This document shows positions 1 to 64,000 of a stretch of 64,000 nucleotides of DNA, piece after piece (position 1 is the stretch's first letter; every line of letters starts with the position of its first letter). The position numbers were made by a program, and so were the translations under genes. The stretch is from Hexactinellida sp. DTS-2022 (lineage: Eukaryota; Porifera; Hexactinellida): NCBI GenBank assembly GCA_028753945.1, contig JAPNXP010000003.1:2852001-2916000 (forward strand), written 5' to 3'. The notes beneath the pieces were generated by a model. It was not told the DNA's origin. It saw only the letters and a list, made by a program, of their open reading frames with translations, and did no database searches.

Positions 1-206
1 TAACAAAGATAGTTATCTTACATATGTAATAGGAAACTACCAGTTACATATATTCTTATTTGAATTGCATGCGGGCCAAATTTTGTACCGCGGAGTACAA
101 AAGCGGGGAGCTGAGAAGATTTGCCGGCCTGCCCTCCCCGCGTATAACCCTAATTATTAAACGATTGTTACTTTCATTGATTTTATCGTTTATTTTTGTT
201 TGATAG

Positions 207-454
207 GTCCGCAGAGAGGTTGAGGAGGAATTTCACTACAGAGAAGAGGACCTCTTGAAAGAACAGGAAGAAAGAAATAAAGCTAGACTTGAGGAAATAA
301 TTGATGTACGCAAGAAAGAGGAGGAGTCTCATCAGTTGAGACTTGAAGAGACAAAACGTAGCGTTGAGCGTATGATTAAATCTCAAGCGAGACAGAAATT
401 TGAAGCAGAATCAGAGCAGATTATGAAACGAATTGAAGAGGAACATAAACAAAG
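207..454 (+). CDS. Whirlin-like gene, first visible exon
   Basis: The acceptor is the TGATAG after a T-rich tract and the donor is GTAATT. The exon starts in phase 0 and ends after two bases of an Arg codon. It encodes about 82 residues of continuous charged coiled coil. Earlier exons must exist outside the window. Confidence 0.8.
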
Positions 455-3400
455 GTAATTAAGCGATAATCGATAAATAATTGTTTATTTATAACTTAGT
501 ATAGAGTTAGTAGAGAGTAAAAAGCCTTGAAATATTTCGGACATAAACTTCGATCTGACTTTGGTATCTTGGTTTTTTTAGACTGATAAGTATTCCGATC
601 TTGATTTTTTGTTTATTTTTACAAATGAGATTGTCTTGACTTAAATTTTGTTAAAAAAATTATTAATTAATTAATTTTATTTACCAAGTTGTGTATCCAT
701 TGTATTTATTATTGCTGAAAGGGAGCAAGAAGCAAATGAAAGTTTTGAGGCATCTCGGAAACGTCATCAAGAAGAAATTGAAAGAATTAAATTAGATGCT
801 GAAGAACAAGCCAAAAGGCAGGTTGAGAGACAAACTAAGAAAAAAATTGAAGAAGAAAAGAAAAAACTACAAGCTGAAGCTGAGGTGGAAATATTTACAC
901 AGGATTAATATGAAACACTAATAAATACAGTGAACTCCCGTTATTACCAAGTCGGATATAACGAATACCCGCTTATAACGAAATGGAGATTTCCCCCCAG
1001 AGCACTAAATGCATTAATTTTTATCCGCTTATAACGAATATCCGGATATAACGAAGGAATTTACAGGTCCCAAGAATTTCGTTATAACGAGAGTTGACTG
1101 TATATGCAATGTGCAATTTATAAAATTTTTAAGGTTTTTTGTTAGTGTTAAGGCTGGAATCGGTTAACCGGTAAAACATTACTAATATAATATCGGTTAA
1201 CTGTGCAGATTTATTGACGAATTGACTAATCTGTTGAATACAGGCCTTCATCAGGGTGCGTGACTTTAAGGAAAAATGCTGGAAGGTTGCGTGAAATTGG
1301 AATAATTTAGGTGCGCCGTGCGCACCCATAGTATTTTAATGCTGATTTTGGTCTTTTTTGGTGAATGTACTATTTTTGGTAAATTTGGGTGCGAAATTGA
1401 AAATCAACATCACCTAGGCTCCGCGGATCTCTTAGGGCTAGATGAAGGCGTGGTTGAATATTAGCAGCAGTGCACGACAAAATGAAATTTTGATGGTGGC
1501 TAATTAAGCCACTACCTCACGGCCGGTTTAACAAACCACTGATGACTTAACAAAATATGATGCCGTAAAACAACACTAATATTAATCAAACCACCTAGTT
1601 TTTCGGACACCAATTAGCAGTGTACGTAATTGCGTAATAGATCATTAATGGTATCTGAAATTTATTAGAATATGACAAATTGACAATCCATAGCATTCTA
1701 TACATAAGGCAATGGCAGACACTCAATTTTTTGGACCAAGGATTGGTTAGTATAATCAACTATTAATATGCGATTGAATTATTATTCGAAAAAGAATCTA
1801 GGCTACTTCTACTTATGTAATTGTTTTTTTATAAAGATCGTCATGTACAAGACTCATTTTTTTGAGGTGCAACTTAGTCGAAATTACGTCACCGTATTGT
1901 CCAATAGGCAAAATAAGCCAAAACTTTCATAGCCTATAAAATGTTTACCGTAAATCCCTGGATAAGGCTTGAATAGGCGCCGAGGATGTTATATATTATA
2001 TCAAAAAAGCCCGAAACTTATTCAGTCGGGATCTAACATCGAATTAGAATTTGAAATTTATTATATGAGCTAAAATAAACCAACGACGAGGTATGGAATT
2101 ATAATACAGATGCCTCCATTCCGGCTACAAGAACGACATTAGGAATAGAGAAAAAGTTAGTTATATTAATTTAGGGCACGCCGGGGGTTCTCATGCACGA
2201 AAACAATAAGCTCAGGGCACTTATTCAGGGATTTACTGTAATTTCGCTTTTTGAAATAAATTGCTGTGAAAACCCATCTACAGTAGAACCTTGTTAGTAC
2301 GAACACATTTAATACGAATTTCCAGATAAGACGAACAAACAGATCCACAAAATCAAGTCCCTACAATGGCTATTGAATGGGTATTACTCCGGTTAATACG
2401 AACTCAGGATAAAGCAAACAAATTTTTTACCGTCCGTTGGTGTTCGTATTAACGAGGTTCCACTGTAGGTGATTATCATTGAATAAGAAGTTGAGGACGG
2501 GCTATCAATTGGAATCATTGACTAAGCTGTAACTCTAATCCTTCTCGAGATATGACCATAAGCAAGGGCGGCGCAAGCAGGGGGCTAGGGGGGCTATAGC
2601 CCCCCTACTTTCCCCCTCGTATACATTATACTAATTAAATAATGGGAAAATTCCAAAAATACTCAAGTTTTTTAAAAATTTCCAAATATACTCAACTTTT
2701 TACTGATACTCAAATATAAAACTAGATCTTTCCGAATCTACTCAAGTTTTTCAAAATAATTCCAAATCTACTCAAGTTTTTCAAAATAATTCCAAATCTA
2801 CTCAAGTTTTTCAGAATAATTCCAATTCTGCTCAAGTTTTTTCAATAAATTCCAAATCTACTCAACTTTTCAGTAAATTCACAGATCTACTCAAGTTTAG
2901 AAAGGCTATATTTAGTCTATCTTATATATTAAATCACAATGTTTTTGTGTTTGTTTGTTTGTGTGTTTGTTCAGAATTGATTGAGGAACCGGTAAAAGCT
3001 ACAGACCTAAAATTTGGCAGTGGGGTGGGGAATACTAGTATTGTATGTACAAATAAGTTCAATATCTAAAAAGATATTCAAATCTTCCATCACAAAAGGT
3101 GTCAAAACCTTTAGCCAATTAAATTCGAGGGGTGTTCCAGTATGGATTAGCAGCTAGCATTTCAATTAGTATAATCGAATGCTTTAGTGTCTGTCAAATG
3201 TTAAGTATGCATTATGGAATACTGAGAAAGTAATCTAATTGATCGAGAGGAAGTTCAGGCATTTAATCAATTATTTGTGTTCTGTCTGTCTAGCCATACA
3301 TTTATAACATTCCATTGTGTTATTTGTTATCAAATTATTATCAATCAATACAATAACTTCTCCACGTCCCAAAGTTAGGGGTCCACTGGTACAGTTTCTT

Positions 3401-6400
3401 AGTGATATTTAATTTTATATTTGGAATTGGTATATTATTATACATGGACAAGCTCATATATCTAGAAAATTATCTGTTCAAATTTGCATAAATATCCAAA
3501 TTATTTAATCTGTCCTTATAGAAACCTGTAGCTAGGATGAACGGATATAAATAGACAGCTAGCGGCCAACCATCAAGAACGACATTTAATTTGAAAAGGA
3601 GATGCTTTAAATACAAGCGAGGGTCGTAGGCCCGAGTACAAGTTGTAAGGACGCGCGTAGAGCAGACGAGCAGATTGTACTAATAAATATTTTTTGTGGT
3701 TGGGATCTCCATACTAGTTTCAATAATCCAATAAAACTTGAGTATATTCGGAATAATCCAATAAAACTTGAGTATATTTGGAATAATCCAATAAAACTTG
3801 AGTATATTTGGAATAATCCAATAAAACTTGAGTATATTTGGAATAATCCGGTAAAACTTGAGTATATTTGGAAAAACTTGATTATATTTACAAATTAGTT
3901 GAGTATTGTTGAGTATATTTGGAAATTTTTAAAAAACTTGAGTATTTTTGGAATTTTCCCATTAAATAATACTACTAGTGGGGTCAAAAATTAAGATTCC
4001 GTGACCTTCCTCTGGCTAGTTAAGTTTTATGTCTGATTCTGATACTTTAGGGTATATCTCGCGATTTAAGTTCCCATTCCGCTCTGGAAAGTTTGGGCAA
4101 ACTTTTTTTATAGCGACAAATTCAAAGGGCCTCCGGCAATCATTTTGAAAAATTAAGGCCCCTATCTGAACATTTCATAAATTGAGATTAGAGTGTTTTT
4201 GAACAGTATACAATAAGTAGTAGCTGCCCTGAAATTTCAGCTCAATCGGGACTATACTTTCAATGTAATAACCTTTTGAAGATTCTTACGTCATTTGTCA
4301 CCATGGGAGGTCCATTCTTAAAAAGTTTTTTTAAAGGGATTTGAAACATATCTCATCCTATATACATACAATAACCTTTTAACTCGCTATGTAGTATGTC
4401 TCCATGTAAATCTCGGTAATAGACCTAAATTTAGCACTTTGACTCTTCTGGGGATCTCACATGGGGGTGACGAAGCAAAGAAAATTGACCCATAATCGTT
4501 TTATTCGCCCACTTCATATACTATATAATTATCACAATTTTGACGTCAATTGACTGGATTTTTTAATTTTTGTATAGTCAAAGTGCTAAATTTAGGTCTA
4601 TTACCAATATTTACATGGAGACAACTACATAGCCAGTTAAAAGGTTATTGCATGTACTATATAGGATAAGATATGCTTCAAATCCCTTAAAAAAACTTTT
4701 TAAGAATGGACCTCCCATGGTGACAAATGACGTAAGAATCTTCAAAAGGTTATTACATTAAAAGTATAGTCCCGATTGAGTTGAAATTTTCAGTGCAGCT
4801 ACTACTTATTGTATACTGTTCAAAAACACTCTAATCTCAATTTATGAAATGTTCAGATAGGGGCCTTAATTTTTCAAAATGATTGCCGAAGGCCCTTTGA
4901 ATTTGTCGCTATAAAAATTTTTGCCCATACTTTCCAGAGCGGCATGGGAGCTTAAATCGCGAGATATATCCTAAAGTATCAGAATCAGACATAAAACTTA
5001 ACTAGCCAGAGGTTGGTCACGGAATCTTAATTTTTGACCCCACTATATATAGTAAAGGACATTTCAGTATCTACGTTAGTGAGTGTCACCAGCCAGTCGT
5101 GAAAGTAATCGAAATATGACTTGAAAATTGATTTGGTTATAACTTGTAAGGATGGATTCGGTTAACCGGCTAACCGGTTAACCGTTGCTGACATCGGTTA
5201 ACGGTTAGAGATTTCATTAACGAGTTAGCCGGTCTGTTGAATATCAGCAGAGTAATTGGGAAATTAATGTATAAACTTTCTATAAAGTATTAAAAGAATT
5301 AGAATTTTATCAGAATATGTAGTCCTAAACCCATTTCTCATCACCACTTAATAAATTTTCTTAGACAACATTGATTTCAATTTACCTAAAGCAAGAAATG
5401 TCTCAGTTAATATACATATTCTGTTATAGTTATACTTTATACATCTGAGTCTTATTCTGTAGTATAATCAATTTTTATAAAGGATTTATTGTATTGAGTA
5501 GGTTGTGCGGTTAACCGGTTAACCGTTGAGAGAAATCGAATTGTAACCGTAGCCTCAGATCGGTTAACCAATCCCACCCTTGTCAGACTTGATATTCGAT
5601 TTTGTATTATTTGTTGATGTTGTTTTCTTAATACTTTATTTATTTGGAAAATGACTTAGATATTTTGAAATGACTTGCAAATTGATTAAAATTATTTTAT
5701 GTTGTTTTAGTGTGCTTCTTCTAGTAAAACGTTATAGTAGGGTCCTACTATAGTTTTATACTAAAAGTCCACACGTGACCTTCGTTATATAAGGCCTTAC
5801 TACTACTCCGAACCATGGATTACTTAAAGGCCATTGATTATTAGCTGACATATCTTTATCTCAATAGCTAGTAATGACAGACCTGAGAAATGCATTATAA
5901 TTATATAGGAAGTTAGGAAGTTAGGAACATGATATCAAGGCATACATAATACCCTTTAGTATTGTGATATATCACCATTTGATTACGTAATCGCTATTTT
6001 TCGTGGGAATTATCGTGTTTTTATAGCCTGCTTTTAACATTGTTAAACGCGTTATAAATGTTCAAAATTGGAACATGAGGATGTCCATAACTAGTTGAAT
6101 GAAATATATCGAAATTATAAATGGAATGTTGACACATTCCTCGGTTGCCAGGGAAATGTATATTTCCTAAAATGAGCCATAACTCAAAAACTATCGATTT
6201 TATGTAAACTATGCTAGTACTGATCTATCCGCAATTGGTAACTTCCTATTCATTGATAATACATTTTCTAGGCCTAACTTCAATAATCTTTGAGATAATG
6301 AGATTATTAGCACTTAATTCTTTATATGGTAATACAATCATTATCTCAAAGATTATTGAAGTAGGCCTAGAAAATGAATTATCAATGAATATGAAGTTAC

Positions 6401-9400
6401 CAATATAACGCGTTTAACTATGTTAAAAGCAGGCTATAAAAACACGATAATTCCCACGAAAAATAGCGATTACGTAATCAAATGGTGATATATCACAATT
6501 CTAAAGTGTGTTATGTATGCCTTGATATCATGTTCCTAACTTCCTATATAATTATAATGCATTTCTCAGGTCTGTCAATACTAGCTATTGAGATAAAGAT
6601 ATGTTAGCCAATAATCAATAGCCTTTAAGTAATCCATGGTCCAGAAAAATCTACTCAGTAGTAAGGCCTTATATAACGAAGGTCACGGTCCACACTACTA
6701 AATTTACCTCTGTCGGACTTCCGGCCGGCCGGCCGTACGCGATGGCTTCACTAGACCATTGGTGATAGAGCTTTCAAATTTAAATAGGAGATATAGAATT
6801 TCCTGGAGATGATCACCTCGGAGCCTGAATTCTCAATTTTGTCTTTGTTAGTCAGTTATATCGAAATTTGTGTTTTGGTCTAGTTACTCTTTTATAATTC
6901 GAATTAGCAATAAAAAATAGATACGTTGTATTCTCCTAAGGATGAGCTTTCTATTAATCAATTAAAGTGAATAGGTCGCTAATTAATTCTAGGTTTTATT
7001 AACGATCATTTACATAAATTAGCCATCTTCTCCATATTGTAATTACGCTATAGTATACTGAACTGTAGAACATATTACATAAATAAGCCTTACTATCTGC
7101 TAGATAATGACTGTTATTGATTGGTTTGTAAGTGAATATGTGTTTCATAACAAGTGCAATGAAAACACTTGGAATTTGGAACATTTTACAAAGTTGATGA
7201 TGATGTCAATTCTATTATTCAAAATAGTAACGTAAATACTACACGTATTCCTAATTTCTATTTGTAATAATTAATCTTTAATTAATTTAAACATTTGAAG
7301 TCTTCACAATTCAAACATTAATTAAATTATATTACACTTAATATGAAATATAATTTGAATATTGAAATTCTAGTTAAATTAAACATTGGGGAAGTGCAAA
7401 CAGAAGGAGCACACTCCCATCCCGTCTGTGAGGGGCTTTTTCTTGAATTTATTTGACGATTTGTTATTTTTTGAATGATCTGAGAAATTAATTGAATATT
7501 GAAATTTTGTAATATCACTTCACACCATGAAACTATAATATGACAAAGAAATGTCAGTCCTCGCTATGATCTTGGAATATTTATTATTTAAACAATGGTA
7601 AGAGTGTCTATTGTATATTGAGTAGGCGTAATTGCCCAAATTATTAATTATTCCTAGTAGTGAACTAAAATTGGGAAAATATCACTAACTCCGTAGTAAT
7701 ATTTAGTTCGAATACTAATTGGGATTTTGTGGACAATCGTAAGATTTACAATACCCATAGAGTCATAATCATAGAGTATATATGTCGCCCAAATGTTTCG
7801 TTCTCCTAATTTGAAGGTAGATATAGTTATAACTATATCTACCTTCTATATCTACCTACACAGGTTAGCCCCCCTAGTTTTTATTAGCTTCCGCCGCCAC
7901 TGACCATAATCATTGAGTTCACGTTTCCAAGGCAACTGAGGAATGTAGCCAAGTTCCATTTTGATTCTGAGATATCTCAGATCAAAATTGATTACAGCGA
8001 TTTGTTTCAAAAGCGAAATTAGACATTTTACAGGCTTTTAAAGCCTATTGGACAATACGGTGATGTCATTTCGACCAAGTTGCACCTCATAAAATGGGTC
8101 TTGTACATGGACATCTTTATAAGAAACACTTACATAAGTAGAAGCACCCTAGATTATTTTGTTCAAATAATAATTGAATCGCATATATTTAGTTGAAGAG
8201 ATAATTTATATTGTGCTCAGCTCTAGTACAGCTCGGCTCTTGCTATAGTTCAGTTTTGACTAATAATTAATAGAGAATCGATATTACCTCATATATTTGA
8301 GTTCATATAAGTGGAATTCTCTGGATAATTGAAATGTTTTATCAAGTTTTACATGTCATTCGGAATAGTTAAAGAAAGTGCTTAGATAAAAAATGTAGCT
8401 TATTTTTGATAAATACGCTCAAAAAAAGGCAGGATAGGAAATACACGTATTATAATTAGGGAACTAAAGGGAAGCCTTTTGGATATGTGAAAAGCAAATA
8501 CCCTAATAAGTTGGCACTAATGCTAAATTTCGTGCTAACGCTGCGCTATTGCTGATATCTTGTCAATAATTGCCGCTACTACTGAGCTACGGTATCCAGC
8601 GTATCCACCCATGTCTACTTATATGGTTTTCTTATAACTATTTGAAACACAATGTTCATTTATTTTTTTTGTTCTGAATTGATTGAGGAACTGGTAAGAG
8701 CCACAGGCTTGAAATTTATAAAATCTTAAATATTTGAAAACATATTAACTAGTGTAATTATGGATTAACAGTCCCAACATGGGTTCCACGGACGTCAATA
8801 GGGGATCCACTTGATCTTTAGATTTATAAAACGGGCAATGGGAGGTCCTGCAGAATGTTTGGTATTTGTTATAGGGGGTTCACGGTTGAAAAAGGCTGAG
8901 AATCGCTGGATTATCAGTCAGCAGAATGCATTTCTGAGACTTCATTAATTGGGCGAGATTAAACCAAATCATTTATTTGTATTCCGCCTGTCTAGCCACA
9001 CATTTCTCACATTCCATTGTGCAGTGGCGTCGTGCTCAATGGGCCGGGGGGGCTGGGCCCCCAAAAATTTCCTGTGCCCCCCCCCGTTTTTTAGAGGCTT
9101 GTCCCGAAAAACATTGATCTGGTCACTAACTACGACACTCTGTGCCCCCCAGAATGTATTCAAGCACGACGCCACTGCCATTGTGTCAATCTGATATTTT
9201 ATAATTAGTAACTACCAATTTCTATAACAATGTTTCCTAACCTTCGGGAGTAGAATATTTCTAAATTTGTAAATACCGATTTATATACATGGACAATCTC
9301 TATTATCCGGGAAAAATCATTGTTTATCGTAGTAGCATATATCTCTATATATTAATCGAAAAACACCGGCGATCACTGCCAAACCCATACATTTCTTCTT

Positions 9401-12400
9401 TAATTATTCTAATGTCTTTGTATCTATATCTCTGTCTGTGTAGGCCCGCCAACAAGCAGAATCGCGTATGTTTAAGCAGGAGAAGGAGCGTATCAAACGT
9501 CTAGCTTATGAGAATGCAAAGCGTGAAGCTGATAATATGGTACGTGTGGAGAAGGATTTAATGAGGAAAAAACAATTCAAAGTAGAACGCAAAAGAAAAG
9601 AGCGTATGCTGTCTGAAGCAGAACGACTTGCTAAAGAGGAAGCAGCTAAAGAAGTAACTAGTGAGTATGAACGGCGGGAACTGAATCGAGAAAACGTTAT
9701 ACATCCTCATGATAACGAAGACGATGACCCTGTACTTGAATGGAAAGATAGTCCTGTTAGAGAGGGTAAGTGATAGGAATGGAGAACCGAAAGTGTTTAT
9801 TTTTATTTAAGGCACTGTTCAGGTGATTTTTCTACTAATAAAATCATCAATTTCAACAGGTTACACGGCTGAACTACTGATTTCTCATTATTATTTAGAT
9901 TTCTATTATTAGTTAATTTACTTTACTTGATATCAGTAACTAATATTCATATTGGCATGTAGGCAACGGTAATCTATATTCATTGAACCTCGTTATAATG
10001 AACCAGTGGAGTCTTGAGTTGAATTGCATTATTTAGCATGTAGAAATTGTTTTACATCCAATTGGAAGTTTGTGTTGTAGAAGTCCAGTTCCTGAATTGG
10101 AATTAATAAAGCGAAACACGCCCCGGGCTGGCCAGATCCTGTGACCGCCTCGATATGACCCGCTTAAAACAAACTCAGCTCAGCTTATTTCGAAATAAAT
10201 TGGTGACCTATTATCAGGGTTGGGTTTTGTCCAGTCCTTAACTGGTTTTGGACGGATAGTGGACAAAATCCGGTTTAAACCGGACAATACTGGACAAAAC
10301 TATTTTCATTGTTTATGTTAGTGATAATACATAATATCTACTTAAACTAAGGATACTGCATGCGAAACTTGTATTAGCGGTATGGGTGGTTTTTAATCTT
10401 TTAAGTTATTAAAGAGAAATTCTCCAATCACCTCTGTAATTGCATAACTAAGTTCACTCTATTTTTGGAATACAATTAAATTCTTTAGGATAAGGCTTCC
10501 TATAGGTGTAATACTGATTTTTTAGTTTTCGCAAAATTAAATCTAATAAAGTATAGTCGCTATAGCTCCAATAATTTCAGTGAATAATCAGTACTATTAT
10601 AACTACATTTGCTGACCACTTCAGATCCCTAACCCAAGTTTAACAAAATAATAACTTCCCTATCCTAAAATTCGTCAAAAAAAGTGCCAAAAAGTGATAT
10701 TTTTGCGCTTGATTGGGCTCCACTCACACACTAATTGTCAGTTTACTTCAATGAGGTCGCAAAATGATCTTTATACTATTATGAAATATATCTGAAATTT
10801 TGAAAGCAATCCCTTATGAACTTTATTAGATTTAATTTTGGATAGGTCATAAAAACATTAATTGAGTAAATGAAGGTTGAAGTTTTTTGATTCTGACATC
10901 CATATGTGCAACCAATTTGTATGTATTAAACTCTGATTTAGTATCATTATACTAGTTGACTTTAATACGAAATACAACAAATGATTTGAAAGCAATATAG
11001 TAAACAAATTAATTGATTTATAAAAGATTTATATCCATTTATACAAGTCAGATTTCTTTTGGGACACCCGCTAGAAAGGGAATTTGATGAAATTGGCACA
11101 GAGAATTGAAAGAAATTCAACATATAGTTCATTCCAGCAATGTTTTCATCTACTATGTACATGCACAAATTCACGGTACGTGGTATACCGATGGTATAAT
11201 TAGGTATAACCAATTATACCAAGTTAGTGTCTAGTTTCGGTAAACTACCTTATACTTAATATTTATTAAATTTTACCTAGATTGCACCTAGATTAGACCA
11301 ATATTATACAACAATATACTACGTTAATTTCGAGTATTTAAGGTAGTATAAATGTAGGTATATTAGATGTGTAATGGAAGTTTTGAATGTTATACCGAAC
11401 AATTCCTAATTTGGTATAATTAATTATACCTAATTATACCATCGGTATACCACGTACCGTGTGCACAATGTATAAGTTTAGAATCTTTCAATTGAATTTG
11501 CTGTATGTCCAAAATAATCAATAAGATTGTCACTACAGGGATTCGAACCCATAACCTCAAGCATACATTCTCCATATGCTTTCCACCGTGCCATTGATAC
11601 ATATTAGTAATATATAATCTGATATTAGTATCAATATGCACTATAAATAACCATCAAGGTACATAAATGTGAGGAATGATTACATAATCACCGATGTCAT
11701 CAAAAATGACGTCACTAATAATGCATTTTTGACCTAAACAGTATATATTTTGGAAAATTTGCACTTCCAACAGAATTCTAGGTTATTTTTGCAGGTTTTT
11801 TTTTACAATAATCACCACTTTAATTTTTTAAGGTAAATACCGCAAAATTTGGCGCGTAAACTAATATAGTAGAGTATAATGTTGGGTCAATTTATTCATG
11901 AAAAAATCAAAATTGCAGCCTGTATTGACGCATTTACCTTTGGAGGCACTACATTTGGTTGTTTGGGTAACTAGTAGTGCCTCCAAGGGGAAATACTTTC
12001 GGCACAGGCTGCAATTTTGGATTTTTTTAACTTGTTATGAACGACTAAAGGTGACTACTCCCATTCAGGGTTTCATCCAGGCGTATGCGACGAGCCTCCA
12101 GGCGCGTAATTAAAAAAGCAAACTTGTCTAGGCGCGCGAAAATCGAGAGATGCTGCCATAGACGTAATACAAATTGAGTATTTTAGGCGCGTATGAGCGA
12201 GCTCAAACTTAATCTAGGCACGCGGGAAATTTTGTCTGGATGAAAGCCTGCTCCCATTTATTAAATTGTTGCGGGACAAAGTAACGATCGATACATTTCA
12301 CGCTTCTTTCTATCTTAAACTATCTTATATTTAATGCCATTCATTAATTATGTATTGATAATAGATTATATAAATAGTTAATTATTTTAGCAATGATCCA

Positions 12401-15400
12401 CGGTGAGTTGAGTTAAGTCAACAAATTCCTTATTTTATTTTATTTGCTTTAATCCATTGTATAGTGATACTCCAATTGAATAGAAGCTAGCTCGAATTCA
12501 CAAGTTGAAACAATAGTAAATAATATTAATTTGGCTATCATATTTCAATTCCAACACTCTATAACCCCTAATAAACAAATTGGAATCTATTTAAGTCAAA
12601 AACAGACTGAATTAATTATAGTTAATACGTCGGTATATTAATAGTACAAAAGTATTCTTGCAGAAGGAAATATAATCACATAATCTGTCGTTGTTGTGGA
12701 TTGTAAAATCTTAGTTTTCAATTAGAAAATAGAAGCCTACTCGATCTCTTGAATCATTATAATAATCACGAGTTGAAACAATAGAATTAAATTTAACACT
12801 TTCAATTTGAACAGCGTGTTTTAAACAAAGGAATAATTGAGTTGCTAGTTTCCTATGTTTACTAACACTTCAGTTCTACTGAATGTTTTAATCCTAATTC
12901 TATTGTTTCAACTAGTGATAATTATATTGATTCAACTTGTGAGATCGTGTAGGCTACTATTTCAGCTTGTTACATTCGTTGCATCACAAATAACTCACAC
13001 AAACTGGTTTCCTTTTATTGTCCGTATCCTCTCTTCAGAACAGTTTTATTAACTAAGAGCCCAAATATTCAGGAAAGGTGTCTCATGGGTTACAGTCATG
13101 GGTTACATGGGTTACAGGAACGATAAAAGTGCCCGAATATTCAATTTATATGCATAAAATAGAGAATAAAATTCTACACCTTTTCACAGTGCGCGAGTTT
13201 TCAAATTGGGCTTAGTTTTTGTGCCATAATTGAGTTGCTAATTTCCTTTGTTTACTAACACTTCAGTTCAATTAATAGTGTTAAATCGTGACCTTCGATA
13301 TATAAGGCCATACCACTGAGTATATTTTCTGGACCATGGAAGTCCATTGATAAATATGTTGTTTATATTTAATTTATCTCCATAACTAGTAATGATATAC
13401 GTTGTAAATGTACTACAGTGGAGTCTCCGAATAACGGACACGTTGGGGAATTGGCTTCTGTCCGTTGTTTAGAGTTGTCCGCTTCTCGGAGACTGGTCCA
13501 TAATTTTATCATATCACACAATCAGGGGCGTACCGTGCGGGGGGGTGTGACACCCCCCCACTTTTTCTTATTTGGTCGGTAATTCCTGTATCGTCGGTAA
13601 AACCAATCGATTAGAATCAATTTTTCAGATTATTATATTTACACATGTATAATTATAATTTATTAGTGTCGTCGATGCAGTCAACGTTAGTAACGCTAGA
13701 AGTTGCAGCACTGCAGGGTCAGGGAAATTGTGAAATATTTTATCTATCTACCTCCACGATAGGAAGAATGCATGTTGGTCGGTAAACCAAGAATTTACAC
13801 CCCCCACTCAAAATGGTCACAGCACGCCCCTGCACACAATATACATAATTTAAAATGCAGTTTTACATTTATTAAAGTTGAATAGTTTATAGAAGAAATT
13901 TAATTCAATTCGATTCGTTATTCGTTATTAAAATCGTTATTTACTGTGATAAAAATAAGAAGGTTATAAGTATCTAAGAAATAACTAGCATACTTGATGA
14001 TTCCAAAGTCTAAACTAATGAGGTGCTAAAACAATCTGAGAATTTCAAAATGGCCGCCCTAGGCGCATAATCACTTACTTTCACCTTGGGATATGCACTT
14101 TCATGGATATTTTAAAGTATTGTATGTTAAAGGGCCCATAGAGTTTACTTACCGCCCGGGGCCCCAGGGTCCGTTAATCCGTCTCTGGACACGTCCATAT
14201 AATTTAGCACCATGCTTTTCTCAATATTTGAGAAGAGAAGTAAACAAAGCATTTGCTGAGGTTACGGGAGAGAAAGTTAATAGAGGAGCAGGTTATGGAC
14301 TAGAAATCCCATGTGTGTACCGCCTACATGGACCTAAAGTTTATATTGACAAGATGAAATAATTCTTGAAAGACTAAGAAAGGCACTGGAATTGTATAGG
14401 TGCCATCCTGTCATGTTAAATTATGATATCCATGTAAACTTTTGTGCGTAGTTTCTGATTGTCCGTTGTTTGGAATAAATTTTGTATTAAGACACACATT
14501 CGGGCCAGTTCCCTGTCCGTTGTTCGGAATTCGGAGTTGTCCGCTTCTCGGGGACTGCTTAAGTATTACATGTATGGTAATTTAATTCCGTTCCAAGAGG
14601 GTTGTCCGTTATAGAGGGGTTGTCCGCTTCTCGGAGTGTCCGTTTTGGGAGTCTCTACTGTATAACTATATAGGGACTTGGTATCAAGGTATACATAGCA
14701 TCCTTCAGAATAGTGCTATTTCACCATATGATTTCGCAATTCTATTTTGGGTGCGAAATATCGTGTTTAATAACCTGCTTTTACCATAGTGTATAAACGC
14801 GTTATAAATGTTCAAGATTGGAACATGATGATGCCCAGGACTTGTTAAAAGAAATATATTGAAATGATAAATGGAGTGTTGACACATTCCTCGGTTGCCA
14901 GGGATATGTATATTTCCTAAAATGAACCATAACTCAAAGACTATCAAATTTATGTAAACTGGGCTAGTTCTGATCTATCAGGAAGAGGTAACTTCCTATT
15001 CATTGATAATACATTATTTATGCTTAACTTCATTAACTTTTGAGATAATGAGATAATAAAATTATTTGCTAAGTTCCTTTGGAGGCACAATCAATTAACT
15101 AGCCAATATCCACCAATACATAGTGCTCAAATGAATATCTGTCGGCGAGTTGACTGAATTAGACCGAAAATCTAGGCAGGAAATCTGATTTTCTAGGACT
15201 GGAATAAGACCGAATGGAATAAGACCGAAAGAAAATCAGTACTGGAATAAGACCGATACTGGAATAAGACCGAATAATATAAGGGCTACTCTATGCTTAG
15301 AAATATGTGTTTGTAAGAATTAAAGTGAAACCTCGACTTTCTAAGTGTGAATTATGGTTAATTGAGAATACAACCTGCTATCTAAAGGTGTGTAATGATT

Positions 15401-18400
15401 AATGGATAAAACACTCGCCTTTCTAAGTGTGATGTATTGATCATGGAAAAACACTGGCCACTCTAATTGTCATTTATGGAGAATGGTTAAAACACTAGAA
15501 CTTTCTAAAGCGTGAGTTATGGTTCATTGAGAAAACACTATACTATCTAAGCGTGTGTAATGATTCATTGAGGAAACACTCGCCTATCTAAGTGTCTTGT
15601 ATTAATCAGTGGCGGATTATCATTGAGGCTAATGAGGCTGAAGCCTCAGGCCTCATAATTTTGGGGGCCTCCAAATAATATGATGAGTAAATTCCCAACT
15701 ATTTAGACTATTCTGCCTGCCCCCCCGGTTAGATAATTATACTGCGTCGTTGTACAATAAACTGTGATGAGGAGTTCTTAAATTATATTTACCAATAATG
15801 TTAAGATTGTTTGTTATTTATTATAATGTAATTTCCTCATTTTTGTGAAATCATATTCTAGAAATTTCCGGTTATTTCTAGAATGTGTAGTTTCTTCATG
15901 ACGTAATCATAAATTTGCAAGCAAGGAAGGAATACTTCATTTTATTCCTTAACTTAACTCATACCTGCCTTCCTATTTGAGTCATATCCTAATACAGCCT
16001 TCCAATTTTCCCCTGTACATTGGCCAAAATCCCTTTACACCTGCCAAAATTTTCTCGCTCGCTGCGGCTCGCTTGTCCAGGAAATTAATATGCACTTATA
16101 TTGTTATACCAAAATCTGATTACATTAACCCAGACATTGTTGTATTTAGTATAATTTAGTGCAAATCATTGAATTTTATACTGTAAAGGGATTCCTGTAC
16201 GCTTGAATAAATATATAAACCAAGTTGTGCCTTTATGTGGTCAATGCAGAATGCATATCAGAATGTACTATCATCAGTGATTTACAGTAGACATGTTTAG
16301 TCATTATTTTACTCATAATTAGTAAATAAAAAATGCATGTACTCCTGTACAGATAAGCCAAAATGGCGAAAATCCCTGTACTGTGCAGGGAATCACAGTA
16401 CGGTCGGCAGGCATGTTAAATTGTTAATATATTCAATATTATTCACCATTAGCTGATAGATTATATGTTTCTTACGTGTTGAGGTCAGGTAATCGGTGTT
16501 ATATATAGCAACTGATTGATTAGCATGAAAAGTGTCAGTATTTAAGAGGGGCCTCAAAGGCAATTAGCCTCAGGCCCCAAGTGCAGTTAATCCGCCACTG
16601 GTATTAATCATGTAGAAAACATTCGCCACTCTAATTGTCTTTTATGGAGAATGGTTAAAACGCTCGCCTTTCTAAGTGTCTAATATTGATCAGGGTGAAA
16701 AGCAGCCCTTATATTTTTTCGGTCTTATTCCATTCGGTCTTATTCCAGTAATGATTTTCTTTCTGTCTTATTCCATTCGGTCTTATTCCAGTACTGATTT
16801 TCTTTCGGTCTTATTCCATTCGGTCTTATTCCAGTACTGATTTTCTTTCGGTCTTATTCCTGTCCGTGTTTTTTCCGGCCTTATTCCATTCGGTCTTATT
16901 CAGGTTTCCCGTGTCGGCACAGCTGCAATTTTGGATTTTTTTATTATAGTCTATCAGTTTAACTTTTACACTTGATCTTTTTATTTCTTTTTCATTAATT
17001 AATAATCACCACACAGGCTCATACATACTGACACGCATACAAGTATTATAGTTATTCGTCTTTGTTATTTGTCCTTGTGTTATTCATCTTAATTAGTATA
17101 TAAGTAGTATTAGGATATTTAACTAACAATATTTCGGAAATACAGTTGAAACCGGATATTTTTAACAATCGGATATTTTTAACACATTTTCTTGTAAATA
17201 ATTAATTATTGTTGTTGTTATAAAATCGGGTATTTTTAACAATCGGATATTTTTAACAAATTTTCGTGTAAAGAATGTGTTAAAAATATCCGGTTTCAAC
17301 TGTAATCTTAAAATTCTCTAAATATTATATTTAATATTACGTAATTATTTATTCAAATTTCTCTGAATTGTTTCGAATGAGTCAAGGAGGAAGACCCAAT
17401 GACTCAGTGTGGAAATTTTTCATAACGATCGAAGAAGGAGGGAAAGTAACAAAAGCCAAATGTATTAAATGCGATACTTTTGTAAGTGCAAAACCTTGTA
17501 GGCATAGAGCTCACCTTGCGATATTTAATTCAAATAATTCTGAAAAAACTCTATCTATATCAAAACTTACTGATGCTGTAATTACAATTTACTAGTAAAG
17601 ATCCTTATGTTCCACCAGCAAAACATGCAATTCGAATATTCAACCCAAAATGAATAGCTTCACTATTAGGACAAACTCTCAAGAAAAAGTTGCTCTTGAT
17701 GATCAAATTGCTCGTTTGTTTTATACATGTAATCTACCTTTTAACCTTGCTGCATGCTGAACATATAATATTCAAGCAGACTCTCTCAATGCTTCGACCA
17801 GGTTATGTTCCTCTTTCAAGAAAAGATTTAGCCGGTCCACTTCTTGAAAAGATATACGAAGAGGTAATGAAAACAGCAGCCTCAGAATTAGGGAAAATTG
17901 TTACTTTAGTCCAAGATGGATGGAGCGACATACATAACACTCCTGTTACTGCACACAGTGTACACACAGGTGAAAAATCTTACTTTGTAATATCTATAGA
18001 CACTGGTTCAAATATAAAAACAGCAACATATTGTGCCTCATTGGCAATTGAAACATCGTTAGAAGCAACTCAAAAAGTTTGGGTGCAAAGTTGTCGCAGT
18101 TGTAACTGAAAATGAGAAGAAAATGCAGTCCATGCGGTCTAAATTGAAACCAAATAGTGATTCCTAACTGTTTATGGTTGTGCTTCTCATTTTAATATTT
18201 ACTTGGTAAAGATGTAACGCCTTCACAAGTAATAATCCGTGTAACAGAAATAAACGAATATTTTCGAAATCATAATGGACCAGGAGCCCTTCTGGCTAAT
18301 CAGAAACGATCAGTTAAACCACAATTACCTGTTGTTACCAGGGCTGGGGTCAAATACATTCAAAAGTATTTAAATACAATACAAATACTTTCGGAATGTA

Positions 18401-21400
18401 TTTAAATACAATACAAATACTTTCCTTCTTATAATAAAAAGTATTTAAATACATCTCAAATACAACAAAATACAACAAAAATGTATTTAAAATACAAAAT
18501 ACATTTGTATTTGACCCCAACCCTGGACTTGTTACACGCTGGAACAGTCAACTAGAGTGTATCCAAACGAATTTAACAAATAAACCTTTCCTACTAATTA
18601 TTTTGGCACAGAATGAAGATGTAATCGAAACTCCTATTGCTAACCTCATTAACAATATAGGGCGCCCTTGCAATTGGTCGACTTTTGTAGGTCTGCAATG
18701 GGTCGACTTTTTTGTACGTTTGCAATGGGTCGACTTTTGTACGTTTGCAATGGGTCGACTTTTGTTCGTTTGCAATTGGTCGACTATTCTAAGGTTTGCA
18801 ATTGGTCGACTATTCTAAGGTATGGAATTGGTGACTATTTCATTTTGCCATATTTCATTTTGCCATTTTTTTGACTGAAAAAGGTGAAAAGAATCGCTTT
18901 CTAATTTATTAGTATGGATACTTGTGAAAAGAATTTCTTTTCTAATTGACTTGTATTGATTATAGTGAAAAGAATCGCCTTTCAAAGTGTGTTATATGCA
19001 TCCTATTGAAAACGTACGCTTTTCTAATTGTCATCTATGGATCAGGGGTAAAAGCAGGCCATTTTAAGTGTGATGGTATGGAGCCTAGGGGAAAATCTCA
19101 GTGTCACCGTAGCCCTAGGTGTTATCCATTATTCATTGTATTTGTTGAATGTCATTGAAACAACCCTAGCTGAGTTATGATTATTGTCAGTGCATTAGAG
19201 AGAAAGAACTATGTATAGTAATAATACAGCCAACTCCGCTTAATAGAGTCACCGGTTAATCGGTTTCTGCGCTTAATCGGGTCAAAATTTCACACGATTT
19301 ATAGGACAGAATTACAGTTTGGCTTACAATATTTTCGGTTAATCGGTTTCTCCGCTTAATCGGGTCAAAACAACCTGGTCCCGCGGTGGCTCTATTAAGC
19401 GGAGTTGATTGTAGTTTGTAAAGATACAAGTGAAAAAACTCCACTTAGAATAGTCCTTAGAATAGTCCTTAGAATAGTTAGAATAGTCGACCAATTGCAT
19501 ACCTTAGAATAGTCGACCAATTGCAAACCTTAGAATAGTCGACCAATTGCAAACCTTAGAATAGTCGACCAATTGCAAACCTTAGAATAGTCGACAGATT
19601 GCAAACGTACAAAAGTCGACCAATTGCAGCGTCCCCCAATATAGGTCTCTATCGTGAAGCGAAATATCTTTATCTTTATCCACTCTGGATATATTGCAGG
19701 ATAACGAATCCAATATCGCAGATTCATGTGAAGAGTGGTTAAATTTACTATAGTTAGTGCAACTTAGCAATCATGACACCAAGATTCAACAACGCTTTCA
19801 CTAAGCTATCACACCAATTCACTACCTTGCTAATATTCTGCATCCAAAATACATGGGACAGAGATTGACATGTGAACAGGAAGAAGAAGCTAGGAGTACA
19901 CTTGTTGACCAAGTTGCCTCTCTATTACCACATCTCTACCAATATCAAGCAAAGACGGAACCATTTCCTGCATTAGTAATTACATGCACTCATGGTTTAA
20001 AGCCTACAACGTGGTGGAGAACAGTCCAGTCATCTAAAAATTTGGTCTCGGATGATATCTGTAACATTGCCATTAAATAACTTAGCTCGCCTAAGTTCGG
20101 CATCAATTGAAAGAATATTTTCAAATTTTGGTATCCCAAACTAAATTAAGAAATAGACTCGGGCTTGAGAAAACAGCTAAGTTTGTAGCTTGTTATAGAA
20201 AACTGAGGGGATGCCAAGAACTATAGTAGTGGTAATTATTTTATACTTACAACATTTCATTAGTAAATTTAGAGATTGTAGCATAAAAACTTATATTTTG
20301 TTCATTAATTATGTTTTGTCAAGTTTTTGTCCACTCATGAGGTTTTGTCCAGGACTGTTTAAACCAGGTTATAACCAAGGTTGCCAATCCAATCCAATCC
20401 AATCCAATCGATAATCCAATCCAATCGATGTAAATTTTGGCAATCGATATCGATAACCAATCCAATCGATGATATGATCTGACAATCCAATCTAATCGAT
20501 AATCGATACAAATTATCGATTATTTATAGATTATTTATCGATTTTCTATCGATTATTTATCGATTACACTACACGACAAAAATTTTTTTGAAATGTACCC
20601 TTGGAAGTTTAAGTTGTTTTTAACTGGATTTCATGCCCTAATTTCAAATTTCAACTCAGATCTTCTCTATCACGTCAATTTTTTTAGATACCAACATGAT
20701 CATATTAAATACATTTAAGAATTTCCTACTTTTTTAGAATATAAAATACAAGTTGAAAATATTCTATGCAATCAAAATCCAAGCCACTATGTTAGAAACA
20801 ATGCTAAAGCAAACAAGTAAGTGAATATAATAAAAAATATTATAATAAATTATTTTCAAAATCATGATGTGATGGAAAGGATTGGACTTCAGATTCGGAC
20901 TCAGAGAAGATGAATTACCAATAAAATTTTCCTCGATACTAGGGTACCAAATATTTGTTGTCCAGTGTTATCTATCGATTATTTATCGATTTTTGTCGAT
21001 TTTCTATCGATTATTTATCGATTATTTGTCGATTTTCTATCGATTATTTATCGATTTTCTATCAATTATTTATCGATTTTCTATCGATTATGCATTGATT
21101 ATCCATCGATTGTGTACAAATTATTATAATTTATCGCCTTTACTCGCTAAATCGAAAAAATCGACAAAAATCGATAATCTATTAAAATTCGTCGATAATT
21201 ATCCAATCTATGAAGACTTTGGGCAATCCAATCGATAATCCAATCGATACAAATTCAGCAATCGATAATCGATAAGTTCTCTCGATTGGATTGGATTGGC
21301 AACCCTGGTTATAACCACTAAGTTTTATCCACACGGAATAAACCTGCCTATTATACATCTGGAAGCTATGTTCTAGTTTAATTGTGAATTTACATTTGTT

Positions 21401-24400
21401 GCTTACCATTTTTGTCAACAACAACAACAATAAATGTTAATATAATTTTGTAAACTCTAAATTGGTACCGGTAAATTTATTTTCTTATTATATCCATGAG
21501 AAAGTAGTTTATTCAGGTAAATTGAGATACGTTTGTTGCTGGAAAATAATCACACTTATGTTGCGTTGACTATGGTTGTTTTAATTAACACGTTGATTCT
21601 ATTCAAATCCTCAATTTTTCTAGAAACTAAGTTGTCTCACAGTAACGAAGAATATAACTTGCGCAAAATCCAAGAAGCAGAAGCGAAGGCGCGAGAAGCG
21701 GCTGTACAAGTTGCTATGGAGAAAGCACAGTCCAGGGTTGATGAGATTGAGCGGGAGAAAGTGACCTCAGCGGCAGCAGAAACTGTTGTGCTTAGAAAAG
21801 AACCTGTAATAACTCGTACACTGACAGACCCAGTTACTTACGATTCCATTAATATCTCTGATCAATCTGATAAAAGTGAAAATATGCAGGATACGCTAGT
21901 AGACAACGAAAGGGAGAGAGCAGAAAAGTTATTGCAAGAACGAATGCGTGCATACATGAATCAGCAGAACAAAAGGTTTGTCTAAGACTCGAAGTTTGTA
22001 TTATATTTTGATTAATTATTACTAAAAAAGTTTTTGATACGTCTTTTGATGTTTACTAAATTCTCGGTTGAGAAACCAGCATATGTCCTAACAAGTAACA
22101 ACTATTGGAACTTGTCCTAAAACAAATCCATAATTTGCTCTAGAGAAACCCGATCGTTGGAATTTGTCTTAAATCTTTAAGTACTGGAATTTTTCCTAAA
22201 TCTTAAGTGCTGGAATTTGTCCTAAATTTCTAAGTACGTACTAGAACTTGTCCTAAAGAAATCCCAACATTATAACCTGTTCTAAAATAAATTGATGTAG
22301 GTATATTGTCAAAAAATTGAATTTGTCCCAAAATAGACTTGGATTAGTCCTAGATTTTTATGAAAAACACTCGGAGGGGTTGATGTCTAATGTGAAGTAA
22401 TGTGTAGTTAAAATAACTGGGAAAGAACAACAAAGTAATACGAAATATCAGAAATGAGTCATAAATTACAGTAGAATTACGATAAATAAAATAAAATATA
22501 TATGCTTTGTGTTATCTAATCATCTTTATTGTTCCCTTTATGTAATACCTACAAATATGACAATCAGCGTTCATCTCTATCAAGTGATCTGCATAATTTT
22601 TCAAAATCCCCGGTCAACATAGTTATCATGTAAGACTAAGAGTGCGAAGTTTTCACTCCTAGGAAATAAACAAACATGACAATGTTCGGAGTTTTCTAAA
22701 CTTTCATTTCAATCATCTGATAAACTGTCAGAAGTATCTTAAACTTATGGTTGTACATGTGCAATTCCAAGATTGTATTCACCACGACCTAGAAACTTTT
22801 ACTGTGCCGACTATACTATAGTATAGTAGCCCAGTATTGGAATCACTGCCTTTATTACTGTGCCGACTATACTATAGTATAGTGGCCCAGTATTGGTCTT
22901 AGTGCTTTGGTATATTTTTTATCCGTAGCCTCTCCACACAACAGAGTTTTATTTACTAAGAGGCCAAATTTTCAGGATATGTGTCTCATGGGTTACAGAT
23001 GTGCGCCTGGGGTCACGATTTTTTATTACATTTTTTTGGACACATTTTTACACGTGTTTAATATTTAAACAAGAAAAATAAATAGTACGCGAATATTTAA
23101 TTAATATGCATTCGATGGAGAATTAAATTCTACACCTTTTCAGTGCACGAATTTTTTAATTGGGTTTCATTTATGCCACAATAGAGTTGAAGTTTCCTTT
23201 GTTTACAACACTTCAGTTCAATTGAAAGTGTTAAATCTAATTCTATTGTTTCAACTCGTTATTATTATATTGATTCAACTTGTGAGATCGAGTAGGCTTC
23301 TATTTTCCAATTGAAAAAAAAGATTATATATTTCATAACAGCGACAGATTATGTGATTTTATTTACTTCTGCGAGAATATTATTGCACTGTTAATATACT
23401 GACGTAATTAATTATACTTAATTCAGTCAGTATATGACTTATATACAGGTAAACCTCCCAAAGCGGCACCTCCGAGTAGCGGCAACCTCCGAGAAGCGGC
23501 ACAAAATCATTCTCCCGATGGGTGCCGCTTTGGGAGTTTTACCTTACGAGCAACCTCCCAAAGCGGCACAAAATTATTCTCCCGATGGGCGCCGCTTTGG
23601 GAGGTTTACCTGTAGATGCTTCCAATTTGTTTATTAGGGGTTATCGAGTGTGCGGAATTGAAATTTGATAGCCAAATTAAGGGTAATCTGTATTGATATT
23701 CGGGCGTTCACGGTGAATCTCAGAATTGCATAATTTACTACTAGGAATACTCTAGATGAGATAGAGATTGACTTCTAAGATTTTTTTTTTCTTAATTTTC
23801 AATCAAGATGGTGTTTTTTAATAAAATAAGACGTCGACTTCCTTATATGGGCATGACATTTTTTCAAAAATTGTTGAATCTTTTCGAATTTTTGAACATA
23901 TTATTATGAGACTATTTCCTCTCAGTAATAATTTTTATTTTATTTATTTTTACAGAAGAAACGATGCTAAAGGGCATTTTTTCAAAATAATCATAAAACG
24001 CAGTCGTGCACTAAACTATCGTTATAAAATGTTAGAAGAAAAATTTTTCAATTCTAGTTCAAGGGTCTGAGGATGTATCATGTGTTACCCCAGAGAAATT
24101 TTTTGACTTTCTGATTATTATTTTTGGTTTTATAAGCATTCTAAGGCTGCGGCCCACGAATTTTTCTGAATTTCAACATCAAAAGAGGTGATAAAATTCT
24201 ACACTGCCATATATTGTTCCCAAAATTAAAAATTTCGGAATCTACAGGTCAAAATATACAGGTTCACGTCAAAAAGTTCAGGAATATGTCAAAAATTAGG
24301 AAATTAGGGGCATAAAAGAATATGAAGGGTATGCAAGTACCCGGTGATCATATATTACTGTGGGAAATTGGACAGCAGAATAATTCTGTTATTCTTCATA

Positions 24401-27400
24401 AAAATGCGCCAGCTTCTTATCCATGCGTAGCATTTGTTTTCAACACTTTTACAATATTATATCATGAGTTATGACCAATTTATGACTATGGTTTTGTCTG
24501 TTTTGTCATATTTTCACACCTCAAGGCCCTCAAATATACAATAATGTATTATATAAAACACCAATTTGGTAATACAAATATGGAAATAGCATTTGCGCAC
24601 AAAATGAGACGTTACACAACACGATCCAATCATTATTCGATAAGTTATGGACTTTTGGGCCACAGAAGGGGGCAAAAAATCTGACATTTCACACCTGTTG
24701 ATATTTCAGAAACGCTTTGAGATAAAATGATCATAGGCATTAGAAAATACTGTAAATACCTGACTTTCTATACGTTTATAATACATTTTAGGACTCTAGG
24801 TGTCACACTTTTTAACATGACCATATATGGTAATTTGATGTGCCCAATTTTGATGACGAATCAAATTTTGTAACTCTTGATCTCTGGACAGCAGAGACTA
24901 GCTCTAAAATTCTAGTCACATCATGATACTATTTCTTACTCATTGGATAAACTTTTGGGATTATATTATAATTCGAATGATGTGTTCTGATTTCAAATGC
25001 CCAAATATGGTGGTGTCAAAGTGGCAATATGTTAAAAAGCTGACAAAAATCCAACTTCTGATCCAAATGAGATAGAGCTTAGCTCTAAATTGGTAAAAAT
25101 AGTCTAATTCAATTTCAAATGACATTATCTATTTTATGCAGTTTAGGAACTCCTTTTCCTCGCACTTTCATATTCTGGACTCAGCCACTTCGACACAAAT
25201 TAATTAAATGCTAATTATGAAGGTGTAAAAAAAGACCATTTGGGCATATGGATGTAAAAAAGTGAATTTTTATTCTAGAAAGTCAAACTTTTTTTTAAAA
25301 TGCTCAGTATATGTAGGCGCATGTTTTAAAAGCGGGCAGTTTTGGCAATATAATACAAAAAAATTGAATTAGTATACTTTTAATGAAAAATAGTTGGTTT
25401 TTTTTGACCAATTTCACAAAAATGACAATAACATAGAGTAGATTAAAGAAAAAGCATATTTCGGTTCGATTTAAAACATTGAGTATTGACTCAGGTATAT
25501 TTTATAATTGACATGTTTCGCGCTAAAAACTAACATAAAAAATTTTTTTAAATATTTGGCTAGTATGGATTAGGCCTATATTGACATTGTCAAGTTCATA
25601 ACTAAGGATATATACATAGTAGAACTCTAATATTTTCAGGGATATCTTAGATATATTAGTACTATCCAAAAACGCAATAAAAACATTAGGTCGTCGGGTG
25701 TCAAAATATCAGTACAGAGCACCCTTAATTAATTAATTATTTATGACAAAATAATTTAACTTAATAATTGTAAGTTTACATTGAAATTGGTGTTAAATTA
25801 TAAATAATATTAATAATTATTTATACTAATTAATTAAATATCATAAATCTCAGAGATCATAGAAGATAGAAACAAACTTTCAATTAATCAATTGGTCCTT
25901 ATGGCACGTGCCACCTATACAAGAGGGTCTTGACACCTTGAGGTGATAATGACATCGTTAAAAAAATATGTTTTTACAATTTTGTTAATTCGATATTTAA
26001 AATGGGTTAGTTGATGTTGGGCGATGACCCAACACTCACATAAAAAATGCTGAGTCATCAGATATTATATTTTACTCAAACTTGAATATCTCTAAAATGA
26101 AGTGAACTAAATGGAAAATTCCACCACTCTAAGGGTCGATGCCTTCTGTAACACCTTTTTGAAATAATTTAACACCTTCATAGTGATGATGACATGGCGG
26201 AAAAAAAATCCAAAATTGCAGCCTGTGCTGACAGCATGTTCCTTTGGAGGCACTATCAATAAACCACCACCAAAATATAGTGCCACCAAAGGAACATGCG
26301 TCGGCACAGGCTGCAATTTTGGATTTTTTTATTTTTATTTTTATTTCTCCGTAGCAGGTGCCCTGGCCACACCTGTATACATTAAGGGCTGAAATTTGGC
26401 ATGTAGTTTCGGAGTGACCGTTTAATTTGCACCTGGGGTTACGATTTTTGATCAAATAATTTTAACACCTATTTAAACTAATTATGGCTCATAGCATTAA
26501 ATAATTAATAGTTAGCTTGATAAATTTTACATATACGGATCAGGGTTGTAAATCAAATCAAATATTTCAAATCATTTTCGAATCATTTTCAAATCATTTT
26601 CAAATCATTTTCAAATCATTTTCAAATCATTTGCAGATCATTTCAAATCATTTTCTAGTCTTATTCAAATCATTTCCGGATCCATTTCAAATATATAAGA
26701 TCATTTTCAAAATTTGAATGCGATTTAATAGTGATTCGGAATTGATTTAAAAGTGATTTGAAAATGATTTGAATTTCAAATCATTTCAAATCATTTTCAA
26801 ATAATTTTTCAATTAATTTTCAAATAATTTGCAGATTATTTCAAATCATTTTCTATTCTTATTCAAATCATTTCCAAACTCATTTCAATTATATAGGATC
26901 ATTTTCAAAATTTGAATGCGATTTATATAGGGGGCAATAGGGGCTGACTGAATAGTGGAATCTAGTGGAATCTAGTGGAATCCAGTGGAACCTAGTGGAA
27001 CCTAGTGGAATCCAGTGGAATCTAGTGGAATCTAGGATGACTGAATGGTGGAATCTAGTGGAATCTAGTGGAATCCAGTGGAATCTAGTGGAATCTAGTG
27101 GAATTACTAAATTTTAGTGGAATTGACTGAACGGTGGAATCGAGTGGAATCTTTGACTGAACAGTGGAATCGAGTGGAATCGAGTGGAATTTGACTGAAC
27201 AGTGGAATCGAGTGGAATTTGACTGAATAGTGGAATCGAGTGGAATTTGATTAAATTGTTAAACACTACGTATATGCTATAAGCTACGTGTGTATCATAT
27301 TACGTTAATTTTCGCCCATGTAAAATTGTTTGCAATGATTGAACTAGTGTTGTGCATGAAGTGGCACAATATGATACTATATTAGTATTCTTACTAATCA

Positions 27401-30400
27401 TCTCTATTGAACTGCCCAATGAATACCGACTGGATTTGATAAGTTGTTGATAAATAATGTTAATAAGATGTGTCTAAATAACATGGTAACAAAGCCTAAC
27501 TAATAAATCCTATTGTGTCACTTCATGCACAACACTAGTTTAATCATTGCAAACAATTTACATGGGCGAAAATTAACGTAATATGATACACACGTAGCTT
27601 ATAGCATATACGTAGTGTTTAACAATTTAATCAAATTCCACTCGATTCCACTATTCAGTCAAATTCCACTCAATTCCACTCGATTCCACTATTCAGTCAA
27701 ATTCCACTCGATTCCACTGTTCAGTCAAATTCCACTCGATTCCACTGTTCAGTCGGTTTTTAGAAAATCCACTCGATTCCACTGTTCAGTCAGATTCCAC
27801 TCGATTCCACTCGATTCCACTGTTCAGTTGGTTTTTAGAAAATCCACTCGATTCCACCGTTCAGTCAATTCCACTAAAATTTAGTAATTCCACTAGATTC
27901 CACTGGATTCCACTAGATTTCACCATTCAGTCACCCTAGATTCCACTAGATTCCACTGGATTCCACTAGGTTCCACTAGATTCCACTGGATTCCACTAGA
28001 TTCCACTATTCAGTCAGCCCCATTTAATAGTGATTCGGAATTGATTTAAAAAGGATTTGAAAATGATTTGAATTTCAAATCATTTTCAAATCATTTTCAA
28101 ATCATTTTCAAAATCATTTTCAAATCATTTTTCAAATCATTTTCAAATCATTTGCAGATCATTTCAAATCATTTTCTATTCTTGTTTAAATCATTTCCGG
28201 ATCCATTTCAAATATATAAGATCATTTTCAAAATTTGAATGCGATTTAATAGTGATTCGGAATTGATTAAAAAATGAATGAATTTCAAATCATTTCAAAT
28301 CATTTTTCAAATCATTTTCAAATCATTTTTCAAATCATTTTCAAATCATTTTCAAATCATTTTTCAAATCATTTGCAGATCATTTAAAATAATATTCTTT
28401 AAATCATTTTCAAATCGTTTCCAAATCGCTTTTAATATAATTTCACTTCATTTTCAAATATATAAGATTACAAAGTACTATGGAACCCGAATCTTCTCGT
28501 TTTCTTCCCCGCATTTATGGAATTCCATCCCAACCACTATCAGAAATGCGGGCTCGGTTGAAATTTTCAAAAAACATATCAAAACTCACCTGTTCAACTT
28601 ATGCTATCCCTAATCTCCATCTTTGTAATATTTACTTATTTACTTTTTTGTGTATCTTAGGACTTTTTGATATTCTCTACCTTGTAAACGCCTTGGGACT
28701 CTGGTGTGAGGCGTACAAAATGCTGTACTATTATTATTATTATTATTATTTGAAAGTTTCAAATATTTCAAATATTTGATTTGATTTGATTTGAAATTTT
28801 TTGAAATCTCAAATGATTTGAGATGATTTGATTTGAAATAATTTTAAATCTAAAATGATTTGATTTGATTTGATTTGAGAAAAAAAAATGATTTATTTAC
28901 AACCCTGTATATTACGGATAGAGAATTAAATTCTACACCTTTTGGCAATTCGCAAATGTTCAACTTAGCCTAGGTTTGTGCCATAATTGGGGTGCCAATC
29001 TCCTGTGTTTCCTCACACTTCAGATTCAGTAAAACTGTTAAATATAATTCTATTGTTTCAACTTGTAATAATTTTATTGATTTAACTTGTTAAATCTTAC
29101 TCTATTGATTCAACTCGCGATAATTATATTGATTTAACTTATAAATTCCAGCTGGCTTCTATTTAATTGTAGTATTACTATACAATGGATTAAATATAAT
29201 AATATAATATAAGGAATTTGTTGACTTAACTCACTCACCGTGGATAACATTGCTAAAATAAATAACTAATAATATAATTTATTATCAATACATAATGAAT
29301 GAATGGCATTAAACTCTAGATGGTTTATGATAGAAACAAACTTCAAATTTATCTACATTTCCTTGTGACTCGGACCAATTAACAAATGCTTCTTGATACC
29401 CCGAGGCGTTGGTGACTTGGCGAAAAAAATCCAAAATTTGCGCCTGTGCCGACAGCATGTTCCTTTGGAGGCACTATCAATAAACCACAATCAAAATATA
29501 GTGCCACCAAAAGGAATATGCGTCGGCACAGGCTGTAATTTTGGATTTTTTAAGATAATTGCATTAAGGGTTTCAATTGCGCTTATAAAACCATTCAAAT
29601 ATTTATCTTTACACTCCTTTTGTAATCGACCTTTGCTTTGGTCACCGAATTAGATCTTCTGGTAGTCCAATGGAACCACTTTTGAGAATCTCAGATTTGT
29701 GGTTAAGCTGTGTAGGCGCCATTTAACGATGGCATCACAAATGTACAATACGAGTCTAAAGAACTACGAGAAAATGAAGATAATTTGCTAATATACTTAG
29801 TATACATTTCCGAATATATAATGAGAATGCATCGAATGAATATATATAAACCAGCAATTATATACAGTCAACTCCGCAGCCTACGCTTAATAGAGCCACC
29901 GGTTAATCGGTTTCTCCGCTTAATCGGGTCAAAATTTCACCGGATTTATAGGACAGAATTATAGTTTGGCTTACAATATTTTCGGTTAATCGGTTCAAAA
30001 CAACCTGGTCCCGAGGTGGCTCTATTAAGCGGGGTCGACTGTACGTTTTATGGACGAAAATAGTACTGTTTCATGATATAGTGACCCGCGTGATATACTG
30101 ACCCGCACCATGGATTTTCATGATATAGTGACCCGCGTGATATACTGACCCGCACCATGGATTATTTACATCCATATACTGAGCCGCTTACTATACTAAT
30201 CTACATAGTGCAATATACGTACGTATTCTAATATAGTAACTGACCCGTTTACTAATCTACATAGTGCAATATAAGTATGTATTCACATCCGTGATATTCA
30301 CTAATCTACCTAATCCAATCCGAAATTTCGTTTTATTTTCTGTTTCACCCTAAATTCTCAATAATAATATAATAAGGGTTGGGTAGTTCAATCATCAACA

Positions 30401-33400
30401 ATAATAGATTCAATCGAATCCAAAGAATTAAAAGAGACATAGGGACATTTCATCAGCCGTATGACTGGTTCAAAATGTTTATTGTAATTAGTTATATACA
30501 TACACACTGTTTCTGGATAATTGCTGCCGCAGTATCGTAACCATTGAATTCTTTCCAAGTTTTTCTTAGGGCAGGATGTCTGTGTTGCGACAAATATATG
30601 CGTGTCGAGGATTCTCGAGATAGCGATTAACTCTACGTCGCTTGCCCATATGCCATCTTCTGTCATTGCTGACTGTTTAAGATATGTCAAAGGGGAAGTG
30701 TCCTTGAAGAATTTAGTTCTGAGATACTCTTGGATAAACTCTCTCCCTTCAGTAACGATATATCGACAAATTTCACCCCGTAACTGTTTGTGGTAGTTTT
30801 GCGATCCAGAAATAATTTGGGAAAAGCAACGGAAAAAACAATTCCCATCTTTCTCGATTTGAGTACATTGCCACGGGATATAATGTGAGAGTAGTAATCC
30901 CGTCAGTGCCCTGTGTTGATCCATCTCTCCGAAAAACTCCACTTTCATCTTTTTGCATATTTCTTGCTGCCAAAGCGAGGTGATTGGTTGGTAACAAGGC
31001 TTGTAATCTACCGGTTGTACTCCTGATATTGTATAAGTGGCAACAGATGGTTGGGTATTGAAATACTTGCTTTCAAGATGATCACAGATCTATATAGTGC
31101 AGACTGGTTAAACATGTAATGAAAAATCACTAATTATTATTGTAAACTTACTACTGGGTAAAGAACTCGGTGAGCGTATTCAATACACTTTGCGTTGGGT
31201 GATATCTCACCATAGGCCTCTTGTGACCATTTGAGAAATAAGTCAACCATCTCTTCTCTCTATAAATTAACAGATAAATTCATAATGTGCAGATTAATTA
31301 GCGGAACAAATTGCAATGTTCGAGTATTATATACCATTGTAAAGGCGTCGACATCTCTAAGGAAAGAGAACAGCATAGTGTATGTTGGGCACATTAGCCT
31401 TTTCTTAGAGTCCATTAGTTCTCTGTGTAATGGAGAGAATGGGGTAACGTCTTTCAAATGATTGATCATTGTAACCTAAATTTGTGATAACATACAAGAT
31501 AGCATACAAAATGTACGTAGTCATGTGATAATAGTAAAGAGATACCTACTTGAAGAGATTCCAAATCATAGAGTATAGTATTTCGTGTAATTCCAAATAC
31601 CCATATCCTGGGAGAATTCTATTAAATTGAAAGCATGTTAATATCTGCATATAATTAAATACACCATTTCGTAAATATAATATCTACCTTGTGTCGTTTC
31701 AGAAAAGAATTTTCTTGACTGTCATCGTTTTGCCTTTTTGAAGTTTTTTTGGGAAAAATCGGTAAGTTTAGTGATGAGGTTGTCGAAGAATGAGATGTCT
31801 AAGTTGAATAAGGCCACATTATATTAAAACCCAACTCCATAAATTCTGAGAGATTATTATAGGAATAAGACAAGCGGATCGAATATTTTAGATTAAATTT
31901 CTTTACCTGTACTATATCACGAGAATTGTACTTTTTAGCCAAATGCAGTGGAAATTTCTTTGGACGCTTTATATTAGTAACTACAGCATGACTTTTCGTA
32001 ACTTTTTCTGCTTTAAAAGGACCCAAATATTTTTTCTGAGTTGCAGTCCCAGGTATTTTCTTGTCCTTAGATACGTTCCTTGCCAAAAATAAATCTCCCA
32101 CTTGGATCTCGGATCTAAAGTAAAATTGATCTAAAGATTAATGTGCAAATCGTAACTAAATAAACTCTTTCTAAGGCAAAATTGATAATAATATATTTAC
32201 AGATTTTTACCTGTTATCTTTCACCTTTTTGTCAAAAATTCTTTTTTGCTTCGTTTGCTCGATTTTAATATTAATTCGTGCCTCTATTTGGTTTTGAGTG
32301 CGAATATTTTGCAAATCATTAAGATTTTCATCTATTGAATCTAATGGACCACTGAATTCGTCATGATATTCAGTCAGAGCCTCTTCGTCTGATAGGTTCT
32401 CTTGATATTCTTCCGAATCATCTTGCATGCTTGCATTATTACACAATTTTATCAAGTGTGCCGGGTTGCATTTTCGCCCAAACATTAGTTCAAACGCTGA
32501 GAATTTAGTGGACCTTTTTATTTTTGTGTTTGCAGCAAATACTGCAATAGGCAACTTCGTCGGCCAGGAACCATCAGAATCCAACTTCAATTTCTCAATC
32601 TTTCTAATTAAATTAATAAAGATTAATCAAAAATGGGCGTTGTATATACTACTAGTAGATAGATAGATTAATTAATTAAAGGAATACTTAATAATTAATT
32701 ACTGAGTGCTTACGTTTTCAGAATTTTATTGTGTGACTCTACCAAGCCATTACTTTGTGGATGGTATGCTGTTGTGCTCCTGTTATCAACGTCAAGAGTG
32801 CGATGAAATTCTTTGAATTCCTAATTTATAATATAAACTTATTTTTATTCGTTATAAATTTAGCTTGTTACATTCAATTATGCAATTATCATTGCACACC
32901 AACCATTACGTAAAGTTACATCATTTAAGATGCCGCAAGCAATTGTTTAGTTTCCGTAAATAATTGTATTTGCAACATAAATATGGTGTTGTGTGAAACC
33001 TCAATAAATGTAGCTATCATTGCTAAGCCTCTAAATCATTGTTTTAAATCGCGCTACATTGAATAAACTCTTCGTCATCGACAACTTCAAACTTAATTAA
33101 AACGCTTATTTGTTACGATGAACTACTGAGCTCTACCTTTTACAAATTAACACCGTTAAAATTAAACCAAATAACCTCAACAAACCTTGCTTGTAAATTC
33201 TTTCCCTTGATCATGCTGAATAGAGGATGATACGCCAAATGTAAGATATATTGCGCGTAATTCTGCCACGACTTCTGCTGATGTTTTGGTCTTTAGTGGG
33301 CGCGCTATAACGAATTTGGATAGGTAGCATACAACAACCAGGATATGCAAATATCCAAATTCATTTGTTGGCATATTATTGACAAGATCGATCCCGATAT

Positions 33401-36400
33401 GTTGCCATGGGCCCTCTGGTGGAACTATTGGTTGGAGTTCGCGTTGTGGTTGAGGAGGTCTTTTCGCAGTTATCTGGCAACCGTGACAAGACTTTACCTA
33501 AACATGGGAAATATTAAATTATTCTGGATTGTTGAGCTGTTGAGCTTATTGGGGCCAATTACAATTTTTTATTACAAAAACACAAAGAAAATATATATAC
33601 TCACATAATTCTTTATATCTTCTGTCATACCGGACCAATAATATTTCTCGCGTATTGAGCACATCATTGAATTTACTCCGGGATGATCGGAATGATACAA
33701 ATTCAAGATTTCCGGAATTTCTGACTTTAAAGGATACTTGAATTGTTCAAAATTTCTCGAACGATTTTGAATGTCCTAAAATTCTAGTTATCTTTATGCC
33801 ATTTTAGATATTAAAATTTGGGTTTCATTGCTTACCTTGAAGAGCGTTTTTCCTTCAAATACACGAAATGAAGAGGCTTTTCGTCGATAGTTTTTCTTTG
33901 CATATCTACTTGCCTGTGGAGATAGATTCTGAAACTCCGCTGGGAATTCTCCAGACAGTAGAAACACAATCAAGTTTTGATGAATATTAGGATCCATTAG
34001 ATGAGTATTATTATTAGAAAACTGTACGTTTACTTATAGTAGAGCAGTAAGATTTGCTATACGAAATATATCACGGAAGTGAATACGTATATATTCAGAA
34101 TGTGGTCAGTATATCAGAATACATACGTATATTGCACTATGTAGATTAGTAAACGGGTCAGTTACTATATTAGAATACGTACGTATGTATATTGCACTAT
34201 GTAGATTAGTATAGTAAGCGGCTCAGTATATGGATGTAAATAATCCATGGTGCGGGTCAGTATATCACGCGGGTCACTATATCATGAAACAGTACTACTT
34301 GTATTTTAGCATGTGTGTTACTTTATAATTTTTAAATCTTTAAAATGTCGCCATTTTGTGATTTAGTAGCCTTTGGGGTATTAAATAAATTCCTATTTAG
34401 TATTCCTGTTATAAAATTATTGGAAAGTAAGAAAAATGAAATTTCTGAATTTTGAATTTTTTTTCATTTTACCATAAATTGTTACCGTCATCGTTAAATG
34501 GCGCCTAAACAGCTTAACCACAAATCTGAAATTCTCAAAAGTGGTTCCATTGGACTCGCAATGGTTGATTATCCCATAAACAATGCAAATTATGCGGAAG
34601 CATAGTTTAGCTTAGAATAAAATTACAAAACTAGACTCTTATTTTCTACTATGATTTGGCACCATGTATATAGCCGTATTATAGTAGGCCATGTTCTGCC
34701 CCATTGTTGTAGCATTTTCATTATAGAAAACTGATAGGTTACGATGTTCATTTATCCATTATTTACAGTTTTAGTAAAATATATCCTAAAACTTTTAACC
34801 ATTTCCTTTTATAAATCTAATAATCCTCACAAAGGCATCTCTAGAGACAGAAAACAGAAAATAGTTCTTCTTCTGGAAGCAAAGGTAACCTCATAGCATG
34901 CGAATCCATATCCAAAAATTTTAATTTTACTTATTATAGTGAAACCAACACCCAATTATCGTAATGGAGGGATAAATTTGTCTGTCTAAGTTCCTAAGAG
35001 CTATTTCGAAACCCCAATGGCAAAAGATGGATTAAAAGATGGTAGTAACATGTTCATAGGCGGCGAGTCGTATATAAGAACATCTTATAACCAACATTCC
35101 GGTTATTTGAACATTAAATGCGGTTTCCGACGATGTTCTTATAACCGGCATCCCCTTTAGTTAAATAACGTGTAAATTTAATCTTGGCCTTATATGTCCA
35201 TGACATTTGAGAAGGAAAAATGGTTAATAACTTAATATTAAACGTATTTGAACAAAATGTTATTGAATACTTAATCGATGTTCTTCGTAAATTTATTACA
35301 AAATTATATATTTCCCGAAACCATTATTCTGCTGAATTTTCCAAATATTTGGCATAATCAACTTCGGTCGATCACTAATCTCCACCCCCCTTGGAAGCGT
35401 TGCGTAACGTTTGAACGCCCCTTATACTACTACTTATGCTAGTTATCAGTATTATTAGCTGTACATACTATCTCTAACGAAGGCCGATACGCTTTCAGAA
35501 ATTTCTGGGGAGAACACTATATTAGGTGCTTCATTATCAATTTGTAATTTACAGTAATAATCTACTTACCTAACTTTTCATACTTCTGTGCAAGACCATT
35601 TTTCAGCGCGTCGCTCTTCTCTAATAGTCCACCTCGAATCTCTGCCCACTGGCAGACTTGTAAAGAGAACAGCCTATAGGTTGGTACATACCAGTGCTCG
35701 ACAAATTAGGTAGTTTGGTGACGTTAGCCACCAACAATCTTTCTTAAGTCACCAAATTTAGCCTTTGGTGGCTTAACTAATCCACCATAAATTTAATTGA
35801 TTTAGTGTAGATTTTATTTTTCGTTGCATTATTTGTTATTAATATAGAGTTGTTTCACTGTATCAGTGGTTTGTTAGGCCATCAGTGGTTTGTTAAACCG
35901 GCCGTTGTTTATTCTTCAGCTACCAGAAAATGTGAGGTGGTGGCTTAATTAGCCACCATCAAAATTTCATTTTGTCGAGCGCTGGTACATACTGTAACAA
36001 TATTGCTCTTTAGCTCATTAGCCATTAAGTCCTCTAAGTTATTTAGTTCCTTATATTATATATATTATATATTATTGTCCAATTTTTATTTTAATCAACT
36101 TTGTATAATTCGCAGATTCACTGAGGTGAAAGCTCACGAGCATAGGGCTAAAGCAAAGAATTACGCTGGATTTACCAATCTATACGGGGAAATTATCACT
36201 ATTGAGATTAAAAAAGTTGCAAAGCGACTCGGTATTGCAGTTGATGGTGGAGCTAATACAAAGCAAAAGGAAGTGAAGATACGTGAGATCATGCCCGGGG
36301 GGTCCGCTGCGTTAACGGCAGATGGTTTGCGTGTCGGCCAACATATTCTAGAAGTCAACGGACGGACTTTAAAAGATCTAACTCATAAAGAGGCTGTTCT

Positions 36401-36476
36401 CACCATAAAAGGAGCCTTCGAAGCAGACGATAAAGTAATGGAGGTAGTTGTGTTAGAACCGGAGAATCATTTCTAG
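207..36476 (+). CDS. Whirlin-like coiled-coil + PDZ scaffold gene (3' five exons; 5' part outside window)
   Basis: Five exons (207-454, 722-884, 9444-9765, 21624-21975, 36116-36476) are each bounded by AG and GT. Their junction phases (2, 0, 1, 2) agree at every join, giving 481 in-frame codons to a TAG stop. Residues about 1-220 are almost entirely charged coiled coil rich in E, K, R and Q. An acidic linker (HPHDNEDDDP) and a second helical stretch follow. A PDZ domain spans roughly residues 388-478, with carboxylate-binding loop LGIA near 400, then GGANTKQ, GGSA and ILEVNGRTL. That signature matches, from memory, the third PDZ of whirlin, which organises stereocilia and ciliary complexes with harmonin-type partners. 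In vertebrate whirlin the preceding region is proline-rich, so the coiled coil is a difference; a harmonin/whirlin relative is the alternative. The N-terminus and start codon lie upstream. Splice structure is seen directly; family assignment is from recall. Confidence 0.85.
722..884 (+). CDS. Whirlin-like gene, coiled-coil exon
   Basis: The acceptor ends in GAAAG and the donor is GTGGAA. The first base completes the Arg codon split in the previous exon, and the exon ends in phase 0. It continues the E/K/R/Q-rich coiled coil for 54 codons. Confidence 0.75.
928..1100. mobile_element. pogo/Tigger-like MITE
   Basis: Inverted ends CAGTGAACTCCCGTTAT and ATAACGAGAGTTGACTG are flanked by TA on both sides. 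The inside is repeated GGATATAACGAA-type sequence with no coding capacity. CAGT ends with a TA target fit the pogo/Tigger branch of Tc1/mariner. Confidence 0.75.
1469..1600. repeat. Decayed copy of the CAGTGCTCGACAA MITE
   Basis: GCAGTGCACGACAAAATG and the following GGTGGCTAATTAAGCCACTACCTCACGG are the reverse complement of the right half of the complete copy at 35692-35984. Only one end is recognisable here. Confidence 0.5.
2281..2465. mobile_element. pogo/Tigger-like MITE
   Basis: Ends CAGTAGAACCTTGTTAGTACG and CGTATTAACGAGGTTCCACTG are inverted and flanked by TA. The length is 185 bp and it is non-coding. A lone left end of the same family (CAGTAAAACCTCGTTAGTACG) sits at 39291. Confidence 0.75.
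2635..3969. repeat. Fold-back element with 30-bp satellite arms
   Basis: The left arm has repeats of a ~30-bp unit containing CCAAATCTACTCAAGTTTTTC (about 2700-2870). The right arm has the inverted unit AATAATCCAATAAAACTTGAG, five copies about 3720-3880. Extreme ends, AATGGGAAAATTCCAAAAA and its complement, close the structure. The interior includes a dispersed repeat also found at 8648-9260. Confidence 0.75.
2935..3345. repeat. Dispersed repeat, copy 1
   Basis: It shares TTCAGAATTGATTGAGGAACCGG and CTGTCTAGCCA...CATTCCATTGTG with the stretch at 8648-9260. No coding frame or defined ends were seen. Confidence 0.5.
3976..5045. repeat. 1.07-kb palindrome with ~470-bp arms
   Basis: Left TAGTGGGGTCAAAAATTAAG pairs with right CTTAATTTTTGACCCCACTA. 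The arms stay nearly identical to about 4443 and 4577, leaving a spacer of about 130 bp. No ORF of note. The arms could form a very long hairpin in RNA or single-stranded DNA. Confidence 0.9.
5152..5580. repeat. CGGTTAACCGG-ended MITE-like repeat
   Basis: Left AAGGATGGATTCGGTTAACCGG matches the complement of right GATCGGTTAACCAATCCCACCCTT. The ends are rich in GGTTAACC and the interior is AT-rich and non-coding. A fragment of similar type is at 1150-1210. Confidence 0.5.
5766..6710. repeat. 0.95-kb palindrome (asymmetric arms)
   Basis: Left GACCTTCGTTATATAAGGCC pairs with right GGCCTTATATAACGAAGGTC, and the arms pair inward to about 6300/6336. The left arm holds about 180 bp (6055-6235) that the right arm lacks. 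One arm of the same family, including that 180 bp, occurs at 13290-13415 plus 14661-15055. Confidence 0.85.
7815..7848. repeat. Short perfect palindrome
   Basis: GAAGGTAGATATAGTTA is followed directly by its exact complement, a 34-bp perfect palindrome just inside the right end of the element at 2563-7902. It may be a subterminal hairpin of that element. Confidence 0.8.
8648..9260. repeat. Dispersed repeat, copy 2 (interrupted by a MITE)
   Basis: It matches the copy at 2935-3345, including CTGTCTAGCCA and CATTCCATTGTG. It is interrupted at CCATTGTG by the hAT-type MITE at 9022-9177. Confidence 0.5.
9022..9177. mobile_element. hAT-type MITE, CAGTGGCGTCGTGC ends
   Basis: Ends CAGTGGCGTCGTGCT and AGCACGACGCCACTG are inverted, with a perfect 8-bp TSD CCATTGTG. 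It is 156 bp long with poly-C/poly-G blocks inside. Confidence 0.9.
9444..9765 (+). CDS. Whirlin-like gene, coiled-coil/acidic-linker exon
   Basis: The exon is bounded by TGTGTAG and GTAAGT, with phase 0 in and phase 1 out. It encodes basic-acidic coiled coil that passes into an acidic stretch (DNEDDDP) and a short WKDSP motif. It follows an 8.6-kb intron full of repeats. Confidence 0.85.
9766..11171. other. Intron sequence, little recognisable
   Basis: This is AT-rich intron. About 10216-10310 has GTTTTGTCC/GGACAAAATCC inverted motifs like a decayed MITE starting CAGGGTTGGGTTTTG. About 9985-10010 resembles a pogo MITE end (ACCTCGTTATAATG). Nothing coding was seen. Confidence 0.5.
11172..11461. 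mobile_element. Inverted-repeat MITE, CACGGTACGTGG ends
   Basis: Left CACGGTACGTGGTATACCG matches the complement of the right end exactly, and the arms continue with GGTATAATTAGGTATAA motifs. TGCACAAAT and TGCACAAT flank it, a near-perfect TSD. It is non-coding. Confidence 0.8.
11480..11610 (-). ncRNA. tRNA-derived SINE-like element with A and B boxes
   Basis: On the minus strand TGGCACGGTGG (11583-11593) fits the RNA polymerase III A box and GGTTCGAATCC (11539-11549) is a consensus B box, 33 bases apart. The sequence between does not fold as a clean tRNA anticodon arm. A tRNA-derived SINE head or a tRNA pseudogene is more likely than a working tRNA. No tail repeat was identified. Confidence 0.45.
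11900..12032. repeat. Terminal hairpin repeat (TCCAAAATTGCAGCCTG family), copy 1
   Basis: AAAATTGCAGCCTGT...GGAGGCACTA is followed by TAGTGCCTCC...ACAGGCTGCAATTTTGGA, forming a long stem with a short loop. It is a diverged copy of the hairpins at 26203, 29423 and 47683. Confidence 0.75.
12290..13295. repeat. Fragments of the dispersed repeat that accompanies the hairpins
   Basis: 12290-12840 is a reverse-oriented relative of 29040-29340 (CAATGATCCACGGTGAGT..., ATTCTATTGTTTCAAC). 12840-13295 is forward and resembles 22920-23290 (TTTACTAACACTTCAGTTC, GGTGTCTCATGGGTTAC). This is rearranged repeat sequence with no gene. Confidence 0.55.
13416..14660. mobile_element. pogo/Tigger-like element, 1.2 kb, with nested MITE
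   Basis: Ends CAGTGGAGTCTCCGAATAACG and GTTTTGGGAGTCTCTACTG are inverted, with TA on both sides and subterminal TCCGTTGTT/CTTCTCGG motifs. It contains the hAT-type MITE at 13523-13832. No complete transposase is present; an 89-codon ORF at 14093-14362 resembles nothing I recognise. Confidence 0.75.
13523..13832. mobile_element. hAT-type MITE, CAGGGGCGTACCGTGC ends
   Basis: Left CAGGGGCGTACCGTGCGGGG and right CAGCACGCCCCTG are imperfect inverted ends with a perfect 8-bp TSD CACACAAT. It has C/G homopolymer blocks and no coding. Confidence 0.85.
15147..16911. mobile_element. Fold-back element with GGTCTTATTCC satellite arms
   Basis: The left arm (15163-15290) repeats GGAATAAGACCGAAT and the right arm (16710-16905) repeats its complement. 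A 7-bp TSD TGTCGGC flanks it. Inside, 15300-15600 and 16610-16700 carry diverged ~55-bp repeats (CTTTCTAAGTGTGA...AAAACACTCGCC) resembling the interior of the fold-back at 18660-19636. A hAT-type element (15607-16600) is nested in it. Confidence 0.85.
15607..16600. mobile_element. hAT-type element, CAGTGGCGGATTA ends, 994 bp
   Basis: Ends CAGTGGCGGATTA and TAATCCGCCACTG are inverted, with a perfect 8-bp TSD GTATTAAT. Subterminal motifs (GAGGCTAATGAGGCTGAAG / AGGGGCCTCAAAGGC) are imperfect inverted repeats. No transposase ORF, so it is non-autonomous. Confidence 0.9.
17143..17302. mobile_element. pogo/Tigger-like MITE
   Basis: Ends CAGTTGAAACCGGATATTTTT and AAAAATATCCGGTTTCAACTG are perfect inverted repeats flanked by TA. 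The inside repeats AATCGGATATTTTTAACA. It is 160 bp and lies just upstream of the hAT transposase relic. Confidence 0.85.
18339..18527. mobile_element. hAT-type MITE, CAGGGCTGGGGTCAAATAC ends
   Basis: CAGGGCTGGGGTCAAATACA and TGTATTTGACCCCAACCCTGG are inverted, with GTATTTAAATAC-rich interior. GTTGTTAC and CTTGTTAC flank it, an imperfect 8-bp TSD. It interrupts the hAT relic's codons for PVVTRWNS. Confidence 0.8.
18660..19636. mobile_element. Fold-back element with GCAATTGGTCGAC satellite arms
   Basis: The left arm (18668-18830) has six or so ~26-bp units around GCAATTGGTCGACT. The right arm (19450-19630) has the inverted units. Ends GGGCGCCCTTGCAATTGG and CCAATTGCAGCGTCCCC are followed by a 7-bp TSD CAATATA. 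Interior repeats (GTGAAAAGAATCGCCTTTC, 18870-19160) recall the fold-back at 15147-16911. It is inserted in the hAT relic. Confidence 0.85.
19227..19411. mobile_element. pogo/Tigger-like MITE (CCGCTTAATAGAG family), copy 1
   Basis: CAGCCAACTCCGCTTAATAG and CTATTAAGCGGAGTTGATTG are inverted and TA-flanked. Sister copies are at 29865 and 40315. It is nested in the fold-back at 18660-19636. Confidence 0.85.
20376..21307. mobile_element. hAT-type element with ATCGATTATTT satellite interior
   Basis: CAAGGTTGCCAATCCAATCC and GGATTGGATTGGCAACCCTG are inverted, with a perfect 8-bp TSD GTTATAAC. The interior near both ends is dense in ATCGATTATTTATCG units. No transposase. Confidence 0.9.
21624..21975 (+). 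CDS. Whirlin-like gene, second helical segment exon
   Basis: The acceptor is TTTTTCTAG and the donor is GTTTGT. The first two bases complete the Glu codon from the previous exon, and it ends in phase 2. It encodes an Ala/Glu/Lys-rich helix, a Ser/Thr/Asp-rich spacer and another short helix. Confidence 0.85.
22080..22345. repeat. Degenerate tandem repeat, TGGAATTTGTCCTAAA
   Basis: Irregular copies of CTGGAATTTGTCCTAAAT-like units recur at about 25-35 bp spacing just after the fourth whirlin-like exon. No function is apparent. Confidence 0.55.
22797..22910. repeat. Palindromic ~60-bp tandem repeat, array 1
   Basis: Two units of ACTGTGCCGACTATACTATAG plus TATAGTGGCCCAGT, each centred on the perfect palindrome ACTATACTATAGTATAGT. 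Related arrays are at 45600 and 63725. The sequence that follows (22917-23290) resembles that after other copies. Confidence 0.85.
22911..23445. repeat. Body of the dispersed repeat following array 1
   Basis: Motifs TTTACTAAGAGGCC...GGTGTCTCATGGGTTAC-like, AATTCTACACCTTTT and TTCTATTGTTTCAACT are shared with 12840-13295, 26336-26540 plus 28903-29110, and partly 45780-46500. Non-coding. Confidence 0.55.
23446..23612. mobile_element. pogo/Tigger-like MITE
   Basis: CAGGTAAACCTCCCAAAGCGG and CCGCTTTGGGAGGTTTACCTG are perfect inverted ends flanked by TA. The interior repeats AAGCGGCAC units. 167 bp. Confidence 0.85.
23613..26202. other. Unrecognised intron sequence
   Basis: About 2.6 kb of AT-rich sequence with no ORF, inverted repeat or array I can support. 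It lies between array 1 and the hairpin at 26203, and may be the interior of one element delimited by those two. Confidence 0.5.
26203..26330. repeat. Terminal hairpin repeat, copy 3
   Basis: ATCCAAAATTGCAGCCTGTGC... pairs with ...GCACAGGCTGCAATTTTGGAT over a stem of more than 50 bp with a short AT-rich loop. It is preceded by GACATGGCGG, as in the other copies. Confidence 0.9.
26931..28021. mobile_element. 1.1-kb fold-back element with 10-bp AGTGGAATCT arms
   Basis: Left arm 26943-27250 repeats AGTGGAATCT at a 10-bp period, broken by TGACTGAA spacers. Right arm 27635-28018 is the inverted array. The central 27250-27640 is itself inverted (GTTAAACACTACGTATATGC / GCATATACGTAGTGTTTAAC). Ends are GGGGC...GCCCC. 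ATTTATATAG and ATTTAATAG flank it, and the second matches the uninterrupted host unit. Confidence 0.9.
28466..28751 (+). pseudogene. LINE reverse-transcriptase 3' fragment
   Basis: The frame to 28613 reads GTRIFSFSSPHLWNSIPTTI then FKKHIKTHLFNL. This is the conserved C-terminal signature of non-LTR retrotransposon reverse transcriptases (FS...APxLWNxLP...FKxxLKTHLF). After the stop about 110 bp of 3' UTR ends in a (TAT)n tract at 28728-28750, a usual LINE 3' end. This is a 5'-truncated insertion. Confidence 0.75.
29423..29552. repeat. Terminal hairpin repeat, copy 4
   Basis: AATCCAAAATTTGCGCCTG...TTTGGAGGCACTAT pairs with ATAGTGCCACCAAAAGG...CAGGCTGTAATTTTGGATT. The preceding body (29040-29420) matches 12290-12640 inverted and part of 47570-47680. 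Confidence 0.85.
29865..30041. mobile_element. pogo/Tigger-like MITE (CCGCTTAATAGAG family), copy 2
   Basis: CAGTCAACTCCGC...CTTAATAGAGCC and GGCTCTATTAAGCGGGGTCGACTG are inverted and TA-flanked, with an AGCCTACG insertion near the left end. It ends 25 bp before the Ginger left end. Confidence 0.85.
30067..30300. repeat. Ginger left TIR with internal duplication
   Basis: The first ~47 bp (TCATGATATAGTGACCCGCG...CACCATGG) occur twice in tandem. The remainder (GCCGCTTACTATACTAATC...) matches the right TIR. Repeated GACCCGC and CTACATAGTGCAATATA motifs could be transposase binding sites. Confidence 0.85.
30388..33997 (-). CDS. Ginger transposase: HHCC-DDE integrase fused to OTU protease, 11 exons
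   Basis: Exons on the minus strand: 33997-33836, 33775-33605, 33497-33186, 32820-32714, 32603-32211, 32114-31907, 31798-31688, 31618-31550, 31475-31335, 31259-31152, 31089-30388. All ten introns (60-365 bp) are GT-AG and all phases agree, giving 827 codons plus stop. The HHCC finger has HSDHPG in exon 2 and CHGC in exon 3. The integrase core has D148 (IGIDLV), D207 (HDQGKEF) and E243 (SNGLVES), with exactly 35 residues between D207 and E243. VGDLFLARN and a GPF motif follow. The C-terminal OTU domain has DGNCFFRCF (Cys about 678) and a late His (KHFEP, about 799). Such proteins insert the element by integrase chemistry; the OTU is presumably a deubiquitinase. Domain families are from recall; splicing is inferred from consensus sites and frame. 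Confidence 0.88.
34075..34291. repeat. Ginger right TIR
   Basis: Complement of the left TIR without the duplication, ending ATATCATGAAACA. Two GATTAGT...GTAGATTAGTA/TGCAC motif sets are present as on the left. Confidence 0.9.
34296..35691. other. Intron sequence with the outer inverted-repeat arm
   Basis: Apart from the arm at 34489-34556 I see AT-rich sequence only. Fragments such as AACATCTTATAACCAACATTCC/GATGTTCTTATAACCGGC (about 35070-35155) may be a decayed pogo MITE. No gene. Confidence 0.4.
35692..35984. mobile_element. hAT-type MITE, CAGTGCTCGACAAA ends
   Basis: CAGTGCTCGACAAATT and AATTTCATTTTGTCGAGCGCTG are imperfect inverted ends with a perfect 8-bp TSD GTACATAC. It sits 131 bp upstream of the PDZ exon. 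A decayed relative is at 1469-1600. Confidence 0.88.
36116..36476 (+). CDS. Whirlin-like gene, terminal PDZ exon
   Basis: The acceptor is TTCGCAG. The first base completes a split Arg codon and the frame runs to TAG at 36474-36476. This exon holds the whole PDZ domain, with LGIA binding loop, GGANT and ILEVNG. No AATAAA is obvious close to the stop. Confidence 0.9.
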
Positions 36477-36771
36477 TTCAACTCTTATTTATTCAAATCA
36501 CTGAACTTCAAACTTTTATATTTATTCTTATGATTTATACAATACGGTTCTATTAACCTACCAATAGGGACATAACTTTGTATTTTATAGAATATTTTGT
36601 ATTATTATTATTATTATTATTTTCTATCACAATTTTCACTTTAGAAATATTTCAATTAAACCATTATTATTTAATCCATTCGACCGTGCTTAAATTCTTG
36701 TCACTTTGGTACGAGTAACCCGATTAACCAAAATATGCTATTTTTTGGGATACCTATTTATATACGTACAC

Positions 36772-37214
36772 CAGAGTGGACCATGGGTCAACATTGGTGA
36801 CCCATGACCCATCTGACCCATCGCATCTGTGACCCATGACCCATTGACCCATTGACCCATGACCCATCGAGTGACCCATTGACCCATCAAGTAACGCTTT
36901 GACCCATCGTGTTACCCATCGACCTTTTAAATATCTATTTTTTAATATCTAAACATTATGTAACACAATGCTACTTACAATATATGTATGATACTTGTCA
37001 ATCAAATAATTTTCGTAGATTTCTAATACCAAAGAAATACCTTGTAATGTTCCTGGGTTAATTTGGTTCGTACTATAACTGTACGAACATCGAGATTCCA
37101 AATGGGTCATGGGTCATGGGTCACAGAGCCGTGACCCATGACCCATCTGACCCATCAATTTATGTGACCCATCTGACCCATGACCCATGACCCATCGACC
37201 CATGGTCCACTCTG
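36772..37214. mobile_element. hAT-type MITE, CAGAGTGGACCATGGGTC family, copy 1
   Basis: Ends CAGAGTGGACCATGGGTC and GACCCATGGTCCACTCTG are perfect inverted repeats. Both subterminal regions are arrays of TGACCCATGACCCAT, and the perfect 8-bp TSD is ACGTACAC. It lies about 300 bp downstream of the whirlin-like stop codon. Confidence 0.93.
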
Positions 37215-37271
37215 ACGTACACTAGTAGAATACAAAATAGAAATTTACTACAACTAGTGATATAAATACAT

Positions 37272-37775
37272 TACCTTTGCGCGGGGCGGGTTAATAAATG
37301 CGGGGTCCGGGACCCGGGACCCGCAACCCGCGGATTATTGCGGGTCAAAGGATCTTAATATTTTGTGGGCGGGGGGGGGGGCAGTGTTCTCGCTAATCCT
37401 CTTGGGGGGTGCAGTGCCCCCTATTGTTACAGTGTACCCCTCTATAGTCCCTAAACATATTGTATGATCAATATTATCTGAAGATGGCAGAAGTCTTGAG
37501 ATCGAAATAACTTTATAGTAGAATTATTCTCTAATCCCTTGTGATAAACTCGGAATTCGCTGTTCAAATATCCGCCCAAAAACCGACTGCCTTCTCCTTA
37601 TCCTTAAGGTTGTAAATATTTTGTGCCCGCCCTGTGCGCCCAGTGTGTACCCCCTATTATATAATCCTTGCGAGAATCCTGGTTAGCGCGGGTAGGTGCG
37701 GGTTCATTTGGTTATAGCACTGTGTTTTTCGGGACTGGGCTGGTGCGAGACCCTCACACGACCCGCGCAGAGTTC
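37272..37775. repeat. GC-rich inverted-end repeat
   Basis: GCGCGGGGCGGGTTAATAAATG...and ...CACACGACCCGCGCAGAG suggest inverted ends around a GC-rich stretch with CGGGACCCGGGACCCGC and a long poly-G. A second repeat (CTCGCTAATCCTCTTGGGGGG...GAGAATCCTGGTTAGCG) is nested inside. The borders are uncertain. Confidence 0.4.
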
Positions 37776-37944
37776 TAGTACCTATGCACGTACTTTGACA
37801 TAATTAATCGAACATTTTTGATGTGATTAAGATTGAGCCAATTAATTAATTAATTAAACCAAATTGGACTAGAATAACCTAAATTTATCCAATTAACCGA
37901 AAATCATTCACATCTGTTTATTTTGCCATTATTAATTTATTATG

Positions 37945-39161
37945 TTCCCGGTGTAACAGCCAAGATTATACCCCCCCTCGAATATACCCGGGTATAATCT
38001 GTCCTAACCCAGATTATACCCCCAGGTATGAAGTGGGCTAGCCCAGAATATACCCCCCTAGCCCAAATTATACCCGAGTTAATCTGTCCTAGCCTAGATT
38101 ATACCCGATATATTCTGTGCTAGGACAGATTATACTCCCTGCCTATAGTATATTTTGTCAAGTGCAAAAATGTGGGGCGTCTGGTGTAATATATGCATAG
38201 GCGCCGAAAGTGGGGGGGGGGGGGGGGGTCAGGGAGGGTGTCACCCCCCCTGGCCGAGGAGAAGTCCGGGAAGAAAAATGGAAAATTATTGATTCCATAA
38301 TCTATACAATTATGCCCATCCAACAACATTGATTTTATCCCCATACGCATTGTTTTTTGAACTTTCACATTTGAATATTACGTCACACCCCCCTAGCATT
38401 TGAGAGTTTCGGCGCCCATTAATACGTATATGCATACATAAATCCTATCATACACGATGCAACATTGTAATATACAAGGTGCAACAATTTTGCATGAATA
38501 TCGAACAGTAAACAATTTGCATGAAATATGGCAAAAAATATGTATGCAACATTCCAAATATAGGATGCAACTTTGTTCTACTATCTAATTTTATTTGTAT
38601 ATACACAAATGAACGTATGTTCCATCTCTAAGTTGAATATTTCTAGAATACTATAACGAATTATTCATGAACTATTAACTTTTTGGCAAATTTGGGTATT
38701 CGCGATATGAATAGACAGAATAGTTTATTAGCGAGGTTTATCCGCTGAAAAGTTGAATTTGATCATATATTAGTTCTTTTGGTAGTTTTAACAATCAATA
38801 ATGGATTATTCGTCAAAAAGAATAATTGATAATCTATTCACAATTTTAGTTATAAAATTAAAACCACAAAATATAAACTTGTGGTGGGTATTTTGTTCAA
38901 TCGTCATTCGAAATACTACATATTTGGTAACCTACTATACTACTTTCCCGTCCCGAAAATTGGGTATCTGGATTTTCCGGTACTGTCCCATCCGTCCCGA
39001 AAATTACGCATACCCAATAAGAGAGGGATATATTCTTGTCCTAGCCCAGATTATGCCCCCAAGGGGGTATAATCTGGGCTATAGGGGTATATTTTGGGCT
39101 AGCCAACTTCATACCCGGGGATATAATGGTGGGGGGTTTATCTGGGCTGCTACACCGGGAA
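37945..39161. mobile_element. Inverted-repeat element, TTCCCGGTGTA ends, with CCCAGATTATACCCC arms
   Basis: TTCCCGGTGTAACAGCC pairs with GGCTGCTACACCGGGAA. The arms carry repeated GATTATACCCCC and GAAGTGGGCTAGCCC motifs. A partial copy of the left arm family is at 60484-60760. A further MITE-like insertion (38196-38419) is inside. Confidence 0.65.
38196..38419. mobile_element. CATAGGCGCCGAAA MITE, short copy
   Basis: CATAGGCGCCGAAAGTGGGG and GAGAGTTTCGGCGCCCAT are inverted ends around G- and C-homopolymers and an AT-rich centre. Same family as 42291-42944. No clear TSD. Confidence 0.65.
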
Positions 39162-39616
39162 TAATGCCCAATTAAGCGGAGTCTTCTATTTAAATAAAAA
39201 AAAGTTCAAAAGAGCTCCTATTCTGAAACAATTTATGGCTAGGTTCACTAAATAATTATAATATTTACAATATGCAACTTAATGATATACAGTAAAACCT
39301 CGTTAGTACGAACACGGTTAACTTTCCAAATTTCTACTACTAGTATGAACCTACGTAGGTTCGGATGAACTAGGGTTTCTCATTCTTTTATAGGTAGGTA
39401 CAATTTTCAATCTATGCACATATAGTTGAAACCGCTTCAACCAAATATCATTTTAACCGAATAATGGTCGAACCGAATAATTTGGTCAACTGAATAATTA
39501 TTTTAACTGAGTTCATTTGACATATCAGAATCAAAGGTAACAAATACATAAGATCTGTCTGTGTCAAGTAAAAGTGGCATTTTTTGTTTAGATCACTTCA
39601 TACGAGTACATGTGCT

Positions 39617-40266
39617 CAGTGGCGTTTCTAGGGGGGGGGGCTAGGGGGGGCGACCGCCCCCCCAGTTTTTTTGCTTGCCCCCCCACTTTTTTAGGATTCA
39701 CTTGAATAATAATAATTTACCGTTGAAAATTACTATTTCGTATAAATAGAAATTTTCTCCCTTAATTACACATATTTTATTATACGGATTACTTATATGG
39801 AGCTCAGTTACTGTTAACTGAACCTCCATATAAGGATATTTGAATTCAAAAACACCCACAACCTCAGAAATCAAATTTAGACATAAATTTAAACCACTTC
39901 AGTTACCCGTAACTCAGCTCCATATAAGCAAAATTTTTATTATATGTACCATATATCCATATCATTTTTTTTTTATATTCATGCTTCAGTTTATAATACT
40001 ATATATCTGTAGTAGTCAACTTCGATAAATAATATATTCAACAGTTGTTAACTGCTAGCTTGCCACATTATATCAATAATTTTAGCAAATTAACTCAAAA
40101 TATCACATCTCCTACTTCGTTTTTTAATATAATTAGTTAGAAACTAAATTCAAAGATGATTGTGTACGTTGTCTCATCATTTTAGATCAAACTTATAAGC
40201 CCCCCCAGGATTTGGTCTTGCCCCTCCTTTGCCCCCCCCAGTTTCAAAATCCTAGATACGCCACTG
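39617..40266. mobile_element. hAT-type MITE, CAGTGGCGTTTCTAGG ends
   Basis: CAGTGGCGTTTCTAGG and CCTAGATACGCCACTG are inverted ends with a perfect 8-bp TSD CATGTGCT. It has long G and C runs next to the ends and an AT-rich non-coding interior. Confidence 0.9.
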
Positions 40267-40314
40267 CATGTGCTACATTATTTGGTTATAGAATTTGTCA
40301 ACCAAATAACAAAA

Positions 40315-40501
40315 CAGTCAACTCCGCTTAATAGAGCCACCGGTTAATCGGTTTCACCGCTTAATCGGGTCAAAATATCACAGGATTTATGGGACAGAAT
40401 TACAGTTTGGCTTACAATATTTTCGGTTAATCGGTTTCTCCGCTTAATCGGGTCAAAACAACCTGGTCCCGATGTGGCTCTATTAAGCGGAGTCGACTGT
40501 A
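40315..40501. mobile_element. pogo/Tigger-like MITE (CCGCTTAATAGAG family), copy 3
   Basis: CAGTCAACTCCGCTTAATAG and CTATTAAGCGGAGTCGACTG are perfect inverted ends. TA follows on the right; the left flank is AA. Confidence 0.85.
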
Positions 40502-41348
40502 ATGATATTTAGGTACCTACCGAATATCAACTTTGCAAAATATTTTTTGGTTAAACCGAACTATTCGGTTGCAGGTTGCAACCCAGATGCACATACATCT
40601 CAAAGTGTATGGTAACTTAAACATTAATTTATTAGGAATTTTAGAAGAGAACAGAAGGAAATTGAATGCTGTAATCAGTCATCATATTAGGCATAATAAA
40701 TTACTAGTTTAAACTTTAAATGTATTGTACGTAGTTGGTTGTAGTAATATATTATATTATATTATTATTAAACAATCAATATCTTACAGAAGGAAACTTT
40801 TCTATGCCCGCGAAAATCGAGTAATACTCTCATACACATAATATAAATGAGTAACCTAGGCCCGGGTGAGCGAGCTTAAGTAGATCTATGCGCGCAGAAA
40901 ATTTGCAAGGATAAATGCCTGAGTAGGTTCATAATTATCAGTACTAATACATATTATTTTCCATATATTTATGTGTAGTGTTCTTGAGTGACCCATTATA
41001 ATTTTAACCGATTTCACTGAAGCAAACCCTTTTCCTTTTGACAATAAAATACAAAAAGCTTTTTTGTTCTTTTCACATGTAAGACTAAACCTTGCCACCC
41101 TATCAATCTTTATACCTCACTTTGGCCCCCTGCATAAAAATCATATATGAAACTGTGTCTCCAAAATACTCTAAGATTCCGATAACACATGACTAGTATA
41201 TGTAATCTGAAACTTTTCTTTGACGGATTTTTCGTCTCCCGGAATTTTTGTTCCCTATTTTTAAGTCATTTACCGTAGATCTGGATTTTAGGTGTCAAAA
41301 TAAATTCGTGGTTTGTGTAAACCACGAAAAACATTACAACTAAATATA

Positions 41349-41800
41349 CAGTCAACTCCCGTTATATCGAAGTCGAAGGGACTCTCTAAATTACTTCGAT
41401 ATAACCGAAATTCGTTATAAGCGAATTCGCTATATGCGAGATAAATTTCCAAATTGATTTCGGCTTTCGTTATAAACATTTAAACTAACGTGTAAAGAAA
41501 CAATTTGATTTGATAATCAAACATCTTCATCTTTGGTTGAATATTGTAGAATGTTTACGTATTGGTGTTTGCTTTCGAAAATTGGAAATTTTGATTTCGA
41601 TATAATCGAACAATAATTAATGCATTCCTGGTCATGGGGATAAAAATTACTTCGAAATATGCGGAATTTCGATATATCCACTTCGATTTAACCGGACTAT
41701 ATTGTACTCAAATTAAATAGGAAACATTTGGGGAATTTAACTGAATTCGATATAACAGGTATTTCGATATAACCGTGTTCGTTATAACGGGAGTTTACTG
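41349..41800. mobile_element. pogo/Tigger-like MITE, 452 bp
   Basis: CAGTCAACTCCCGTTATATCG and CGTTATAACGGGAGTTTACTG are inverted and TA-flanked. The interior repeats TTCGATATAACCGAA and TTCGTTATAAGCG. Non-coding. Confidence 0.85.
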
Positions 41801-42062
41801 TACATTATAATTTACGTGGGTACCCTCGATCCACAAAAATTGTTTATACACGAAAAACGAAACATTCCAGATCTACGATGTTTACATAATTATTCCTCTA
41901 TTTCTCAAAATTCTAAATTAATGAGTATATGGATTTTGAGGAAAAGTCAATTATAATGGAGGAGATCATATTGGAAATTATTGTTCAATAATATCTAGTA
42001 TAACTTATAAGCGATGCCTCTTAGGTAAGTCATTGTATTTCTCGTTCCATATTCTTACACTA

Positions 42063-42218
42063 CAGGGTTTCATACAGGGGGTTGTAGGGGGGGCATTTGC
42101 CCCCCCCCCCTAGAAAAAAACACTTACACTACGAAGTTTAATTTATACCCCCACTTAAGAACATACATATCCCAGACTCCAGAGTCTCCCCCTTGTATGC
42201 AAATCCTGTATGAAACAC
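42063..42218. repeat. MITE-like repeat, GGTTTCATACAGG ends
   Basis: GGTTTCATACAGGGGG and CCTGTATGAAAC are inverted around G/C homopolymers. About 155 bp; TSD uncertain. Confidence 0.6.
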
Positions 42219-42290
42219 TACTCTAGTATTCGTATTCTTCACTCATTACTTGCAATGGACTTTTGCATTCATTGCAGTCATACCAGTTTC

Positions 42291-42944
42291 CATAGGCGCC
42301 GAAACTCTCCAGCGCCAGGGGGGGTGTAACTTTACATTTAAAAATGTGAAAGGTCAAAAAAACGATTCCTATGGCGCATTGTCGCTAAGATTAAAGTTGG
42401 GGCGCGTGGAGCGAGTGTTGCGAGCGATCCTTGGGGGGTTCTGGGGGCAAGCCCCCCAGAAAAAAATGGACTACGAGATACCCAGATATCAATTTGTTTT
42501 GAATGAATTATACGTATATTTTATTGTACTAAATTATATTGAATATTGTATTTTCTATCCAGAGGGAACGGTAACACCCGCACCAATAATGTTGCCCCCC
42601 TTCAATTTACGGGAGGGGGGGAACGCGCCCCCCCTAGCGCATCCCCCTGTTTCGCCACTGGTATGGTGGCTGAAAATCATTATGTTGACGGGCATAATTG
42701 TATACATATATTAATAATCCAATGTTATTTAGAAGGACTCCTTATGGAATTATATTTTTTCAATGGGTTTACGTATATGTTTTCTACTTTAACAATAAAG
42801 AATATGTCTAATATACCCTGCCTGACCAACCAGGAGGGGTATACCCTTCCTGACTCTTTCCTCAGCCAGGGGGGGTGAAACCCTCCCTGACAAAAACCAG
42901 GGAGGGTGTAACCCCCCCTGACCCCCCCACTTTCGGCGCCTATG
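42291..42944. mobile_element. hAT-type MITE, CATAGGCGCCGAAA family, 654 bp
   Basis: CATAGGCGCCGAAACTC and CTTTCGGCGCCTATG are inverted ends with a perfect 8-bp TSD CCAGTTTC. It has many poly-C/poly-G tracts. ORFs inside are chance readings of homopolymers. Confidence 0.88.
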
Positions 42945-43277
42945 CCAGTTTCCAACTTTATCAAATTCGCCTTTTGTAGAGATTGTTCACTTTGTAGATA
43001 CTTAAAAATCTTATGAATGAGAACAACCAATGCTAGATTGGAAATCATTGTGCCAACACTCGACAGCATTATTTATTCGATGAAGCTGTTCATTTACTCA
43101 TTCAAACATATTCCAAATCATAAGAGGGAAGAATCTAAATTTTTCTACCTTGATCTGGGAGAAATTTCCCAATGTAGTAAATAATCCTTAAAATATTTTG
43201 CAACATTTAATGCAGATTGCGGAAACTAAGTCATTAAAATTTTAAACGATTCAACAACATCATGTTCTGGTACACAG

Positions 43278-43679
43278 CAGAGTGGACCATGGGTCAACAT
43301 TGGTGACCCATGACCCATCGCATTTGTGACCCATGATCCATTGACCCATCGAGTGACCCATTGACTCATCAAGTAACGCTTTGACCCATCGTGTTACCCA
43401 TTGACCTTTTAAATATCTATTTTTTAATATCTAAACATTATGTAACACAATGCGTACAATATATGTATGATACTTGTCAATCAATTAATTTTGGTAGACT
43501 TCTAATACCAAAAGAAATACCCTGTAATGTTTCTGGGTTAATTTGGTTCGTACTATAACTGGACGAACATCGAAATTCCAAATGGGTCATGGGTCATGGG
43601 TCACAGAGCCGTGACCCATGACCCATCAATTTATGTGGACCCATCTGACCCATGACCCATCGACCCATGGTCCACTCTG
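43278..43679. mobile_element. hAT-type MITE, CAGAGTGGACCATGGGTC family, copy 2
   Basis: Same ends and TGACCCATGACCCAT arms as copy 1 and strongly similar along its length. Perfect 8-bp TSD GTACACAG. Confidence 0.93.
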
Positions 43680-43893
43680 GTACACAGGGGATAGGAATCA
43701 TTTTTTTAATTCAGAAGAAACTCAACGTCTGTTTGATATTGCATTGTTAAGCCTTCAGTTTTATTTTTCGAAAGATGTTTTATGAGAGATGGAAGAACAC
43801 CCTGAAAATTATGGCAAGAAAATTCTATTCGAATGCGTTCATAACTGCTTTCTCAAAATCTAGCATTATATGAATAAGGGTCTAAGTCTAGTT

Positions 43894-44400
43894 CTATTTT
43901 AAGTAGCATATACGTATTAAGCGGTTTATATAGATTGATTCACTATTGTCAGTTAATAATGCATAAACACATGGAAATACAACCCCGTCTTTCTCACCAT
44001 GTATCATGTACAAATTGTACAAAAGACCTGGGACGATCTTGAAAGTTCTATCTGCATACCAAATCTCGATTCTTTGAGGATTGAGAAACATTTTGGAGTT
44101 GAAAAGACAATTATGCATTTGTTATTACCAACTCCTGAATCAAGTAGTAAGAATTCATTAGCATAGCACTTCCATAATTTTGTGATATTTCAATTTCTGA
44201 TGCACAAGTTTAGTTACCAAGAATTTGATTTGATTTACTTTGTGTTGTCGAATTCTACTTTTCACAGACTCAATAATAAAAGGAAGTTTCCCAATGCTTG
44301 AACTGCTCATCTCATCCATTCCATATGAAAGAATAAGTCTTGTACTTTCTTCTAAATTGACGCACGCTCTTTGATATGGTTGTACCCTTTTAGATTTCAA
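43894..44400 (-). pseudogene. Decayed Mutator-like (MULE) transposase fragment
   Basis: Minus-strand frames read in order a helical segment (ESTRLILSYGMDEM..., SVKSRIRQHKVNQ; 44400-44158), then IWYADRTFKIVPGLLYNLYM followed by IHGEKDGVVFPCVYALL (44118-43894). That second block is the conserved start of the MULE transposase domain as I recall it. A stop and frame change separate the parts and the rest is missing. Confidence 0.65.
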
Positions 44401-45059
44401 TACGTGTAGGGTCTGACTGTAGCTGGAATGTAAATTATTAATAAGTAGTGGTTTTATTACTAGATTATTTTCCGAGCTTTACATCTCGCTTTTTCGTATA
44501 ACCAAATTTCGACATTATTTGAGGATTTCGCTAATGTGTTTGCAAACCCCTGAATCGTAGCTTTATCTTTCCTTCGAGAACTTTTAATCATTTCAATTGT
44601 AAGTGTAATAGCCATCAAGAATAGATCAAAATGTTATTTTTGATTATTAAAATCAAATCAGATGAATTATATATACGTATATATTAGGTCCTGAAAGTAA
44701 TAATATATCAAATACGTATTATTATTTGACAGAATACTATATAAATACGTATTATTATTTGATAAAATAAGATCAATAACACCTGGAACAATTAATCCAG
44801 GAGACGAAAATTTCGGAACCGAAGGTCCGGATACGAAATCCGGGAATGTCCTGGAACAACTTGTTTTATTACAAATAAATACTTTATTGACTTCGTTCAT
44901 TGATGTTTTTCATTGGTTTATAATTAAGTACTTATGGAGAGTGTTTCAAAAGTATTAAAAACATAAATTACATGCTTTTAGCAGGGTATTTCACTCCTGG
45001 ATTTACCTTGTAGTACTTTGGAACATTTTAGTTGATGCCCGATAATTGACTAATCAACA

Positions 45060-45425
45060 ATGGTTAGATTTCTAAATCATTTGGATATTACAGGGTATTA
45101 TAAAAGTACGAACTATTCAATGCAAGATTCCCTTCACGGATTAATTCAAACATTAGAGTCTCAAATACAGCGGTTGACCTTAAAAACATCAATATTTCAA
45201 GTGTCAGTGGATATGGAGCTTGGTCAGTGCAGTGAAGTAGTCAATCCTCGGGAACTTTTGGTAAGATATAGGCAACAGTTGTTACTGGTTCAAGGACTAC
45301 TGGCTACATATGCATCTATGTACTCTGAATATTTAGAAGTACACAAAAAATTGAAGAAAGAACTAAATCTAGGTTCTGCAATTGTAGAAATAATATATAA
45401 TAAAGTTTGTCTTAGTGATTATTAA
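45060..45425 (+). CDS. Unassigned 121-codon ORF or exon
   Basis: The frame from ATG 45060 to TAA 45425 encodes a mostly helical protein with a central coiled-coil-like part (about residues 60-100: RELLVRYRQQLLL, MYSEYLEVHKKLKKEL). I do not recognise a family. A possible acceptor (ATATTACAG) at 45091 would make it an exon beginning GYYKSTNYS. It lies between the MULE relic and tandem array 2. Composition looks more gene-like than that of neighbouring random frames, but no partner exons were found. Confidence 0.35.
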   Translation: MVRFLNHLDITGYYKSTNYSMQDSLHGLIQTLESQIQRLTLKTSIFQVSVDMELGQCSEVVNPRELLVRYRQQLLLVQGLLATYASMYSEYLEVHKKLKKELNLGSAIVEIIYNKVCLSDY

Positions 45426-45599
45426 TGTCTTAGTGATCAATAATGATTCCAAATTAGTCAGTCGTGTAGCAAATAAATCAGTCTTTAATTTATGCGAGTC
45501 CTTCGGTCTCGATCCCTTTACGACCTTTGTTCGTTCGTATTAGACACTGCGACAATAATAGAGTTTCATAGTCACTATGTTAAATAATAAATACGGTTT

Positions 45600-45775
45600 T
45601 TTACTGTGCCGACTATACTATAGTATAGTGGCCCAGTTCTAATCTTACTACCTTGGATTTTTACTGTGCCGACTATACTATAGTATAGTGGCCCAGTTCT
45701 AATCTTACTGCCTTGGTTTTTTACTGACTATAGTATAGTGGCCCAGTTCTAATCTTACTGCCTTGGATTTTGTTT
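45600..45775. repeat. Palindromic ~60-bp tandem repeat, array 2
   Basis: Three units; the third lacks the first half (GTGCCG...). Each carries ACTATAGTATAGTGGCCCAG followed by TTCTAATCTTACTGCCTTGG. It begins 175 bp after the ORF at 45060. Confidence 0.9.
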
Positions 45776-46515
45776 TATTTCTCCGTGTCGCCCCCTAGGC
45801 TAAACCATAAGTGCTAGAGCTCTGAGATTTTCAGGATAGGTGTCTGGTTGTTGATTAATGTGCACTTCGTGGCCTGATTTTCCAATTTCGACTTGGGAAA
45901 ATTTTTAACGGGACTTTTAGCTTTTTTTGTTCCATAAGAAAATAAAAGCAATATCAAGAAAAATTTTCAAATCATTAGCTTCAGAAAAGTATTTTGGAAC
46001 TGATAGTTCTTCACGATTTGTTAAATTCGTCCTCACTTTCCCAATAATTAGGCTCAAAGTTGCCACAATTCACCCTTAACTTTCTAAAATCGTAAATTCA
46101 TTAATATTCAATTATGCAATTATTTCGTGGTTTCGATGAAGATCTACTATTTATGAATAATTCAATTAGATTCAGTATTATTTCGATTCAAGTTATTGTT
46201 GATATCATAATTATTAATGACAATAAAGAATTCTAGTATATATGAATAATTAATTTACATTCAATAGCTATTACTATACAAATCAATTTCTTGATATCAT
46301 AGTTACAATAAAGTATTCTATTTATATGAATAATTCAATTTGATTCAATAGCTGCTACTATATAAATCGATTTCTAGATACATAGTTGTATCAAAGTTTT
46401 CTCCTATATGAAAATTCATTTTCACTAAACAGTTATTCAATTTCAGAACTATTTCTGATATTCAAACAATGGATTAATGAGATGGAATATCTATTTGTAG
46501 AAATATTTGTCTATG

Positions 46516-47294
46516 CAGTGGTGGATTAAGGGGGGGGGCGGATGGGGCGGTCGCCCGGGGCCCGAGCCTAAAGGGGGCCCAATACAAAGCTGTAATATTT
46601 GTATTGAGAAATGTGTTACATCATAATGTTTGAGTAGTGAAGCAATAACATGATAATGATAGTTTAATTGAGTTTGAACAGTGAAGCAATAACAATGATA
46701 CAATTAATAGACAGCACACCTTAAAGTAACAAGCCTAGTCCTGATCCACTTTTACATTGAATTTTTCGAGTCTAAATATATTCTCCACTTCACAGTAATG
46801 CATCCTATTCACAAGTCGGGTCAACTAAAAGAAAAGAAAGTCACCTTCGCGAAGATCAACTAAACAAGAAACGTCTAAACTTCCTAAATTAGACACATTC
46901 TCTAACTTACAATCACAATCCCAAGAATTTACAGCCGAAGCTTTCTACTTCAACATCTTCCTTTGTACCTCTTGGCGATTAATTTGTGTCTAATTAAAAC
47001 GAATTTCTTGCAGTATGGGACTCCAGTTTTATCGAGTCAGAGTATCAAGTTCCAGAGGTTGTAGAAGAGCAACACGCTTTTAACTCAGAAAGAAAACAAA
47101 CTTGTGAATAACATTGGGTTGTGGGACGATATATCAGAAGACTTACGAAATCGTTGGGATGCAAAAGGTAGTGAAGATTGTAGAAGCATTTGTAAGGATC
47201 CTGTAGGTTTATATACCTGGGTGTCCTCAAAGAAACTCCTAAAGGCCAGTGGTTGATGTCCGCCCGGGGCCCAACATACCTTAATCCGTCTCTG
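46516..47294. mobile_element. hAT-type element, CAGTGGTGGATTAAGG ends
   Basis: CAGTGGTGGATTAAGG and TTAATCCGTCTCTG are imperfect inverted ends with a perfect 8-bp TSD TGTCTATG. It is 779 bp with no transposase. It is inserted in the repeat that runs from array 2 to the hairpin at 47683. Confidence 0.88.
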
Positions 47295-47682
47295 TGTCTA
47301 TGTGTGTGCTTGGTGTCCGAAATGTATTAGAGTGTAAGGGGGGTTTATAATACATTAATAATGGAAATATAAACTTAATCCCATATGTCATTCTAAGTAA
47401 ACAAGTATGCTGATTTCAATTTTAAAACGATAACTGATGTATAAACAATGGATAATTGAGATGGAATTTCTAGTTTATGACTATTCGTCTGTGTGCGTGT
47501 TTGGTGCCCGAATTGTATTAGAGTGATAGGGGGGTCTAAGACGCATTTATAATGGAAATATAAACTTAAACTCAAGATGGTTTAAGATAAGATAAAAGAA
47601 GCATGAAATTTATCAAACTTTCCTTTGTCCCTTAACAAATTGATAAATGGGTGTAAACACCATGTGACGTTCATGACATGGC

Positions 47683-47810
47683 GAAAAAATCCAAAATTGC
47701 AGCCTGTGTCGACAGCATGTTCCATTGGAGGCACTGTCAATAGACCACCACCAAAATATAGTGCCACCAAAGGAACATGCGTCGGCACAGGCTGCAATTT
47801 TGGATTTTTT
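47683..47810. repeat. Terminal hairpin repeat, copy 5
   Basis: AATCCAAAATTGCAGCCTGTG pairs with CACAGGCTGCAATTTTGGATT over more than 50 bp. Preceded by GACATGGCG like copies 3 and 4. It probably closes the element that starts with array 2. Confidence 0.9.
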
Positions 47811-48059
47811 AAATACAGTGGACTATAATTTCCTTTTGTACTCAAAACTAACATTGATATTTAACTGACAAGACCATTTTGAGAATTGGTCTAATACTTA
47901 TTGTCTTATTATAGTGCAGCCGATTAGCAAAATAATTGTGCATTGTATGGTACAAGGATGAAATTTTCCACAATGATTCTATAGGCCATGAAGTTAATTT
48001 TAAGATCGGGACCCATCTTGAAAGTCACCTGTATTAACCTTGGCGCCTATTTTGGTTTC

Positions 48060-48900
48060 TCACCTTTCCATATATGGAATGTTGTAAATAACTCCCATCA
48101 TGTTCTAGTTAGACATGAAAAATGTATTATTGTCGACTAGGAAGTGATATCATATATGGGGAGAAGATTGGTTCTAATGAATTTACTTAAATATGTATGC
48201 AACATTGCTTTTGCGGTTTCATACCTGTCCATCAGAGTGGACCATGGGTCAACATTGGTGACCCATGACCCATTGACCCATTGACCATGACCCATCGAGT
48301 GACCCATTGACCCATCACACAATTTTAAATATCTAAATACTATAGTGTAACATTAACAGAATAACAGAATAACCGTTTAAATTACCTCAACAAACCTACT
48401 TGTTGCAATGTCGAATACGTTTAGTATTTCAATGCACATCAATGTTATAATAATATTGATGATGATGAGTGAAACGTATTTTAACTGAAGATTACATTGA
48501 AATTCCACATGGGTCATGGGTCATGGGTCACGGAGCCGTGACCCATGACCCATCTGACCCATCGATTTAGGTGACCCATCTGACCCATGACCCATGACCC
48601 ATCGACCCATGGTCCACTCTGCTGTCCATATATGGTAATGTTATGAATAACTCATATTTGGTTCTAGTTAGACATGAAAAATGTATTATTGTCGACTAGG
48701 AAGTGATATATGGGGAGTCGATTGGTTCTAATGAATTTACTTAAATATGTATGGACATTGCTTTTGCGGTTTCACACCTGTCCATATATGGTAAAACTTT
48801 AAGAACTCGTTTTTAATTAAAATTAGACATTAAAACAAGCGAAGCGCTAGTTGTTAATAAATTGTATTCGGTTACAGTTAGACATTAAAAATGTCCTATA
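48060..48900. repeat. Tandemly duplicated ~160-bp segment around the MITE
   Basis: CCATATATGG...GTTCTAGTTAGACATGAAAA...GTCGACTAGGAAGTGATAT...TTTTGCGGTTTCA.ACCTGTCCAT occurs at 48065-48230 and again at 48625-48790. A third partial unit runs to about 48900. The MITE split one unit boundary. Confidence 0.7.
48233..48621. mobile_element. hAT-type MITE, CAGAGTGGACCATGGGTC family, copy 3
   Basis: Same ends and GACCCAT arms as copies 1 and 2, but with a different AT-rich centre. Perfect 8-bp TSD CTGTCCAT. The host sequence (CCATATATGG, GTTCTAGTTAGACATG) is tandemly repeated on each side. Confidence 0.93.
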
Positions 48901-48916
48901 TCTCTTGTATATTCAG

Positions 48917-51900
48917 GTAGAGTTGAGTAGACTCAGTAGAGAGTATTGCAGAGTACCTCTTCATTTCCTTTCTTTGTACAATGGCCAAGCGTTTTATGTT
49001 GATAGAACCTGCTTCAGCAATTCAAAGCATCCAAAAGTAATTGCATCCACTAACTTGGAGCTGTGTGCATTGTGCCAGAAAGACACTGGCCATGCTCTTC
49101 AGAATCCCGGAAGAAAAATAAAACCAGTAGTTGGAAGTGGATATGCGTCCAGCAATTAACCTCAATGAATTTAAGAAACTCGGATGCTTGCCCATGGAAA
49201 TTGACAGTGAAAGACTTGATAATGGAAGTGGCATAGAAGCAACTCTATATACAATTACAATGTATGGCACAAAACATGTTTGCTAAATTTCAGCGATATG
49301 AAGTTAGAACGTGCTTTGAGGAATCAGACTGTGAAGGACACACCTCCTTCAATCCTTCATACACGCAGTACAGGTCAATCTAAATCGGTTCAACCAACAT
49401 GTTTCTCACTGTGAAGAACCAGCAGGACGAACAAGTCTTCGCCAAGCTTCAACCTTTTACATTGACTTGCGAGCCCGTAAGTGTGCACATGAACTCCAAA
49501 ATACTAAGCTTTTGGCCAAGTTAGCTCCGGGAGACATGATAGCAATAGAGGCAAACATCATGCTAAATGTCTTGTAGCCTTCTATAACAAGGCATCAAGG
49601 GCTGATATCAGCAGAGATAGTGACATAACTGATGCTGATTTGCATGGCATAGCATTCGCACAGTTAGTGGCAAACATGGAAGACTTCCGCAAGGCGGAAG
49701 ACACTGCTCCTGTCTTTGAATTAACCGGTCTGGTAGAGCTGTACACAACAAGGCTCAATCAGTTTGGGGCCAGTGTGACAATCGAATTCATAGCACAAGA
49801 CTGAAAATCAGATTATTAGCAGCATTTCCTGATCTCACCGTACATGCACAGATGGCCGCGGCATACTCCTTACGTTTGACCAGCATCTCGGGGATGCGCT
49901 TTGGAAGGCTTGTGACCATGATACTGAAGCTCTATCTTGGCAAGAGCTGCTCAGATTGTGCGCCAAGAAATGTTCAATCGAAAGTTCTCTTTTAATGGGT
50001 CATTCGAGAAAGGTTGTCAACAAGAGGCCATCCCAACATCTTTGTGGCTCTCGTGAACATGATACAAGAAGGGCCAAACATCAAACACCAGGCACAGTTG
50101 GGTACCTCATTGAATACAAGTGCTGCTCTTTCTATATCTCAGCTATTGATGTTCAACAGCGTAAAACATACAAGGTCTGCCAAATCAACCAGCTCAGCAC
50201 ACCATAGTCGACTACAAATAACTGCAGACTTGGCAAAGGGAATTTGTACAAGGTTCGAAGCAGATAAGGTCTTGTGTCCACCCAAAATTCGTAAAGAACT
50301 CTTTACTATTGGTGCAGTTGATAACATAGACCACAATCCAACTTCAACTACTGCTCACGATTCCTTTCATGGTACAAGTATTTCCATCATTCAACATTTG
50401 TCCCATGGATTAACTGGCATCATACGTGGTGATCTTGTCACTAATCAGGAGAAATCCTCGACCAAATCAATACCTCCATTAGCAGCAAGCTACACATCCG
50501 TACCTCCAGCTGCTCTGAAGACAAAGGTGTTCAAAGTACCGGTGGTTTATGGGCATGTAAAGCCTCCAGAACTTCAGCTTGTACTAAAGCTAAAGAAGAA
50601 GAGACAGAGTGGCTGAACACAGTGATGACTGCACTAAAGAAGGAAGAACTGGTCAATGTAGACTGGATTTCTTGGTCAGCATACCATGCTCACAACCAGC
50701 AAAAAGCAATCCCTCCAGCTTCATTAAATTCCCTTTTACCTCTCTTCCTGGACAATGCACACTCAGTGGCCATGATCAAACATTCCATGAACCTTGTCAA
50801 TGCAGTTGTTCAGTTTCTCAATCCTGGTCAAGTCCCAGTCCTTGCTGCTGATCAGCCTTTGTATGCGATGGCCAAGCAAATACAATGGACATGGCCGTCT
50901 ACACATGGAGAAGACTCTTTCGTAATAATGTTTGGTGGCCTACATACATATCGAAATGGCAGTTTTGAAGGTAAGTAAAGTATACTAATTGGCTTTCACT
51001 TCATTATACGTACTCTTTATAATGCATTTACATTCCTTTTATAGTTGTTAGGAAATTGGCTAGAAGACAGTGGATGGACAAGTGTACTGACCCTAGCCAA
51101 TGTTGCAAGCTCGGGTACAACAGAGTCGTTAATTTCAGCAAGCCATGTGACGAAAACACGTCATGCACATAAAGTTACAGCAGCAAGTCTGCATTGTTTG
51201 ATCATCCAGGCATACACTGAACATTGTCCACTCACAGAAGAAGATGGTACTCCTACTCCTACATTCAAAGAATGGTGCACACAGCAGACAAAGCGAAGTG
51301 TTCATTTTGATTACTGGTTCAAAGTTCTGTCACTAGAGATCATGCTTCTTCTGTATGTTAGATCACTTCAGGAAGGCAATTTTGACCTGTATGTCCAATC
51401 CCTCGCACAAATTACACCATGGATGTTCGCATTAGACCACACCCATTATTCATATTCCCGTTGGTTGTCTGTCCACATCCGTGCATGATGATTCTACCGG
51501 AAAAGCACCAAACATCCTTTCAGAATTTCGTGCTGGAAAATTTGTTGTCTACAAAACAAGTAACAAGTTTTCAGCAATGGCCATCGCCAATGTCACGAGC
51601 AGAATAACAGTTTGGTCAAAGGATCAGGAGGGGCAGTTGGGCTGTTAGACAATCCCGCAGCACTGAGGCGCTGGACATTGGCAGGTCCTGAAGTTGCACG
51701 ATTGGTTGCAGAATTTGAAGACGGTCATGTGGCTTGCGGGCGAAGAGCGTAACAAAACCTCGATCATCACCATGAACAACAACCTGAAGTGCAGTCTGCC
51801 TTTCTTAAAGACGTCAAATCGCTAACAGCTGTGATTCAAGAGATGGGAAACCCCTTCCTGGAGGAAAGCAATGAGCTTCTGGTTCTAGACACCAAATATA

Positions 51901-52983
51901 TCATGAACGAGTCAGTTGCTGAAACTGTCAGAAAAGTGGAAACCATTGGTCAAGACCAATACAACAAGTTTGTTGATGAAAGGCTGTCCAAGTGTGCGAA
52001 GCCTGTTACAGATACATTGCCCAAGAACAAGCTACCACTTTTCAGCCGTCTTGCAGTCAAAGTTCCTTCTAAAGGAAAGGTACAGCTGCAATCAGTAAAA
52101 GGTGACTGCAATTTATTCTCCCGGTTATATCTGGCTTGTCAGTTTAGAGACGGGGATGTGGGCCAGTTCTTCTGTCACGAAAACCATGCTTGCCACCATC
52201 TCTGTCACTGGGAGGCAAACTTCGGTATGGTACAAAGGCCGATCTAATGCCTTGCCTCGAAGCAGAGACAACAGCATCGGAAGAATCCCCTGTCGTTGAT
52301 ACGATATTTTTGGATGGTGCCGCCGTGGTCCATATGTTGAATCCCGGAACAGCAAAGACCTTTTTGGAGTATGCAGAGCAAGTGTTTGTCCCTTATGTAT
52401 CAGCACAACTTGAGAATACAATGCGTGTTGACATTGTTTGGGATGTTTATCAACCAGATAGCCTTAAGGGTACTCTCAGACAAAAGAGGGGCAAAGGTGT
52501 GCGTAGACGAGTAGTTCCTACTGCAGCGATGCCAAATAACTGGAAAGATTTCTTACGCGTGGACGAAAACAAAACAGAACTGTTCAGCTTCCTGTCTCAC
52601 AAGGTCGCTCTTATACATAGAGAGGGAAATGAAGTGTATACAACCGATGGACATAATGTGCTTTGTTCTTTGGTACAAGCTGATTTAGCAGGACTGGTGC
52701 CATGCTCACAAGAGGAAGCCGACACGCTTCTGTTTTTGCACGTGGCAGATGCTGTCTAAAAGGGACACAAGAGACTGTTGGCGCGTACAGTTGGTACTGA
52801 TGTCGTGGTAGTGGCAATAGCGACTCTAAACAGCATAAAGCCCGATAAACTGTGGGTAGCGTTTGATAACGGTGGTAATTTCAGATTCATAGCAATCCAT
52901 GATATAGCTGCAAACGTTGGCCCAAGGAAGTCTGCAACTCTTCCAATGTTCCACGCACTTACAAGCTGTGACACTGCGTCTTC
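48917..52983 (+). pseudogene. Decayed multi-copy transposon-type gene
   Basis: A single protein can be followed across several frames: ELCALCQKDTGHAL (49050), RQASTFYIDLRARKCAHELQ then LLAKLAPGDMIAIEA (about 49450-49555), then 50014-50616 and 50622-50970. After a 74-bp GT-AG intron (50971-51044) come LLGNWLEDSGWTSVLTLANV (51045 on), FALDHTHYSYSRWL, and from 52190 IFLDGAAVVHMLNPGTAKTF, LKGTLRQKRGKGVRRRVVP, EEADTLLFLH and MFHALTSCDT. I recall near-identical motifs as abundant repeated uncharacterised proteins in corals and other invertebrates, but cannot name the transposon class. A duplicated CATA near 50945 breaks the frame, among other lesions. The 3' end is lost at 52983. Confidence 0.7.
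50971..51044 (+). other. Short intron in the decayed gene
   Basis: Donor GTAAGT and acceptor TTTTATAG. Removing it joins EMAVLK to LLGNWLED, the continuous sequence expected from the family motif. Confidence 0.7.
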
Positions 52984-53039
52984 AGGGGCGGATTAAAGGC
53001 TTGTGAGGCTGTTATTTTTAGCCTCTATCCATGACATGT
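52984..53039. repeat. Possible left fragment of a GGGGCGGATTA hAT-type element
   Basis: CAGGGGCGGATTAAAGGC...GAGGCTG resembles the left end of the element at 15607 (CAGTGGCGGATTA...GAGGCTGAAG). Its right end is not seen. It separates the decayed gene from the P-like element. Confidence 0.4.
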
Positions 53040-53355
53040 AGTCCAGCAATATGGTGCATGAAATGGTCGAATTGTGCATTTTCGAGATAAAAGTGCCAAA
53101 TTTTGAACAATTGTACATAGCCTACTCTATAAAAGGCTAGACAGTAAAGTTGAAATATAGTACCAGGGATGCAGTAGTAAGTGGGCATTTATAACCAACC
53201 ATAATTTTTAGCAATCTTTGTTTCATTAATTGTTCACATGCCTATCTTTATAATTATACTATTATATACGCGCATAATACATATTTTTATCTTGTTCGCT
53301 ACTATTTTTATTCTTTTGGGTTCCTAACTATTATATACTAATTCTTACGTTCAAG

Positions 53356-56094
53356 ATGCCGAACAGTTGTTCAGCTCCGGGCTGCCAGAGTAACTACTAC
53401 GAGTCAGACGACCGAGTTACCGTTTTCAAAATGCCAACAAATCCACCTGAACTGAAACAAGCTTGGATCCGGGCTCTACGTCGTGATGATATTGCTGACA
53501 TGAAGGTAGTGCGAGTGTGTATTAAACATTTAAGGCAAGAAGACATAGAAGCGACGCATAAAGTACCCAAAGGAGACGGAACGTTCACAGAAGTACCTCG
53601 TGACAGGCCTAAGTTGAAAGAAGGCGCTGTTCCATGTTTGCTGCCTGGATGTCCATCTTATTATTCAACAACATCGAAAACGAAGCGGACTCGCTTGTCA
53701 TACCACTCAAAGGAAGAGGAATTGCTGAATAAAACCATACAGATGAGTTTGATTACTGAGACAGAGGAAACATATAAGTACAAGATCAATACTCTACAGG
53801 ATCTAAAAGATAAGTTGACTCTCGTTTCTTTACCTAATAATTGGTTAGTATGGTACCGTGATAATCTTGCCACATTTATTCTCCCCAGTCTGATAGAACG
53901 GAATATATCAGTCGACCTCTATCTTGAAATTAATTGTTTTCTATCCGCAAATGCTTTTTCGAATGGACAAAATATTTCTATTACTGCCAACTCAATAACT
54001 GATATCCGAGAAATTGAATCAATTCTTTGCGAAATATCCTCGAAATACACCTCTAAGTATATTAACAACTGTCATGAATATCATATACATCGAGCCAAAG
54101 AACACATTATTGAGGCAATTTCTGATATAAAACAAAATGACGGGGTTGAAATACATTCTTCCGATTTAGAAAAGCTTCAATTTATCATTTGTCAGTTAGA
54201 AATTACACTTATCCCAAAAGACAGACGAAGGTATAATGTAATTACACAAATAATGGCTATTAAAACTCATCTCATATCTCCTGCTAGCTATAGATATCTT
54301 CAAGGTTTAGACTGTCTATCTCTACCACACGTTCATACATTGGAGAAGCTATATTCTTCTTTTGGTCTCGAGAATGATTTTTGTGCATATCTTAGACAGG
54401 CTACTTCGTCCTTTACTCCTCAGGAACGGAATGTAATTATTCAAATGGATGAGATACATGTCAAATCGGAAATATCTTACAAAGGTGGAAAGGTATATGG
54501 CCCAAACTTAAATCCTGAAGATCCAACGAGAACAGTTTTCGCAGTTATGGTATCCAGTCTTCATAAAAAGTGGTCTTGTATTTCTCGTTTGCTACCATGC
54601 GCATCTATCTCTGCTGAAAAAATATTTCCTATCATAAAATCTTGCATTATCGATATTGAGCATTGTGGTTTGAGCGTTCAAGTTATAGCAACTGATAACT
54701 ACCCGTTGAACGTTAATCTCTTTAAATTGTTTTCTCTCAATAATAAGCTGGAGATTAAAGTGCCTTACCCTGTTGACAATCACAGAATTATATTCCTTAC
54801 GTTTGACTTTGTTCATATATTGAAGAGTATTCGCAACAATTGGCTAAATCAGAAAGATTTTGAGAAAACATTTCAATATCCAAATCTCGAAAATTTTGCA
54901 GTTGATTATTGCCAATATCCTCTTAAAGTCCATTCAGCTTGCTTCCAAGATATACGTCTTCTTTATAACTCGGAAAGTCAAAGTTTAGCTAAACTAGCCC
55001 CCCATCTTACCATGAAAGCTTGTTTTCCTTCTGCTATAGAACGACAAGATGTCAAATTGGTTCTGAAGGTCGTTAACGAATTAACACTAGCTGCTCTAAG
55101 AATTCGAGACGAATCTCGGTTACCTGAATATCGTAAGAATACTTCTGACTTCATATGTATCCTTCTTTCATTATTGAAAATATTCAACATCAATACACCG
55201 TTTAAGGGTTTCCGTTTAAACGATAGCCTCTCGAACCCTTTGATCCTTAATGATGAAAGATTCTTATACTTGACTCGTTTAGCATTTTGGTTAGAAGCTT
55301 GGGAAGCGTTACCTGGGAAACTAGGAAAATTGAGCAAACAAACATTTACTAGTGTTAAGCACGCATGCAATGCACTACCCGAAATCACTAACCATTTAAT
55401 TCAAAATTGTGGGTTTTCATACGTTCTATCTTCCTTTTTGCAAACAGATCCGCTTGAACATCATTTTTGGCTATATCGTATGATGTCGGGGTCGAATTAC
55501 CATATATCTTATCTACAAATTCTAGAAACCGAACGTCGTCTCAAGCTATCCACTGTCTTGAATTTTTTTTCTCAGCAATCGGACTCTTCCTTATCCATTC
55601 AGACATTCGTCAAATCCTTTTCTACCCCAGATTTTATTAATCCTGATCATGATGACTATATAATTTTAGATCCGTTCCTTGAAGATATAGGCGATTTATC
55701 ATCCATCGAATGTAATACACAAATTCTTCAATATTTAGCCTTTATCGCAGGTTATGCAGTTCACAAATACTTGAAACATCACCAACCTTGTCATGTCTGC
55801 CTTGATACCTTGACATTTGATAAAGAGTTTCTATTCGATCTTGACTTTCCTTCGGAGTTTAAGCTCCTCCATTTAACAGATCGTGGTCGACTGAAGTATC
55901 CATCTGAACCGCTTCTTTCTGTTGTAATTATTCTGTGGAAAATATTCGTTCTAATTGAAAGTGATGACAATCTCTTGACTAAACTTGTAGAAGGTTCATC
56001 TAGAGAGATTCTTGTACAACTCACATTAATCTTCATAGGAGAAATTGGTGACAATGATGTTTGGAGATGTAAATGTGTTAATTGCAGGGAATGA
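53356..56094 (+). CDS. P-element-family (THAP9-like) transposase
   Basis: A 912-codon uninterrupted frame. Residues 1-~97 are a THAP zinc finger with C5, C10, C55, H58, an invariant-type Trp (W37) and an AVPCL box near residue 93; THAP domains bind the element's own DNA. The RNase H-like catalytic core shows D365 (QMDEIHVK), D447 (IATDNYPLN) and E701 (DPLEHHFWLYR), fitting the D-D-E order of P-element/THAP9 transposases. No introns are evident. The present C-terminus (CVNCRE then stop) is not original. A MITE inserted at codon 910 supplies the last two residues and the stop; beyond the MITE the original frame runs 45 more codons to TAG at 56801. Whether the shortened protein works is unknown. 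Confidence 0.9.
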   Translation: MPNSCSAPGCQSNYYESDDRVTVFKMPTNPPELKQAWIRALRRDDIADMKVVRVCIKHLRQEDIEATHKVPKGDGTFTEVPRDRPKLKEGAVPCLLPGCPSYYSTTSKTKRTRLSYHSKEEELLNKTIQMSLITETEETYKYKINTLQDLKDKLTLVSLPNNWLVWYRDNLATFILPSLIERNISVDLYLEINCFLSANAFSNGQNISITANSITDIREIESILCEISSKYTSKYINNCHEYHIHRAKEHIIEAISDIKQNDGVEIHSSDLEKLQFIICQLEITLIPKDRRRYNVITQIMAIKTHLISPASYRYLQGLDCLSLPHVHTLEKLYSSFGLENDFCAYLRQATSSFTPQERNVIIQMDEIHVKSEISYKGGKVYGPNLNPEDPTRTVFAVMVSSLHKKWSCISRLLPCASISAEKIFPIIKSCIIDIEHCGLSVQVIATDNYPLNVNLFKLFSLNNKLEIKVPYPVDNHRIIFLTFDFVHILKSIRNNWLNQKDFEKTFQYPNLENFAVDYCQYPLKVHSACFQDIRLLYNSESQSLAKLAPHLTMKACFPSAIERQDVKLVLKVVNELTLAALRIRDESRLPEYRKNTSDFICILLSLLKIFNINTPFKGFRLNDSLSNPLILNDERFLYLTRLAFWLEAWEALPGKLGKLSKQTFTSVKHACNALPEITNHLIQNCGFSYVLSSFLQTDPLEHHFWLYRMMSGSNYHISYLQILETERRLKLSTVLNFFSQQSDSSLSIQTFVKSFSTPDFINPDHDDYIILDPFLEDIGDLSSIECNTQILQYLAFIAGYAVHKYLKHHQPCHVCLDTLTFDKEFLFDLDFPSEFKLLHLTDRGRLKYPSEPLLSVVIILWKIFVLIESDDNLLTKLVEGSSREILVQLTLIFIGEIGDNDVWRCKCVNCRE

Positions 56095-56656
56095 AAGGTT
56101 CACGAACGGACAGAATTGACGCAATTCAGTTCATCTTAAATTGACGCACGTTCAGTTCGTTCAAGTTCACCTCCTAACTTCAGCTCCACCAGCGTTCGTT
56201 CAGTTCGTTCACGAGCTAACCCGCGTTCGTTCAATCCGTTCAATTCGTTTAGTTCAGTTCGTTCAGTGTACAGTAAGTGGTACGAACTATTCCGTTTATG
56301 ATAGACTGTTCGGTCCTCCAAACTGTTATTGAAGTTCAGGTTAAGAAGCTAGAATCTAAGCTAACAGACATGAGTCCACTAGGGATGTCCGGAATTAGCA
56401 CTTTTGCAGTCACCTATTATATTTAATGGGTCTATATTTATAATTTATCTTTATTCAGTTTAGTTCGTTCAGTTCAGTTCGTTCAATCCGTTCAATCCGT
56501 TCAATTCGTTCAATTCAGTTCGTTCAATTCGTTCAATCTCCGTTCGGAAACCGTTGGCGTTCGTTCAGTTCGTTCACCGTGAATCCCTTAAATGCCCGGC
56601 GTTCAGTTCGTTCAGTTCAAATTCAATAAGTTCGTTCGTGAACCTTTCATTCCCTG
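56085..56656. mobile_element. hAT-type MITE inserted in the P-like transposase ORF
   Basis: CAGGGAATGAAAGGTTCACG and CGTGAACCTTTCATTCCCTG are perfect inverted ends with a perfect 8-bp TSD GTTAATTG (56077-56084, 56657-56664). The interior is dense in GTTCAGTTCGTTCA repeats. It truncates the transposase. Confidence 0.95.
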
Positions 56657-56664
56657 GTTAATTG

Positions 56665-56803
56665 CGATACTTGTAGGTGGAAGATCGTGCGCCAACTTAT
56701 ATTTACTGCAGCAAATTGTATTATCGCAAATAAAATTAAAAATTACAACTCACTAGTAAGTTCAAGAGCAATTGAAAAGCGTAAATTAAAGAAGTTTTCA
56801 TAG
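56665..56803 (+). pseudogene. Displaced C-terminal 45 codons of the P-like transposase
   Basis: In the frame restored by ignoring the MITE, this stretch is open from 56666 to TAG 56801-56803. It begins DTCRWK and ends in a basic run (EKRKLKKFS). The C-x-x-C spacing continues the Cys pattern just before the MITE, which suggests a split zinc-binding motif. Confidence 0.8.
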
Positions 56804-58133
56804 ATTTGTTCAGACTTGTTTATTGTTGTTTGTTTTAGTTATTGTCAGCTCAGAAGTGAAGCCAGATTGAAGTCAAGTCCAAATGTCAGAGAGAGAGGAT
56901 GGGAGTATGTTAGATTAACATTGGACAACTGTAGATCGTGTGTGTCGTTCTAATTTGTAATTGTTGATTTTGTGTTTGTATTTATACTATGATTAAAATA
57001 CGCGGATAGAGTTTCTCATAGTTTCTCAATAAGGAGTAAATAATATCAGTAATGTCTATAGGGAAACATAACTTTAAATACAATATTGTTATATTGTAAT
57101 ATAGAAAAAGTCCACTTACTACTTCATCCCTGGTACTTTTACTGTCTGGCCTTTTATAGAGTAGGCTATGAATTGTAGTATTATAGGTTCTGATCAACTT
57201 CAGATATGGCACATAGCAGAATTTTTGGAAGAACAAATTTTTCAGGGGGTCAAAAATTGGTGCCCAATCGAAATCGCCGGCAGTATAAATACAGGATAGC
57301 TCATTCAAATGAATTCTTAACGACTTTATATTGTCAGATTCGTGCTCAGCACTTAATTTCCAGCATTTTGATAGGTATATAGACTATATTTGGTGATAAT
57401 ATTTTTTGGTTTTCCATGTAAGAATGTGATAACAGTCCCATCTCCCAATTTGGAGTAACCATATCGAGTGACCCCTTGTTTTTCTCGGGTATGCTTACTG
57501 AGTGCGAATATACTATTAGAAACACTCTAAATATTAATTGTCGATCCAAAAGTATGCATTTTCATATCCTGCTATTTGATTCGCCATTTTAATACCTTGA
57601 TCCCTCAATATTTTGTCCAAAAAATAAGTGAACCATTTCAGTAATTGTATTTATGCAACTAGGGCGGACTGAGACAGTTTCAAGGGCACTGTCTGTAGGG
57701 CCGTTTTGTTCGTGAGCTGGCCAAAAGCCTGCTATAGGGAGGGATCTGCCAGCTTACTTCCATATGTGGGGTTGCGTCACCCTGCAAATATTTATATGTG
57801 GTTTTAAATAGTTACCATTTTAGTTATTAGACTGTTATAATTAGTCACAATTATGACTAGTATTTATGTTGTTGTAATGCCATCAGATATTAGTGTTAAA
57901 CCTGACGCCGCCGCTTCTCTATTTTTATCAAACAAATGTATTAGTGAGATATCTCGCTCTTTCTGGCTGCATGGGACGATAAATTTATATTATTAAAATT
58001 CGATTGTTGTGCTTTTTGTTTGTTTTCTTGTTTGTTTGTTGTTCCCGATTATATTAGAGTGATAGGTAGATATAGAACGGATTTATTATTGAGATAGAGA
58101 CTCACTTCCAATGTTATAAGAAGTAATCATGTA

Positions 58134-58291
58134 CAGTGGCGGCGCGTGTGCTCCACCACTAGGTGGTCACCCATGGGTCAGCATGAATATTTTTGGGTCA
58201 AATACCAAATATAGTATAGTCAGGAGGGTGGTCAAACACTTTGATAGGATGGTCAGCTGACCACCCTTGACCACCCTTGGCGCCGCCACTG
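58134..58291. mobile_element. hAT-type MITE, CAGTGGCGGCGCG ends
   Basis: CAGTGGCGGCGCGTGTG and CTTGGCGCCGCCACTG are inverted ends with a perfect 8-bp TSD ATCATGTA. The interior has GGTCAGCTGACCACC-type motifs. Confidence 0.9.
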
Positions 58292-58299
58292 ATCATGTA

Positions 58300-59500
58300 T
58301 ACTAAATCCGATTTTCGTATTTACAAATTCCATTGTGAATCATAGCTGAACAACCAACCTCAGAACAACTATGAGAGATGAGAGACTTTCGGACTTTGGA
58401 CGATTAATAGACAAAGGGCCATTGCTTGAATTGGAGGAAGTTCTGTATAAAAACTAGAATTGAATCCAGAGTTAGGTCGAATTTTATCACTTCAATATAT
58501 TATAAGTACAGTAATGAAACGAGTTTTCACTACTGTACTAATAGAATGCTTAGACATCATTAGCTTAATAGTAATTAAATGGAGGGAAGCCAAGTTGGGT
58601 CAGAGGTAGTGCCAGAGTTCTCAAGGGGCAAGGGTGTAGATCTGGGGAGCTAGGGGTCTTAAGTCCTCCCAGATTTTATATAAACAACATGTAAACTATA
58701 TACCCGTACTATTTATATCACTCTGCATGCGGTGTTAGCCCCATCTACAGCCCTGAAAGGGTGCCATGGTCTTAGCTAGCCTCCCCTTGGGTGCCCTTTT
58801 TTGATGCAAGTTTTATTGTCTAGTTAGTGTAAATGGGTCAATGTAGTTCGAATTATAGTTTGGACTGGAGTAAATGCGTCTCATACCATATAGATACTTA
58901 ATAAAAACATAAAGGTCCATTTGATTCAAGAACAAAAGATGCATATGTTACAACATCCAATACTTTGACGATATTGTGAGTAAAATGAGTGAAAATAGTA
59001 ATGAAAATGTTGGTTGGGACTGAAAGAGCTAATCATTTACCTAGAAGCAGGATCGGAATCCCCTCTCTTTGGGGTGGTGCCATTAACTGACTAGGAGGTT
59101 GGGGCAGGTTAACAAATCACTATTACACAAGGCAGGCCAGTAGCCAGAAGTAGTAGTGGGTGAGGCTATGAGGATTGCAGGGGAGCTGAGTATAATAATT
59201 TAATATAAAGACCTTGGGTAGGGGTGCATTTAGGATTTGCTATAAGGGGGGTTGTGGTTTCTAAAACATCGCGTCGCCAGCTTGGGGTCTGGAGAGCAGT
59301 TAGCTCCCCAGTTGGATCCAGGGCTAAGCCTTTGGAAGCCAGATACAATGCTACTAGTACTATTCACCAAAATTTCAATACCTACGTACAAGTGCGATAC
59401 TAGATTATTCGAGGGTACAGTATTAATACAAAATGTGAGCATGAGGAAATTGAAACTCCAATAATATACAATTCAACAACAAATCCAAATGTCAGATATA
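58300..59500. other. Unrecognised sequence inside the inverted arms
   Basis: Moderately AT-rich with no supported ORF or repeat. It may be unique sequence carried between the arms. Confidence 0.35.
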
Positions 59501-59503
59501 TCC

Positions 59504-59838
59504 ATAGACTCCTTAAGTAAAGGACTGGAACGTCGCGATCTCGGGGGTTTTAACTTGAGTCTGAGAGGCTCCAATTATAAAAATTGATAAAGCATTAAGT
59601 TTCCGGTCTCCAAATGTGATTTTTGGCATATAGGGGTAACTTTTGGCACCCGTCAACAATTTTGAGTGAAAACCTCAAATTGTTGACGGGTGCCAAAAGT
59701 TACCCTATATGCCAAAAATCACATTTGGAGACCGGAAACTTAATGCTTTATCAATTTTTATAATTGGAGCCTCTCAGACTCAAGTTAAAACCCCCGAGAT
59801 CGCGACGTTCCAGTCCTTTACTTAAGGAGTCTATGGAT
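59504..59838. repeat. 335-bp near-perfect palindrome
   Basis: ATATCCATAGACTCCTTAAG at the left pairs with CTTAAGGAGTCTATGGATAT at the right. The arms are almost identical through TTGTTGACGGGTGCC, with a spacer of only about 15 bp (GAGTGAAAACC). It is the tightest hairpin-former in the window. Confidence 0.93.
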
Positions 59839-60483
59839 ATATCACAAAAGTTAACCTAGCCGGGGAGCCTCCCCCTAGCTCTGGCCTGACACAAGGACGA
59901 ATAAATGGAAAAGCATGTGCATTGCACTATGGAACTATGGCCGGTCCAAGCAACTACTACTTTGATCTTGGATAAATCTTGGCTTTGAGCAGGAATATGA
60001 TAAATACATACTTTTGGATCGACAATTAATATTTAGAGTGTTTCTAATAGTATATTCGCACTCAGTAAGCATACCCGAGAAAAACAAGGGGTCACTCGAT
60101 ATGGTTACTCCAAATTGGGAGATGGGAATGTTATCACATTCTTACATGGAAAACCAAAAAATATTATTACCAAATATAGTCAATATACCTATCAAAATGC
60201 TGGAAATTAAGTGCTGAGCACGAATCTGACAATATAAAGTCGTTAAGAATTCATTTGAATGAGCTATCCTGTATTTATACTGCCGGCGATTTCGATTGGG
60301 CACCAATTTTTGACCCCCTGAAAAATTTGTTCTTTCAAAAATTCTGCTATGTGCCATAGCTAAAGTTGATAAGAATCTATGTTACTACAATTGTGCAAAA
60401 TTTGGTACTTTTATCTCGAAAATGCACAATTCGACCATTTCCTGCACCATATTGCTGGACTAATACTAGTATTACATGTTCTA

Positions 60484-60760
60484 TCCCAGATTATACTCCC
60501 GGGTATGAAGTGGGCTAGCCCAAATTATACACTGAGTTAATCTGTTTTAGCCTAGACTATACCCGGATACAATCTGTCCTAGCCCAGATTATACCCCCGG
60601 GTATGAAGTGGGATATCCCAAAATATACCCCTTTTGGGATATAATCTGGGCAGGACAGATTTTACCCGGGTATTTTCTGTGCTAGGACAGATTATACTCC
60701 CTATCTACCGTATAATGTTTCATGTGCAAAAATGTGGGGCGTCTGGTGTAATACACTATG
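60484..60760. repeat. Partial copy of the CCCAGATTATACCCC element
   Basis: GATTATACTCCCGGGTATGAAGTGGGCTAGCCC and AATGTGGGGCGTCTGGTGTAATA match 37965-38190. The element ends are missing. It abuts the right end of the P-like element. Confidence 0.7.
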
Positions 60761-60984
60761 TATGACCCATGTCGCTGTAACAAACTACACCTATACGCAG
60801 CGGCGTAGGAACATTATTGTGCTTGGGGGCCCCGCAAAATCATCAACAATATTACCACCGTCTCTTTTTTAAAAATGTTCTTCGAATTTTTAATTTTTCT
60901 TAAGGCTACAAGAAATAAGACTTAAGATATGCTTTTTGCATTATTTTAATCCAACATTCAAAATAGTAAATTGAAATTAGAAAT

Positions 60985-61260
60985 CAGTGGCGGATCCAGG
61001 CATGTTGAAAAGGTGGGGCCCAAGAAATAATCCGAGCGTAGCGAGCCTCTTATAAGAGGGTCTGGGGGGTAACCCCCAGATTCTTTTTGAGTTATATACA
61101 CTCAGAAGTCATTTTAAACGCTAATTTCTTTATAGGAGCATAATTCAAACTTGAGGTTGAAGTTTCTTAATTATTTTGTCAATTTCAGCCTAAATTTCAG
61201 TCAATTTCAGTTTCGAAGGGTGTCCCAGGCCCCCTGGGCCCCCCCTGGATCCGCCTCTGG
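60985..61260. mobile_element. hAT-type MITE, CAGTGGCGGATCCAGG ends
   Basis: CAGTGGCGGATCCAGG and CCTGGATCCGCCTCTG are inverted ends with GGGGCCC blocks next to them. No clean TSD was seen. Confidence 0.75.
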
Positions 61261-61385
61261 AAATGACCAAAAAAATAAAATCTTCTTTAATTTGCCATCA
61301 CAAATTGATTGGCAATTCCAAAGCAAGCAATATCCCCAAATATATATTATGGGTTCAACACTTTTTCTATATTTAAGTAAATTTT

Positions 61386-61796
61386 AGGGCTGAAACGAAT
61401 ATACCGAATATTCGAATATTCGTTCGAAATGATTGAACGAATATTTGTTCGTTTGCAAACGAATATTCGTCACGAAACGAATATTCGTTTTGACGAATAT
61501 TAGATTGAAACGGAGATTCGTTGACTAATTTTCGACAACAACAAGACTTTTGTATAGCTTAGAGATATCGTAAATCTAAATTCCCACTTAAACTAGCTGA
61601 ATACTAGCTAACTTGTGTCCAATACACTTTGTAACTATTATTATACCATTGTAACATGATGAAAAACCTATTTTCCAATGTATTTTGTCTCTAGAAATTG
61701 ATTTAATGCTTAGTCATCGAAACGAACGAATATTCGAATATTCGTTCGTTTAGAAAAAGGTTCGTTCGAAACATTTCGAATATTCGTTTCAGCCCT
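61386..61796. mobile_element. MITE, AGGGCTGAAACGAATA ends
   Basis: AGGGCTGAAACGAATA and CGAATATTCGTTTCAGCCCT are inverted ends. Subterminal regions repeat CGAATATTCG, AT-rich centre, non-coding. Probably hAT-type from the AGGGCTG end. Confidence 0.8.
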
Positions 61797-62219
61797 ATAT
61801 TTAACAATTAACAAGTCAGTGGCTTCAAAAAAGTTGGGCACTAAATCGTTAATTAACGAAGTTAAATTTTTCATTAACAATTTAATTAGCATTACTGTGA
61901 AGAATCGGGTAAACTCAAAATTAAGTGACCCGGTTGACCCGGTAATCCGGTGACCCAGTCCAAGCCGGACCCGATAGTGACCCGGAGTTTTTAGCGAATA
62001 ATGTGACCCGGTCCAAGCCTGACGTATATACTAACTTTAATGTTTATCCATATATTAAAACACAATTGTTATTTGTTTGGATGTAAACACAAATGTTATT
62101 TGTTTGGATGTAAATTGATTGAAAATACCATACTACCTAGATAAATGAATTTTGTATACGGTACGTATAGGCAGGGGCGTAGGAAAGGGGGGGAGCGCCC
62201 CCCCCCCCCAATACTATAC

Positions 62220-62320
62220 CAGGGCCGTAGCCACTGGTCAGGTTGGTCAGATTAACCTGACCACTCGGTCAGGTTGGTCAAGTTAATCTGACCACTTTGA
62301 TTTTGGTGGCTACGGCCCTG
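62220..62320. mobile_element. 101-bp MITE, CAGGGCCGTAGCCA ends
   Basis: CAGGGCCGTAGCCA and TGGCTACGGCCCTG are perfect inverted ends, with GGTCAGGTTGGTCA repeats inside. It follows a truncated CAGGGGCGTAGG/poly-G/poly-C fragment at 62173. Confidence 0.85.
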
Positions 62321-62324
62321 TATA

Positions 62325-62609
62325 CAATCAACTCCCGTTATACCCAAGTCCGATATAACGAAATCCTGCTTATAACGAAGTCGTTCAATGTTTGGAAATC
62401 CTTCTATCTTATAACATTTAAAACTTCGTTTACAACGAAATGGACATATCGAAATTCCGCTTATAACGAAGTCATATAGCCCTATAAGTTATTGACAATA
62501 CTCCGGAAATAACTAATTCTGCTTGTAACGAATTACGGTTATAACGAAATCCGCATATAACGAAATGAAACTACGGTGCCGAGCACTTCGTAATAACGAG
62601 AGTTGACTG
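62325..62609. mobile_element. pogo/Tigger-like MITE
   Basis: CAATCAACTCCCGTTATACC and ATAACGAGAGTTGACTG are inverted and TA-flanked; the interior repeats TATAACGAAAT. Same style as 928-1100 and 41349-41800. Confidence 0.8.
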
Positions 62610-63023
62610 TATATAATAAATTTTTTATCGGTATGTGCATGTCGGGCGATGATTTTGAAATTATTGAATTATGACTCCTCCAATTATGATTGAAGCCAAA
62701 AGGTGGGCACAGTTAATCAAAATGTTAACTTCGTTAATCGTTAATCCGTTAATATTTATGAGACATAGTACTTCAATTGAAATTTCTTTGGTATCGCTGG
62801 TCACTGTATACTTACTTACCGGATCAACCGGGTCAAAATTTACCGGGTCAGCCGGGGCAACGGGGCTGAGCCTACCGGGTACCGGGTCATAAAATCTTGA
62901 CCCGGTCCAAGTCTGATATACGTGTAATACATGGTACATACTTCGAATTAACCCAGATAAGTTATCACCCAGATGATGTTTCTATAATTTGCTAATCTGG
63001 TGACTGTTATATTAGACTTAAAT

Positions 63024-63644
63024 ATGGCCAAAAGAAAAGGTTTATCACTTGACGATAAGCGACAAAAAATAATGGAAATTTTTAGAGAGAAGCAGGAATT
63101 TTATCAACTTAAAGAAATTGAGTTTATTTCTAAGAAAGAGAAAGGACTGAATCCAATGCAAGTTAAAGAATTAGTTCAGTCACTAGTCGATGACGATATG
63201 ATAGATACAGATAAGATTGGTATTTCCACCTATTACTGGGCTTTCAATAGTAAACAGTCTGCTCAGAAGAAACTCAAAGTTGAAAAAATTACCAAAGATA
63301 TTAAAGAGTTAGAAGATCAAGAGAGGTTATTAAAATCTCAATTGGAATCCAGGAAGATCGGTCGTGAAGAAAGTGAGGAGAAAATTAAAATACTAAAAGA
63401 AATGGAACATGAGTCTCAAAAGGCTGCCTCTTTTCAGAAAGAATTAGAAGGATTGAAAGATTCCGATCCCTCTGCATGGGGAGAAAAGGAAGAGGAAACT
63501 AAGTTAGCTATGTGTGGTGCTAATAGATGGACTGATAATATATTCTCTGTTGTGAGCTGGTGCAAAACTAAATTTAACATGGAGGAGAAGAGTTTGAATG
63601 ACGCTTTCGGAATTCCTGAAGACCTAGATTATGTCGAAAATTGA
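63024..63644 (+). CDS. MND1: MND1, meiotic nuclear division protein 1 homologue
   Basis: A 206-residue intact ORF beginning MAKRKGLSLDDKRQ, the conserved MND1 start. An in-frame ATG eight codons upstream (63000) is less likely to be used. Residues 1-~75 form the winged-helix DNA-binding domain, ending in STYYWAF. Residues ~78-150 are coiled coil, and the C-terminal part has NRWTDNIFSV and FGIPEDLDY. The length equals the usual ~205 residues. MND1 pairs with HOP2 (PSMC3IP) in the nucleus and stimulates DMC1/RAD51 strand invasion in meiosis. The gene has no introns here; no poly(A) tract or TSD proves a retrocopy, so an intronless native gene is also possible. Tandem array 3 starts about 80 bp downstream. 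Confidence 0.95.
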   Translation: MAKRKGLSLDDKRQKIMEIFREKQEFYQLKEIEFISKKEKGLNPMQVKELVQSLVDDDMIDTDKIGISTYYWAFNSKQSAQKKLKVEKITKDIKELEDQERLLKSQLESRKIGREESEEKIKILKEMEHESQKAASFQKELEGLKDSDPSAWGEKEEETKLAMCGANRWTDNIFSVVSWCKTKFNMEEKSLNDAFGIPEDLDYVEN

Positions 63645-63724
63645 TTACTCTTGTGTCAATTAGTAACATCGATACACTTAATTTATGCCAATATTAAAAA
63701 CTATATGAGCAATATAAAGTATAT

Positions 63725-64000
63725 TATTACTGTGCCGACTATACTATAGTATAGTGGCCCAGTATTGGAATCACTGCCTTTATTACTGTGCCGACTATAC
63801 TTTAGTATAGTGGCCCAGTTCTAATCTTAGTGCTTTGGTTAGTTATTATTATTACTGTGCCGACTATACTATAGTATAGTGGCCCAGTTCTAATCTTAGT
63901 GCTTTGGTTAGTTATTACTGTGCCGACTATCCTATAGTATAGTGGCCCAGTTCTAATCTTACTGCCTTGGTTTGTTATTACTGTGCCGACTATACTATAG
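63725..64000. repeat. Palindromic ~60-bp tandem repeat, array 3 (runs off window)
   Basis: At least five units of TTACTGTGCCGACTATACTA plus TAGTATAGTGGCCCAGT, with spacers of TTCTAATCTTAGTGCTTTGG type. Unit cores are almost identical and spacers vary in length. The window ends inside a unit. Confidence 0.93.

Follow-up and report, generated by a model that had tools for sequence, protein, structure and literature searches.

The window, a 64,000-nucleotide stretch of contig JAPNXP010000003.1 from Hexactinellida sp. DTS-2022, contains a Ginger-type element of 4225 bp (30067..34291) whose gene is read from the minus strand. The element starts with TGTTTCATGATATAG and finishes with the inverse of TGTTTCATGATATAG, its ends reading TGTTTCATG...CATGAAACA, and it is flanked on both sides by the target site duplication (TSD) GTAC (30063..30066 and 34292..34295). 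The original prediction had given these limits, the GTAC duplication and long terminal inverted repeats (TIRs), and its coordinates proved exact; since three further complete copies in the genome share the ends, they are beyond chance. The left TIR, on the 3′ side of the gene, spans 218 bp (30067..30284, plus strand), and the right TIR, on the 5′ side, spans 175 bp (34117..34291, minus strand). The two are identical in 168 of 173 aligned columns, and the left TIR carries, on top of the aligned part, the extra unit of a perfect 47-bp tandem duplication (30069-30163). A subterminal motif, ATASTGASCCG, counted with up to two mismatches, occurs six times on the plus strand at the left side (30078..30247, with starts at 30078, 30095, 30125, 30142, 30176 and 30237) and five times on the minus strand at the right side (34102..34280), where the innermost copy falls just outside the TIR. 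These repeats are likely candidates for transposase-binding sites.

The gene is composed of 11 exons, amounting to 2484 nt including the stop, and encodes 827 amino acids, with one stop at its end. Each of the ten introns, which range from 60 to 365 bp, is of the GT-AG kind. Exon 1 (33836..33997, minus strand, as are all the others; aa 1-54) has its donor at a matching position in the same-genome relatives L080, L037/L040 and L045. Exon 2 (33605..33775; aa 55-111) holds the first half of the HHCC zinc finger, and exon 3 (33186..33497; aa 112-215) holds the CxxC, the first two catalytic Asp residues of the integrase core and a private Ser201; both agree with the relatives and with Pfam. The catalytic Glu243 lies in exon 4 (32714..32820) and the GPF motif in exon 6 (31907..32114), and these two, together with exon 5 (32211..32603), exon 8 (31550..31618), exon 9 (31335..31475) and exon 10 (31152..31259), are supported by relatives. 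Exon 7 (31688..31798) comes from the exon model and has no match among the relatives compared exon by exon. Exon 11 (30388..31089; aa 595-827 plus the stop) encodes an OTU-like cysteine protease domain. Across relatives with 36-89% identity exon by exon, GT donors match in position for nine of the ten introns, while intron 7 has a matching AG on the acceptor side only, in L080. With its one stop, its splice sites and these donors, the predicted lesion-free gene of 827 codons is supported. The relatives are only a sample, since 55 of 2236 candidates were scored, and their OTU exon is no independent evidence because most were found with an OTU-bearing query.

Pfam assigns Integrase_H2C2 (1.7e-16), rve (1e-10) and OTU (2e-9) domains to the 827-aa protein, each exceeding the Pfam cut-off, and the residues of the anticipated HHCC, D-D-35-E, GPF and C-terminal OTU motifs could all be located. 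These are H82/H85/C115/C118 in the zinc finger, D148-D207-(35)-E243 in the integrase core, GPF at residues 413-415, and D675-G-N-C678 with H799 in the OTU domain. At the position matching GPF, L037/L040 have GPF and L080 has GRF. Upstream of the zinc finger, the region in which Ginger1 proteins have a YPYY motif, F-P near residue 18 is followed by aromatic residues, and the relatives have L-P (L080) or Y-S (L045).

GC content is 32-42% across sixteen 4-kb segments of the window, and an Rfam family scan of the window gave no match. The view that the remaining coding elements of the window are mostly wrecks needs qualifying, as it overlooked a P-type element (~53116-57170) with a 938-codon frame open from stop to stop.

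Copies of the element and their target sites

When 234 bases of the left end were compared with the entire genome, 112.4 Mb in 18 contigs, eight places matched. They are the two termini of each of four complete elements, namely the window copy and those at C11:7.05 Mb, C16:3.40 Mb and C8:1.76 Mb, all at different places. No non-autonomous derivative was among the eight matches, in a search that skipped very common words, so absence is unproven. Pairwise identity of the four copies is 95.96-99.9% at aligned positions, the lowest pair (C16-C8) including poorly aligned extra intron-3 sequence. The window and C8 copies are identical at 4174 of 4178 aligned bases, in keeping with the recent origin proposed for the element; the window element has recently moved. 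Under a common exon model its frame is the sole lesion-free one of the four. In the C8 copy codon 211 is a stop and intron 3 is interrupted by 967 inserted bp; in the C16 copy the last exon is shifted by two bases and intron 3 holds additional sequence; and the C11 copy has a scrambled patch across exons 8-9.

The TSDs of the four complete copies are GTAC, GCAC, GTGC and GTAC, 4 bp in every case. The C11 and C16 insertions lie in copies of one MITE-like repeat but at separate sites within it, and in the flanks of each insertion the site used by the other is unoccupied. The joined empty MITE site for these two insertions (74 bases) was found at 100% in 40/40 scored places, of 1286 candidates, and the insertion is therefore taken to be precise and recent. 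A further 38 listed matches to the joined MITE sequence are partial inverted ones. For the window insertion a host repeat was found and no clean empty site; the joined flanks were spanned in 29 of 40 scored matches, three of which were inspected. These three (L081-L083) were rejected as empty sites, two carrying 15-16 additional bases where the flanks join and the third mismatching on the left side. The C8 copy likewise gave no empty site, its scored matches being its own two flanks and 38 places with just part of the right flank. The suggested genome search for further copies and empty sites yielded three more complete copies, and clean empty sites were obtained just for C11 and C16.

Relatives of the element have ends reading TGTTTCAT or its inverse, and they share intron positions, these ends and GNNC flanks with the window element. 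Their edges were placed by analogy with the window family, in a comparison of 12 end regions in which L003, L038 and L080 on its 5′ side gave no readable end. The C1 family is flanked by GTAC, with the 5′ end in L040 and the 3′ end in L022 and the identical L021, a pairing of L040 with L022 that assumes one element with ~5 kb of extra sequence. A C4 element has GATC at both ends (L045/L033), and one-sided flanks read GGCC (L080), GGTC (L034), GGCC (L035) and GGAC (L039). The L080 flank runs on as the terminal sequence of the window's P-type element. GNNC is thus present in 10/10 target readings (four copies and six in relatives, four of the latter one-sided). It accounts for 3.3% of window tetramers, so that four of four by chance would have a probability of ~1e-6.

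The OTU domain and its distribution

Exon 11 alone matches the Pfam OTU profile (3.4e-10), as had been anticipated for aa 595-827. Against solved structures it matches OTUD1 (1.9e-6), followed by a viral polymerase-borne OTU (8.4e-5), and a profile of six OTU sequences matches OTUD1 (7.7e-9) and OTUD5 (1.3e-6 and 1.7e-6). The best PDB relatives are OTUD1, OTUD5 and OTUD3, with viral OTUs next; because the second-best PDB match of the exon is viral, the sequence leaves the OTU substrate unfixed. D675, C678 and H799, which we take from the OTU consensus to be catalytic, are invariant across six aligned last exons.

Substitutions in the OTU exon were compared for 21 pairs, of which 14 were saturated at silent sites, one was identical and six were measurable; the six reduce to four distinct pairs because L021 and L022 are identical. 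dN/dS is 0.164 for the window copy with L021 and with L022 and 0.092 with L080, where dS (1.7 for window/L021 and 2.8 for window/L080) is near saturation. It is 0.157 for L021/L080 and L022/L080, and 0.518, from very few changes, for L033/L034. The exon thus looks to be under purifying selection, with dN/dS of 0.09-0.16 in three of the four distinct measurable pairs. This pattern suggests that the domain matters, and nothing beyond that. Judged from sequence, the OTU protease is probably functional, and the proposed interference with host ubiquitin signalling is possible.

Within the genome, at least 150 Pfam OTU matches, all exceeding the cut-off, came from 440 candidates, and about 12 of the 150 scored were inspected individually. 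L008 and L087 are of the integrase-OTU type with fewer or no introns, L008 having its rve part in a separate frame and L087 being assigned provisionally. The frames of L084 (227 aa) and L085 (226 aa) resemble exon 11 at 37%, and L086, within a listed 1260-aa frame, is of another kind. L001 and L002 have the appearance of host genes.

Proposed mechanism and competing readings

With a probability of about 0.8, we consider the element to be a recently inserted, autonomous-type, Ginger1-kind cut-and-paste transposon whose single, spliced gene encodes an integrase-OTU transposase. In the mechanism we propose, the zinc finger and core would bind the repeated ATASTGACCCG motifs within the TIRs, cleave the element at TGT/ACA and attach its ends to target DNA opened by a staggered cut in RGNNCY. 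Less certainly, the OTU domain might deubiquitinate the transposase or host factors, rather than cleave a polyprotein, and this could prolong the life of the protein or ease repair at the donor and target breaks. A wider reading, which we regard as evenly balanced, is that an intron-rich integrase-OTU lineage has diversified in this genome, with the palindromic RGNNCY replacing the published CCGG, insertions landing in MITEs and P-element ends, and the deubiquitinase kept under selection, such that transposons may supply most OTU domains of the organism.

The most serious competitor, which we think somewhat less probable than not, is that the window copy is inactive and was mobilised by another copy. 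The original prediction called the element intact and possibly active; its frame is free of lesions, and the inference of activity is weak. In favour of inactivity, just one copy in four is lesion-free under the common exon model. Two random substitutions would leave the frame without a stop in ~90% of cases (indels ignored), so that an open frame is to be expected in a copy this little changed and points to youth more than to preserved function. Two codons also set the copy apart from its three sisters: R61 (G in the sisters) and S201 (P in the sisters), the latter position lying in the integrase core near the catalytic Asp207 and being occupied by Pro in L037/L040, L045, L003 and L042/L043. 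Set against this, the copy retains its catalytic residues, its splice sites and the TIR at either end, and Pro201 may be dispensable because Met stands there in L005 and L008, which are of a more distant integrase-OTU type. That the gene is instead a domesticated host gene of the GIN1/GIN2 kind would fit its many introns, GIN genes having six to eight (PMC2836005), but the TIRs, the TSD and the scatter of four recent copies over unrelated places rule this out for the window copy and leave the reading next to no weight.

Two further readings concern the OTU domain. It is unlikely to be a functionless passenger of the element, as amino-acid changes between families are few and silent changes many, and the triad is invariant. 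Still less probable is that it cleaves the transposase itself in the manner of a polyprotein, the self-processing that had been suggested. Some viral deubiquitinases do also process viral proteins (PMC9741609), but the 827-aa protein contains no Gly-Gly, which makes polyprotein processing unlikely. The OTU domain is not followed by a second enzyme, and its best PDB relatives are OTUD1, OTUD5 and OTUD3, though viral OTUs come after them; self-processing is therefore unsupported by the sequence. For the question why transposases carry deubiquitinase-like domains, this young family, with four near-identical copies, two clean empty sites and a conserved OTU exon, offers a tractable place for testing.

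Comparison with Ginger1 and other integrase or OTU elements

The fusion of an OTU domain to an integrase is already known, having been a hallmark of Ginger1 since 2010: Ginger1 transposases are defined by a C-terminal OTU or Ulp1 domain, proposed to act in transposition via the ubiquitin pathway (Bao et al. 2010, PMC2836005). OTU-bearing members are Ginger1-1, -2, -3 and -11_HM (Hydra), Ginger1-1_AC (Aplysia) and Ginger1-1 and -2_AP (pea aphid), so the comparison proposed with described Ginger1 proteins finds the fusion present there and hence not new (PMC2836005). The reason for deubiquitinase-like domains on transposases has been discussed since that work (PMC2836005), and a 2022 paper reports that viral and transposon OTU domains had not been assayed for activity (PMC9741609).

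Integrase-type relatives and OTU carriers outside Ginger1 share less with the window element. Ginger2/Tdd elements are likewise integrase-type and cut-and-paste, with an H2C2 finger and a 4-bp TSD, but Ginger2 is without the GPY/F motif and targets RTATAY, whereas the window element has GPF. OTU-carrying Helitrons also join an OTU domain to a transposon protein. To our knowledge, Helitrons have no TIR or TSD. They are Rep/helicase elements without an integrase, unlike the window element (PMC9741609).

Like OTU-bearing Ginger1, the window element encodes a single transposase with an H2C2 finger, a Gypsy-like DDE core, a GPY/F motif and a C-terminal OTU domain, and its TIRs (in the 40-270 bp range), 4-bp TSD and length (within 2.6-7 kb) agree with those of Ginger1. 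One account gives the Ginger1 TSD as 4 bp with no sequence (PMC10045372); published sites are CCGG in 75% and CCGT/ACGG in 24% (PMC2836005). None of these sequences was seen in the four copies (0/4) or in the six readings from relatives (0/6, four of them one-sided), where the sites are GNNC (GTAC, GCAC, GTGC and GATC, with one-sided GGCC, GGTC and GGAC). At the 5′ end, TGTTT agrees with the Ginger1 TGTNR in its TGT and not in its fifth base, T. Neither GNNC targets nor a ten-intron gene was found for Ginger1 in the literature covered here (PMC2836005, PMC10045372 and PMC9741609), a negative that carries little weight. Because most tested features agree while the TSD sequence and the fifth base of the end depart from those published, we regard the element as a variant of Ginger1 rather than a plain member. 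What departs from the published description is the GNNC target sites, a rule that bears on site choice by integrases, and the ten introns, compared with 0-4 in published Ginger1.

Sequence around the Ginger element

The Ginger1-type integrase-OTU transposon (window 30067-34291, gene on the minus strand) is flanked by a 68-bp inverted repeat, the arms of which (window 29664-29731 and 34489-34556) are 97% identical, and it therefore seems to be placed within another repeat. A P-type element is positioned at window 53116-57170. Its terminal inverted repeats comprise a 33-bp block (97%) and a 32-bp block (91%), and AATTGTA is its probable duplication; THAP and TNP-like RNase H domains lie in its open frame of 938 codons. 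An Mnd1-like frame (window 62988-63641) and a PDZ-domain frame (window 35949-36473) are probably host genes.

Ginger relatives in the same genome

Judged by its 3' flank, the relative at L080 (C16:1.22 Mb) seems to have integrated at GGCC, into a copy of the terminus of the window's P-type element. Further inserts are present within this relative, and the catalytic-core exons found no match in the stretch of L080 that was read. Ginger-like frames lacking introns were found at L042 and L043 (657 and 802 aa, respectively), the latter with H2C2 and rve integrase domains and no C-terminal protease by Pfam. Intron 3 of the complete sister copy on C8 (L049) carries a 967-bp insert with ends CAGTCAAACC..GGTTTGACTG, flanked by TA, which is possibly a Tc1/mariner- or pogo-like element.

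OTU domains genome-wide

The whole-genome search for OTU domains scored 150 out of 440 candidates. Many of these 150 lie in frames whose lengths recur (226, 227, 446 and 1260 aa), a pattern that repeats would be expected to give.
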